A DNA stretch of 64,000 bases from Pyropia yezoensis. Taxonomy: Eukaryota; Rhodophyta; Bangiophyceae; Bangiales; Bangiaceae. Each line of letters starts with the position of its first letter. Position 1 is the first letter of the stretch. Below are positions 1 through 64,000 of this stretch, one piece after another. The position numbers were made by a program, and so were the translations under genes. Where the stretch lies: positions 20,434,020 to 20,498,019 of the forward strand of contig CM020620.1 in the NCBI GenBank assembly GCA_009829735.1, written 5' to 3'. Below the pieces are notes generated by a model, which did not search any database, was not told the DNA's origin, and was given only the letters and a program-made list of their open reading frames with translations.

Positions 1-3000
1 CAAGACGCGGCCGCTCGAGGGGGGCGGGGGGAAGTAGGTGGGGGGAGGGGGGGGGGGGGGCGGGGCGGGAAACGGGGTAGGGGGAGCGCCACTCCAGATG
101 GGCGGTACGACGCCACAGCCACGCCCATCGGGGGCAGCGCCGCCGGGGGGGTCTCAGAAAAGGGGGAGGGAGGAGGGGGGCCAGTGGCTGCGGGGGAGGC
201 CTGCGCCAAGGCAGACTTGCGCCTGGGGAGACCCAACGGGACAAGTGTAGTGGCGCCCGGCGGCGACGGCAAGAGCGCGCCGAGCGAGGGCAACGGCAGG
301 CCAAGCACGCAGTAGCAGGCACAGAGTGAGAGAGACGACATGGTTAGTCAACCGTGACGGCCAGTCCCCCCTCTGCTGAGGGGGCTCCCAGCAAAGCCGT
401 GTCTCGGAGGGCAGCCACCCGCCTGCCCCCCGCCCCCCCCACCCCCCGACCTGTCAAATGATGCGCAACGGCAACGCACCTCGCCGCCGTGGCCGCTGCC
501 GTGGCCGCCTTGCGGGACGCCGCCGCCTCTGCCGCCTCTGCCGACCGGCCACGGCCGGCGGCAGTCCCCCCACGACGCCGCGCCGACGCGGCGGCAGCCG
601 CCGCCGCCGCGGCCGCAGCCGCCCCAGGCGACACGCCACCGCCGCCACCGCCACGGGCCGCCACCTTTCGCCGCTTGGCCGGCGACACTGCCGCCGGCCG
701 TCCCGCTGCAGCAGCAGCAGCCGCAGCAGCCGCAGCAGCAGCAGCAGTCGCCGCTACAGTCCTAGCGGCGGTGGGGTGGGCGCCACGACCACCACCACCC
801 CTGCCGCAGGCGCCGCCCCGCCCCCCCCCCCCCGCCGCCCCCCCACGGGCGGCCGTGACGCGCTCGAGCGCGGCGAGCTCCGAGTGGGAGCTGACCAGCG
901 CCGCCTGCAGGTGCGCAATCCGCGCGCGCTGCGTGCGGGCGAGCGCCGCGGCGGCGGCGCCGGTCGGGAAGGCCGCCGTGTGGGTAAGGTAGGGGAGGGT
1001 GGAGAGGGCGGGGGGGGGGACGTGGCCGTCGGGGGGGGGGGGGGGAGCATCGTGGCGGCTGGGGGTGGGGGGGAGTGGGGGGGCGGGGGGCCAGGGGGGA
1101 TTTGGGCAGTTGGGTAATCTAGGTGTGGCGGGGGAAGAAGGGGGGTGGGGGGGTGTCGGGAGAAAAATGTGGGGGGAGGGGAGAGGCGAGGGGGGGGAAG
1201 AGGGGGCAGGGGGATAGGCGTACCTTTGCTACGAGAGGGGGGAGGGGGGGGCAGCGAGGAACGCAGGGCGGTGAGGAGGCAGTGAGTTGGAGGAGGGTGG
1301 TGCTTGAGGCGAGGGGCGGAGGCCAGGTCAGCAGAGGTGGGTTGGGGGCCAAGGCGGTAAGAGTGGAGGGGGATGGCAGGGAACGAGGCGGGGCGGGGGG
1401 TGGAAGGGCCGCGGGCCCGCGCGCCCACCGTGTGACAGCGCCCACCAGCACGCCCAGTGCGCGCGTAGGTACAGTACACGCGCGCGTAGCGTTTCCGGGA
1501 TTGGTTGACGCGTGGCCCGCGCCACGGAGCGTTTTCCGCCGCGGGTGGTGGTGGTGGTGTGCTTGGGCGCACGACCGCCAGGGGGGGGGGGGGGGGGGGG
1601 CCGTAATGACGGTCGTTGTGAATGCCGGCGGACAAGGCGGCGGCAGCCGCGGGTGGTGCGTGGACGGTAAAACCCCGGAGGGATGGTGGTGACGCGGAAG
1701 CGGGGGGGGCGAGGTGGTGGCACGGGGAAGAGCAAGGAAACGAGGGGGGCGGCCGGCGCGCACACCCCAGTGACTCAACAACAGCAGCAGAGACGGTAGG
1801 CGCTGGCGGGGTGGGGGTGGTGGGTGGGGGGGGGGGGCGGGGGGAGGGGGCGTGAGCGCCGCGCGCCGTACGTGGCTCCAGCGACTACCGCACCCCCCCG
1901 GTCTGTGGGCCGTGCCCAAAAAGAGGGGACGGGTGGGGGCCGACGCGAAGTCCCCCCTCCGGCCGCCTAGGCGTCGGCAGTGGGGGGGGGGGGACCGCCC
2001 CGCCCCGCCCCGCCGGCGACGGCCGGCGCTTCCCCCCGCCGCCCCCCCCCGCCCCGCCCCCCCCCCCCCCCCCCCCCCCACGGGCAGAACCCGCCGCACG
2101 CAAGGGAAGGGGGGGCTGGCGGCAAGGGGCTTTGGGAGGACGCCAGCCGACGCGGGGTTGCGGCGGCGGCGGTCGGCGGCGGCGGGGCGGGAGCGGCGGC
2201 GGCCTGGCGGCGGTCTGTTGCTGCTCCCACCCGTGGCGGCGTGTCCAGGTGTCCTCCCCGGGGGGCCGCCGCCGCCCCGCGCTGCCGCCGCCACCGCCAC
2301 CGCCACTGCCACCGTCGCCGCCGCCGCCACCGACGCCGCCGACGCCGCCGCCGCCGCCGCCGCCCCTGGCGGCGCGCAGCGGCCGCGGGCCGCGAGCGAC
2401 GAGGCGGCTCTGTGGCGCAGTGGCGTGCCTGCCTGCAGCACACGTTGGTGGGGTTGAAGGGAGGAGGGGGCCCCTCCCCACCCCCGGGGGTAGTGGTGCT
2501 CACGGCGGCGTTGCGGGTCACGCAGGCGCCCTCATCCCCGCTCTGGCGGTGGGCTACGTTGTCCGCCCTAAACGGCGTGCCCCTTTCCGACCGCGGGCGG
2601 GGGGCAGACACACGTGCGCCGCCGGTGGTGGCCGCCTCTCAACGTACACTTTTGGGGATGGGGCACAGTCGGGGCGGCTCGCTGGCTCGCCGGCCCGCTG
2701 CCTGGCTTGGGGGGGGGGGGGGGGGAGGGTGGAGGCGAGGAGGGTGAGGCAGACGGCGTCGTCCCCAGTCCACATCGCATGCGATCTCGTGACATCACCA
2801 CGGGGTGCAGTAGGAGAGTGGCGGGGCGCGGCAAGCGCTGTCGCTACCGGGACGGTCACCAGCAGATACCGCCAGGCGGCAGCGTCTAGGTATGGGAGGG
2901 CTGGTGGGTGCGGGGCGGAGGGGCGTGATGACCCGTTGGCATCTGGGCACAAAGACTTCGATCGCATCCTCGTACCCTGTGCATCTGTCATTGCAATTGC

Positions 3001-3368
3001 AGTACTAAGCCATAGAGTCCTAGTTGTCCTTGACCTCAGCAGGCCGGTAGATTCACAAAGACCTGAGATCCACTAAAATGTTTCAACATTTTGGGCTCTC
3101 TGACGCGCTGTCCCCAAGTGCATGTGGCCAACTCCGACAAATCAAATCCAACTGCTTGGCTTGGCGCCAACCAATTTGGCGTTCTCGGTCGGATAGGGCC
3201 GTGCGCCCACAACGCGGGGCATGCGCAAATCAGCACCGTCTTCGAGTCCCGCGAGCTCCAACCACGTTCTCCCTTGTCTTTTTTCCCTCCCTACATCTCC
3301 TCCACTCCATCATCCACTGCCCCCTTTATGGTGGTACACCTGCCCTAACCCCCCTGTCATTGGACCCG
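1..3368. repeat. GC-extreme low-complexity tract, no gene called
   Basis: The sequence is dominated by G-rich blocks (about 1000-1850) and GCC/GGC triplet runs (about 480-960 and 2030-2390). It includes a 20-base G run at 1581-1600 and a 23-base C run at 2057-2079. Many overlapping open frames on both strands encode poly-Ala, poly-Pro, poly-Gly and poly-Arg, which is expected from composition alone. From about 2900 onward the composition becomes ordinary, so this could be a GC-rich promoter region of the gene that starts near 3369, but nothing proves it. Confidence 0.6.
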
Positions 3369-4072
3369 ATGGCGGCGTCTGGGAGCGCGATATTATCGTT
3401 GCCGGACCCGATCGTCTTTCCGCCCAACATTTCATGCGCCATCTTGCTGGGGCTGTGCAGCGGTCGGAATGTGCGTCTTCCGGCACAACGAACTGTCGCC
3501 AACATGACGAAGCTGGCCTCAACCTACAATGCCAACGTTGAGGCGGGGGGAGACTTCACGCTGAAGCTAATGCTACAGATGTCGATTGACAACGTTGACG
3601 GAGAAGGTGACACTTTGCGGCAGAGACTTTGCGCTCGTGTGAAGCGGTTCCATCGCAGCTTTGCCATGGAGCAGCGCTCTGACGCGTCGTTGCGCGCCTA
3701 GGCGCCGGCGCCCGCCCTCACCCGCGCGACGGCCCACTCACCTGGTGGTCTCACCGTGGCGTGCCCGAGCCCGCGGGCCTTGCAAGACGAGGCAGCGCTG
3801 GCCCTCGGGCGGGAGCGCCTCGCGTTTGACACGGCTCGTCACCGGGACAACACTGACCTGGCGCGACGCCGCCAGGACTTCGAGGAGCGCCAGTGGATGG
3901 CGCAGCAGTCGGCCGCGGCTATCGCGGTGGCGGCCGCCGTAGTCCCCCCACCTGTCTGCCCCCTTTCCACCGCCCCTCTTCCCCACCACATACCCCATCG
4001 CAAGTTGCGAGATTGGCACTTCCAAACTCCCTGGTGCTACCCCCACGCCACCGGCTATTCCCGCTGCTGTTA
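3369..4072 (+). CDS. hypothetical protein, probably two exons
   Basis: The first open block starts with ATG at 3369 (MAASGSAILS) and stays open to 3701. It is balanced in composition, unlike the GC-rich DNA before it, and its end has a short basic helix-like stretch (TLRQRLCARVKRFHRSF). A second block from about 3760 to 4072, in another frame, encodes a charged helix rich in E, R, A and Q (residues such as RERLAFDTARHRDN) that looks like a coiled coil. An intron near 3700-3760 would be needed to join them, and its splice sites are not obvious. A basic block followed by a coiled coil resembles Myb/SANT-like or trihelix-like proteins, but this is only an impression. No function is assigned. Confidence 0.3.
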
Positions 4073-5602
4073 GACAGCCTCACATTTCTGGATTGGCCGC
4101 CATCGAGGCGTGCATCGAGGCGACGCCGCCGTCACGTCAGCCGTAGCGTACACCGGCGACGCGGCCATCTCCTCTTCAGTGGCAAGCGCCGAACAAAAGT
4201 AGTACGCCGGTGTGGGAGCTGTTCCTGCCACGTTCGTCTTCAGCTTCGTGTAGCTCACCTTGATCCACCGCGGTTGCCCATGCTCTTGAAAGTATGTGAG
4301 GTTCTCCCCAATCATTGGAGCAAAGATAACAACTCGACAGAGAAGACCCGAAAGGTTGTCAGGACGTATCATTGTGCACCAAGAAAATACCATGATGACG
4401 TACAGGAAAAATCGCTCGTGCTTGAGGGCAGACAATTCACCGTCTTAGTGAAAGCCTTCAGTTGCCAAGGCGCGGGCCGCCATCATCGCCTCCGCTGTAG
4501 CCGACGGGGTCTGAGCCGTCCACTCGCCAAGGCTCGTGGCGAGCTTAACAGAACCGGACAGCCATTTTACGACATTCGAGTCCTTGAGAGGGCACCCGGC
4601 GTGTGTGACCCCAGCCAAGACCTGTGCTGGTGTGAGATCCGCCTCCAGAATCGGAACGCAGGCTTGGTCTCTTGCAATGTACCCGACCACGTATGGTACC
4701 TTGCCGGAAAATTCGCGGCTGGCTAGCCCGTAAAAAAGGCCCAGCGAAGAGGCAAAGTTCGCAATGGTGGCCATTGACAGAGGGGAATTCTTTCCGCCGA
4801 CCAGATGGCTCCGCCCACCCTCCCTCAGAAGAGAGAAGAAGCGGCACAGGAGGTCAGGGAGCGCACCATTCAGCGTTGTTGCTATTCGCTGACCTTGCTG
4901 CTCCGCAGTTTCTCCTCCCGGAGCGTCAACCACACTGTAAGCAGCGGCTCAGAATCGGATAAAGCGTGATGCCACACGATCTGCGGCAGCCCAAGATCCT
5001 TCTTTCATTGCCAAAGTGGCTGCATTTCGCGTCGAAGCCCTGCGAGCCGCTCGCTGGGCCGCTTCCACGTCGAAGGCGAGAGGGACGACCGCAGGCACCC
5101 CACCTCCACGACGTCGAGCAGGGGCGATGGCCCCATCTCCGAAGTCAGGCGTCTTATCGAACTCGTCGTCGCTGTCCACCCCAGCAAAAGCGCCGACTCC
5201 ACCGGCGGCATCGGCAGCTGCTTCTTGCAAAGCTGCGTTGGCGTGTGCCATGGCGCCAAAGTGCAGGGCATGCCCTGCGCGGAGGAAAATACGCTGCCAC
5301 ACAGGTAGAGCTGTTGCAAAGGTCGACAACGTACCACTTCGAAGTATTTCGCGGCCCGTGCCTATTACTCCTTGTACTTGGGAGATTGTTACGGAGAAAA
5401 TACTCGCGTTTGACTGCACTGAGCGGCGAGTATAATGCAAGCGCGTCTGTAGACTTGTACCGATTGCCGAGATACGTGAAAGAAGTCTTTTATCAAGCCC
5501 GGGACGCCCCGACAGTACAGGTGCTTGCAACGTCACCGAGTTCTGGGCTTTAGTGGACGCTTCTGCTTCTGCGGCTTTGTGTCCCTGCGCGGTCAAAAGC
5601 AA
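4070..5602 (-). pseudogene. broken gene, about 510 codons with two in-frame stops
   Basis: Three minus-strand open blocks (5602-4949, 4933-4445 and 4435-4070) lie in exactly the same frame. They are separated only by a TGA at 4949-4951 and a TAA at 4445-4447. Composition is protein-like throughout, with an acidic patch (DSDDEFDKTPDFGDG) in the first block and hydrophobic helices in the second. The last block contains RPDNLSGLLCRVVIF followed by VSYTKLKTN. That pairing recalls the first catalytic Arg region and the following strand/Lys of tyrosine recombinases (Crypton- or DIRS-like). The His-x-x-Arg and Tyr boxes that should follow are not seen, so the reading ends too early to confirm this. 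Short introns removing the stops cannot be excluded; a gctgcttacag acceptor lies just after the TGA. Confidence 0.4.
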
Positions 5603-5700
5603 GCCTCACATGAACCAATATGCAGTGAGTGGGCTGCAGTTAGAGTCCTCACGGCATGGAGCGCGAACCTAAAGCGAGCGTATTGGAGGATAGAAACGTG

Positions 5701-5782
5701 CATATATAAAGTCCTATCAAGCGCACTCGCGCGCTGTCGACGCTTGCCGCCGCGATGGACGCTCTTGCTCGTGAAGAGATAG
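5701..5782 (+). promoter_or_regulatory. candidate TATA box, start codon and short first exon
   Basis: CATATATAAAG at 5701-5711 is a good TATA box. It lies about 45-50 bases before ATG at 5755, which sits in a favourable context (GCCGCCGCGATGG). Eight full codons follow, then a consensus donor (GATAG|GTGAGA, exon end 5782). No downstream exon could be identified. The TATA core is nearly symmetric and could also serve the minus-strand gene ending upstream at 5602. Confidence 0.3.
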
Positions 5783-7280
5783 GTGAGACGGACTAGTCGA
5801 CCGAGCCACTCGGTGGGTACAAAACCCTTGTACGATGTTCAGGATCCTCTTACATCACCACGACTAGAGATCTTCTCCACGAACGCAGCATTAGCGGACA
5901 TATCAGGGCGCGAGATGAGAAGTACTGCTCCGGAGACGCCATGGTGCGGGTCCGTCCCATTCTTAATAGTTATCGTCGCCGAGAGCTCTTCAGATAGTGA
6001 CGAGCTGGTAGGGGTGAGTACTGGACACCGGGGGCCGCTTTTCGTTCTGGGAAGAGTATAACGGCACATGATGTGACCACCGGAGCAAAGCGCAGTGGAA
6101 TCGAGCAGTCAAAGACCCATTGCACCACCAGAGAGTGCCACCTACCCCACCCTAGCGCTCTCACGAGCTACCACAGGCGGACCCAGCATCCAAGAAAAGG
6201 TGCTCATGCACCGTCAAGGGGCCGTTATGAGCGTCGATTGGATTGCTGCAAGTCGTCCCACAGCTACCCCTCTTCCATCTTTTAGTGTGCAGATATTCAC
6301 ACAAGCGGTCGACTGACAGGGATCACTCGCCTGTTAACGCTTCAAAATAGGCAGTGTCGTGGGGAAATCACACACCGAAGTCGCCGGACCCACACCTAGT
6401 GTAATGCCGACAATACCAAAGAGGAAGAAGCTAGGACACCGACGGGACAGAGAAACACAAAACGATGACGTCGGGGGCACCCAGTGCACAAAGCTAGCCT
6501 GAGGTCGGACAGCGAGAAGAGCAGATAGAGTCACACAAGGGCATCAAAACACGTTAGCAGGAACAGCATGGCTACGAAAAAATGCAGAGGGGGTGCGGAA
6601 AGACCTGGAGACATCAGACACATGCAGAGCAAAGATCAGTAGCCCAGGCAAGCACTTGGAGGAGGGGGACCGAGCCCAAGAGTACGGCTAAGCATTCCAA
6701 GGAAGGGCAGGAAAAAGGGCGATAGTAAGGCGGCACACATATGGATCGGTCAGCTGCGGCAAGACAGTGGCCAGTCGTGTCCGCTCACGGTGTGAAAGGA
6801 ACTGCTCTGGCCGGAGACGAGACGCACAGGACAACCCCCGGAGTCCCACCCACTGGCGGCGGAGCCGGTGACAAGGAAGTCAAGCAGCAGACACGTGCAT
6901 TCCGCCTGGCCTCCTTCTGTGCTGAGGTGCAGTGGAGTCCATGGAAACGGCGAGCAACCACATGGTATTCGCTTCAACATCTGCGCAAGAGCGGGTGACA
7001 TCTCGACGCCCTGCGGCCCGAAGGAACTTCTACCCATAGATCATTAGATTTGAAGTTCGATCTCTGTGGCTGACCACATCTGCCCTAAGAGCCGCTCCAC
7101 AGTGCATTGGATAACTGGGCGTGCTCAGGGCCTGCACAGGTCGATTCTGGGGTGGCTTGAGAAGTTGTACACTTTTCAAAGCCCGCTATCTCCAGTTGAC
7201 CGACCTCATTTGGAATGAGGACTCTACATTTTGTTGGGCGCCACATTTATTGTGCATCCCCCAATAAGTATTGTGCATCC
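5783..7280. other. anonymous DNA, no supported gene
   Basis: Only short open frames are present and none has a recognisable motif. Near 7240-7285 the phrase TTGTGCATCCC occurs twice in close succession, just before the dispersed repeat described next. Confidence 0.5.
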
Positions 7281-7284
7281 CACA

Positions 7285-7350
7285 AAAAGTAGCTCATGTA
7301 TGTTGTCATGCGTGACATGCAATGCAACATGTGTCGTGCACGACCGCGGC
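7285..7350. repeat. dispersed repeat copy 1 (partner 9060-9140)
   Basis: The sequence around TAGCTCATGTATGTTGTCATGC and ACATGCAAT..CAACATG recurs in diverged form at 9060-9140, in the same orientation and preceded in both places by a TCCcACAAt-type phrase. The identity of the family is unknown. Confidence 0.45.
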
Positions 7351-7509
7351 ATGTCACGAGTACGACCTATCGAGTAATTCACTGTACACGTTCAGAAGTG
7401 TAAGCAGGTGGGCGATCGACATGAAGCTTAGTACGAAAATGCGGCCGTCGCCGCATGTAAAAAACCAGACAACCCACCGGCGGTCATCACCGCACGCGTC
7501 CGCCACTCC

Positions 7510-7665
7510 CCCTGTCGGCATCGTCGCCGCCCCCGTCGTCAATGCCGCCCCCGTCTTCGTCGCCGCCCCCGCCTTCGATGCCACCCCCGTCGGCGACGCT
7601 GCCCCCGTCGGCGTCGCCGCCCCCGTTGTCGTCCGCGCCGTCGTCGTCGCCCCCCCCGCTGCCGT
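7510..7665. repeat. 18-bp minisatellite (GCC GCC CCC GTC type)
   Basis: About eight degenerate units of 18 bp, of the form GTC-GCC-GCC-CCC-GTC-nnC, lie here. In the plus frame 7322-8050 (242 codons, open throughout) they encode repeats such as VAAPVG and DAAPVG. The frame continues into Ser/Pro-rich and then hydrophobic sequence. A repeat-encoded protein is possible, but the open frame may simply follow from the period being a multiple of three. Confidence 0.65.
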
Positions 7666-8479
7666 CTTCGCCCATCTGTCGCCGTCGGCGATCCCCCCAT
7701 CGTTGGCGTCGCCACCCCCGTCGTCATCCCCGCGGTCGTTCTCACCCCCCCGCCAACCTCACTCGCCTCAAGCCCTCGTCTTCCTCCCCCACAGCATTGG
7801 TCGTTGTTTCCACTCGTTTTTTACAGCCTGCCTTTCTTGTTTCCCAGTCCCCCTGTTGGTGTACCCCATTGCATATCTTTTTCTGCTTTTTGTACACGAT
7901 CAGGTCTTTGACTACCCTCGTGTGTATCCTTCGACTCGCTCCATCCTCTTCCATGCCCTGCGTCCTCCTTGTGATCTTTCTTGCCTAGTTGATAAAGACC
8001 TCTGCGATGCCCATCCCCTCTATTTTGGCCATGCCCCCAAGCCTCCCTAATTATAGTCCGCTCGTTTTTCCACACCGTTGCTTCCCCGGGGCGCTCAACT
8101 GCCATGCCGAAGGTGCCTTGCCTTCGACAGAATTGAAGTGAATCGGGGCGGCCCCGCTTCGACTGAGATAAAGTGCGGGACGAAGAAGAACTGTTGGGCC
8201 ACTCTGTCGTCTGCTCTCTGCGACTAGACGTAGAGTTTTGGGATCTTCGCTCGGTCTTACACCGGCGTAGAGACAATCGAGGGGAGTCATTGAACAATGT
8301 TTTCACTGTACGCTTGTACATTTATGCACATGTGGAATGTCCAAGAATATAGGAAGTGAGTCCTTCACTCGCTCAGGCACTGAAGCTTTGGCGTCGTCGC
8401 ACAAGGCCGCAAGGGCCACCGGCGTCCCATGGCATTCACGGTACTTCACGGGCTGCCACAGACAGCCTTGAGGCGCAAC

Positions 8480-9140
8480 AACATCGGGCCGCGCGATCAG
8501 CCGCTTATGAGTTCCAGCCGGTCTGCTGGCACAGATCTCTGCACCTGCTGGCCTCGCATGGGTCATCGATGCGCTTCTGGGAGCGCAGCACCAGCTTTCT
8601 TGAGGGTGGACGACTGCGAAATGACCCATTGCAACCTGAGCCAGCAGGCAGGGCAAGTTTTCTGCCTGTTGGACTCGAGGGGGGCTCGCAGCCACATAAA
8701 GCCGGCGCAAAGCCACACAATGCCAACCGGTGTGCCTCCGCACGGTTTCTGCATGACTCTTTGGCCTCGGGCAGGTCACGACTGCAGCATGCTGCCCCCT
8801 GCGCTGTGTGGAAACCCCCTGCAGGCCCCTAAGCTAGGGTCTGTTCTGTGTGTGTTCTTCAATGGTCCGCCTTTCCTGTATGTGGGCTAGACTTTCACAG
8901 GTGAAGATCTTCCGATGAAGATTGAGCAGCTAATGAGACGCATCCCTCGCACATGTCTGCTCAAGAATTACCCCTGAACGTGCATCTCTCCTTCACGTTC
9001 CAGGCATGTCATGGACACGAATTGCACCTTCACGACTGCTGCAGGTCTACATTTCGGGGGATCCACAATAGCTCATGCATGTCGTGATGCGCAACATGCA
9101 ATACAACATGCCTTGCGCACCATTGCAGCATGTTGACAGA
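8480..9140. repeat. diverged dispersed duplication, copy 1
   Basis: Blocks here match 11590-12130 in the same order and orientation. Examples are the phrase around ATCTCTGCaCCTGCTGGCC (8535 versus 11620) and the phrase CAGGCATGTC..g.ACACG.ATTGCAC.TTCACG (9000 versus 12058). The rest is too diverged to align by eye. This suggests two old copies of one mobile or duplicated unit roughly 600-700 bp long. No coding capacity is supported. Confidence 0.45.
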
Positions 9141-10235
9141 ATTACGGGCTGCACACACATCAGAAACTGCGAGATCTGAAACATAAGATTGCACACAGCT
9201 CTTGTTACCATCCCAGCATTTCAGAAAAATCAAACTGATGTCAACTAAAACTCCTCTCCCAATTCTGCCAAGTACATTTCCACACAAGGGGTCGAACAGG
9301 GAGGTCCGACCCCGGCCACCGTCAATGAAACCACCGTCGTCGCCACCATCTTCGTCGCACCTGGCGTCCCCGGGACGAGCGCACACCCATCCGCGCTTCC
9401 TGTGGCGCATGGTCCACCGACCTCCCCCGACGACCTCCCCACCTGCTCCATACCCGAGCGACTGACCCGGGCGGACCCCGGCAAATCAAATGAGCCACAG
9501 GACAGGTGCGTCACGGTCGCAGAAAATGAGAGCCGAGCGCGACGATGGTACCCTGGCCTATTGTATGACCTCATGAGGCGATGAAATCTGACTCTGCTGG
9601 ATGACGACTGATGCTGCACGCGAATGTTTCTTTTTTTGTTGTACCCTGTTTGCACGCAGCAGATGGTGATCACGCCTCTCCCTCTCCCACCCTAGTGTTC
9701 AGTCTCGGCCAACCCGGGACTGCAGGTGGCTCTAGGGCAACTGGTCCGAAGACACCTGCGTGCGGGGCGTTCGGCCATCAGAAAAATGATTCCCTCGGCA
9801 AGAGGCAATATTTGGGCAGTGCTTTTTGGTGGATGGAAGCTTACAGTGCGCGATCACCTTGCTCGTCGGACACGCATGCTACACCGGGGCACACTGTCAG
9901 GACCAGCACTGCGTGTGCAGCATGATTTACGTTCATATGTTTTTTTTTTCTCGGTGTAGCTGTATTAAGACCGCGCATAACAAGGGCTTTCCATGGCAGT
10001 GCGCTGAACTGTCCTTTTCTCGACAGACGGGATGCACCTCTTATTAGTACTTTTTGTCGTACACTGTGCATCTTTGAAGGGGTCCGAAGTGCCGCCGTCC
10101 AGGCCACACGCAGAAGAAGATCGCGTTGGACTGCAAGCTTTCCAAGCGCGCCTTACCGGACAAAGGCGTCGCGTTCAGCGAGCAGGGGCTCAAGAGCCTT
10201 CAAGCATCCGATAGGCTTGTCAAAGCCCCACGCCT
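9141..10235. other. anonymous DNA, no supported gene
   Basis: No gene is recognisable. A GTC-rich patch at 9320-9365 recalls the 7.5-kb minisatellite, and a T-run lies near 9940-9950. Confidence 0.5.
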
Positions 10236-10718
10236 GCATGCTGTCACGCGGAAGTGCAGAGCCTCCGAGCAATCTGCGCCGAGATTGACGCGGCTCCGAA
10301 TGAGACGGCCAGGGAGCGAGCGGGACTTGTACCAAGCCTCGATGGCGCGGTCCCCCCCGGCGGCACGGCGTTGTCTAGCCTACGGTCTCTGGGGTCCGCG
10401 GCGTCTGACTTGGCGCAGCCCTATTGAAAGGCTAATGTCGAGAAGACAACATTGGCCGACGCCGGTCTGTCCGCGTGTACCGCTTCTTTGGGTGGAGCCA
10501 TCGCTTTCGTAACCGGCCGCCCCAGCGGTGTCAGCGACGATCGCGCGCCGGGGGAGGCCCCGGAGAAGTCACATGGTGCCCAAGCCGCAACTCAGCGGGC
10601 GGGTGCCAGGCGACTCGGCCAATCAGCGCTGTCCCTCTCGGATCACAATGGCACCAACCGCGTATACGTCCTTCTTCTTCTTTTTATCTGCTTCTGGATG
10701 GATGATGGTCAGGACTAA
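10236..10718 (+). pseudogene. possible decayed coding frame
   Basis: One plus frame has protein-like composition from about 10236 (EVQSLRAICAEIDAA...) to 10718, broken only by a TGA near 10421. The second half starts again with ATG-less sequence rich in A, G, S and T. It has no recognised domain and no clear start, so it could equally be chance in GC-rich DNA. Confidence 0.2.
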
Positions 10719-11589
10719 AGGGGACATGATCATTGTGTCATGATGGGAGCCGGACACTGACAGGTGCAACCGGGCAGCCATACACTTCTGTTCATTGGCT
10801 CTGGTTAGCTCCACGGTGGTTCTCACGACTTAAACTGTTGAATTTGTCTGGCAATCGGTGCTACATCAGAGCGGACCGCCCGCGCAGCACGAAGCTGAGA
10901 TCTCGAGAACGAAGGCCGGCGCCGAAGATCCTCCTGTGCCAACGACCCCTGCTCGTCTGCGGATGTCTCCCGCAGAGGTCGCCATAAGTATGACAGATTT
11001 TATTTTGGTGAAGAGCAGAGCGGCGAGCGGGTCTCTCTTCTGGCCCTGGTGACGACGGTGGCAACGAAGAGTGGTATTCGTGGGTCGGAACTGAGAAGGA
11101 CGTGTGACTTCGCTCTGTTCACAGCGCGGCTCTTTTCTGGCGTTGATGAGAGGGCCGATACTCTGTCCAGCTACCAGGCGAGCTGTCGCGACTGGATCGG
11201 CACCCCGCGCGCGTAGGGCCCGTTATATCGCGCGCATGTGGCTCTCTCGGCTTTTGTTTCTTCTGCTGTTGGTCCATCGTGTATCTTTTTACTTGCTTCC
11301 GATGGATACACTCTGTGACCAATGAATGTCCTGCGCACTCTCGCACTTGACCGCGCATGGTTGAGCTATGAGCATGAACAGATGACGACAGTCGCGCGCG
11401 GCGTGCAGGAGGGTCATCGCCCGATTGGCGGCTTCGGGGGGGTGCGAAAAGGGGTTCTGATTGGCGGCAGCCGACGCTGCACCGCCACACCGTCGTCACA
11501 CCGCGGCGGCGCACAGCGGTCCCGAGGACGCTTCGAGCGGCCCCTGAGTGCCTGGAGGCGCAAGAGAAGAGGACATCGCGATCTCAGTC
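10719..11589. other. anonymous DNA, no supported gene
   Basis: It contains a CTTCTTCTTCTT tract (about 10668-10683) at its left edge and several short frames without motifs. Confidence 0.45.
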
Positions 11590-12130
11590 GTGGCCGACTC
11601 TCCTGCGGTCAGTCCGCACACATCTCTGCTCCTGCTGGCCTCATAGATTTCACTGAAGCCCGGCGGCCGGGACGGCGCCCGGCCTTGGTCGGTTGGACAA
11701 TTGAGAGAGGATGTAGGGCACGGTGGGCCTCCATGCAAGGAAGTGTTCTGCCAGCTGCACTGGACGAGGCCTCCGAGACACACACAGCGAGCTGGTCTCG
11801 CGCGGTCGCTCGTCTTCATGTTTTTCTGGTCCCGGGCTGGCTGTGATCGGAGCACTTCAGGCCTTGAGGGGTGTGATGCCGCATGACCTGGTCCCCAGGG
11901 CTCCGTCTCTTCGGCAATGTTCCGCGGCTCTTGCAGGGACACGCGGTCGCCACATGGAGTCATCTCGCGATCAATATTGTGCAGCGAGTGAACATCACGA
12001 GATGTGCACGAGTGCTCAGGGGGTTGCCATGAGATTTACAGTGTCTATGCACTTGCCAGGCATGTCGCGCACACGGATTGCACGTTCACGGCTGCAACAC
12101 GTCCACTGTTTTGGGGATGCACAGTACTAT
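11590..12130. repeat. diverged dispersed duplication, copy 2
   Basis: Shares ordered, same-strand blocks with 8480-9140 (see that entry). It abuts the decayed transposase at 12155, so the repeat might be flanking DNA of that transposon family, but no terminal repeats were identified. Confidence 0.45.
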
Positions 12131-12154
12131 TCCGTCTTCGTCCCCCCCTTCGCA

Positions 12155-13770
12155 CTAAGCAACGGAAACTCTGCGCATGCGCATGTGCCGGCCAGCTGGC
12201 GATTTTTGGACCATCTTGATGGCTCCGCGGACGCGCCGGTCCCTCGTGATTAAATCTTGTCGTGGACGAATCTCCGTGTGCTGCTTCTTTTCGGCAGCCG
12301 GTTCTACCTCTTTCCTTGCCTCGTCCGGGTCCGCCTGCAGCGTCTCTGTGATGGCCGTCACCACCGCCTCTCGGGTGGCCAGGAATGCGTTACCGCTGCT
12401 TGAACTAAAGACGTACGTCCAGGTGACCTCTTCCAGCTGGCGCAAGGCGTCGGGCTTGAGCCGGACGACCAGCGCTAGCATGCTGTTGGTCGTGTAAGCG
12501 GCGGCCGTCCCCTTGACGGTCCGGAGTCGACTGGGGTCAATCCTGCTGACGTCTATAGACAACATGACGCAATTATTGAAGCTCGTCATGATGCAGTCGA
12601 GTGTCGTGGTCGTTCTCCAACATGCCGCAGCCGCAAGCAAGAAGTTGTAAACGTCAAAGCCGGCGCTCCCTGGAATGATTGAAGTCAGGACGCGCACGTT
12701 CATGCGCCCATCAGCCTTGAAGGCCAGAAATCCGGGACCTTCGCGGGGTCGTCCGATGTGGGAGAGGAGCGAGGGGCATGTTATGTCGTACACGTCGGCC
12801 GCTCGGAGGGCCAGTTGCCCTCGCAGATCTAAGTGCACATTGCAGCCGTCCATAAAAAGCGGCTTGGGATCCTCCGGGGACACCTTTTCCAGGATGTGTG
12901 CAAGAGAAAGGATCCACTCCCCCCAGAGCTCTTGGTGCAGCTCGGGGGCTCCGGCCGGTAAACCTTCGCACCTGGGTCCTTCAGGAAGGAAGCCAACGTA
13001 TCGTATGTCTGTCTGCCGTTGTCAAAAGGTGGTCCACATGTAAGCGGCCCGGTGAGGGGCCCCAGGGACGACCACGAAGGGCGGGAGCGTCGACCAAGGG
13101 TCGCAAACGCAGGCTAGCACGGTGGCCTCAGCGCCGTTGTCTATGACAGGAGAAAGTGCGAAGTCCAGGCGGTCTGCCCCACGAGGTACAAAAATGTGTG
13201 GCACCGGCTCCTTCGAGCAGCTCCTTGGCGTCCAACATTGACTCGTCCATAATTACAACATGGCGGGCGTGGGTGGTGCGCCGCGTTTCGGCCAGGTAGG
13301 AGAGGGCACCAAGTGTGCTAGCGACTGCCTCTGGCGACGCCGCCTCGCGCGGGACGCCTCATTGGATGATAGGCGTGAGGGTTGGGTGGTGCCGCCCGAA
13401 CAGGTCAAAAGAGCGCCGGACAGGGCAGATATCGACCCCGAAGTACGAATGGGCCAGCTCATAGCCCTCGGAAACCATGCTCTTAATGCAGGGTTTCCGC
13501 TGGCAGAAGTACTCCCTGGGCTGCCCAGACACAGATTGCGTCCACAATCTCATCTTTTGCGGCAGTGAAGATCGGCGGGCGCCCGCGAGGGCCGATGGCG
13601 CCGCCGTTCTTCGCAATGCGCACCAGGACATGGAAACGCGACAAGAGCTGGCAAACCTGGTTTTGCTGGACAACGTAGAAGAATCCTCGGAGGCTTGCAC
13701 CACCGGGTCCCCGGAAGGGGGGGCGGGTCCAAATCACGACCCACACGCCGTCCTTGCACGAGAAGCAGGG
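12155..13770 (-). pseudogene. decayed pogo/Tigger-like (Tc1-mariner superfamily) DDE transposase
   Basis: Several minus-strand frames read in order resemble a DDE transposase with a CENP-B/pogo-type layout. A short GRPPIFT stretch near 13590 fits the start of a helix-turn-helix region. VIMDES near 13245 fits the first catalytic Asp strand. TVLACVCDPWSTLPPFVVVPG (13105-13045) fits the strand after it, and LFMDGCNVHLD near 12850 fits the second catalytic Asp. The downstream PSLLSH phrase occupies the place of the usual HTSH motif, and the third acidic residue is not certain. Frame changes are needed near 13490, 13380, 13205 and 13020, so the gene is broken as it stands unless several introns are present. 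The last block (12883-12155) is open for 242 codons. No flanking inverted repeats were recognised. Confidence 0.6.
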
Positions 13771-13789
13771 GCGTGCTGAGTTGCCGCAT

Positions 13790-16363
13790 CCGCTACATCA
13801 GTACGTCCAGCAGCACGGCTGGGTCCAGGACGAATAAGCGGCCTGCTTGGGTCAGAGCGGAGGTCAGGGGCGCGCGGTTCGTGAGGTAGAGTAGGGGGTA
13901 AACGAATGAGATGCCTGCCTGGTGCACGAAGAGCAGTGGCAGAGCAAGAGAGATTGTCGCCTGACGGCTCAATTAGAAGGTACACGTGCGCCAACTGAAT
14001 GCAAAGTATTCCCTTCCAATTCATCTGTGACTTTGTAGTCATACTGGGCCTGCCTCAAGGTGCGAAGTGGCGACAGCCGGAGGTCCTTCCGGGCGGCTGA
14101 CTGCCACAATTTGCATGGCAGCTGCATCATTTGATGCCCCCACGTGGTGACTAAGAGACTCTCTACGAAGATGGGGTTTCGTAGGGTGGTTGTGCAGCGC
14201 CGCTCAGACTGGATTCTCAGCTCGCGGCTCCTGTGAGCAGGCCAGTACAGCCCCCAGCACAACACAGTCGCGCGATTCCTGCCAGGTGCATGTCCCTTCG
14301 CTCTCTGCCTCTACTGGAAGTCGTAAGAACTTAAAGATATGATCTTTTTCAAGGTTCTCGCCACGTATGCCCTGAAAACTCATCGGCCTTGGCCAGCCGG
14401 AGGCCTGCCCTGGTCGCATTTGGCCTGCGAGATTTCATATTGAACACCGATGCTTTCATTCTCCGCCGATGCGTGCGTACTTTGAGCAGTTTGGTCGGCA
14501 GATCCGGCTCTGGACGATAAGCAGCCTACCGTGGGACCGCGCGCCGCGGCTGCTCCCACCGCCAGCGCCGCCGCCACGATCACCACCGCCAGCGCCGCCG
14601 CCACGAGCACCACCGCCAGAGCACCCGCATTATCGCCGCGGCGGCGAGTCTCCTAGGCCCCCCCCCCACCCGCCGATGCGGGCGACATCACCGGTTTCAT
14701 GACCACGGGCGGCGTCCGGTGGAGCCGGAGGGGCAAGCCCTTTCGCGTGGGGGACGGCGTGCGCGTCCACTGCGGTGGCACGGATGACAGAGGCGGCAGA
14801 GGCCGATGGCGGTAGCGACCGACGGTGGAGGCAGCGGCAGGAAAATAGCGGTGGTGACGGTGACGACGATAGCGGTCAGGGTGGTGAGGGTCGCCGAAGG
14901 TGTCCGAATGGCACGGTACAGTGTGCCCCCCAGCCCTCACATGTGGCTTGAGAGGGGTGCGCTTGGAGGGCGGCGAGACGGGGGGATCTTGCGCTGCTTG
15001 TCTACTGGGGGTGGTCCTGAGGCCGTGGGGGCGGGGTCAGTTCCGGCTGCGCCAGACATCAGTCCTCGTAGCCATTTCGAGAGCGGGGTGTCGTACGCCC
15101 CTGAATTGGCTCGGGAGATTTGAGAGGGGGGCTTCAATGGACGCCTGGGACAGGAAACGTAATCCCAGCCGAGGGTGGCCCGGGAAGACTGCAAAAAGTC
15201 TTCGGAGCACAGCACGACTCACAGTCGTGCCCCGCGATACATATTACGCAGCTCTGACTGTCTGCGGCGACATTTGGTGAGGGCCTCTAACGAAAAAGCA
15301 GTCGAGGGCGGCAGCGTGGATTATTCATGGGAGTGGAGCATGCTGGCGAGGCGCCACAGGCGGGGGAGCTCCGGGGTGGCTCTGTGCGTAGGGGGCTCCC
15401 GTGGGGCGTCTCGGGAGGGTCATCACGGTCCACTGCGCGAAACTGTCTCACTGCGCATGCTTCAGACAGGGGGACCCTGAATGGCACGTTAGGCTGCATG
15501 CGGATAGATGGAGGGCCGTCAGAGTCGCCTGTAGTAATGCCATGGAGACAGGCAGAGGTCCTCAGAGGTCCCTCGTGCAGCTTCAGGGAGAGTGGTGCTC
15601 TCAAGGGGACATGGGGGATCATGGAGAGATTTCCGAGAGGGCACGTATGTAGGTTGAGCAGAATTCGCCTGTCGGCCTGCCAAGTGCGAGGAAGGGTGTT
15701 GCTGACGGTCGGTTGTGTTGGAGATTCAGTTGAGGGACTTACCGTCGCGGGCAGTACTGGGGCGGCGACCTGGGCCGGTGATGTACCCGGCCCACGGGGT
15801 GCAGCCTGTGGGAAGGCGACAATGGGTCGCGGCTTGGTGGCAGCAATTGAGGACGCGCTCCCGGTGGTCGGGGGGTCGGCGGCGGGCGGCGACTATGCCA
15901 TGCCCGCAGGGGAAGAGGGGTGCTAGGTGGCCGGATGTTCGAAGCCTAGCGAGGACCCGGCCCCTGCACCAAAGGAAGCGCCTTCGGTGGCCGGGGTATT
16001 GGGTTTGGCGGCAGCTGGCAGCCGTACGATGGGCAGCGGACCAACCGCTTGACGGTCGCACGGCGGGTATCAGGCGGCGGTGCCGGGCGGGCAGCCGGGG
16101 AAGAAAAGGCAGGCGCGAAAGGGGCGACGGCCACCAATAAAGGGAATCCGACGGTGGTGTCTGCTTGGCGGCATGGGGGCACCATCCGTTAAAGAGGAGA
16201 GGGGCCCGAACGCCGGGGAGGGGCGCGGGGGCAGAGCTGTGAGCTGGCCGGGGGGGGAGATCGGCGGCTTGGGGTGGGGGGCAGTAAGCAAGGACGGGCG
16301 TGCGCGCTGGAGGGGCCAACTGGGAGAGTGAGGGGGAGGGCGTTGTGGACCGCGTGACCTTCA
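13790..16363. other. anonymous DNA left of the large transposon
   Basis: No gene is supported. It contains the 27-bp tandem repeat at 14556-14620 and a stretch at 15300-15660 with repeated phrases resembling GGGGGACCCTGAATGGCAC and GGGGACATGGGGGATCATGG. A GC-rich frame on the minus strand at 15726-16364 (212 codons) is Pro/Arg-rich and probably compositional. Confidence 0.45.
14556..14620. repeat. 27-bp tandem repeat, about 2.4 copies
   Basis: Units starting CCACCGCCAGCGCCGCCG begin at 14556, 14583 and 14610, a period of exactly 27 bp. The first two units are nearly identical and the third decays after about 10 bases. Confidence 0.8.
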
Positions 16364-16440
16364 CATCGTCGGAGGTCAGGTTTGGGGGTCTTACGAGGGT
16401 CTTGTGTGGGTACTTTTCGGGGGATGAGACCCCAAGCTAG
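16364..16440 (+). repeat. left terminal inverted repeat of the transposon
   Basis: The first 20 bases match the right end (46613-46632, inverted) at 19 of 20 positions. The next 25-30 bases match at most positions with one gap. The AAGACC-rich stretch that follows (16440-16510) is probably subterminal repeat. Confidence 0.55.
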
Positions 16441-17004
16441 ACTACACATGAGACCGCATAAGACCACCAACCAGGACGTCACAAGAAGCCCCCAAGACCC
16501 TACCAAAATCAGTCGTCAAGTACACGATAAGCAGCCGTTGAGAACCCACACAGGGTGCATAGACAGAGCCCTTTGAGACCACCTTAGCTAAGCTACTTAA
16601 CCGCGTGTACTGGCGCTTAGTGCGAAATACATACTTGACCTGTTTGAAAGCATTGATCGGTGTTATATGTATTCGATTCAATTTGTTGCATTACGTGAAA
16701 TAATGTCTGGTGTCGTTTTATGTACCCTACGAACCCGCTAATCGTTGATGAGAATTCAAGCGAGCAAGTGAATTATTCGACTGGACGCCGACCTCTCGAG
16801 ACTCGGCGCGGTGCGCCCGTCGCGAGGTCGGACCGCCTTTGACAGGGGAGATCGAAGACCGACACAAGACTGACACAAGAATCGCCGTAAGTCACTCCGG
16901 CCGTACTCCCCCTCCCCTCGGCCATCACCCACATCCTCCCCCATACACACCAAGTGAAACGCACAATGAAGAGCGTCGGCAACGCCCTCAGCTAAGAAAA
17001 ACAT

Positions 17005-18429
17005 CTACTCGGGGCCAGCATCCGATGCGAGCCCCCCCCCCGCCCCGTCCTCCGCGTCCTCCCCCCCCCCTTCTTCGTCTACATCCCGTCCCCCATCGTC
17101 GGCGTCATCGCCGCTCCTGCCGGCCTCTTCGCTATCTTCATCCCCTTCCCCACCACCGTCCTCGCGTGCGCGGCCGACCTCGACGCGGCCCCGTCCCACG
17201 TCCACCGTCGCGCCGCCGGCGTCGTCGCCACTACGACCGGCGCCGCTCCTGCCGCTGGCGGTGCCGTCGTCGTCACGACTGCGGCCGTCGTCGTCAGACG
17301 AAGGGGCTGCGCCGGGCCCGCTGCGCTCCAGCTCGCTGCCATCTTCCGCCGCGCCGTCACCTTGATCGGAGGACGAGCCGTACAGGTCCGCCAGCAGCTC
17401 CCGGGCGCGGTCGGCGTCCACCACCGCCTTGGCCGCCGCGGCACGGATCTCCTTGTCCACGTCACTAGCATGGACGCTCTCCTCCTCGGCCTCCTCCTCA
17501 AGGAAGTCGAGGTGCTCCCGCCGGGCGGGGTCCTTCTCCTCGGATCGGTCCATCGCGGTGGAGCCCATGGTGTTTGGGAAGGGGTCACGCAGCACCCCTC
17601 CGTTGGCGCTGTCATTGTCCATCACAAAGGACTTTGACCAGATGACATCGGGGTCGGCCACGTCGCGGACGACGGCGGCAAACTCCTCCACGAACACCCC
17701 TCGAGAGGCCGCCTCGCTCACGTTGAGGATGTGCTGGCTCTTGCGCCGCCCCACCATGATGTTGAGAAGCTTGCTGCGGATCTGTGCATCAGAGCAACAG
17801 TCGTCGCGCAATCGCACCAGCGGTAGGGAAGAGAGATAAAGCACCAGAGTCAGTTATGGACGCGACAACGTCTGGACCCTGCCAGACCGGCCATAAGACC
17901 AGGCCATAAGACTCACCTCAAGACGACACACGATACTGACGATAAGGACCCAGCCAGACAGAGCACAAGTGCGTCCGCACATCGCGCTCCTCACGCGTCC
18001 CAGCTCGCACACATATCAAAATGAAACGTACCCGAGACCACACGTAGGCCATCTGCGACCTCGTAAAGACGACTTTGCCGACACCACAGTAAGTGTCCGT
18101 AGTGCTCGTACCGACCAACTGGACCCTTTGCCGAAAAGCGAGCGCCCCGGCACGGAGGCCCATGCGGCATGGGTGCGTCTTGTTCCAGCCCCGCCCCTGC
18201 ATCCAGTACGCGGCAATCTGCTTCCTGTTCCATGGTTTGGCCGCCTTGCCGCTGTCGTCCTCCCCCAGCGGGTACGTGGCAAACGCGCAGCGTGCCCAGG
18301 CTCCCGTCACTGCTTCACTGAGCGCCTGCATGAAGTTGGACTTCGTCTTGTTCAGGAGCCCCGCGAGCGGGTAGATGAGGTCGCCGTTGGCGTTCCGCTT
18401 AGCCTTGCGCGGCTCGCCGTCGTCGTCCT
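17005..18429 (-). CDS. gene H, 3' portion (two exon parts): unfamiliar acidic-tailed protein
   Basis: This continues gene H after the C1 insertion. The first part (18424-18032, 131 codons) contains ANGDLIYPLAGLLNKTKSNF and a W/C/H-containing region (AAYWMQGRGWNKTHPCRMG). It ends at a phase-0 donor (CTCGG|GTACGT). The 250-bp intron 18031-17782 ends in GATGCACAG, and the last part runs 17781-17005. That part has a helical start (IRSKLLNIMVGRRKSQHILN), an EEEAEEE patch and a long D/G/S/R-rich disordered tail. No known domain was recognised. Its position divergent to a Plavaka-like transposase and inside the same inverted repeats makes it a candidate second protein of that transposon, comparable in role to the accessory TNP proteins of CACTA elements. 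This is inference. Confidence 0.55.
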
Positions 18430-18898
18430 TGTGGCAGAAACCACTTGCACACACGACACCCAAGTTGGGGCGGTGTAGAAGGGCTGCCTCCCGTGTCGGG
18501 GGAACCGGAAGAAGTGCAAGTCGCACACACTCTGTCCCTGTTGTGGGGCAATCCCCCCACTGACAAACAAGAAGATGGTGTGTGGGCCAACTGTTTCTTG
18601 GTCGGGACGGGGAAGCGAGGCCAAGCCCCGCTGTCCCTCCCCTTATCCCCCCAGGGTCCCCTCAAAATCTCGCCACTCAGAATCTCCCACCCCAGCACCT
18701 GCCCACCGGGCCACACGAGAATTCAAGACGATAAATGCAGAACACCCTCAAATCCAAGTTGGATTTACTACTAAGCTAACTATCCCAAACTTAGGGAATA
18801 TGGACCCAAATGCAGGGGGAGGAACGGATCAGGCTAGTGGCCTGCCGCCCCTTGCATGGCACGTGTTGCCCCCCTACCTGGGGGTCAATACTGCCACA
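18430..18898 (-). repeat. 3' LTR of C1
   Basis: 469 bp, terminal TGTGGCA/TGCCACA. It is preceded on the element strand by the purine tract CTGAGGAGAGGGGAG (18913-18899). It carries more private substitutions than the 5' LTR when compared with the C2 LTRs. Confidence 0.95.
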
Positions 18899-19236
18899 CT
18901 CCCCTCTCCTCAGTTCCGACCGACCCGGTCGGCCCTGCGAGGGGGTGCGTAAACGCACGTCTCGGCGTTGGGGGCGCGACTTGCTGTCCCCCCTTGCGTA
19001 CGTAATGCGGATGTGGAGGCGGTCACGTTGACCGCCCTTCTCCTCGAGCTTGCCCACTCGGCAGCTTGCTCTCCCCGGTTCACATCTCACCTCCACCACC
19101 ACCTCCCCTTCACCTTCCACGGGGCCGCCCCACGCTGGGGAGGCCACCCGTCTACCCACGATCCGAGCCCCCCTCAACTCGAGGCGGGTCTCGTGCCGCT
19201 GTAGCCAGGGCGTCTCTCCCCAACTTGGGGAGAGCC

Positions 19237-20190
19237 ATGGCGACCCCGGGAGTGGAGACGGACACTCTCGATGAGCGTATGGAGAACACCTCCTACGGTG
19301 CAGCGCCCGCCGGGACTTCCGGCGGGGGCTCCGCGATCGCTCCGGGGGATAGGACTCCCGCGTCACCCGGCTTTGGGTTGACGGCGGGATCTCCCCCGGA
19401 GGCGGGACAAGTTGTCCCGCGTGAGGCCTTGGGGCGGTGGTTTTACCCCGCTTGGCCTCTGTATGAGGAGAGGTTGACTGTTCTTCGCTGTGGCCGACCT
19501 GGCGCAGCGATGGGTCGGGTATGGGACCGCGTACGGGAGAAGTATCCCCGTAGGGTCGGGTTCCCTGCCGGCTTCAGGACGGACCAGTTTGCCTTCCTGG
19601 ACGACGAGAAGGTCGAAGACGTGCAGCGTGCCAAGGCCATGGTGGACCGCGGGGGAACTATCCCGGGTCCCGGCGACTTGCCGACCTTTACTTGGGACGC
19701 TGTGGCAACTCGCCCCCCGTACCTTCACGAGGCCGATCCGCACACTCATCACTTTGATGTGCGGATGGAAAAGGACTTCCGGCGAGGTCCCTACTTGGTG
19801 ACCTCGGCTCAGCTTGAGTCTCCTCAGCAGTCTGCTGCCAGTAAGGAGCAGTGCTATCCGAAGAAGCCCGAGTGGTGGCCTCAAGTAGAGGTCCCCTACG
19901 GGTTCCCGGCGTTGCTGCCACGGTTGCTTGACCACTTCGGCTCCGTCATGTTGACGGCTGGCCCTGATCACCTGGTGTGGGCCATGTTGGCCACCCAGTG
20001 GCTCCTCGAGGTCATGTCGACCTGGGTGTCTTGTGTTCAGCGGCGGGGGATGCTCTGGCATCTCCCCCTCCGGCTTATCCAAGGTTTGGAACAGCTCACC
20101 CCTCAGCTAGTTGCTGAGGGGTGCTCATCAGGACAACTCACTCTACTTGAGGAGATGCTCCGCCTCCACAAGTCTATCGAGTGAGAGAGC
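19237..20190 (+). pseudogene. C1 antisense ORF, 5' portion
   Basis: Plus-strand ORF opposite to C1 gag-pol, starting at ATG 19237 (MATPGVETD). It is more than 90% identical by eye to the first half of the C2 antisense ORF. Three bases before the ATG is the perfect-arm palindrome TCTCCCCAACTTGGGGAGA (19215-19233). A TGA at 20182-20184 replaces a TGG present in C2, and element A interrupts the frame at 20190. The continuation is at 29843-30838. Function unknown; the C2 entry describes the intact form. Confidence 0.8.
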
Positions 20191-20761
20191 TGTAGCATCC
20201 CTGGCCCCGACTTGGCGCCGACCCGGGACTACAACCAGAGGGCACCAGGTGCCAGAACACGCCCGCTGTGTGGTGATGGTTGGCGGCCGTGGCCCGTGCC
20301 CGGCACTGGGATGCGGTGGACTACGCTATCCACACGTGAGAGGGGGATTGCTGATGGGTTTTTGCATACTTGTGAGGGACTTGATTTGAGAGAATTTGAG
20401 TGTGAGATTAGTGGGTGGGAATAGAATTAGTAGTGATAGTGGCCCCCGACCTGACGAGGTTAGACTCGGGTCGGGGCCACTCGGGGTTATGGGGGGGCTA
20501 CCTGGCCAACGTGCCGAGGCTCCTCCAGATGCACGTTAAGAGGGACAGCGAGGCGCCCTTGGCCCGCGCCCTCAGGAAAAAGACAACTGCGCGTTTGCTT
20601 TCCTCTTCCCCGTGTGCACTACCGTGCGTATCTGTTTGCTCTGCGAGCAGGCACGTGAGGCAACAGGCATACCATTCTCGTAGTTCCCCTTTCTGTGTTA
20701 CCTGTCCCTTTCCCCCGAGGGCTATTGACACGTGTCTGAGAGGATCGAGTTTTATACCACA
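20191..20761 (+). repeat. 5' LTR of A
   Basis: Begins TGTAGC and ends ACCACA. It contains a strong hairpin, GGCCCCCGACC...GGGTCGGGGCC (about 20440-20481), which could form in the RNA. Confidence 0.95.
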
Positions 20762-20765
20762 TATT

Positions 20766-20784
20766 TGGTGGAGCAGCAGGGGAT
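20766..20784 (+). promoter_or_regulatory. primer binding site of A
   Basis: TGGTGGAGCAGCAGGGGAT starts four bases after the LTR. It is complementary to a tRNA 3' end ATCCCCTGCTGCTCCACCA, that is an acceptor strand CTGCTCC, a discriminator A and CCA. The tRNA was not identified. The same 19 bases follow the LTR in C2. Confidence 0.75.
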
Positions 20785-20973
20785 GATTGGAGTGTTTGAG
20801 AAGAGACATTTGGGAGCAGCGGTTGGGTTGTTCCTGTTCTGTCTTTTTCTGTGGTTTGGGAATTATTTGCACCCGTTCACGGGAATCCCATTCCTGGCTC
20901 TCCAACCCCTCTCTTGTGGTCTGGCGATCTTTGGACACGCAGGCAACTGGACTGTGGCTGTCAAGAGACCAAC

Positions 20974-22736
20974 ATGGCTACCCTCCCTGGCACGACGGTG
21001 CCCGAAGGGGTAGACCCCGCATCCCTTGACGCATCCCTGGTCACCGCGGGGGACGGTGCCCGACCCGGCGTTCTCCCTACGGGTGAAGCAGACCTGGGTG
21101 CGACATCCGGTAGCGGACTGGAGTCCACAGGCGGCCAAGCACCACCTGCTCCCGTTCCTCCGGCTCTTCCTCCTGTGGGAGCCACCCCGGGGTCAACGGC
21201 GTTTGAGTCCGCTCGCAGCAGACGTCTCCCTCCTGTCGGTTCTACTCCTCAACCTCAAGGGATAGCCCCTGGTGTGTTTCCTCCTGGACCCACACATGGC
21301 AGCTGGGTGTATACACCTCTTCCTGTGGGCACTAGCGATGCCAGAGGCACCGTTGTGACTGGTTCTACGGGTCTCCCTGAGACCTCGACTCCTGGGACCG
21401 GCCAAGGTTTTCCTCTCCTTGCATCCTATGGGGCGGGGAGCTCCAAGACCGGTAACCGGAGCAGCCGAAGGCGTCGGCGTCATCGCCGTCGCTCTAGCAC
21501 CAGCGAGACCAGTTCCTCCAGCTCTGAGGAGGGATATGATTGGGATGCATCTCCCGGTCCCACCCGGCGCAGGCTAGTCGAGTTTGACTTCCCTGCCCAC
21601 CAAGTGGGAGATGCCACCCTGAGCAAGGTCACGTATTGGGGTAACTACCGGCTGGAGAACCAAGACCAAGGTTACACCCGGAAGATGGCCAAGAAGATGG
21701 CGTCCCTGAACCGGCGAATGCAGCCGAGCTTCGGGGGACATCCTAAGTTTTCCGGGAAGAGACCGGCGCTTATCTTCGCCTTCCTGCGCCGGTTTGTCAA
21801 GGCATGCAATGACAACGATGTGTCCGAGGGCAAGGCTCTCTACCTCCTGGTTAACTTCATGACCGGAGAAGCGGAACAGCGGTTTGCACAGGTTCTACCA
21901 GACTCTGCCGGACACATTGTCGGACGTACCGTCGCGAGTTATCCGGAGGCGGTCAACTGGCTCCTGTCCACAACTACGCTGACGCGGACTCTCTGCGTAA
22001 AGCAGTCGGCAGGCTGAACCGGGCAACCATGGAAAGACAAGAGACTCCAGAGGCGTTCGCCCGTCGTGTTCGGGAGATGAGCGATGCTTGTGGCAACGTT
22101 TACCCTGAGGACAGGCTCAAGATGATCTTCTCGGAAGGGCTTCCTGAATATCTTCAAGTGGATGCGGAGAACTACAACCAGGAACATCAAGAACATACCT
22201 TCCAGCAGTTGATGGCCTATACCCAGGGTAAGTACCGGCAAGCCAGGGCCCTCCAAGCACCCATGGTATCAACTCCCAAGCCGTCGTCGCGAGTTCGACC
22301 CGGACCCGACAAGTATAAGGGAGGTGATAGCCCTGGACCGGTACTCGCAGTTGGCGAGGCCTCACCCGTGGGGTCAGGGGACAAGTGGGGCGACTTCATT
22401 TCTAAGGAGCAACCATCCCTGGTCGCCCCCAAGCAAGTCAAGAACCAGCGGTTCCGGTCTTGTTGGCTGTGCCAGAAGGAGGATCACATGTCCTACCAGT
22501 GCCCGACCATTCCCAAGGACCTCCAGGAGAAACTCAAGCGTCAAGGACTGGTGTTTGCAAAGGCGGTCAACTGGGCTGACCGGCGAGCACCCTCCAAGAT
22601 GGACCAGGCACAGGTACACGCAATCCGAGTGGCAACCTTACAGAGCATCACGGAGGCTCTGGCAAGGGAAGCTCCTACGGACTTTGACCTGGAGACCGAA
22701 ACCTCTAAGGACTCCTCGGACCCGGGAAACGAGTAG
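20974..22736 (+). CDS. gag: A gag (two overlapping frames)
   Basis: Gag forms the particle that packages the element RNA. The first frame starts at ATG 20974 (MATLPGTTV). It has a Pro/Ser/Thr-rich N-terminus and an RRRRRHRRRSS basic/serine patch near residue 165, followed by the capsid-like region ending ...EAVNWLL, with a stop at 22015-22017. The rest (from about 21970 to 22736) is in the -1 frame: a helical stretch YADADSLRKAVGRLNR, then the zinc knuckle CWLCQKEDHMSYQC (C-x2-C-x4-H-x4-C). Expression therefore needs a frameshift, or this copy has a one-base indel. The matching point in family C (after NWLL) also changes frame, but in the other direction. Confidence 0.85.
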
Positions 22737-22864
22737 GGCAGGCGCTCTTCCCAAGTGTCTTCCCGAATCTCCGACGGCAGGGTACTTCTACCTGTTCTCC
22801 CCTTGCGTGCCGGGAGAAAGGACGGCAGTTACCCGCTCAACCGGTAGCCGCCTGGACACCCTGT

Positions 22865-23584
22865 TTGTTCAAGGGGACATTGCTCGTCCTGCGTAAAGAA
22901 AACCTCAAGATTAATGCTCGTATGCGTGTGGGGGATAGCCTCCCCCAAGCTGTTACGCCGGTGGTTGACACGGGAGCCGGACCAAGCGTCATCACTGAGA
23001 ACCTGTTACCTCCGGGCTGGCGTCGACATGCCTGGAGAGCGCCTACCCGGACCCATATCGTCGACGCTTCGGGTCAAACCCTACGACCGCTTGGCCGTCT
23101 TCCTGTCGCCATCTATGTCAACAATGAACCAATGCTTTTTCCCTTTCTAGTAGTCAAGACCCTATCAGTCCCCCTCATCCTAGGCTGGGACTTCCAGAAG
23201 CAGCATGTCAAGAGCATCCTACCCGGAGAAGGGAAGGTCCAGTTCAACCATGGGTTTGTGTCACCGGTATTGGAGCATCTGGACGCCAAGGTTCGTGTAG
23301 CCAAGATCAAGAGGGAACGCATCCCACCCTCTACCTTGACTCTCTTCAAACCGGTGCTCCTACCTCCTCGCTCGGAGACCAAGGTTCAAGTAACGACCCG
23401 GATTGCAGGTCAATGCCTGATCTACGGACGTAAGGGATTTCTGGCGAAACACCGGTTATACTTGGCCCACGGACATCACAAGAAGGTAGAAAGGCACACC
23501 CCGTTCCCGGTGCTCATCGTCAACGTGAGCCGGAAGCCAATAACCCTCGCCAAGGGCACCCGAGTTGGTACAGCAGAGCCTTAA
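22865..23584 (+). CDS. pro: A aspartic protease region
   Basis: This is the retropepsin-like protease that would cleave the polyproteins. The active site is VVDTGAGPSVI near residues 32-42 and the later LILGWDFQ fits the hydrophobic-Gly motif that closes the fold. It is followed by about 100 residues of linker. No good ATG is present at the start; the frame is open further upstream and overlaps the end of gag, which suggests it is made as part of a larger product. It ends in TAA (23582-23584), and pol continues in the same frame, starting with ATG only 18 bases later. Confidence 0.85.
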   Translation: MFKGTLLVLRKENLKINARMRVGDSLPQAVTPVVDTGAGPSVITENLLPPGWRRHAWRAPTRTHIVDASGQTLRPLGRLPVAIYVNNEPMLFPFLVVKTLSVPLILGWDFQKQHVKSILPGEGKVQFNHGFVSPVLEHLDAKVRVAKIKRERIPPSTLTLFKPVLLPPRSETKVQVTTRIAGQCLIYGRKGFLAKHRLYLAHGHHKKVERHTPFPVLIVNVSRKPITLAKGTRVGTAEP

Positions 23585-23602
23585 CGGGGATCCGCCCGTG
23601 CT

Positions 23603-26600
23603 ATGAGCAAGGAAGACCTCCTGAACCTGCAACAAGAACTGGCATCCAACTTGACGGCCTTAGACGTACCTCCGAAACAAGAGCAGGCTGGCAGCGCTAC
23701 TCCGAAACCCGAACAAGCACCACCCGGGATGCCGAAGGTCAAGCAAGAAAATGTCCCTCCCGACTTGAAGGAGGCACTGGAGAAGCTTCTCCAGGAATAT
23801 CGGCACCTGTGGTCGGGAGAGCTGGGCAAGATGGACGCCACTCTACACCGGATTCAACTCAAGCCGGAAGCTAAGCCAGTGCACATGCAACCATATCGGG
23901 CCGGACCTCATCGCCGGGATGAGATTGAGAAGCAAGTTAACAAGATGCTCAAGATGGATGTTATCGAGCCGTCTGATGGCGAGTGGGCTTTCCCGGTGGT
24001 AGTCGTCCCGAAAACCGGCGGTCACTTCCGTTTCTGCGTTGACTACCGGCGCCTGAACGAGATGACAGTCAAGGACGTATACCCGATACCCCGGATGGAT
24101 GATTGCCTCGACTTTCTTGGTGATACCACCCTCTTCTCGACACTGGATTGTAATGCCGGTTACTGGCAGATCCCTCTGGCTGACGAGGACAAGGACAAGA
24201 CCACCTTCACGTGCCACCTGGGACTATTCCGGTGCAAGCGTCTTCCTTTTGGTCTCACCAATGCTCCGGCAACCTTCCAAAGAGCCATCGACATCATCCT
24301 GTCCGGGCTAAGGTGGAGAACATGTTTGGTCTACCTGGACGACATTATCGTTTTCTCCAAGACCCCAGCGGAACACCTGGAGCACCTTCGGGAGGTCCTG
24401 GCCCTGCTGTCCAAGGCTGGAGCTACCCTCAAGGCCAAGAAGTGCCACCTGTTTGAGACTGAGGTGGAGTATCTGGGGCACGTGCTGAGTCCGGGGGAGC
24501 TCCGAGTCAATGAGAAGAACATCAAGGCCCTCCGGCATGCACGGCAACCCGAAACCCAGACGGAACTCAAGAGCTTCCTGGGTATGTGCAACGTCTATCG
24601 CCGGTTCGTACGGGACTATGCTCGGATTGCCCGGCCATTGACCAAGCTTACCAGCAAGAAGCTTCCCGCACAACTCCCGGTGTTCGACGAGAAGCAGACC
24701 GCGGCCTTCGAAGAGCTCAAGAAGCGCCTCACCACCACTCCAGTACTGGCGTTACCCAAGCGGGAGGGCCAGTTTGTTCTGGAGACTGATGCCTGTGGCG
24801 TCCAGGTGGGGTGCTCACTACTCCAGCAGCAACCTGATGGGCACTTCCTCCCGATAGGCTACTACAGTCGCGTCTTGACTCCAGCCAAAAAGAACTATTC
24901 CACGACGGAGCGCGAGTGCTTGGCAGTCGTCTGGGCTTGCTTCCTGTTACGGCCATATCTTGAAGGACAAGAGTTCCTCATCCGGACGGATCACGCCAGT
25001 CTAAGGTGGCTGCTATGCATGGACAGCAGTCAAGGAAGGGTCGCCCGGTGGCGCCTACGCCTTTCGGAGTTCAAGTACAAGGTGTGCACCAGAGCAGGGA
25101 GGGAGCACCACTGCGCCGACACCATGTACCGGCTGGAGACTCCTGCAGCCGATACCGGTCCTATCCCGGAGGAAATACCTTGCTTCATCCTCCCGAATGT
25201 CGGACGTGGCTGGCATGCTCCCCTGTATGAGACACCTGAAGCTGATCAACCGGTGACTATTCACCGGATGCTGGAGGCACAACTGACGGATCCTCAATGC
25301 TTGGAGCTTCGCCACCAAATGGACCTGAACCGGAACAGTCGTTTCTCCGAGTCTACGGACGGACTCCTAGTACGGGTGTCACCCTTCGATGGGGCCACTC
25401 AAGTCTACGTACCCCGGGGCCTACGAGCTGACATCCTACGCCTGGAGCACTCGTCTCCCCAGGCCGGACATCCTGGTATCAATCGGATGTATGCTTCCAT
25501 GAGACGACACTATTACTGGGAAACCATGGCCAGTGACGTCCATAAGTACCTGGAGGCTTGTGTTTCTTGTGCAAGGAACCGGTTGTCCCAGAGGAAGAAG
25601 ACTTCTAAGCTACGCCTATTCCCTGCGGCGGAGCCCTTTGCAAGCTTAAGCATGGACATCCTGGGGCCCCTTCCTGAAACATCCAGTGGCAACATATACC
25701 TGCTCATCATTTGTGACCGGTTCTCCAAGTTCACTCGAGCAATCCCGCTGAGGACCATCACGGCTCTGGATGTCACGTCAGCCTTCTGCGAGTACTGGAT
25801 AGCTGCCTACGGCCCTCCAGACTCCGTCTTAACAGACAATGGCCCCCAGTTTGCATCCCTGTTCTTCGAAGGAGTCTGTGACCTGATGGGCATCAAGAAC
25901 TTGTACACCACGACGTACCACAAGCAAACGAACGGCCACGTGGAGCGATTCAACCGGATCCTAGTGGATATGCTACGGCACTACGTGGAGGAGCACCAAG
26001 AAGACTGGGACGAGCTCCTGGCTGTCCTCACTCTAGCCTACAACTCCCGAGTTCACCGGACAACGGGAGTCGCTCCACTCGACTTTGTCACCCCAAGGCG
26101 GCTGACCAACTTCTCCCTGGAAAGAATACCAGATGGTCTCCAGCCTGCACTGAAGTCAGGTCCCAAGGCAAAGGATGAGTTCCTGGAACAACTGAAGCTC
26201 CTGCTCCCAAGAGTCAAGGAGTCAATCTCGAAGACCCAGGAGCGATACAAGCGGGGCTATGACAAGGGCGTTCGGGAAAAGAACAAGGAACTGGGTGGTG
26301 GCGACTGGGTTTTTGTGGACAACCATAGCAAGACCTGGGGGAAGCTGGACTCGAAGACGGATGGACCTTATGAGATCCTGAATACGGACGGTTGGACCTT
26401 TCTTCTAGACGTGGATGGCTCCCCGTACCGCGTGAGCAGCGACCATGTCACCCGAGCTCCACCGCCAAGCCAACGGGACTGGACCCGGCGCAAGCGGGCC
26501 GCAGTACCCTGGCTATCCCAAGTAGAAGGTCGGGAATATGTCTACGTCAAGTTTGTGGACCATGCCTGGAGAGACGGACGCCTGTACCTGCGAGTACGCT

Positions 26601-26824
26601 GGTTCGGTTCTAACCCGGCAGATGATACCTGGGAACCCTCAAACCGGCTACCCATCGCGGATGTCCGTGCCTACACGCGACGGAACGGCATAGAGGGCAC
26701 TCCAGTGGCCAGAGCCGGCAAGATTCTGGAGTCGGACTCGGAGGAGGACCAAGAGGATGGGGCCAACCAAGACCCTCGGGACGAGCCGAGTTCATCCGCA
26801 ACGGATGCGGAACAAGAGGATTGA
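23603..26824 (+). CDS. pol: A pol: reverse transcriptase, RNase H, integrase, chromodomain
   Basis: This 1073-residue open frame carries out reverse transcription and integration. Reverse transcriptase lies at about residues 75-330 (catalytic YLDD in LVYLDDIIVFS). RNase H is at about 390-510 (DACGVQVG, ERECLAVVW, TDHASLRWL). Integrase begins with the H-H-C-C finger (GHPGINRMY ... CVSCARNR) at about 620-660. The D,D-35-E core follows: MDILGPL, LTDNGPQFAS, and GHVERFNR. A C-terminal chromodomain (VYVKFVDHAWRDGRLYLRVRW) defines it as a chromovirus; in such elements this domain directs integration to marked chromatin. No stop or frameshift is seen, so this copy could encode working enzymes. Confidence 0.95.
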   Translation: MSKEDLLNLQQELASNLTALDVPPKQEQAGSATPKPEQAPPGMPKVKQENVPPDLKEALEKLLQEYRHLWSGELGKMDATLHRIQLKPEAKPVHMQPYRAGPHRRDEIEKQVNKMLKMDVIEPSDGEWAFPVVVVPKTGGHFRFCVDYRRLNEMTVKDVYPIPRMDDCLDFLGDTTLFSTLDCNAGYWQIPLADEDKDKTTFTCHLGLFRCKRLPFGLTNAPATFQRAIDIILSGLRWRTCLVYLDDIIVFSKTPAEHLEHLREVLALLSKAGATLKAKKCHLFETEVEYLGHVLSPGELRVNEKNIKALRHARQPETQTELKSFLGMCNVYRRFVRDYARIARPLTKLTSKKLPAQLPVFDEKQTAAFEELKKRLTTTPVLALPKREGQFVLETDACGVQVGCSLLQQQPDGHFLPIGYYSRVLTPAKKNYSTTERECLAVVWACFLLRPYLEGQEFLIRTDHASLRWLLCMDSSQGRVARWRLRLSEFKYKVCTRAGREHHCADTMYRLETPAADTGPIPEEIPCFILPNVGRGWHAPLYETPEADQPVTIHRMLEAQLTDPQCLELRHQMDLNRNSRFSESTDGLLVRVSPFDGATQVYVPRGLRADILRLEHSSPQAGHPGINRMYASMRRHYYWETMASDVHKYLEACVSCARNRLSQRKKTSKLRLFPAAEPFASLSMDILGPLPETSSGNIYLLIICDRFSKFTRAIPLRTITALDVTSAFCEYWIAAYGPPDSVLTDNGPQFASLFFEGVCDLMGIKNLYTTTYHKQTNGHVERFNRILVDMLRHYVEEHQEDWDELLAVLTLAYNSRVHRTTGVAPLDFVTPRRLTNFSLERIPDGLQPALKSGPKAKDEFLEQLKLLLPRVKESISKTQERYKRGYDKGVREKNKELGGGDWVFVDNHSKTWGKLDSKTDGPYEILNTDGWTFLLDVDGSPYRVSSDHVTRAPPPSQRDWTRRKRAAVPWLSQVEGREYVYVKFVDHAWRDGRLYLRVRWFGSNPADDTWEPSNRLPIADVRAYTRRNGIEGTPVARAGKILESDSEEDQEDGANQDPRDEPSSSATDAEQED

Positions 26825-26969
26825 GAAGAAGGGAACGGGTATATCAAGGAGAACACGCAATACAAGCATGGAACAATCAAGGAAAACAAGCACCCGCTTG
26901 GGCAATTCTTGTCTCCGCCGCTTCCCTCCTGGCTTCTCCCAAGACCCTCACCCTCCTTGCCTCCAACTA

Positions 26970-29087
26970 CTACTTCCGGCGCGGACGCTGAGCCGCGGGA
27001 GTGTCCTCCAGCGCTGCCTCCGCTGCACGACGGGAACCGGAGGAAGACGGGATGACGTAGTGCGGTGGACGCGGTGCATCGCGGTATGACGCCATCGGGG
27101 TAGTACCGGTAGTTGCCGGGGGCTCCCGCTCATCCAGATATGCCCGTCGGCGCCCCTGGAAGCCAGTGAAGGTTTCTGACCACTGCTGGGCCAAGCCATG
27201 CCGCGTCAAGGTCGCCAGAAGTTCGCCAACCACCGGGCTGTTCGACATCTGGCCGCTGTCCGCGCAAGCAAGCACCCGGTCAACCACGTTGTTCAAGACG
27301 CTGGCGTAAGTGCCCAGCACCAGGGAAGACCCGACGCCCTCAACCTGCACCGGAAGAGGACCCAGCTGGTCTTCAATCATACCGACGTCGTACTGGTCGC
27401 ATGTCGGGCCACCTTGGTTCAGGTACCAGTCAGGCACCCTGAAGCGGGTAAGGCGCAGAGTCGGCGCCGGAATCGCGAACCGCCCCGAGGATGACACCAC
27501 CGGACGGTCCACAACGGCCCCCGAAACCGGAGTACCCAACTCCAGCGGAGGCACAGCGCCGCCGGCGTTGGAAGAAGGCGTCCGAGGCGGAGCGGCCGGA
27601 GTGGTAGGCGACGGCACGGTCACCCCCAGACTCGCCGCAGACAGGCGCGGTGCCGGAGGAGCTTGAAGTACCGGCACAGCCGGAACAGGGCGTGAACGCG
27701 CCGGCGACGGTTCAGGCGAGGCCACCGGGGCGACAGGTGCAACAGGAGGAAGCGGAGCCGCCGCAGACGCCTGACCGACTGCCGCGGCCCATCCCGACTC
27801 CTGCACCGGCGGCCCAACTGGCAGAAGATCAAGGGCGGCCGGGGCAGGAAAGCTACCTAGCTGCGGCCACGCCGGATGCGGCGTCGCCAGCTGCACCTTG
27901 GCCGGAGAAGACTGGTAGACCACCTGCGCCCAACCGAAGCCATCCCGACGCGGGCGGTTCTGGTCGGCAATCGCGTTCAAGAAGTTCCGGTCATGCACCG
28001 GCACCAGACGCCGGAAGTCAATCATCGCCTGGAAGAGCCCCTTGTACTCTTCGTCCTGGCTGCACAGGAAGTCGACGGTCAACTTGTCGACAATCCAGAC
28101 CATCAGGAGGTCAGGGAGAAACCAAAGCCGGTTGGACACCAAGACCTCGTGAAGCCAGTGGTTGGCCGCCAAGACTGTCATCTCGGACGTGTACATCATG
28201 CACGGGATCGAGTGGAAGAAGCCTTTGATCGACGCCTGAGTCAAGGCGTCCAAGAAGTACCAGGTGAAGGGGATGCTGGAAGGAGGAAACCCGACCGGGA
28301 TCTCGACTTCCTGCTGCTGCGGGATGACCTTGGGGTAGTACGCCGCCCGGTTAGCCTTATCCAGCTTCCAGAACTCCTGATGGTTGCAGCTCACGAGGAA
28401 GTCACGCTGACGGCCGCGTCGCTCGCCTTGCTCCCGTTCCGGTGACAACTTGGAGTACTTCCGGGTCAGGAAAGGCGGCTCCAGAGCGACCATGCTCGGA
28501 CGGGGGTCGCAGTTCAGGCTCCCCGACCCCTTGAGCGCCTCGTCCCAGACCATGAGCGCCCGGTGGACGTACCCTTCCTCCTCCGGCCACCGGAGAACGG
28601 ACGCGGACACGCGACGCTCGGTCAAGGGCAGATCCAGCACCAGCGCGAAGGGGAGATCCTCCAGACAAGCAACCCAAGAGGAACCCGAGAAGCTCTGGGA
28701 GCGGTCTTGTGCCAGGCGCATCTGGTCCGCCGTGTGAAGACGAGCCTTATCCATCTCTGTCAAGACCCCGCGCTGGAGTTCCTTGCGCCAGAGGTCCAAG
28801 CAATCCTGCTGGCACTGGGCCGCGCCGGCGTTGCCGACCACCGTGGAGTAACGCCGGGCCGCCAGAGGGTCCTGCCCAAGAAGCATCTCCGGGAGACCCA
28901 CCGGGGGGGTCTCGACCGGGTGCATCACAGAAGCCGGGGGAACCCGATCCGTCCCCGCCGTGGCGACCGGCGCCGACATCGACACCCGAGGAACCGGAGG
29001 CAGGAGAGGGGCGCGACTACCCGAGTTCTCCTCCGCAACACTCGCCGCCGGAACCACGGGCCCAGCTTGGATCTCGGAACTGGACAT
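26970..29087 (-). CDS. A antisense ORF (705 aa), conserved accessory protein of unknown function
   Basis: It is read opposite to gag-pol, between pol and the 3' LTR, from ATG 29087 (MSSSEIQAG) to a stop at 26970. The middle (about residues 95-430) is helical and tryptophan-containing, and the C-terminal third is Pro/Ala-rich followed by a helical block and a basic tail (AAQRPRRK). It aligns by eye with the antisense ORF of family C in ordered blocks: YPKVIP..QEVEIPVGFP against YPKKPEWWPQVEVPYGFP, LAANHWLHEVLV against LATQWLLEVMST, and WFLPDLLMVWIVDKLT against LWHLPLRLIQGLEQLT. No signal peptide or membrane span is seen, so it does not look like an envelope protein. Antisense ORFs between pol and the 3' LTR are known in some plant Ty3 elements, but relation to those was not tested. 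Its function is unknown. Confidence 0.8.
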   Translation of the reverse strand: MSSSEIQAGPVVPAASVAEENSGSRAPLLPPVPRVSMSAPVATAGTDRVPPASVMHPVETPPVGLPEMLLGQDPLAARRYSTVVGNAGAAQCQQDCLDLWRKELQRGVLTEMDKARLHTADQMRLAQDRSQSFSGSSWVACLEDLPFALVLDLPLTERRVSASVLRWPEEEGYVHRALMVWDEALKGSGSLNCDPRPSMVALEPPFLTRKYSKLSPEREQGERRGRQRDFLVSCNHQEFWKLDKANRAAYYPKVIPQQQEVEIPVGFPPSSIPFTWYFLDALTQASIKGFFHSIPCMMYTSEMTVLAANHWLHEVLVSNRLWFLPDLLMVWIVDKLTVDFLCSQDEEYKGLFQAMIDFRRLVPVHDRNFLNAIADQNRPRRDGFGWAQVVYQSSPAKVQLATPHPAWPQLGSFPAPAALDLLPVGPPVQESGWAAAVGQASAAAPLPPVAPVAPVASPEPSPARSRPVPAVPVLQAPPAPRLSAASLGVTVPSPTTPAAPPRTPSSNAGGAVPPLELGTPVSGAVVDRPVVSSSGRFAIPAPTLRLTRFRVPDWYLNQGGPTCDQYDVGMIEDQLGPLPVQVEGVGSSLVLGTYASVLNNVVDRVLACADSGQMSNSPVVGELLATLTRHGLAQQWSETFTGFQGRRRAYLDEREPPATTGTTPMASYRDAPRPPHYVIPSSSGSRRAAEAALEDTPAAQRPRRK

Positions 29088-29271
29088 GACGTCCAGACTC
29101 CGGGGGAACGAGAGGGCCAAGGTGAAGGAGAGAAGGGGGGCAGAGAACCGGAGCAGGTGATCGTGACCAGGGTGAAGACGCTCGACCTCGGCACCGGTGT
29201 GGACGTGCTCGAGGCTGTGCACGGTGGCACCTGGTTCGGCCCGAGGACGTGCCGGACTAGGGAGGGAGCCA

Positions 29272-29842
29272 TGTAGCGTTCCTGGCCCCGACTTGGCGCC
29301 GACCCGGGACTACAACCAGAGGGCACCAGGTGCGAGAACACGCCCGCCGTGTGGTGATGGTTGGCGGCCGTGGCCCGTGCCCGGCACTGGGATGCGGCGG
29401 ACTACGCTATCCACACGTGAGAGAGGGATTGCTGATGGGTTTTTGCATACTTGTGAGGGACTTGATTTGAGAGAATTTGAGTGTGAGATTAGTGGGTGGG
29501 AATAGAATTAGTAGTGATAGTGGCCCCCGACCTGACGAGGTTAGACTCGGGTCGGGGCCACTCGGGGTTATGGGGGGGCTACCTGGCCAACGTGCCGAGG
29601 CTCCTCCAGATGCACGTTAAGAGGGACAGCGAGGCGCCCTTGGCCCGCGCCCTCAGGAAAAAGACAACTGCGCGTTTGCTTTCCTCTTCCCCGTGTGCAC
29701 TACCGTGCGTATCTGTTTGCTCTGCGAGCAGGCACGTGAGGCAACAGGCATACCATTCTCGTAGTTCCCCTTTCTGTGTTACCTGTCCCTTTCCCCCGAG
29801 GGCTATTGACACGTGTCTGAGAGGATCGAGTTTTATACCACA
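29272..29842 (+). repeat. 3' LTR of A
   Basis: 571 bp, TGTAGC...CCACA, about 99% identical to the 5' LTR. The differences cluster in the first 160 bases. It is preceded by AGGGAGGGAGCCA, probably the polypurine tract. Transcription of the antisense ORF would have to start in or just inside this LTR on the minus strand. Confidence 0.95.
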
Positions 29843-30838
29843 AGAGCATTGAGCACAAGTTGCGCCGCCCCACTCGTGGGCCCAAGGACGATGGCGCACT
29901 TCGCCAGGTCGTGTGGGGCGCTCGTGAACTTCACGACGGCCGTGTGGTCCTACGAGAGGGTTTGGGCATCGGGGACTACCCGTATGCCCCGGGGGTGGAT
30001 CGCCACACTGCGCCACCCCCGGACAAGGCCAGGGTTATGGCCGTGCCCTCATATGATGACCATATGACTCAACCCACTGCGGGGGCCCCAAGTCGGGGTC
30101 GCAGTTACACCCGGGTCCCGCCACCTAGGCGTGCCCCTCCGCTTCCTCCTGTTCCTTTCCAACCTCACGGGAACATCCCGATCAGCGTGGCCGTGGAGTC
30201 TTCCACCCCGGTGTCCCCCAACTTGGGGGCCACCCTCCTGACGGTATACCCCAAGTTGGTGTTACCGCCCACGCCTCTAACCTCAGAGATGATGATCACC
30301 ACGTTGGTGCGCACCACTTCCTGGTTGGCCGCGTCGACCGCAACTCTTCAAAGTTCCAAGACTCCTCAACTTGAGGAGCGCGTTCGTACTGCAGTGGCGA
30401 CCGCGAGTTGCGAGTCGGTGGCGGAGTTTATGACGGCCGAGTTGGCTCGTATTGGGGCTATTATGCCCCAGCCAGCCCCACTTGGGCGTGGCAAACGTCG
30501 CGCGAGCCGGGCATACTCGCCTCCTCGCCGTCGTCGCCGACACTCGCGGCGCTCTCCCTCCGTGTCGGAAGACGAGTTGTCTTACTCCGTCTCGGAGTTT
30601 TCGACTCCGTCAGAGTCGGAGTTGGTCCGGCGTCTGCGTTGCCAACTTGCGCGCAAGACTAAACAGAAGGGCAGCCGCGGTCGTCGCCACTTGCGCGACC
30701 GTGAGGGGCGCGGCGGTTCCGACTTGGAGCCGCCGGCCCCGCCGACTGGTGGGGAGCGTTATCGCCGTGGGTCTCGCCGCTCGCCTCTACGTGAGGGCGA
30801 GGGCCGTGGGGTTGGAGAGTCTAGCATGCATGCCTAGT
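29843..30838 (+). pseudogene. C1 antisense ORF, 3' portion
   Basis: Continues the C1 antisense ORF after element A, beginning with the second AGAGC. It covers the RPTRGPKDDGALRQ block and a Pro-rich linker containing the palindrome CCCCCAACTTGGGGG (30215-30229). A helical block (ERVRTAVATASCESVAEF) and an Arg/Ser-rich tail (YSPPRRRRRHSRRSPS) follow. The tail resembles SR-type, RNA-associated regions. It ends at a TAG near 30836. Confidence 0.8.
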
Positions 30839-30948
30839 TGGCAGCTGCCCTTGTTGTGAGAGTGTGAGGGTTAGGGCTGTAGTTAAAAGCCACTCTGCGT
30901 ACCACTTCGACTTGAAGCACTCTCTTGGCACTGTTACTCGGCCTTCCC

Positions 30949-33900
30949 TCACGTTGAGGGAGGGCTGTTAGGGTCTATCTCATTCCGGGCACAGTACGCC
31001 CGGACTTTCTCAGCGGGAAGGTCCTCCACAAACTCCCATGTATCACCCTTGGCTTTGTAGCCAAATTATCGCACCCTCAACATGAGGCGGTCAGTGTCCT
31101 CATCCCAGCCGTGGTCGATGAACTTATCGAACACGGACTCCTGCGGGCCCTGTTTGGCCGCAGGCTGCGAGGGGAGGCGCCACGCTTCCAACGCACGCGC
31201 CCAAGCTGGGTCGCCTGCAGGCGGTGGTGCAACTTTGACCACGTCCTGTCCGTTCACTGTGCGGACCCCATCGTCACTTTCGATGGTGAAGCGCCGCCCA
31301 TCAGTACGAAGGACCTTGTACGGCCCCTTAGTCTGGAATACCAACTTACTCCCAGTTGGGGTGTCTGAGTGTACCAGCACCCAGTCACCCTGCTCGGGGA
31401 CATGCTTGGCGTTGCGCACCTTTTTGTCAAAGGTACGCTTGTAGCGCTTTTGTGCTTTGTCCATCTCAGCGCTGACTTTAGGGATGAGGTTTTCAAGCCT
31501 AGCAGCGAACTCCGCCTTACTCTCAGTAGGAGTAGGCGTACTGCCACCATCCTCCCTAGTTGGGAGCGGCCGCTGCATGGCAATAGACCGCACGCGACGG
31601 GGGGTCACAAAAGCGAGGGGTACTTCCGCGGTAGATGAGTGAACATGCGAATCTTAGGCAGTGGTAAGAATAGAAATGTATTGGTCCCACGTCTTCACAT
31701 GCTCACTCACATAGTGGCGCAGCTGCCGAACAATAGTTTTGTTGAAGCTCTCCACCTGCCCGTTAGTTTGTGGGTGGTAGGGGGTGGCATAGTTTGCCTT
31801 AACCCCCAACATATCCAGCACTCCCTGAAACAGTACAGACGCAAATTGCGGTCCATTGTCCGATAGTGTACTATCCGGAATGCCATACGAGGCAACCCAG
31901 TGATCTAGGAAGGCTGACACGACCGACATGGCCGTGATCTCTGCCAGTGGGATCGCTCGCGTAAGTTTCGTGAAGCGGTCACAGATGACCAGGAGGTACT
32001 GGTTGCCCTCCTCGGTCACTGGCAGTGGCCCAAGGATATCCATCGCTAACGCGGCAAAGGGCTCCTTTGCCGGGAACAATAGCATAGCTGTATCAGGCCG
32101 CCGTTCCATCAGACGGTTCTGTACACAACTTTTGCAGGCAGCCACCCAACTGTAGATGTCCACCACCATGGACGGCCAGTAGTACCTGGACCTCAGGGTC
32201 TGGTACAGTTTCCTAGACCCCAGGTGTCCACCCGTGGGAGCGTTGTGCTCCCTCTCAAGGATACTGTCCTTGAGGGATGCGGGGACGACAAGTTGTTTGG
32301 TCCCCTGGAATACCCTCCTCCTCATGAGGATGCCATCGTCTCCCAGAAAGAACCGCGTCTCCGCCACTGTATCCAGTGTATCCCTCTGCGACTTGCAGAA
32401 GGGATCCTCGGCCTGGGCGTTCACCACCTCGTCCAGGGACAGGGGCAAGTACTTCTTGTTCCCTGGCGCCTCGGGGTTCAATACCTGACCCGAGCGCGTG
32501 ACTGCCCCCACGATGGGGATGTCCTTATCGACTGGGTTAGTGTCCAGCCCCTCGGTAGGTACGCGAGAAAGGCCGTCGGCAAGGGCATGTTGCCTGCCAG
32601 GTCGGTACTCAATATCAAAGTTGAAGGGTGCCAGTCGCACCCTCCACCGATTGAGACGAGTGTTCGTACAGTCCGTCTTAAAGATGAACTGCAACGCGCG
32701 GTGGTCACAGCGGATGAGGAACTTCTCACCCTCCAGGTAGTGACGAAGTGACGTCACCGCCCACACCACTGCGAGTCCTTCCAACTCGGTGACTCCATAG
32801 CTCTCCTCGGCCCAGTTCAGCCCCTTGCTGAAGTATCCCACCGGCAAGTACTCCTTGTCCGGATGCTGGTGAAGCAACACACGACCAAGTTGGTTGTAGC
32901 TAGCATCCACATCCAGGATGTAGTGGCCTCCCAACCTGGGAATAGCCAGGATAGGGGGCTTCAGCAGAAGGTCCCGAAGAGTCTCAAAGGATTCCTGCTC
33001 CACCCGACTGGGGGGAGGCAGGATCTTCGGTAGCGTTGAGCTCACTAACTCATTCAACGGCTTGGCCATCTTGGCGAAGCCCTTGGTGAAACGTCGGTAC
33101 ACGTTACACATCCCGAGGAAGCTCCTCATCTGGGTCTGGGTCCGGGGGTACTGAGCCTTCCGGATGGCCCTCAAGTTCTTTTCGTTGACACTGAGACGCC
33201 TCTGACGGACAACATGTCCCAAGTACTCCACCCCTTGAGTGAAGAGGTGGCACTTACTCGCCTTCAGTGACACAACGGCATCAGCAAGTAGCTTGAACAC
33301 CTGGCCAAGATGGCCAATGTGCTCCACCGGACTTCGGGAGATCACAATGATATCGTCTAGGTACACGAGACAGATCTGCCACCGTTCTCCGGCCAGAATC
33401 ATGTCCATAGCGCGCTGGAAAGTTGCCGGCGCGTTACACAGACCGAACGGTAGACGCTTGCACTAGTAGGTACCACAGGGACAGGTAAAGGTAGTTTTAT
33501 GCCTGTCCTCCGGGGCAATGGGAATTTGCCAGTACCCCGCGTTACAGTCCAGGGTAGAGAACACGTTCGCCTCCCCCAGAGAGTCCAGACAGTCATCCAT
33601 CCTAGGTAGGGGATAACTGTCCTTCAACGTGCTCTCGTTGAGCTTACGGTAGTCGATACAAAACCGGGGGGTCCCATCAACTTTGGGGACTATAACCACC
33701 GGACTCGCCCACTCGGCGTTACTGGCCTCGATCACATCGAGGGCCTCCATGCGAGCAACTTGCTCCTTAACGAGGGCCCTTGAACGGGGTCCTCCCCTAT
33801 ACGGTTGTTGGCGTATAGGGGGTGCACCGGGCTTCAACTCGATCCGGTGTTGGGTAGCTCTCATGAGTCCCAATTGACCATCCCACAACTTGTGATATTG

Positions 33901-34932
33901 GTCCAAGAGGCGTTCAACTTGAACCCTCAACCTGGGTGGAACACCCTCCATGTTCCCATGGGGCCAAGGAGAGGCGGCCGACTTGGCTTGATGCTTCTCC
34001 TTTCCGGACTCCGGGTCGCTACTTGCGCCCGCGTTGAGGGTGACCGCTACTACCGGTCCCTCTTGTTGGTCGATATAGCCGAACTTGGCTCCCGACTTGA
34101 AGTACTTGGGCGACGAGCTCAGGTTCATAACCTGGATCCTCCACGGGACTCCGGCTTTGGAGTCCATCGTGCCAAGGGCAACATGCACTTGGTGCTTGCG
34201 AGCAAGACGGGGGTAAGGGTGCACCAACCCGTTCCCCGTATAATCAGATACAACCTCAACGTGCGCCACCGAGTTGGGGGGCAACGTGACTTTACGGGCT
34301 AAACGCAGGGTAGCAGTGGACCCTTCCCTCACAGAGCATACAGGCTTCGACTGTGAGACTGTCACAGGAGCCACAGACTTTCCCTTACCAAGGATGGGGA
34401 TAGTCTCCCCATTCATCAACTTGACCCAGTACTCCGGGCTACAAATCAAAGGCACATGTGTTACGACATAAGGGGTACCCAGAAGCAGGGGTACCGATTT
34501 ATTGTCAACTACACCATAGGTCACGTTGACCTCATGGGTCCCCAACCTAGTTGGTAGGGTCACGGCACCAACGATGGGAAGTACCCCGCCATTGATATCG
34601 ATCAGATGGTCAGCTTTAGACTTCCAGCGTTGGAGCTTCATCTCCTTTGGTAATAGCGACTTGCGTATCAAGGAGGCTCCTGACCCGGTATCAAGTACGA
34701 TACGGGCACAACAGGCGCGGCCGGGGGCAAGTTGCACCCGTCCAGCCACCTGGAAGATCTCACCCGTCAGCACCGCGATGACCCAACGTGGGTTTACGTT
34801 CTTGGGGAGTCCTACCCGAGGTGGGCGGACTCCCTTAGGTCGCCGCAGTATCCGGCACGGTTGATTCGTCCTCTCGACCCACGTGGCCGAGGCTGCCGTT
34901 GTGAGCTTCGGACGACCAGATTCAACGGTCAT
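30949..34932 (-). pseudogene. pol: C1 pol (protease-RT-RNase H-integrase-chromodomain), with stop codons
   Basis: Single frame from ATG 34932 to the TGA at about 30949. Compared with C2 it carries TAG at 33463-33465 (CAG in C2) just before the RT palm, TAA at 31654-31656 (TAC in C2) in integrase, and TAA at 31066-31068 (TGG in C2) in the chromodomain. All other landmarks are present: DTGSGAS protease site near 34700, YLDD at about 33365, SDNGPQF at about 31850 and a QVESFNK motif where C2 has QVERFNK. The copy cannot make a full polyprotein. Confidence 0.9.
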
Positions 34933-36876
34933 TCGTTTCCCGCCGACTTGGCGTCCGAATCTGAGGACGAAGGGGAAGACGACGAGTCCGAGGACGACGT
35001 GTCCGCCTCCTCCGCCGAGGGTGTGGCGACCGCGACGACCGGTCGAGACCCACCCTCGCGGCGTGAACGTACTTCGCTCGTAGCCGACTTCTTACTCGCA
35101 TTCCTAACAAGTTGTTGGATGCGTTTACTCAACTTGGGGCAATCATATGCCCAGTGTCCATCGGAGTTGCAGTTCCAACACCGATGGTCAGTTCCCGGAG
35201 GGGTCTTCCCAACTGGGGAAGACGAAGAGGTACCCTGGGAAGTTCCCACGGCAGCTACCACCCTCTCCTTGCGGACTCGGCGTGCCTCTCTCAACTCTCT
35301 GGCCTGGCGCGCCTCCTCCCGTTCCTTGGCCAGCTCGGACTGACGCTCCTGGCGTTGTTCCTCCCGCAACTTGCGGTAGGCCTCGCCTCTGCGGTAGGCG
35401 AACCTAGCCAACTCGGCCAGGGTCGCCCGGGCAGTGTTATGCTCCCGGGTCTCCATCCGGACTGACCAATGGAGCCCTTCCACAAATCGACTCTTCACCA
35501 CAGCTTGTGGATGAAGGAACCCACAAAGATTGTTCAGCTAACGGACTCGCTCCGCAAAGGACAACTCGTCCTCCGCCTCTTCCTGATGGTCTTGCGTAAA
35601 CTCCTCGACTTGAGAAGCCAACGCTGCCTCATCAAACCGTGGCTCTCAACAACCAGTTGACGAGCTCCAAATAGGACGTCACCTCCCCAGCGCCTCCGCT
35701 TGAGGAGCTAGGCATGACGGACATAAGTTCTGTCCGCAGGTCTCCCTTCGTAAACCCCTGTAGCATGTAGAAAGCCATGCCTTCACTTATGGCATTGTCG
35801 TCACAGGCTTTTGTGAAACGACATAGGAACTCAAAGACACGGAGGGGGGGAGTTCCATCCCACTCCGCTTTGTGCTCAAAAGAGTGAAGTGCATTCTTCT
35901 TGGCACGGCCCATGGCTCGGGCCTGGTCAGGGCCATACACCACCGACTTGTTGTGGAGGGCGTAGGTCTCACAGTCAAAGATCCCCTGGTAGACCGGGTT
36001 GGCTACCTGGATCTTGGGCGGCACTTCACGTTGAGGGAACAGCCGCTGTGGCACTGGGGTAAGGTCACCCTCAGTGCCTGTAGTCCGGCGCGGCGCGCTT
36101 GGTGTAGCCGCCGGCGTTTCCGGGGGGAACTCCCCCGTGAAGGGCGTACGCCCCACCGAGTATGGTGTGGCTCCCTCTTTGGAAGTCACAGGTGTCGCCC
36201 CCTGTTCGGGGCGACCAGAGGTAGGCGTGAGGAGGGATTCCCCCGGCGCCTGCGGGCTCGAAAGCCCCGATCCGGTCTGGACATCAAGGCCATCTGGCAA
36301 ACTCGCCACAATCTGATTCAGAATTGTATTCGTCATCGTGACCACCAGGTCCGGCAAAGTCTGCCGCAACACAATGGTCGCCTCCCGACGGACAGTTTCC
36401 GCGAGGAGTGGATTGACGACTCCGGTTGAGTCTCGGTCCGCCTCCGGGAGTCCACCTGAGGGGTAACCACGTTCCTCAGGGGTCTCAACCGGGGGCATGG
36501 GCACGAGCCCATCGCCGACCAACGGAGGTCCGCCGTCCTCCGAAAGCCTAGTTGGCGACGGCTCCAAGCCAAAGTTGGCTCCAACCCGAGTGGAACCCGC
36601 GGGGACAGTCCTCACCCCTTGGGACGTTCCCGTTGAGTATACCATGCGGTGGCCAGACTTCGGCCCACCCACATCAGAAGTGTCACCCGAGTGAACTCCC
36701 GACTGAGTCGGGGTGGCCTGTTGCCCGCCCGTACTTCCGGTCCTGCTGGCTTGAGGGACCTCTAGTCCCTCTGCGACCCCAGGTAAACCCACCTGTGTCT
36801 CACCAGTATTCAAAGGCACTGAATTACGTGCGGCACCCGTGTACTCCCCGGACGACGGGGGGTCCGAGCGAGCCAT
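34929..36876 (-). CDS. gag: C1 gag (two frames)
   Basis: Starts at ATG 36876 (MARSDPPSSGEY). A long Pro/Thr/Gly-rich N-terminus precedes the capsid-like region ending SYLELVNWLLRATV, with a stop at 35632-35634. The second frame (+1) continues with FDEAALASQVEEF. It then has a charged helix rich in Arg/Glu (LREEQRQERQ) and the knuckle CWNCNSDGHWAYDC, ending at a TGA overlapping the pol ATG as ATGA (34929-34932). The same break occurs in C2 at ACG GTT TGA, which argues for programmed +1 frameshifting rather than random damage. Unlike C2, the first frame has no other indel. Confidence 0.85.
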
Positions 36877-36974
36877 GTTGGCTAACGATCCGTATGACAC
36901 GGTCGAAGTCCACCGTTCCTCTGAGACAGAGGGCCCCCCACACCCGGGTGCACCCGGAGGTAAAGTTTACCTCT

Positions 36975-36993
36975 GTCCCCTGCTGCTCCACCA
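36975..36993 (-). promoter_or_regulatory. primer binding site of C1
   Basis: TGGTGGAGCAGCAGGGGAC, two bases inside the 5' LTR, matches the A and C2 sites except for the last base. Confidence 0.7.
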
Positions 36994-36995
36994 AA

Positions 36996-37464
36996 TGTGG
37001 CAAAAACCACTAGCACACACGGCACCCAAGTTGGGGCGGTGTGCAAGGGCTGCCTCCCGTGTCGGGGGAACCGTAAGAAGTGCAAGTCGCACACACTCTG
37101 TCCCTGTTGTGGGGCAAACCCCCCACGGACAAACAAGAGGATGGTGTGTGGTCCAACAGTTTCTTGGTCGGGACGGGGACGCAGGGCCAAGCCCCGCTGT
37201 CCCTCCCCTTATCCCCCCAGGGGCCCCTCAGAATCTCGCCACTCAGAATCTCCCACCCCAGCACCTGCCCACCGGGCCACACGAAAATTCAAGACGATAA
37301 ATGCAGAAAACCCTCAAATCCAAGTTGGATTTACTACTAAGCTAACTATCCCAAACTTAGGGAATATGGACCCAAATGCAGGGGGAGGAACGGATCAGGC
37401 TAGTGGCCTGCCGCCCCTTGCATGGCACGTGTTGCCCCCCTACCTGTGGGTCAATACTGCCACA
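36996..37464 (-). repeat. 5' LTR of C1
   Basis: 469 bp, same ends as the other C LTRs. It includes CACCCAAGTTGGGGCGGTG, the same CCCAAGTTGGG core seen as palindromes in the antisense ORF. Confidence 0.95.
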
Positions 37465-38808
37465 GTCCTCGTCGTCATCCGCTTCGTCTTCGCCTTCCAT
37501 GTAGTCGTCGTCACCGTCTGCCAGCGAGTTGTCTGTGGTCCCGCGGCTACCGCGCGTGCCCTTGCCTTTTCCCTTCTTGACGGGGGGCGTACGCCTCTTA
37601 AGCGTGGCGCGGTCATACCGCCGCATGGCTCGGGGGACGTCCGCAGGACTGCACTGCAGCTTTTCCCTCACCAAAAACTCCATGACCACGCGGTTCTCGC
37701 TCGACTTCATGATCATGTTGTCGGGTCGTCGAGCGCGCGCCAGGCTGCGCTTCACGTGGTCGAGGTAGTCGATACGCAGCTCTTCCACTTCCGCTTCCGT
37801 CAAGTCACGCAATGGCTGAAACCGCGGCGCATTGGCTGGTCCAGCAGAGGAAGCCGGTGCAGGCGCCCCCCGTGGGCGCGTGGCCCCAGAGCGTCGCGTG
37901 GATCCGAGGGATGGCGACTCGGCGCGAGAGCCAGAGCCAGACCCTGCACCAGAACGTGCTCCAGTACCACCTTTAAGACCCCCTCGAGGACCCCCTCGAG
38001 GACCCCGTTCAGGTCCCGGTCGAGGCCCCCGTTGAGGAATACCGCCCGGATCACGTGCAGAGCCGCCGACAGCATCACCGGCACTAGGCGCGGCATCGCC
38101 TGCCCTTCGTCCCGTGCCGCCGGCGGGCGCCTTTCGAGAGCCACTGCCGCCGCCCACGTACGAGTGCCCCCCCCGACGTGCCCGCGGGCCTTGTGCAGCC
38201 CGTTGGTCGGTGAGCCCTGGCTCGGCGTCCACACGCGCGCGATTGCGGCGTCGAGGGTCGTTTCCGGTCCCGTCTCGGACCGTACGCTTTCGCGAGGCCG
38301 GTGCTGACGCACCTGCACCAGCCGCAGAGGTGGTTGCCCGTCGCTCCGCGGCAAGTCGTTGCGCCGCCGCCTCCGCGGCGTCGAGGTCGGCCGCTGGAGG
38401 AGCTCGCGCGCGAGAGGCCGCAGCTGCTTCCTGCGGCCGAGGCGGGGTCGCATCGACCGGTCGCGCAGGTCGGCCAGCAGAGACCAACGCAGATGCATCT
38501 ATGCGGCGCAAATTGACGGTGGTGCGCTCGATCCGCGCTCCATGACGTACAACGGCCGGTGCGGCCTCCTCTGCATCTGCAGCCTCATCAGGCACAGCGT
38601 CAGCAGGGCACGCATCCGACGCACGCCTGTCAGACGACCGACCACCCTGAGACCCAGGAGGATCGCGCGCGGCGGCAGTCGCACCCGAAGCTTCAGGCCC
38701 AGCCGCTGCGCGAGCCGATGCCGTTCTTCTCGGCCGGCCTGGCGGGGTCCTTCGTCGCACCGGCGCAGCGTCATGAGCTCCCCCATGATTGTGGTCGCCA
38801 GGAGCCAT
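37465..38808 (-). CDS. gene H, 5' portion
   Basis: Starts at ATG 38808 (MAPGDHNHGG). A probable 5' intron lies just upstream, with a GTCTCTCACAG acceptor near 38900. The 448 codons to the C1 insertion are Ala/Arg/Pro-rich with low complexity up to about residue 340. A better-ordered basic helical block follows (LTEAEVEELRIDYLDHVKRS ... VVMEFLVREKLQC), then a KKGKGKG patch and an acidic run. After removing C1 and one GTCCT, the codons GAG GAC join GAC GAC in the same frame at 18424. The complete protein would be about 837 residues with the 250-bp intron spliced. No known family was recognised. C1 breaks the gene at this locus unless the 19 kb is spliced out. Confidence 0.55.
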
Positions 38809-39199
38809 CGTTGACGAGTCTTCGATGGCAGGCACCAGGCGCAGGGGGCCTGGCCACGGGGAGGCGACGCCGTCTGCGCAACCAAACTGGTCCGTAGCTC
38901 TGTGAGAGACGAACGTGAAGCCAGAGAAGTCAAACAAAGAAGACCAAAGCAGTCGAGGCACGACAACGAGAGCGTGATAAGGACGCATGTGAGAACATCG
39001 ATGAGGACACGAACAGACCTCAACCCCCACCCCCCCCCCCCCCTCTCTCTCTCTTCGTCCTCGGGTGGTTGACGCGTTCATTGAAGCCGCCATCCCAGGT
39101 ATTGCAGTCATCGGCCAGCGTGAGCGTAGATCGACATACTGTGGAGATTGGACGCGATCTTCACGATCGCTTGTGGCAGGAGCAACGGCATCTGCGTCG

Positions 39200-39570
39200 G
39201 TGTCGCTACGGGAGTAAAGCAAATCGTAAGAACAAGCATTAGACCGCCCACGAGGACACATATGAGGACGTCACAAGAGCACATATGAGGGAGACATAAA
39301 GACCCCCATAAGTAGCCGTCAGGAACAGGCCAGACACAAGCTCGTGAGTAAGCTCTCCCCCCCGTTTGCTCCCACCCAGCCTTGATGCACCGCACACGCG
39401 CACTCCATGTCACCCTCACCAGGGCACAACACGCACATGACAAAAACGCACACATGAGGACTCGTACCTGTGCTGATCACCGGGCAAGGGGTTAACGGCA
39501 GGCAGATCGTGTCCAGGAGCGCGCGCCTCACCTGACTCCGCCGTATCCTGGAAGCTTAACGCCCGCGCAA
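39200..39570. promoter_or_regulatory. upstream region of gene H with transposon subterminal motifs
   Basis: It contains AGGACGTCACAAGA (39264), ACATATGAGG repeated twice, and further AGACC phrases shared with the left end of the transposon. This is likely the 5' untranslated and promoter side of gene H. No TATA box was seen. Confidence 0.3.
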
Positions 39571-39735
39571 CCACAGACCCGAGTGTGCGCGTTGCTCCAG
39601 GAAGCGCCTCAAGCTCTCTCACCCGCCCCGGTCCCCCTGCCAGCCCCGCCGTCGCGAAAGCTGCTCCTGCTCCCGCCCCCGCCACCGACGCCAGGCCGAG
39701 TGGGACAGCCTCTGCCGGCCCGCCCCGCCCCGCCC

Positions 39736-40870
39736 GGCCCCCTCCGCGAGCAGTCCGGTCGGGGGGCGAACCCGAGGGGGGATTTAGACCCCCTCCGATC
39801 CCCGCGATGGCGATTGGCGCGCCAGGCTCGCCGCCGGCCGGGGCGGGCCCGCCCCGCCCCCCTTCCGCGCGCAGGCCGGCCGGGGGGCGGACCCGACGGG
39901 AGATTTCCCCCCCCCGCCCCACCCGCGCCAATGTGATTGGCGCGCCGTCAGTCTGGGCGGACCTGCCTCGCCCCGCCCCCCCCCCCCCGCGCGCAGGTCG
40001 GCCGAGGAGTCGCCGCCGGCGTGGGCCCGCCACGCCCCACCCCTCCCCCCCGCGCGCGGGCGGGCCGGGCCCCGCCCCGCCCGCCCCCCTCCGCGCGCAG
40101 GCCGGCCGGGGGACGGACCCGACGGGAGATTTCCCCACCCCGCCCCACCCGCGCCAATAAGATTGGCGCGCCGTCGGTCGGGGCGGGCCTGCGGCGCCCC
40201 TCTCCCCCACCCCCGCGCGCCGGGGTGCCCCCGTCCGCGTGGGCCCGCCCCGCCCCGCCCGCCCCCCTCCGCGCGCAGTCCGGTCGGGGGGCGAACCCGA
40301 GGAGGGATTTAGACCCCTTCCGATCCCCGCCACGGCGATTGGCGCGCATGGCACGCCGTCGGCCGGGGCGGGCCCGCCCCGCCCCGCCCGCCCCCCTTCC
40401 GCGCGCAGGCCAGCCGGGGGGCGGACCCGACGGGAGATTTACCCCCCCCGCCCCACCCGCGCCAATGTGATTGGCGCGCCGTCAGTCTGGGCGGACCTGC
40501 CCCGCCCCGCCCCCCCCCCCCCGCGCGCAGGTCGGCCGGGGAGTCGCCGTCGGCGTGGGCCCGCCACGCCCCACCCCTCCCCCCCGCGCGCGGGCGGGCC
40601 CGGCCCCGCCCCACCCGCCCCCCTCCGCGCGCAGGCCGGCCGGGGGGCGGACCCGACGGGGGATTCCCCCCCCCGCCCCACCCACGCCAATGAGATTGGC
40701 GCGCCGTCGGTCGGGGCGCGCCCGCCTCGCCCTGCCCCCCCCCCGCGCGCAGTTTGCCCGGGAGTCGCCGTCCGGGGGGGCCCGCTACGTCCCACCCCCC
40801 CTGCGCTCGCCACCGCAACTGGCGCGCTGTCGCTCGGGGCCGACCTGCCGCGCGCCGCCCCCCCCCCACC
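39736..40870. repeat. 526-bp higher-order repeat of CCAAT-bearing GC units between divergent genes
   Basis: Phrases such as CCTCCGCGcGCAGTCCGGTCGG recur at 39741 and 40267, a period of 526 bp over two copies plus a partial third. Each copy is built from shorter related units (about 110-130 bp) containing GCGCCAATnnnATTGGCGCGCC, an inverted pair of CCAAT boxes (for example 39925, 40150, 40458 and 40685). It lies between the 5' ends of gene H (minus) and the transposase (plus), so it may act as a bidirectional promoter. The long open frames here on both strands are Ala/Pro/Gly/Arg repeats and are not considered genes. Confidence 0.75.
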
Positions 40871-41170
40871 GGGAAGGGAACAGCGCGCACACGCGCTGCT
40901 CCCTTCCCTGCGCAGTTGCATCAAGACCGCGTCGCAGTGCTCGACGGCGCCGCACAGGCGCGCCGCGGTGCGTGCGTGCTGCGCACGCCGCCGCACTCGC
41001 ATGCCGCACGCGCCGCTGCTACGTGGCGACGCTGCCACCCGCGGTGGCCTCAGGCGCCGCCGGCCGCGCGACTGTGTTCATGCTCGCTGCTCATCTGGTC
41101 CCCGCGACGCGCTGGCGTCCTCGGCCCTCGTGTCCTTCGTATTCTTCACGCGCTCACCTCCACCCCCACC

Positions 41171-44100
41171 ATGCTCACGTGTCCTTTTGTTGACTGCCCC
41201 CGTCAGGTCAGCACCGCGCTGCACCTCGGGAGGCACTGCGCATTTGCCCATCCGGGGACGTCCTTGCCCAAGCCGGACGATGTGTCCACGGAACCTGCTG
41301 CGGCATCTGCGGCTGGCGACGAGTGTGACGCTGGGCGACAGCGGCGGTGCGACCTGCGTTCGAACCGTCGGACGAAGCGACGCCGACCGGTGGGAGGCGG
41401 ACAAGACCACGACGAGACCATTGGACAAGGACGTCATGAGATCAACAACGAGGACTCAAACAAGGCTGGCAATGGCGACGCAGATGAGGACACCTACTGC
41501 TTCGCAGACTCAGACCCCGAGCAAGACCTCTCCGAGTACCCTGACAAGACCACCGTTACATCGGATGTAGAGCCTGACACTGACGACGCGGCGTCCACCG
41601 CCACGACAGCTGGTGACATGGAGGACCCGGGCAACTACCTCGGATTGGAGGACGTCTGCTCGGACGAGGACTACGAAGAGGACGAGGACGCGGCGGACGA
41701 GGACGACGTCAGCACGCTCTTCCTGGAGTCGCTTCGTGACCGTACGACGGCTGCTGTCTCTGCAGAGCCTCTGGGCGGTGACCTCGGGGGGACTCTGTGC
41801 GGCCGAGTCCTGCACCACTATGAGAGCATGGAGGACCACGATCGGGCAACATCCGTGTTTACCAACTCCCGGGACATTGGGCCGCAGCCCCTCTTCGACA
41901 CCGCCGCGCTCCGCCAGATTTTTGCGCACGCATGCGCTTCAGGGGGGGCCGGTTTGTCACGGATCGAGATCTACGACTACTATGGCGTGCTGCGTGCAAC
42001 CGAGCGGGCTGCCCGTGGTTCCATCCCGTTTAAGGACCGGTTTAAGACCAAGTCTGCGTTTTTTCGAGCCATCCGGAACGAGAACAGGCGCACGCTCAAG
42101 TACCTCGGCTGGCGTTACGTCACGCACTTTAAGCGTGAGTCGCCGTACAAGATCCACTACGTTGACGGCCTTGACGTCATCCAGGACCTGTGCCTGCGCT
42201 CGTCCGTCATCCGTTTTGACAAGGATGACGTGCGGATCGTAGCTGGAGCACGAGTAGGCGGTCAACATTCGGGACAAGGCCCTCGTGCAGACGGACCACC
42301 AGACCATGATGAGACCACCCACCAAGACCGTCGTCGAGGTCCCGCTCCAGGACACGAGCAGGACCTTCCGCGTCCTGCCCAAGCGCCGTCTGCAGCGGCG
42401 GCTGCGCCGTTGGACGCAGCAGCTCTTGCTCGGAAGAATCTTGGCCGGCACAACCCGGGACACACTGGTCTAATGGACGGCGTCATGTTCAAGAAGCCAC
42501 TTGAGGACGTCAACAATAGCCCGCTCCTGCCGCCTGGAACCAAGATGCTGGCCGTCATGGCGTACTCCGACGGTACCTGCGTGACGAGCAACGGTGGTAG
42601 GCATGGGCGGTAGGGAGCTACTCTGAGTGCTTATCTATGGTCTGGTGTGGGTCTCATGCTTGTGTCCGGAGGCGTGCTCTGATACATCACCGGTGGCGAA
42701 TTTGGTGGTCTTGGACCTCGTGCAGCTGTGTCTGTCTACGTGTTGAGGATGCGAGTTATGAATTTTCTTACGAAGGAGGAGACCTGGCCTACTCTCGCCC
42801 TCATTCCACAGGTGGATGCAAAGTTTTAAGGCCATGTCGAATGAGAATGCTGCGCTTCTCCGCAAGCGGCTGCTGCAAAAGACTTTCCACCTCGTTTTTA
42901 GACGGGTCATGCAAGCGTCCCACTTTGGAGCGGTTCTAACTCTCAAAGATGGCACAACATGGACGGTATCCCCGCGGATGACGGGCTACCAGGCTGACTG
43001 CCCAGAGGAACGCAGCATCATGTGTTTGAAGCAACACGGTGGCGACCACGACTGTACTGCGTGCATGTCGCCCTCTGACGTTTCTTGTACTCGAGATGGT
43101 GTTGGACACGAGGATCGACCTCTGCTACCGACGGTTGATGCGCAGCTAAGAGCGGCGACGATTCTAGCCACGCTCGGAAACACGCGGGCGGTGAAGGACA
43201 TCACCAAGCAATTCGGGGTGGTCCCTTGCGTGCCCGCCTTGGCTGGGTGGACGAGCTTGGGATCGGGTCCGCGGTTGCTTTACAAAGCTCCCGCGTTTGA
43301 CGCGCTTCACGTACGTCTTAACTTCTCTCCTCAGTTTCTAGACTCACGTTTGATCCTATGACCGTCGTACTGCACTTCTGCAGTGAGATTGGGAAGGTCC
43401 TCCGGCGTCGTTCTACGGCAGCTTTCTGACCACCACGTCTCTCTCTTGTGGTTGTGTGTGTGCCTCTGACACAGGTCGTGGACGTCGGGGTCGTGCGCAT
43501 GATTAGCAACGACGTGGCTATGTACGCCGAGTGGGTGCACAAGGAAAAAGGGTCGCTGGTGCACGGCGATTTTTCAACCTCCATGCGCAGCACCAACATG
43601 CGCTTTCATCATGCGTGTCTAGAGGGGCGCGTCCCCCACCTTGAGCCCGGGTAAGTGAGAGAGTTCCGCTTGTCCGTGAGAGCCCTGTTGGGAAGGACGA
43701 GTGGCCGGCCGCCCAAAGAGGTACACTATCAACTATGCAGAGTCTGACAGTCAGTTCCGAATCGATGACTATCGTTCTTGTCTGTGGCATTAACTGTGGT
43801 TTTATGTCCCGTCCTTGTCGGATAACTTGGCAGGTAATGGAACAATCCCGGTACAAGGCAGCCCCGCCTCAAAGACAACGAGCACAGGCGCGCAGTGCGC
43901 TTCATGCCGTTCTCTGTCGCCGGCGTCCTGGGCACCTCTGATGGGGACTGGAGCCACACCGCCCTGACGTGGTCCCTGTGTGAGTTCGCCGCGTTGATGT
44001 GTGACATCTTTGGCCCGGCTTGTGAGCCGAGCGGGTCCGCGGCGGACAAGGTCAAGCTGCTTTGTCAGCGCATGCAGCACTGGTTGCTGGTCGACTTTCC

Positions 44101-45064
44101 TGCGCTCTTTGGCGTGGCGCAGCGCCCCAAGCTGCACAAGTTCATTGCTCACCTGTACGACGCGATCCTCCTACGAGGCAACTTCAAGGACGGAGACACA
44201 GGCCTTAATGAGGCCCTCCACAAGGCCATCAAGAAAGCCTGGATGAGGACGAACAAGAGGCAGGGTGAGACTGCGTTGCAGTTGATCATGGCCGAGCAGG
44301 TTGCCACGTCTGTGTGTCGGTACTTGAACTCGCAGGTGCACCGTCAGGGAGAGCTGGCGGCGGCGGACGGCGTGGACCCGGCGGGGAAGGAGCAGGTCGC
44401 TGAGGACGAGACTGGCTCGGTGGACGGCAGCGACATCGAGCGGGGGGCGTCGTGTGCGGGGCGTGCTCCTGGTGCCGGCGCGCGACGGAAGCGGCAGTAT
44501 GGCCTACTTAGGACCCCTGCTCGCCTTGCTGTTGACCTCAACCTACCTGGAGTGGCAGCCACTCTGGGTGTTGATGCTCGTGTGCCTGTGCGTTTCCGGG
44601 AGGCTGTTGTGTTGGCGCATGTGCCGTTGCGGTTTGATGGTCGGTGGCAAATCGCGCGTGCGGCCAAGGACTTTTACGGCGGCCCGCACTACAGCTGGGT
44701 CCTGTACCGGGACGGTGGGGGGCGTCAACTGTACAGGCGTTGAAGAGCGGTACCCGGTGACGTGGGGGAGGTGTCCCGGGACGTCGTCGTGGTGGAGCGC
44801 GCTCGGCCCGCGCCAGCGGCGGCCAAGTGTCCGTTCACGGCGTATGGGTGCCAGAGATTGCAGTGGGTAACTGAAGTGGGCCGTGAGGGGCCCGTCCTTG
44901 GGGCGGTCTCAACCGATGCTTATGTAAGGGTGCTTTGTGTGGAGTATGACTGGGGCGACTTTGTGAAACGCCATGGACTGAAGGTGATGCCCATAGCTGT
45001 CCCCACGAACCCGGTGGAGGTGCAGCAACGTCGGTTCTTTACCAACGCGTTCGTGCGCGAGTAG
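41171..45064 (+). pseudogene. Plavaka-like (CACTA superfamily) transposase gene, multi-exon, with small breaks
   Basis: Transposase expected to cut and paste the element. It starts at ATG 41171 with a C2H2-type finger (MLTCPFVDCPRQ...HCAFAH), then an acidic linker and the conserved region PFKDRFKTKSAFF ... KIHYVDGLDVIQDL. LAVMAYSDGTCV near 42545 fits the first catalytic Asp strand. VNFLTKEETWPTLALIP-like sequence (42735-42810), PRMTGYQADCPEERS...CTACMSP and PALAGWTSLGSGPRLLYKAPAFDALH follow family order. Introns 43311-43474 and about 43651-43857 have GT-AG ends and compatible phases. The last exon has KLHKFIAHLYD...GLNEALHKAIKKAWMRTNKR. Defects: an apparent one-base insertion in the T run near 42825, a frame ambiguity at 42250-42440, and an in-frame TGA at 44741-44743 before the final C-terminal block, which ends at 45064. 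Confidence 0.75.
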
Positions 45065-45172
45065 GCAAAAAGGTCACTCTTGTTTGCCATTGAGTGCTGT
45101 TTTAGGCACTTACGAGTACGTGTTGTTTGCTCTTATGAACACCTTACGACGTCCTTGTCCCTGTGCCTCACG

Positions 45173-45403
45173 ATGGACTCACGCAAAGATCTGCCTCCGT
45201 CTTGCGCCAAGTATGCCGTTGGCTGTCGCTGGCTGGTACGCCGGTGCAGCGCACATGATCTGCTGCGCAATGACTTTGTCCATCATGTGGCAGACTGTCA
45301 CTCGTATAACGAGTCTACCCGGGAAGTGTCGCCGGTACCTAGTGTCTTCGGTGTTGTCGGCACGTTAACGCCCACACATGGCTCAGGATGGGTGCGTAAA
45401 TGA
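45173..45403 (+). CDS. small Cys/His-rich ORF (76 aa)
   Basis: ATG 45173 (MDSRKDLPPSC) opens a short frame with C-x6-C-x6-C-x3-H-x7-HH-x3-C-x-H spacing. This looks like a compact zinc-binding motif, loosely TRAF/SIAH-like. It lies just after the transposase and inside the right end of the transposon. It may be a third small transposon protein or a leftover 3' exon. No homologue was recognised. Confidence 0.3.
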   Translation: MDSRKDLPPSCAKYAVGCRWLVRRCSAHDLLRNDFVHHVADCHSYNESTREVSPVPSVFGVVGTLTPTHGSGWVRK

Positions 45404-46569
45404 GATCTTGTATCTGTCTCAAGCCCGGTCTTGTACTCAAGAGCTCGCAGTGCGGAACGAAGGGGCAACGCAGTCCGCGCACGCAAGCCTGCCTGCCCGA
45501 GGTGCTTTTTGCCTTTGCTGACTATGACACTTACAGTTCCGTTTCGACCAGTCAGGTGCCGCAGACTGACCATCGCGCGAGCGGGTCTCTGCACAAACAC
45601 CCAGGCTCTCGTGACAGCGACGAAGGGGGGCAATCTTGACCGCCTGGCATGCGTCAGGACGCCAGAAATCAGGACGGGCCGCGTCCACGCAATCTCCCGT
45701 TCCTCGACCGCGGGCGCGCGACGGGCTCGCAGGCACTTCTAACACTCTATTGGTCCACCTTGGTTGGTCGCTCGCACGCGGCTGTTCACGGCCACGGCCC
45801 CACTGCGCTCGACGAAGATCTGCGCGCAAGAAGACGGCTGAGCCGCCAAACTCCAGCACGAAGAACACAAGCACGCAAAAAGAAACGCCAAAATGTTCTC
45901 AACACGGGAATAGCGCCCAATCACGCGCCAGCATGGGAGGACCACACTGCAATCCGCTCGTACCACACATCAAAAACGATCTAGTCAACGTATCTGGGCA
46001 CACACGAGACCCGAAGGGATCCCCAGCCCTGCACCTCATTGGCTCGACCAGTAATATCTCCCCGTACTGACGCCGCGGCGGCAGCGGGGGACGGCCGCGG
46101 GAAAATTTCGTGTGCCTCTATGCTTTTTCGAAACGCCTTAATCGGGTGCGGGGGACTTGTTTGTGCTCATTTGGGCCCACCGTCAAGCTTCTAGGCGAAA
46201 TGTTAGTTATTAGTGCCCTAAGCGGCTCTTGATGTGTCTGTAAGCCCGTATATTGACGTATTCAAGCCCGCGACGGGCTCACGAGGTCGACAGGATGCGG
46301 ACTTGACGGAATGAGACCGCCCTCATCCTAACCTGTGAGGTCCTTGAGTCGTGCCGCATCCTCAATTGGTGGGCTCGACGGGGGTCTGAGTCGGCTTCTG
46401 GCGCGACATGGCGTCGGTGCGTCACAACTTCCCCCGCGGGCTCTCTGCACGCCCCAAAATCGGAAGTCAACTCCGTCTGCGGCCAAGTCGCTCCAGACCC
46501 CCCGCGGGGCACGCCCCGATTCGAGACAACTGGCAGGGGACGGAATGAGGTTGCAATTTCCAGCCTCTC
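45404..46569. other. right subterminal region of the transposon, no gene
   Basis: It contains scattered GGTCTTGT and CTCAAG phrases (for example 45408-45442) and no supported reading frame. Confidence 0.45.
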
Positions 46570-46632
46570 GTGAGTCCCCTCAAGAACCTCCTGAGGCCCC
46601 CATGAGGTGCGAAAACGTGACCTCCGACGATG
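46570..46632 (-). repeat. right terminal inverted repeat of the transposon
   Basis: Read on the minus strand from 46632, the first 20 bases match the left end at 19 positions. The inner CTCAAGAACCTCCTGAGGCCC block matches with one gap. Confidence 0.55.
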
Positions 46633-48010
46633 GCGAAGAGCGGGCGGGAGGGGGCAGGATATGAGAAGACGTTTCTCCTTTTGTTCTCGAAGCTGTGTCT
46701 TGTTGCGCGCGATCAAGCACCGGGCGGGGAGAGGCTAACTCCCCGGCCGTGCACCAACAGGTCGCCCCCGACCGTCCCTGCCACTGATCTTCCCTGAACT
46801 GAAATCGCACCCTGGCCTATTCTTCAGCATGTGGCATACCCACCGACGTGGAATAACCGCGTGATTAAGACGAGGCCACATATTGTATTTTGGTGTGCAA
46901 TTCCTACTTAACTTTCGTCACAACTTGAAAGTCACCTCAGCCAATCCGACGTGCATCACACTACGCACCCGATAGTCAGTTGACTCTTGGTGTGACTAAT
47001 ACTCGCTGCTTTGGTGACTCGGATAGTCGACGAACCAACGGAGGTCTCCTTGGTCGTCATCTGTTTGGCTGTCGCTTCGTTCCAAGAATATGCAATTTCG
47101 CTGCGAAACGATATATGATACTCCATTGTCGGTTATCTATGTTGTCACGTTGGTGGGTACGCCCTGATGGTCGTTACCGGCGGGGTCTGCAATCATGAAC
47201 AGGGGTGGTAATCATGAACGCTCCTTACAACGGCGATTTTGACCTTGGTTGAGGCAGAGACCATGGACTCGGCGGCACAAACAATACTCTTTCTGGTCCG
47301 ATCCGCCCACATCCAGGCCTATACCGGGTCCTGCGCGTGCCCAACTCTAGCTCATGAAGGACGCGTCGAGTAGCCAGTGCCGTCGTCTTTCGGGATATGC
47401 GCTCCGTGTCTGCCGACGATCAATACTCTGGCTGGATGTCGCCGTCAGGACGTCTGCTGCCCCACCAAGCACACCGCATCGCACTACAAGGCGACCCCTC
47501 TCGACCCCGGTGTGCACATCCCAGCCCCCTCAGAGCACTCGCATGTCAAACAACCACACAAAGTCCGGCACCCCCCGTCGGACCCCCTCGAACCGCGCGC
47601 GCTGCCCCTCCTCCGACCACATGAGGCTCTGCGCCACCGGTGGCGGCCATGGCGAGCAGGGAGTGTCCTTTCTGTCGCCACAAGTCGGCTACGGAAGCAA
47701 CAGCGACGCTTCAAGGCGCAGTGGAGAGGCCTGCCCACGGTCTCAGCGCCAAGCAGGAGGCCCTTCTGTCTGGGTGGCTGCCCCGCGTGAGGGCCAAGGA
47801 GATGACGGTGGCCCACGGTGCCGAAAGGGCGGGGGGACAGCAGACGCCGGGCGAGTGAAGCGGCGGGGGGGGAGGAATGCGCTGGCGGCCGGTCGGCAGG
47901 AGGGGACGCAGCGGACCGGGGTCGGGTTGAGAAGGGAAGGGAGGGCGGCGGTGGTCCGCTCAGTCAAGACAGCGGGCCGTGTAGCAGAAGTCGCCTTGAA
48001 ATCGCCGGAA
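46633..48010. other. DNA between the transposon and C2, no firm gene
   Basis: A plus frame (47640-47858) starts MAAMASRECPFCRHKSA, which has a CPFC pair and a helical stretch, but it is short and unconfirmed. The last 700 bases are GC-rich. C2 is inserted at 48015/48016. Confidence 0.4.
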
Positions 48011-48015
48011 AAATC

Positions 48016-48484
48016 TGTGGCAGTATTGACCCCCAGGTAGGGGGGCAACACGTGCCATGCAAGGGGCGGCAGGCCACTAGCCTGATCCGTTCCTCCCCCT
48101 GCATTTGGGTCCATATTCCCTAAGTTTGGGATAGTTAGCTTAGTAGTAAATCCAACTTGGATTTGAGGGTTTTCTGCATTTATCGTCTTGAATTTTCGTG
48201 TGGCCCGGTGGGCAGGTGCTGGGGTGGGAGATTCTGAGTGGCGAGATTCTGAGTGGACCTTGGGGGGATAAGGGGAGGGACAGCGGGGCTTGGCCCTGCG
48301 TCCCCGTCCCGACCAAGAAACTGTTGGACCACACACCATCCTCTTGTTTGTCCGTGGGGGGTTTGCCCCACAACAGGGACAGAGTGTGTGCGACTTGCAC
48401 TTCTTCCGGTTCCCCCGACACGGGAGGCAGCCCTGGCACACCGCCCCAACTTGGGTGCCGTGTGTGCTTGTGGTTTTTGCCACA
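48016..48484 (+). repeat. 5' LTR of C2
   Basis: 469 bp, TGTGGCA...TGCCACA. It contains the tandem phrase GAGATTCTGAGTGGC / GAGATTCTGAGTGGA near 48226-48256. Confidence 0.95.
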
Positions 48485-48486
48485 TT

Positions 48487-48505
48487 TGGTGGAGCAGCAG
48501 GGGAT
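48487..48505 (+). promoter_or_regulatory. primer binding site of C2
   Basis: TGGTGGAGCAGCAGGGGAT, two bases after the LTR, identical to the site in element A despite different LTRs. Confidence 0.75.
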
Positions 48506-48603
48506 AGAGGTAAACTTTACCTCCGGGTGCACCCGGGTGTAGGGGGCCCTCTGTCTCAGAGGAACGGTGGTCTTGGACCGTGTCATACGGATCGTCAGCC
48601 AAC

Positions 48604-50550
48604 ATGGCTAGTTCGGACCCTCCGTCGTCCGGGGAGTACACGGGTGACGCACGTACTTCAGTGCCTTTGAATACTGGTGAGACACAGGTGGGTTTACCTG
48701 GGGTCGCAGAGGGACTAGAGGTCCCTCAAGCCAGCAGGACCGGAAGTACGGGCGGGCAACAGGCCACCCCGACTCAGTCGGGAGTTCACTCGGGTGACAC
48801 TTCTGATGTGGGTGGGCCGAAGTCTGGCCACCGCATGGTATACTCAACGGGAACGTCCCAAGGGGTGAGGACTGTCCCCGCGGGTTCCACTCGGGTTGGA
48901 GCCAACTTTGGCTTGGAGCCGTCGCCAACTAGGCTTTCGGAGGACGGCGGACCTCCGTTGGTCGGTGATGGGCTCGCGCCCAGGCCCCGGTTGAGACCCC
49001 TGAGGAACGTGGTTACCCCTCAGGTGGACTCCCGGAGGCGGACCGAGACTCAACTGGAGTCGTCAATCCCCTCCTCGCGGAAACTGTCCGTCGGGAGGCG
49101 ACCAATGTGTTGCGGCAGACTTTGCCGGACCTGGTGGTCACGATGACGAATACTATTCTGAATCAGATTGTGGCGAGTTTGCCAGATGGCCTTAATGTCC
49201 AGACCGGATTGGGGCTTTCGAGCCCACAGGCGCAGGGGGAATCTCTCCTGACGCCTACCTCGGGTCGCCCCGAACTGGGGGCGACACCTGTGACTCCCAA
49301 CGAGGGAGCCACACCATACTCGGTGGGGCGTACGCCCTTCACGGGGGAGTTCCCCTCGGAAACGCCGGCGGCTACACCAAGCTCGCCGTACCAGACTACA
49401 GGCACTGAGGGTGGACTTACCCCAGTGCCACAGCGGCTGTTCCCTCAACGTGAGGTGCCGCCCAAGATTCAGGTAGCCAACCCGGTCTACCAGCGGATCT
49501 TTGACTGTGAGACCTACGCCCTCCACAACAAGTCGGTGGCGTATGGTCCTGACCAGGCCCGAGCTATGGGCCGTGCCAAGAAGAATGCACTTCATTCTTT
49601 TGGGCACAGAGCGGAGTGGGACGGAACTCCCCCCCTCCGTGTCTTTGAGTTCCTATGTCGTTTCACAAAAGCCTGTGACGACAATGCCATAAGTGAAGGC
49701 ATGGCTTTCTACATGCTACAGGGGTTTACGAAGGGAGACCTGCGGACAGAACTTATGTCCGTCATGCCTAGCTCCTCAAGTGGAGGCGCTGGGGAGGTGA
49801 CGTCCTATTTGGAGCTCGTCAACTGGTTGTTGAGAGCCACGGTTTGATGAGGCAGCGTTGGCTTCTCAAGTCGAGGAGTTTACGCAAGCCCATCAGGAAG
49901 AGGCGGAGGACGAGTTGTCCTTTGCGGAGCGAGTCCGTAAGCTGAACAATCTTTGTGGGTTTCTTCATCCACAAGCTGTGGTGAAGAGTCGGTTTGTGGA
50001 GGGACTCCATTGGTCAGTCCGGATGGAGACCCGGGAGCATAACACTGCCCGGGCGACCCTGGCCGAGTTGGCCAGGTTCGCCTATCGCAGAGGCGAGGCC
50101 TACCGCAAGTTGCGGGAGGAACAACGCCAGGAGCGTCAGGCCGAGTTGGCCAAGGAACGGGAGGAGGCGCGCCAAGCCAGAGAGTTGAGAGAGGCACGCC
50201 GAATCCGCAAGGAGAGGGTGGTAGCTGCCGTGGGAACTTCCCAGGGTACCTCTTCGTCTTCCCCAGTTGGGAAGACCCCTCCGGGAACTGACCATCGGTG
50301 TTGGAACTGCAACTCCGATGGACACTGGGCATATGATTGCCCCAAGTTGAGTAAACGCATCCAACAACTTGTTAGGAATGCGAGTAAGAAGTCGGCTACG
50401 AGCGAAGTACGTTCACGCCGCGAGGGTGGGTCTCGACCGGTCGTCGCGGTCGCCACACCCTCGGCGGAGGAGGCGGACACGTCGTCCTCGGACTCGTCGT
50501 CTTCCTCCCCGCCCTCAGATTCGGACGCCAAGTCGGCGGGAAACGAATGA
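48604..50550 (+). pseudogene. gag: C2 gag (two frames plus a one-base deletion)
   Basis: Starts at ATG 48604 (MASSDPPSSGEY). A one-base deletion near 48982 relative to C1 (a run of C residues) shifts the frame, and the capsid-like part then reads from about 49000 to a TGA at 49845-49847. That stop is in the ACG GTT TGA site shared with C1. The second gag frame then carries the Arg/Glu helix and the knuckle CWNCNSDGHWAYDC (near 50305), and ends with TGA overlapping the pol ATG. Apart from the deletion it is like C1. Confidence 0.85.
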
Positions 50551-53500
50551 CCGTTGGAGCTGGCCGTCCGAAGCTCATAACGGCAGCCTCGGCCAAGTGC
50601 GCCAGGAGGACGAACCAACCGTGCCGGATACTGCGGCGACCTAAGGGAGTCCGCCCACCTCGGGTAGGACTCCCCAAGAACGTAAACCCACGTCGGGTCA
50701 TCGCGGTGCTGACGGGTGAGAACTTCCAGGTGGCTGGACGGGTGCAACTTGCCCCCGGCCGCGCCTGTTGTGCCCGTATCGTGCTTGATACCGGGTCAGG
50801 AGCCTCCTTGATACGCAAGTCGCTATTACCAAAGGAGGTGAAGCTCCAACGCTGGAGGTCCAAGGCTGACCATATGATTGACATCAATGGTGGGGTACTT
50901 CCCATCGTTGGTGCCGTGACCCTACCAACTAGGTTGGGGACCCATGAGGTCGACGTGACCTATGGTGTAGTTGACAATAAATCGGTACCCCTGCTTCTGG
51001 GTACCCCTTATGTCGTAACACATGTGCCTTTGATTTGTAGCCCGGAGTACTGGGTCAAGTTGATGAATGGGGAGACTATCCCCATCCTTGGTAAGGGAAA
51101 GTCTGTGGCTCCTGTGACAGTCTCACAGTCGAAGCCTGTTTGCTCTGTGAGGGAAGGGTTTACTGCTACCCTGCGTTTAGCCCGCAAAGTCACGTTGCCC
51201 CCCAACTCGGTGGCGCACGTTGACGTTGTAACTGATTTTTCGGGGAACGGGTTGGTGCACCCTAACCCCCGTCTTGCTCGCAAGCACCAAGTGCATGTTG
51301 CCCTTGGCACGATGGACTCCAAAGCCGGAGTCCCGTGGAGGATCCAGGTTATGAACCTGAGTCCGACGCCCAAGTACTTCAAGTCGGGATCCAAGTTCGG
51401 CTATATCGACCAACATGAGGGACCGGTAGTAGCGGTCACCCTCAACGCGGGCGCAAGTAGCGACCCGAAGTCCGGAAAGGAGAAGCATCAAGCCAAGTCG
51501 GCCACCTCTCCTCGGCCCCATGGGAACATGGAGGGTGTTCCCCCCAGGTTGAGGGTTCAAGTTGAACGCCTCTTGGACCAATATCACAAGTTGTGGGATG
51601 GTCAATTGGGACTCATGAGAGCTACCCAACACCGGATCGAGTTGAAGCCCGGTGCACCCCCTATACGCCAACAACCGTATAGGGGAGGACCCCGTTCAAG
51701 AACCCTCGTTAAGGAGCAAGTTGCTCGCATGGAGGCCCTCGATGTGATCGAGGCCAGCAACGCCGAGTGGGCGAGTCCGGTGGTTATAGTCCCCAAAGTT
51801 GATGGGACCCCCCGGTTTTGTATCGACTACCGTAAGCTCAACGAGAGCACGTTGAAGGACAGTTATCCCCTACCTAGGATGGATGACTGTCTGGACTCTC
51901 TGGGGGAGGCGAACGTGTTCTCTACCCTGGACTGTAACGCGGGGTACTGGCAAATTCCCATTGCCCCGGAGGACAGGCATAAAACTACCTTTACCTGTCA
52001 CTGTGGTACCTACCAGTGCAAGCGCCTACCGTTTGGTCTGTGTAACGCGCCGGCAACTTTCCAGCGCGCTATGGACATGATTATGGCCGGAGAACGGTGG
52101 CAGATCTGTCTCGTGTACCTAGACGACATCCTTGTGTTCTCCCGAAGTCCGGAGGAACACATTGGCCATCTTGGCCAGGTGTTCAAGCTACTTGCTGACG
52201 CCGGTGTGTCACTGAAGGCGAGTAAGTGCCACCTCTTCACTCAAGAGGTGGAGTACTTGGGACATGTTGTCCGTCCGGGGCGTCTCAGTGTTAACGAGAA
52301 GAACTTGAGGGCCATACGTAAGGCTCAGTACCCCCGGACCCAGACCCAGATGAGGAGCTTCCTCGGGATGTGTAACGTGTACCGACGTTTCACCAAGGTC
52401 TTCGCCAAGGTGGCGAAGCCGTTGAATGAGCTAGTGAGCTCAACGCTACCGAAGAACCTGCCTCCCCCAAGTCGGGTGGAGCAGGAATCCTTTGAGGCCC
52501 TTCGGGACCTTCTGCTGAAGCCCCCCATCTTGGCAATTCCCAGGTTGGGAGGCCACTACATCCTGGATGTGGACGCTAGCTACGACCAACTTGGTTGTGT
52601 GTTGCTTCAGCAGCAGCCGGACAAGGAGTACTTGCCGGTGGGATACTTCAGTAAGGGGCTGAACTCGGCCGAGAAGAACTACGGAGTCACCGAGTTGGAA
52701 GGACTCGCAGTGGTATGGGCGGTGACGTCACTTCGTCACTACCTAGAGGGTGAGAAGTTCCTCATCCGCTGTGACCACCGCGCGTTGCAGTTTATCTTCA
52801 AGACGGACTGTACGATCACTCGTCTCAACCGGTGGAGGGTGCGACTGGCACCCTTCAACTTTGACATTGAGTACCGACCTGGCAGGCAACATGCCCTTGC
52901 CGATGGCCTCTCTCTGGTAACCACCGAGGGGCTGGACACTAACCCAGTCGATGAGGAAATCCCCATCGTGGGGGTAGTCACGCGCTCGGGTCAGGCGTTG
53001 AACCCCGAGGCGCCAGGGAACAAGAAGTACTTGCCCCTGTCCCTGGACGAGGTGGTGAAGGCCCAGGCCGAGGATCCCTTCTGCAAGTCGCAGAGGGATA
53101 CACTGGATACAGTGGCGGAGACGCGGTTCTTTCTGGGAGACGATGGCATCCTCATGAGGAGGGGGGTATTCCAGGGGACCGAACAACTTGTCGTCCCCGC
53201 ATCCTTCAAGGACAGTATCCTTGAGAGGGAGCACAACGCTCCCACGGGTGGACACCTGGGGTCTAGTAAACTGTACCAGACCCTGAGGACCAGGTACTAC
53301 TGGCCGTCCATGGTGGTGGACATCTAGAGTTGGGTGGCTGCCTGCACAAGTTGTGCACAGAACCGTCTGATGGAACGGCGGCCTAGTACGGCTATGCTAT
53401 TGTTCCCGGCCAAGGAGCCCTTCGCCGCGTTGGCGATGGACATCCTTGGGCCACTGCCAGTGACCGAGGAAGGCAACCAGTACCTCCTGGTCATCTGTGA

Positions 53501-54530
53501 CCGCTTCACGAAACTTACGCGAGCGATCCCACTGGCAGAGATCACGGCCATGTCGGTCGTGTCAGCCTTCCTAGATCACTGGGTTGCCGCGTATGGCATC
53601 CCAGATAGTACACTATCGGACAATGGACCGCAATTTGCGTCTGTACTGTTTCAGGGAGTGCTGGATATGTTGGGGGTTAAGGCAAACTATGCCACCCCCT
53701 ACCACCCACAAACTAATGGGCAGGTGGAGCGCTTCAACAAAACTATTGTTAGGCAGCTGCGCCACTATGTGAGTGAGCATGTGAAGACGTGGGACCAATA
53801 CATTTCTATTCTTACTACTGCCTACAATTCGCAGGTTCACTCATCTACAGGGGAAGTACCCCTCGCTTTTGTGACCCCCCGTCGTGTGCGGTCTATTGCC
53901 GTGCGGCGGTCGCTCCCAACTAGGGAGGATGGTGGCAGTACGCCTACTCCTACTGAGAGTAAGGCGGAGTTCGCTGCTAGGCTTGAAAACCTCATCCCTA
54001 AAGTCAGCGCTGAGATGGACAAAGCACAAAAGCGCTACAAGCGTACCTTTGACAAAAAGGTGCGCAATGCTAAGCATGTCCCCGAGCAGGGTGACTGGGT
54101 GCTGGTACACTCGCACACCCCAACTGGGGGTAAGCTGGTATTCCAGACGAAGGGACCGTACCAGGTCCTTCGTACTGATGGGCGGCGCTTCACCATCGAA
54201 AGTGACGATGGGGTCCGCACAGTGAACGGACAAGACGTGGTCAAAGTTGCACCACCGCCTGCAGGCGACCCAGCTTGGGCACGTGCGTTGGAGTCGTGGC
54301 GCCTCCCCTCACTGCCTGCGGCCAAACAGGGCCCGCAGGAGTACGTGTTCGATAAGTTCATCGACCACGGATGGGATGAAGACACTGACCGCCTCATGTT
54401 GAGGGTGCGTTGGTTTGGCTACAAAGCCAAGGATGATACATGGGAGTATGTGGAGGACCTTCCCGCTGAGAAAGTCCGGGCGTACTGTGCCCGGAATGAG
54501 ATAGACCCTAACAGCCCTCCCTCAACGTGA
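50547..54530 (+). pseudogene. pol: C2 pol polyprotein with one stop codon
   Basis: One frame of 1327 codons broken only by TAG at 53325-53327 (TAC in C1), inside the integrase zinc finger. Protease DTGSGAS near residue 80; RT with YLDD (LVYLDDILVFS) at about 52115; RNase H with DVDASYDQLG, ELEGLAVVW and CDHRALQF; integrase GGHLGSSKLY...CTSCAQNR, MDILGPL, SDNGPQF and GQVERFNK; chromodomain near the end (FDKFIDHGWDEDTDRLMLRVRW). Unlike element A, protease and RT are continuous, with no stop between them. The start overlaps the gag stop as ATGA, an arrangement suited to reinitiation. Confidence 0.95.
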
Positions 54531-54641
54531 GGGAAGGCCGAGCAACAGTGCCAAGAGAGTGCTTCAAGTCGAAGTGGTACGCAGAGTGGCTTTTAACTAC
54601 AGCCCTAACCCTCACACTCTCACAACAAAGGCAGCTGCCAA

Positions 54642-56585
54642 CTAGGCACGCATGCTAGACTCTCCCACTCCACGGCCCTCGCCCTCCCGTGGAGGCGAGC
54701 GGCGAGACCCACGCCGATAACGGTCTCCACTCGTTGGAGGGGGCGGCAGCTCCAAGTCGGAACCGTCGCGCCCCTCACGGTCGCGCAAGTGGCGCCGACC
54801 GTGACTACTCTTCTGCCTGGTCTTGCGCGCAAGTTTGCGACGCAGACGCTGGACAGACTCCGTCTCCGACGGGGTAGAGGACTCCGAGACGGAGTAAGAC
54901 AACTCGTCTTCCGACACGGAGGGAGAGCGCCGAGAGTGTCGGCGACGACGGCGAGGAGGCGAGTATGCCCGGCTCGCGCGACGTTTGCCACGCCCAAGTG
55001 GGGCTGGCTGGGGCATAATAGCCCCAATACGAGCCAACTCGGCTGTCATAAACTCCGCCACCGACTCGCAACTCGCGGTCGCCACTGCAGTACGAACGCG
55101 CTCCTCAAGTTGAGGAGTCTCGGAACTCTGTAGGGTTGCGGTCGACGCGGCCAACCAGGAAATGGTGCGCACCAACGTGGTGATCATCATCTCTGAGGTT
55201 AGAGGCATGGGCGGCAACACCAACTTGGGGTATACCGTCAGGAGGGTGGCCCCCAAGTTGGGGGACACCGGGGTGGAAGACTCCACGGCCACGCTGATCG
55301 GGATGTTCCCGTGAGGTTGGAAAGGAACAGGAGGAAGCGGAGGGGCCCGCCGAGGTGGCGGTACCCGGGTGTAACTGCGACCCCGACTTGGGGCTCCCGC
55401 AGTGGGTTGAGTCATGTGGTCATCATAGGACGGCACGGCCATAACCCTGGCCTTGTCCGGGGGTGGCGCAGTGTGGCGATCCACCCCCGGGGCATACGGG
55501 TAGTCCCCGATGCCCAATCCCTCTCGTAGGACCACACGGCCGTCGTGAAGTTCACGAGCGACCCACACGAACTGGCGAAGAGCGCCATCGTCCTTGGGCC
55601 CACGAGTGGGGCGGCACAACTTGTGCTCAATGCTCTCCCACTCGATAAACTTGTGAAGGCGGAGCATCTCCTCACGTAGAGTGAGTTGTCCTGATGAGCA
55701 CCCCTCAGCAACTAGCTGAGGGGTGAGCTGTTCCAAACCCTGGATGAGCCGGAGGGGGAGATGCCAGAGCATCCCCCGCCGCTGAACACAGGACACCCAG
55801 GTCGACATGACCTCGAGGAGCCACTGGGTGGCCAACATGGCCCACACCAGGTGATCAGGGGCAGCCGTCAACATGACGGAGCCGAAGTGGTCAAGCAACC
55901 GGGGCAACAACGCCGGGAACCCGTAGGGCACCTCAACTTGAGGCCACCACTCGGGCTTCTTCGGATAGCACTGCTCCTTACTGGCAGCAGACTGTTGAGG
56001 AAACTCAAGTTGAGCCGAGGTCACCAAGTAGGGACCTCGCCGGAAGTCTTTCTCCATCCGCACATCAAAGTGATGAGTGTGCGGATCGGCCTCGTGGAGG
56101 TACGGTGGGCGAGTTGCCACAGCGTCCCACGTGAAGGTCGGCAAGTCGCCGGGACCCGGGATAGTTCCCCCGCGGTCCACCATGGCCTTGGCACGTTGGA
56201 CGTCTTCAACCTCCTCGTCGTCTAGGAAGGCAAACTGGTCCGTCCTGAAGCCGGCCGGGAACCTGACCCTACGGGGATACTTCTCCCGTAGGCGGTCCCA
56301 TACCCGGCCCATCGCTGCGCCAAGTCGGCCACAGCGAAGAACAGTCAACCCCTCCTCATAAAGAGGCCAAGCGGGGTAAAACCACCGCCCCAAGGCCTCA
56401 CGCGGGACAACTTGTCCCGCCTCCGGGGGAGATCCCGCCGTCAACCCAAAGCCGGGTGACGCGGGAGTCCCATCCCCCGGAGCGATCGCGGAGCCCCCGC
56501 CGGAAGTCCCGGCGGGTGCTGCACCGTAGGTGGGGTCCTCCATACGCTCGTCAAGAGAATCCGTCTCCACTCCCGGAGTCGCCAT
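54642..56585 (-). CDS. C2 antisense ORF (647 aa), intact accessory protein of unknown function
   Basis: Minus-strand ORF between pol and the 3' LTR, from ATG 56585 (MATPGVETD) to a stop at 54642, open throughout. It has a Gly/Ala/Pro-rich N-terminus of about 65 residues and a globular-looking region (about 70-370). That region includes WFYPAWPLYEEGLTVLRCG, YPKKPEWWPQVEVPYGFP and LATQWLLEVMST. A Pro-rich linker, a helical block and an Arg/Ser tail (YSPPRRRRRHSRR) follow. The frame is also open upstream through the LTR, but this ATG is conserved in C1. It follows the palindrome TCTCCCCAAGTTGGGGAGA (56589-56607) by three bases. Blocks align with the antisense ORF of family A. The tail suggests RNA or nuclear association; no enzyme motif or membrane span was seen. 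It needs a promoter on the minus strand, probably in the 3' LTR or the 340 bases between. Confidence 0.8.
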   Translation of the reverse strand: MATPGVETDSLDERMEDPTYGAAPAGTSGGGSAIAPGDGTPASPGFGLTAGSPPEAGQVVPREALGRWFYPAWPLYEEGLTVLRCGRLGAAMGRVWDRLREKYPRRVRFPAGFRTDQFAFLDDEEVEDVQRAKAMVDRGGTIPGPGDLPTFTWDAVATRPPYLHEADPHTHHFDVRMEKDFRRGPYLVTSAQLEFPQQSAASKEQCYPKKPEWWPQVEVPYGFPALLPRLLDHFGSVMLTAAPDHLVWAMLATQWLLEVMSTWVSCVQRRGMLWHLPLRLIQGLEQLTPQLVAEGCSSGQLTLREEMLRLHKFIEWESIEHKLCRPTRGPKDDGALRQFVWVARELHDGRVVLREGLGIGDYPYAPGVDRHTAPPPDKARVMAVPSYDDHMTQPTAGAPSRGRSYTRVPPPRRAPPLPPVPFQPHGNIPISVAVESSTPVSPNLGATLLTVYPKLVLPPMPLTSEMMITTLVRTISWLAASTATLQSSETPQLEERVRTAVATASCESVAEFMTAELARIGAIMPQPAPLGRGKRRASRAYSPPRRRRRHSRRSPSVSEDELSYSVSESSTPSETESVQRLRRKLARKTRQKSSHGRRHLRDREGRDGSDLELPPPPTSGDRYRRGSRRSPPREGEGRGVGESSMRA

Positions 56586-56923
56586 GACTCTCCCCAAGTT
56601 GGGGAGAGACGCTCTGGCTATCGCAGCACGAGACCCGCCTCGAGTTGAGGGGGACTCGGATCGTGGGTATACGGGTGGCCTCCCCAGCGTGGGGCGGCCC
56701 AGTGGAAAGTGAAGTGGAGGTGGTGGTGATGGTGAAGTGTGAACTGAGGAGAGCAAGCTGCCGAGTGGGCAAGCTTGAGGAGAGGGGCGGTCAACGTGAC
56801 CGCCTCCACATCCGCGATACGTACACGCTGGGGGACAGCAAGTCGCGCCCCCAACGCCGAGACGTGCGTTTACGCACCCCCCCACAGGGCCGACCGGGTC
56901 GGTCGGAACTGAGGAGAGGGGAG

Positions 56924-57392
56924 TGTGGCAGTATTGACCCCCAGGTAGGGGGGCAACACGTGCCATGCACGGGGCGGCAGGCCACTAGCCTGATCCGTTC
57001 CTCCCCCTGCATTTGGGTCCATATTCCCTAAGTTTGGGATAGTTAGCTTAGTAGTAAATCCAACTTGGATTTGAGGGTTTTCTGCATTTATCGTCTTGAA
57101 TTTTCGTGTGGCCCGGTGGGCAGGTGCTGGGGTGGGAGATTCTGAGTGGCGAGATTCTGAGTGGACCCTGGGGGGATAAGGGGAGGGACAGCGGGGCTTG
57201 GCCCTGCGTCCCCGTCCCGACCAAGAAACTGTTGGACCACACACCATCCTCTTGTTTGTCCGTGGGGGGTTTGCCCCACAACAGGAACAGAGTGTGTGCG
57301 ACTTGCACTTCTTCCGGTTCCCCCGACACGGGAGGCAGCCCTGGCACACCGCCCCAACTTGGGTGCCGTGTGTGCTTGTGGTTTTTGCCACA
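56924..57392 (+). repeat. 3' LTR of C2
   Basis: 469 bp. It differs from the 5' LTR at about three positions (near 56969, 57168 and 57285). Confidence 0.95.
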
Positions 57393-57404
57393 AAATCGAT
57401 GTTG

Positions 57405-57490
57405 GATGCCCGGAATCGAACCTGCGCCATGGTACATATGTCAACCAGGCGTTATGGATCACTGCGCCACGGGTTGAATCCTCAACATCG
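57405..57490 (-). other. tRNA-like sequence (A-box and B-box), probably degenerate
   Basis: On the minus strand TGGCGCAGTGATCCATAACG resembles a Pol III A-box and GGTTCGATTCC fits the B-box exactly, at tRNA-like spacing. A stem GCC-GGT/ACC-GGC surrounds a loop containing CAT. Acceptor and T stems do not pair properly at seven and five base pairs, so a functional tRNA is not supported. A tRNA pseudogene or a SINE head is possible. Confidence 0.35.
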
Positions 57491-57937
57491 TGTGCCATAT
57501 TCGGGGATTTGACCCCGAATCTTTACAGAACCGACAGCTGGGTCCATCATACGTAACAGTTGCGATACTGCCACAGGCCGGTCGTGGTGGTGGGGCGAGC
57601 GGCCGACAAAAGCGCGCCCGAGGCCGGGTCGGGGAAACGCCGGTCGGCTCGGCGCGGCCGTGGTGGCGTCAAGGCGTCTGGCTGCCGCGGGGGCGGCACG
57701 ACTCGGACGGCTCGCGCCCGTGGTACCGAGGAGACTTTCCCGGCGGCTGCCTTGTCGCCGACTGGCACCAGGGCGCCCCAGTGCCCCAAGACACGGGGCT
57801 GACAGCGCATCTTCACCATCAGATCAGCCGCTCCGGATGGACTCTCCGAAGAACAAACGGCGGCCGTAGTTGCAGGTGTGTCCCACGTCTGTGGTGGTTA
57901 TCTGGGCGTAAGTCCACACCAACGGGGTACCTTATCC
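57491..57937. other. GC-rich DNA, no supported gene
   Basis: Contains GGGGATTTGACCCCGAATC at about 57504, another short palindromic, T-arm-like phrase, then GC-rich sequence with Arg/Gly-rich open frames that look compositional. Confidence 0.4.
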
Positions 57938-58532
57938 TCCTGAAGGAGATGGTGGGGAACCCGGGGTTTAAACCCTGGAGTCAGAACCGCCGGAACGTAA
58001 AGCTCCACGCAAAGGTGGAAGCGTCCGGGACGGGGAACACGAGGGTAACGCAAGGTTGATTTTTTTGTGAGGGGGAAGCAACGGGCACAGCCCCACGCGC
58101 AGATATCCCTCTTTGGCCCGCCGGTCCAGGGCCCGCTGTGGGACCCCGGAGTGCGGGCCAACACTCTCTCCACTAAACACCCAATCAAAACACTCAGAAC
58201 CCTCCAACACATCTCTCCACGCAAAACACGCTCAGTGGTGGGATCTCACTAAATCTCAGCCAGATTGGGGCGGAAGCAGCCCGCCCTAGGTAACTTCCCT
58301 TCACTGGCCAGAAGGCCAATTCCAATCGGGCGGGCGTAATCGCTCTACCCGATATTGTCTTATCTTCTCCCCCCCCATTCATGGGGGGATCCAGCGAGGA
58401 TGACGTGGCGTGCCCCTCCCGAGGGAGGAGCGACCCCCTCCTGCCCCCGATTGGTCAGGGGTAGAGGTCGCCACGATCCGCCTCCCCCTGAAGGGGGATG
58501 CCCCTAGTCCGAGGGGTGCGGTCAACCCCCAC
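57938..58532 (+). repeat. inverted repeat X, left copy
   Basis: About 595 bp that recur inverted at 61423-62005. Both start CTCCTGAAGGAGATGGTGGG and share GTCCGGGACGGGGAACACGAG, CACCCAATCAAAACACTCAG and GGGGGATCCAGCGAGGATGACG. Identity by eye is about 80%. The pair could be long terminal inverted repeats or two copies of one element inserted in opposite orientation. Confidence 0.7.
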
Positions 58533-58698
58533 AACGTCTTTACTAAGCAAGGGAGACATGAGTTGAGCCTTTGGGAGCGATTCTAAACCGACCGTCAGTG
58601 ACGGCAGTCGATGGCAGCATCTTGTGACCGTCCTTGGCCCACTCACGCAGAAGTCCCAATGTCGCAACCCAACTGTAAAGAAGCGGGCGAGGTCACTT

Positions 58699-59750
58699 TC
58701 ACACAAGATGCGAATTGCGTAACAAACCCCAATAGCCGATGTTCTCGAGTCTCAGGGCCGGAGGCATTTCATCCCGACGAGCGGAGGTGGTAAACGTACG
58801 GTTCCCTTGGGCGTCCTCGGCCAAGTTGCCCGAGTAGGTCCGCTCCTCCACGGAAGTCTCATCACTTACAATAATGAACCCCTGTCCGTAGGCGGTACTC
58901 CACAACTCCACGTGCGTGAAGAAGTGCGCATCAAGGCGCAGCGTCATCTCGTCTTCCGTGAGGGTCACCATGCGAGTTTTCACCTATTTCGTGACGTTGT
59001 ATACATGCTCCATGTATTCGGTGGGGCCACAAGCAAGCCGCAATCTCGCCTTGATAGGCAGCCACTCAGCTCAGTCGAGCCAAAGAGCCCTGCGGGACTT
59101 CAAAGCAGTACACAGCGGCTCCAGTCGAATGATGACGAACGCAGTGTTGTAACTTGATGATGACGGGAAGACCCTTTGCACATGCTCTTTGTAGAAAGTT
59201 GTCTTTTCCTACACACGCTCGTGGGGGCCCTGGCTCTCTTTCGTCGCACAGTGACCAACGAGCACAGACTTGTGCACTAGCGGCTGCAGGGGATCCCAGC
59301 AGGCCAAGGAGTGAACGAATTCGGCGCAGCCCTCGACCACAGCAATTTCACCTGCTCAGCCACACGAGGCGAAGCCATGCCCATCCATCCACAGGTCGAC
59401 GGTGGCGCCTAAGTCTCTTTCCTGCTCGGTCCTCATAGCAATTCTCAATGCCTCAATCCGGGAAAGCTCGTCTGCTTGCAGAGGCGTCCCAGTAAGATGC
59501 CGGACTTTCGCCCAAGTCCACGAACCGCCTACGCCGCGAAGCTCTGCGGCAGCTCCAGACAAGACACTGTCCGATGCGGCCACAGAACTACGACGGCGCG
59601 GCGTGTGGGTGCCATCGGCCGCCCAAGCCCCAACAGCCGCCCGGGTCCCACCGGCTGTCGAGCCCCAGTCGCCGCCCGAGCCCCCCCTGCAGCGCCGGCC
59701 CCATTGGCAGAGCCAGCCCCGCCAGCCACTCCTGCACCAACCGAAGATCA
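58699..59750 (-). pseudogene. remnant of a third antisense ORF (element D)
   Basis: Two minus-strand blocks have weak similarity to the antisense ORF of element A. DEMTLRLDAHFFTHVELW (about 58945) compares with SEMTVLAANHWLHEVLV. LQADELSRIEALRIAMRTEQ (about 59460) compares with TEMDKARLHTADQMRLAQD. They are in the expected order, but the region between is broken by stops. The matches are short and by eye only. Confidence 0.3.
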
Positions 59751-60052
59751 AGCCCCACCAGCCTCTCCGGCGCCACTTACCCCACCGGGGCCACCCGTCT
59801 CCCTAGCACAGCTTTAATGGCGTAGTGCAGCGGTGACTGTGAAGGAAGTCGTGTCGATGTCCAAAAAGTGGACCTTCTTCCATCAACAGCGGTCTGCGCC
59901 GAAAACCATCTCTGCCTGCCCGGGCAGCCGGGGCAACTGTAACGTGCGCCCGCAAGATCCCACCCGCGCTGCTGCCCCCACACGCTCCGACTGTCACAGT
60001 GCTGCGAGTCGGTGTGCGCAAAGGACCACCCGCAGGCCCAGCCACGTCTGGC

Positions 60053-60703
60053 TGTAGGGACCCTAAGGGCCCTCCACGAGGGGGGACCTCGTAGAGATCA
60101 CATGGTACCAGTGTGCCCACCCTTTTACTGGCGTCCCATTAGTGCCCTCCTATGGAGATGGGACCAGGTCGCCACAGGCTCTGAAGCCTTTATTGGGATT
60201 CCCAGTGTGTGTGATTTTTCCCTGACCGGAATTGGCCTTTGGTCAATAACCCGGGATGGGATGCATTTGGCGTTTGGATTGCGTGTGTGTATTTTGCGTG
60301 ATCGAGTGACTCGGGAGATCTTAAGTGATGGCCCCGAAGTCCGTCGGGGCTCGTCTTCCCCGTACCTTGGAGATTCCTGCCCAGCTGACAGGGATGATCC
60401 GCGGGGGAGGGGGCCCTCCGGAGATGTTGGAGGATTTTGATTAGCCCGCACGTGGCCCGGTGTGGAGGGTTGCGGGGTGCGGGTGAGAGGGGGCAAGAGT
60501 GTGCGTGGGGGTGCCCGTTGCTTCCCCCTTCAAAAAAAGCAGACTTGCGTGTGCTTGAACACAGTCGTCCTGTTCGCCAGTTCCCGCGTGATACAGCCAG
60601 GCTGTCGGCGATGCGGTATCTCTCCTGTCTCCCTGCGTTCTTAGTGAGTTGATTCTCTGTGTGTTCTGTGTGTTACGCGTCAAAGGCACGTAAAACCTCT
60701 ACA
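60053..60703 (+). repeat. LTR of element D
   Basis: 651 bp with perfect 5-bp terminal inverted repeats TGTAG...CTACA, immediately followed by a primer-site-like sequence. It contains a hairpin GCCCCGAAGTCCGTCGGGGC (60332-60351) at the place where the A LTR has its GGCCCCGACC hairpin. No second LTR or target duplication was found. Confidence 0.65.
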
Positions 60704-60705
60704 TT

Positions 60706-60724
60706 TGGTGGATCAGCAGAGGCG
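60706..60724 (+). promoter_or_regulatory. primer binding site of element D
   Basis: TGGTGGATCAGCAGAGGCG follows the LTR by two bases and resembles the A and C sites (TGGTGGAGCAGCAGGGGAT). The differences suggest a related but not identical tRNA, or decay. Confidence 0.55.
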
Positions 60725-60819
60725 GGGGCTAGGTTCCTTCTGGCGAAAGAGGTCTGCCCCTTCTTCGTACTCTTTCTGTGCTTGTGCTCTGCAATCTCCA
60801 AGCAAGCGTGGCTGTTGTG

Positions 60820-61345
60820 ATGTCTGGTAACGAGCAGAATCCCTATCAGGGGGAGACGGGGGTCCTGGAGCGCTGTTCGTCCGTGATGATGGAGAGCGCG
60901 ACGGCAGCTGCTTGCCCAACTCACGCCCTCGGCGCTGAAGTGGACGACCTGGCCAGCCGTAGGGTAACCACCCGTCCAACATATCTGGAAATTAGCTCGG
61001 AGGGCCCATTGGGCAACCCTTTTTTCCCGTCGCGGACGGGACGGGAAAGAAGGAATGCCACCGGACTCAGCGACATCCCTGGGGTCCATTACTTAGCTCT
61101 GATGGGTACTGATGTAGCGACCACCCCTCCTGTTCCCCGAACGGGGGCATTATCTACTAAGGAGGCACCTCGAGCGTTCATAGGCCCTGAATCGGACTTT
61201 CCTACGGAGGAATGAAAGAAAGCGATGCAGGACGCAGATTTCCGCGTCCTGACCGCGCTCAATCAACGGTGGAGTTTTGTTGAGCGAAGTGCGCAGAACC
61301 GGGAGCGCCAGCGAGGCCAGCTCCCCAGTTCTTCTTCAGTGTTGA
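60820..61345 (+). pseudogene. gag: gag-like 5' fragment of element D
   Basis: ATG 60820 (MSGNEQNPYQG) opens 131 codons of Gly/Thr/Glu-rich sequence at the position of gag. After the stop at 61213-61215 another frame (QDADFRVLTALNQRWSFVERS) continues. It is cut off by the right copy of repeat X. Assignment rests on position after LTR and primer site; no knuckle or capsid motif is present. Confidence 0.4.
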
Positions 61346-61422
61346 CTTCGGATTACTCTGGAGGGGAGGCTTCGCCTCCCGAGCGCCGTCGGCGCCCGCG
61401 GCCTGTAGTCCGAGCGGGTTTC

Positions 61423-62005
61423 GTGGGGGTTTTCCGCACCCTGGGACTAGGGGCATCCCCCCTTAGGGGGGGGCGGATTGTGGTGACCCCCGCCCTTGAC
61501 CAGTCGGGGGCACGCGGGGGTCGCTCCATTCTCGGGAGGGGCACGCCTCGTCATCCTCGCTGGATCCCCCCATGAACGGGAGGAAGCATGCAAGAATATC
61601 AGGCGGAGAGATTCCGCCCGCCCGATTGGGAATTGGCCTTCCGGCCAGTAAAGGGAGCGTGTCTAGGGCGGGCTACTTCCGCCCCAATCCGGCCGAGACT
61701 TCGTAAGATCCCCCCAATGAGCGCATTCTGCGTGGAGGGAGATGCCGTGGGGTCCTGAGTGTTTTGATTGGGTGTTTAAAGTAGGGAATGTTGGCCCGCA
61801 TCCCGGGGTCCCACAGCAGGCCTTGGACCGGCGGGACAAAGACGCGCGTGGGACTGTGCCTCTTGCTTCCCCCTCACAAAAATGTCAACCATGCGTTACC
61901 CTCGTGTTCCCCGTCCCGGACGCTTTCACCTGAGGGTGGAGCTTCATAATCCGGCGGTTCTGACTCCACGGTTTGTATCCCGGGTTCCCCACCATCTCCT
62001 TCAGG
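61423..62005 (-). repeat. inverted repeat X, right copy
   Basis: Inverted partner of 57938-58532. Its outer end, CTCCTTCAGGAG, directly abuts the C-type LTR fragment at 62008. Confidence 0.7.
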
Positions 62006-62007
62006 AG

Positions 62008-62415
62008 TGTGGCAAAAACCACTCGCGCACGCAGCACCCAAGTTGGGGCCGTGCACAAGGGCTGCCTCCCGTGTCGGGGGAAACGGAAGAAGTGCGAGTT
62101 GCACACACGCTATCTCTTTCGTGAGGTACTCCACCCACGCCATCACAGGATGATGGCGTCTGGGCCAACAGTTTCTTGGTCGGGACGGGAAAGCGAGGCG
62201 AAGCCCCGCTGTCTCTTCCCTTATCCCTCCAGGGTCCTCTCAGAATCTCGCCACTCAGAAGTTTTCACCCCAGAGCCTGCCCACCGGGCCAGACAAAACA
62301 TCAAGACGATAAAATGCAGAAAATCTTCAAAATCATGTTAGAATCACTATCAAGCAAAGTATCTCTGACTTAGGAAAATTGGAGATCAAATGCAAAGGGA
62401 GAAACTGGTCAGCGC
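62008..62415 (-). repeat. diverged, truncated family-C LTR fragment
   Basis: Begins TGTGGCAAAAACCACTCGC like the C1 LTRs (plus-strand reading) and stays alignable to the CAAATGCAAAGGGAGAAAC region. The last roughly 60 bases of the LTR are missing. Divergence is much higher than between C1 and C2, so it is an old solo or partial LTR. Confidence 0.8.
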
Positions 62416-62860
62416 GTGCGCACGTGGGCGTGTGCCCCCACTTCCTGGCCCGCCTTCACCGCCGAGCCTGCCCTCACACGCCCTCCGCACGCCCTTTTTC
62501 CCATCCCTCGACCCCCCCGCAGATCCACTCTTCTTCAAGTATGCTTGCACTTGCGTACTAGCCGGGCACTATAAGGCGACAGACCGCTTCCACTGTTTGT
62601 TTTCGGGTGGAGGCGTGGAGGAACATTGTTGGTGTGTATTCTGTTTCGCTCGCCAGAGAGCTCGCGGAGAGAGTTTCCCTGAGAGGGTTTTCTTTTTCTT
62701 TCTCACATTGTCTTGCTTCTCTCTTATTTGCTTGCCCGTTTAGAGACGGATACAATGGGCAAAAGAGCTGGAAACACACATCCGGAGGTGTTCCAGTTTT
62801 TGAGCGGTGTTCCATCTTTTGAACAGCGTAGATAGAATGAGAGTTCTATAGTAAGCCGCC
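62416..62860. other. anonymous DNA
   Basis: CT-rich, with a TTTTCTTTTTC tract near 62690. No supported gene. Confidence 0.4.
62841..62860. repeat. 20-bp direct repeat, copy 1
   Basis: GAGTTCTATAGTAAGCCGCC recurs exactly at 63298-63317, 457 bp away. Confidence 0.9.
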
Positions 62861-63607
62861 TCACATGCGTATGAACAATATGTTGAGCCAATCGCGTGCC
62901 AGTATCTGGGAAGAAACGAATAGCGTGCTGTGGCGCTCAGATCCCTGGAAGCATTTCATTGGCTGCGGCCACCGTGAGTCTTGAACTGAACGCTGATTGG
63001 TAAAAACTCTGTTGTCTTCTCGTCCGATCTCGGTCGTATCTCCTCCATTACATGCGGCGCCGCCAGAAGGTCTCAAGAGATCAGTTGTGCTGTTGGCAAC
63101 TGGTGCTGATGTGGTCGGGAAATCCCCTGGAAATCTTGTATCCTTCGTTTGCTTCTCAACGGACCCCCTTGCGGAGCTTTCATTTGTCGGAGGAGCACCA
63201 GCTGTCGTCAGAGGGGCCTCATCTGAGGCATGCCATTGGTCATCTGCAGTTGGTTTGTGTTCCTGTCCGGATCGGCCAGAATTGGGCAACAGAATTAGAG
63301 TTCTATAGTAAGCCGCCACATAGCCAGTAGGTGCCAAATGTCGACCAGTGCCGGAAATGTCGACCCGCCTGACGGCCCGAAGAAGGCCGATTCTTGAAGG
63401 ATGTATTCTTCTCCGCTGCTTGCTTCCAACAGCACGAGAAGCACGCATGACCTGGGCATGAGACCTTCCACCAGCAGATGGACATAGACGTTGTCCACTT
63501 TCTGGTCCAGCATCAACACCTGGGGGTCGACGCCCTCCACGCTGTGCTGCTTTATCTACTTCAGAGTGTTTTTCTGACGGCGTCAAATAGCACACAGGTG
63601 GCCCCAT
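62861..63607 (-). CDS. hypothetical protein ORF, 248 aa
   Basis: Minus-strand frame from ATG 63607 (MGPPVCYLTPSEK) to a stop at 62861, in DNA of only moderate GC. An opening of this length is unlikely by chance there. The product is hydrophilic, Ser/Thr/Arg-rich and probably disordered, with no recognised domain. The minus-strand phrase GGCGGCTTACTATAG inside it is the complement of the direct repeat and would also fit a splice acceptor, so the true gene may be spliced. No neighbours help assign it. Confidence 0.3.
   Translation of the reverse strand: MGPPVCYLTPSEKHSEVDKAAQRGGRRPPGVDAGPESGQRLCPSAGGRSHAQVMRASRAVGSKQRRRIHPSRIGLLRAVRRVDISGTGRHLAPTGYVAAYYRTLILLPNSGRSGQEHKPTADDQWHASDEAPLTTAGAPPTNESSARGSVEKQTKDTRFPGDFPTTSAPVANSTTDLLRPSGGAACNGGDTTEIGREDNRVFTNQRSVQDSRWPQPMKCFQGSERHSTLFVSSQILARDWLNILFIRM
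63298..63317. repeat. 20-bp direct repeat, copy 2
   Basis: Exact copy of 62841-62860. It lies inside the minus-strand ORF, whereas copy 1 lies just beyond its stop. Confidence 0.9.
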
Positions 63608-64000
63608 GTGGGTGGTCGTGCTACACTCAGCATGACTGATTCGCTGACCATGCACCGCGGACACAGATTGATCGCAGATCCGGGTGTTTCCACTGGCTTA
63701 CTGGACTGGTCGACATTCCCGGAGCGACACTTACAGTCCGTTGGGCTTCTCTCGCTCGTAGCTCAGAGAGAACAGAAGCACTTAGAAAAAAAACAAAAAA
63801 CGTTTTACTCGCCACGGTCTCCTCTACAAGCGCGTGTGTTGTGCTTTTATTGTAGTCCACAAGAACCTTGGATCTGAGCGCGAGTGGTCGACATTTGACA
63901 CACACTAGCTATGTCAACGTTGGGCCTGCGCGTGACATCCACCCCATGTGCTCATTGGACCCGATTGGTCCGCCTTGAGGTACCAGCACGTCATTGGCTC
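63608..64000. other. window end, no supported gene
   Basis: It contains an A-run near 63785-63798. Only short frames, without motifs. Confidence 0.4.

Follow-up and report, generated by a model that had tools for sequence, protein, structure and literature searches.

Ty3/gypsy retrotransposons of the red alga Pyropia yezoensis carry a long open reading frame (ORF) between pol and the 3' LTR, antisense to the element, that is under frame-specific purifying selection and encodes a domain whose homology spans five families, referred to here as A, C, D, E and F. Families A and C occur together in a stretch of 64,000 nucleotides of contig CM020620.1, which we call the window and in which all coordinates are counted. 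The window contains three elements, each with a 5-bp target duplication (TSD) around it:

20191..29842, plus strand: element A (LTRs 20191-20761 and 29272-29842, 98.3% identical; TSD AGAGC)
18430..37464, minus strand: element C1, interrupted by A (LTR pair 95.8% identical; TSD GTCCT)
48016..57392, plus strand: element C2, Ty3/gypsy (LTRs 48016-48484 and 56924-57392, 99.4% identical; TSD AAATC)
23603..26824, plus strand: pol of A (Pfam: RT, RNase H, H2C2, integrase core)
50547..53327, plus strand: pol of C2, first part (Pfam RVT_1, RT_RNaseH, Integrase_H2C2; RT, RNase H, H2C2)
53334..54530, plus strand: pol of C2, second part (Pfam rve, 47 bits; integrase core, chromodomain-like end)

In the window, Pfam matches place the domains of A and C2 in the Ty3/gypsy order RT-RNase H-integrase, together with LTRs and the 5-bp TSD. 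The integrase C-terminus of C matches Chromo (PF00385) at E 2.4e-4 and 21.4 bits, against a curated cut-off of 25.1; that of A has no PF00385 match at E <= 0.001, and its tail resembles that of C by eye. The gag of A and that of C, each split over frames in the window copies, both contain a zinc knuckle. An earlier reading of the DNA from its letters alone (the sequence-only reading) had described the LTRs of the two families as unrelated, and blastn between them indeed gives no match. Just inside these non-matching 5' LTRs, A (20762-20785) and C (48485-48505) have in common a putative primer-binding sequence, TGGTGGAGCAGCAGGGGAT. Elsewhere in the window, a lone LTR-like copy at 62008-62412 is ~81-83% identical to the C LTR and probably represents an older subfamily; tblastn with both antisense proteins finds no match beside it. 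Adjoining it is an inverted pair of ~600 bp (57937-58532 and 61423-62007, 84% identical) that encloses ~2.9 kb. Very GC-rich, imperfect direct repeats with spacings of 226, 308 and 525 bp lie at 39664-40801, inside DNA of 68-73% GC, and two plus-strand ORFs at 40754-42613 (619 aa) and 43895-44743 (282 aa), which have no confident Pfam match, are possibly parts of a DNA transposon gene.

The antisense ORFs and their conserved parts are as follows:

54642..56585, minus strand: antisense ORF of C2, 647 aa (open frame, single terminal stop)
26970..29087, minus strand: antisense ORF of A, 705 aa (open frame, single terminal stop)
55722..56120, minus strand: conserved domain of the C2 ORF, residues 156-288 (BLASTP/tblastn to A, HMM)
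28077..28490, minus strand: conserved domain of the A ORF, residues 200-337 (BLASTP/tblastn to C, HMM)
19237..20190, plus strand: antisense ORF of C1, N-terminal half (tblastn 95%; ORF end at 20184, stop just before the insertion)
29843..30837, plus strand: antisense ORF of C1, C-terminal half (tblastn 92%)

The coordinates and lengths of the two long frames are exactly those that the sequence-only reading had claimed. The copy in C1, which it had called broken, is interrupted both by the stop and by the insertion of A, whose insertion site lies within the C1 antisense ORF; the two halves show no other indel relative to C2. The remaining five frames of the same DNA contain 11-26 stops in C and 6-19 in A. 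The antisense ORF and pol are arranged tail-to-tail with zero overlap, the stop-to-stop gap being 111 bp in C2 and 145 bp in A. Because these convergent genes do not overlap, the antisense frame cannot be a mere reflection of sense coding sequence. The distance from the ATG to the 3' LTR is 185 bp in A and 339 bp in C, and that to the putative LTR start is ~309 bp in D, ~310 bp in F and ~101 bp in a further lineage, G.

The antisense proteins of A and C are 25% identical over 138 aa (BLASTP, E 2e-6), and among 36 frame pairs the antisense/antisense pair is the sole significant one in composition-adjusted BLASTP (E 1e-5). Two other frame pairs with raw Smith-Waterman scores of 158 and 100 were rejected, since shuffles reach these scores in 200/300 and 14/300 cases and composition-adjusted BLASTP lends them no support. 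The similarity is confined to one domain (C 156-288, A 200-337), whose alignment score of 84 is reached by none of 1000 windowed shuffles (mean 35); the full-length score of 99 (shuffle mean 64) is reached by 4 of 1000. Profile searches in which one family was left out extend this result to the level of profiles: an HMM built without A recovers A (E 4e-22 and 4e-23) and one built without C recovers C (E 5e-18 and 6e-18), the best of 400 shuffles scoring 2.0 and 6.1 bits. The domain is likewise carried by families D, E and F, each recovered by its left-out HMM at E below 1e-94, with shuffles at most 2.0-6.2 bits. Some of the finer resemblances proposed earlier fared less well. The YPK...VE.P.GFP and LP...LT blocks align in register, but the third motif block ('WLLEV' in C, 'WLHEV' in A) is 8 residues out of register in BLAST. 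A likeness between the C-terminal parts of the two proteins was not borne out, its score being reached by 196 of 1000 shuffles. The basic tail described for both is present in C (net charge +18 in the last 120 aa), whereas A, at only +3, is not clearly basic there.

A search of the Pyropia yezoensis genome with the A protein scored at least 63 nearly full-length copies of 97-100% identity, a lower bound that comprises the best-scoring copies only; 49 of the 63 have no internal stop and 14 have one or two. A DNA search placed a 1-kb part of the C ORF in at least 40 positions at >=98%. Further families were sought in the 2.8 kb downstream of 20 of the 150 scored integrase matches, a non-random set picked for variety. 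Seven of these 20 ends carry the domain (L039, L040, L043, L047, L048, L053, L058), with stops in the antisense frame of L040 and L043 and with L058 cut by another element. Five (L041, L042, L044, L052, L055) retain the antisense leader alone, without the domain, and the long antisense ORF of one (L049) belongs to a different type. The other seven gave no match in the examined 2.8 kb, and at least one of those stretches (L054) enters other pol sequence. In the five domain-less relatives, ~700 bp of other DNA replaces the domain-coding part between pol and the LTR, and their ends are D-type or F-type, which suggests recombination between families. Three of the five have a long open pol (L041, 1442 aa; L055, 1437 aa; L052, 1217 aa); the pol frames of L042 (453 aa) and L044 (694 aa) are shorter. 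Beyond this genome, no relatives were confirmed in viral_contigs (queries P0001, P0002, A1, A3 and pol A2) or genome_contigs (A3), a result that says little about other algae because these collections are viral and prokaryotic.

The substitution pattern between subfamilies is that of a protein-coding gene. In the antisense frame, dN/dS is 0.26 for A/L053 (705 codons), 0.17 for C2/L048 (647 codons), 0.19 and 0.19 for two parts of the ORF in G, and 0.25 for D/F and 0.28 for D/E, the last two being rough because dS is 1.1-1.5. With correction for the mutation spectrum the values become 0.32 (A/L053), 0.21 (C2/L048), 0.23 and 0.28 (G parts), 0.42 (D/F) and 0.49 (D/E). Under a null in which the same substitutions are placed at random with their CpG context retained, the observed synonymous share was reached in 0/200 replicates for each of six pairs; for E/E2, both of which contain stops, dN/dS is 0.44 and the null reached the observed share in 1/200. 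Across the ORF, C1 and C2 differ by 20, 17 and 61 changes at codon positions 1, 2 and 3, respectively. Within family A, the five wrong frames give 0.95-1.55 in four cases and 0.39 in the reverse frame, where third positions are paired with third positions of the ORF. RT between subfamilies mostly yields lower ratios (A 0.12, C 0.15, D/F 0.06, D/E 0.05; corrected 0.19, 0.22, 0.15, 0.18), and the antisense ORF is therefore in general less constrained than RT. Within families, dN/dS is 0.28 in A (30 of the 63 scored copies, 7 of these 30 with a stop) and 0.40 in C (6 of 8 loci, L005 being dropped for a 15-nt gap and L008 as partial), which is weaker evidence because picking A copies by their protein score favours low dN.

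Between subfamilies, 9 of 13 indels in the 160 nt that precede the shared ATG break the frame, compared with 0 of 2 inside the ORF; in the C pair, 0 of 2 upstream indels do so. Plain DNA identity is similar on either side of the ATG while the frame constraint starts there, so translation most likely begins at this shared ATG. The proposal of the sequence-only reading that selection acts on a shared antisense retrotransposon protein is thus upheld by profile homology, by ratios that are not near 1 (0.17-0.28 between subfamilies, with a matched null) and by the frame-breaking indels (0/2 vs 9/13).

The domain-less relatives are an internal negative control for these measurements. Beyond the leader their antisense frame is open and without constraint, with dN/dS of 0.95 (L041/L044) and 2.39 (L052/L055, few changes), which indicates that openness alone does not yield the selection signal; in the leader itself the ratios are 0.42 and 0.30. 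Two further accounts of the ORF find little support. The frame might be open by chance, in that GC-rich, codon-biased DNA yields long spurious antisense frames, and this DNA does contain long frames open in both orientations (for example in the L049 region and the short relatives). There is, however, no sense gene opposite the ORF, and the frame-pair test, HMMs, dN/dS and indels point to coding; the first three of these in effect rule chance openness out. It is also very unlikely that an antisense RNA, forming dsRNA with the genomic RNA, is what counts and that the frame is incidental. Such a transcript would complement the genomic RNA, a possibility discussed for plant elements in PMC7264820, but the frame-specific purifying selection and the conserved protein domain speak against it, the dN/dS values contradict it as the sole explanation, and the open domain-less frames do not show the constraint seen in the carriers.

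We further placed the carriers on an RT tree of 19 rows, all from this genome, comprising A, C and 17 of the 20 sampled elements (L060, L062 and L077, which have no full RT match, were dropped). Its rows fall into three main groups (A, C together with L051, and D/E/F), with L069, the element of L049, as the single outlier; RT of A is 63-67% identical to the other groups and 60% to the outlier. Each main group contains carriers of the domain, but they are interspersed with non-carriers: the tree requires 5 changes for this label, a number that 126 of 500 shuffles do not exceed. The simplest reading is that the domain would have been inherited from a common ancestor of the elements and subsequently lost in some. 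Alternatively, it may have passed between families by recombination, given that exchanges of 3' ends between families are observed (D-type and F-type ends in common between L041 and L055).

Lineage G, the outlier on the RT tree, extends the comparison to an antisense ORF of ~940 aa (L080), to which L081 is 99.9%, L079 90% and L049 84% identical. G matches C by BLASTP (E 3e-5), while its comparisons with A, D, E and F are not significant. Against the five-family HMM it scores 16.8 bits (E 4e-5) and 14.7 bits (E 2e-4), with shuffles at most 6.7 bits; hhalign returns E 2e-4, although its probability is only 46%. The antisense ORF of lineage G is thus probably kin of the A/C/D/E/F family.

The proteins themselves offer few clues to function. 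No relatives were found in Pfam, PHROGs, NCBIfam or PDB, and any molecular activity is a guess because no domain match exists in these four; the Pfam match to DUF641 that one of nine members gives, at E 0.15, lies at noise level. Besides the basic tail of C, which is RS-like, G contains 21 RS/SR as well as 9 RGG/RGR motifs, with a net charge of +39. D and F contain 13 RS/SR dipeptides each without the basic tail of C, and the net charge is near zero in A (-4), D (-2), E (-2) and F (+1). An AlphaFold model of the C domain from two sequences is unusable (mean pLDDT 32.8), with a helical core at very low confidence. No transmembrane-like stretch was detected in six proteins, in which the maximum 19-residue hydropathy is 1.54; this, together with the antisense orientation, argues against an Env-like 3' ORF. 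Nucleocapsid identity is rejected, since the Gag of A and C has its own zinc knuckle. A structural or particle-associated role of another kind, as a second capsid, chaperone, integration-targeting cofactor or env-like factor, would be in keeping with the length of ~650-940 aa, with the helical core of the very low-confidence model and with conservation across lineages. We nevertheless consider it rather improbable, given that Gag already has a zinc knuckle, that no transmembrane-like segment is present and that sense genomic RNA would be a simpler source for a structural protein. The domain-less relatives with a long pol also argue against an essential structural part.

We tentatively propose, as the most economical explanation though one somewhat short of probable, that the ORF is a real accessory gene of a red-algal Ty3/gypsy group whose putative minus-strand product is a trans-acting regulator working on nucleic acid or chromatin and not a structural Gag or Env. 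An antisense promoter within or adjoining the 3' LTR would produce a minus-strand mRNA from the region between pol and the 3' LTR, from which the accessory protein would be translated. This protein would then act in trans on nucleic acid or chromatin and so regulate the expression or handling of element RNA, a role that could be likened to that of retroviral antisense proteins, for which it is known, and of plant aORF-3R, for which it has been proposed. That three of the five domain-less relatives keep a long open pol fits a function that is dispensable or supplied in trans. Speaking against the proposal, the net charge of A, D, E and F is near zero, carriers and non-carriers are scattered on the RT tree, and not every element requires the gene in cis, as the domain-less relatives show.

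VANC of VANDAL elements is an anti-silencing factor, and the antisense protein could similarly counter host silencing, with domain-less relatives surviving where carriers are active. The domain diverges much faster than RT between families (25% vs ~63-67% identity), as might be expected of a host-interacting protein, and it has been lost in some relatives that have a long open pol. Selection within subfamilies, however, is purifying and not diversifying, and there is no sequence match, which together make an anti-silencing role unlikely in our judgement. Returning to a regulator of element RNA, a more far-reaching version would see it as a clade-wide, ancestral antisense regulator, independent of the flowering-plant genes and acting in trans, so that relatives which dropped the gene and have a long pol might live off the carriers in a two-tier system of helpers and dependants. 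This version we regard as conceivable but doubtful. Since one family alone offers 63 or more near-identical copies, and since some relatives have the domain and others lack it, comparisons between carriers and non-carriers can address the role.

Most descriptions of antisense accessory genes concern flowering-plant elements such as Retand, and where these genes came from and what they do has yet to be settled (PMC7264820; PMC11963269). Retand elements are known for antisense ORFs in the interval from pol to the 3' LTR, and 97% of their clusters encode Transposase_28 (PMC11963269); such ORFs are also reported for Grande, RIRE2 and Boty (PMC7264820). The plant aORF-3R (Retand, RIRE2, Grande gene23; PF04195) resembles the ORF described here: it is long, lies in antisense in the same interval, occurs in most copies and is common to several families, and no similar gene is reported outside transposable elements (PMC7264820; PMC11963269). 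Retand differs in its hosts, which are flowering plants, and is described as a non-chromovirus lineage. PF04195 has no match at E <= 5 in 11 antisense proteins, where HMMER filters may drop weak matches, and 0 matches at E <= 10 in the Pyropia yezoensis genome; membership in Transposase_28 was rejected on this sequence evidence. By eye, the conserved TRP28 residue spacing given in PMC11963269 was also not seen in the red-algal proteins. An additional antisense gene of a fungal LTR element, brtn of the Boty-like elements of Botrytis cinerea, can be likened to the red-algal ORF by description only (Boty is named in PMC7264820, brtn in PMC8365987). Its host belongs to a different kingdom from the red alga.

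Among retroviruses, too, there are antisense genes of a retroelement, and the likeness to them is one of analogy only. The antisense protein of HTLV is named HBZ, and it and the other HTLV/STLV antisense proteins might be compared with ours in that respect. An antisense promoter in the 3' LTR is given for HTLV in PMC7264820, and the antisense genes of HTLV/STLV are named in PMC11963269. In the open-access literature we found no report of such an antisense ORF in red algae. From this look at the literature, the layout is already known, and the protein family and the host lineage look new. A selected antisense protein in the same place in a red alga, without detectable relation to the plant ones, points to repeated origins of this arrangement or to great age. 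Its presence there also suggests that an antisense gene in this position has a general use.
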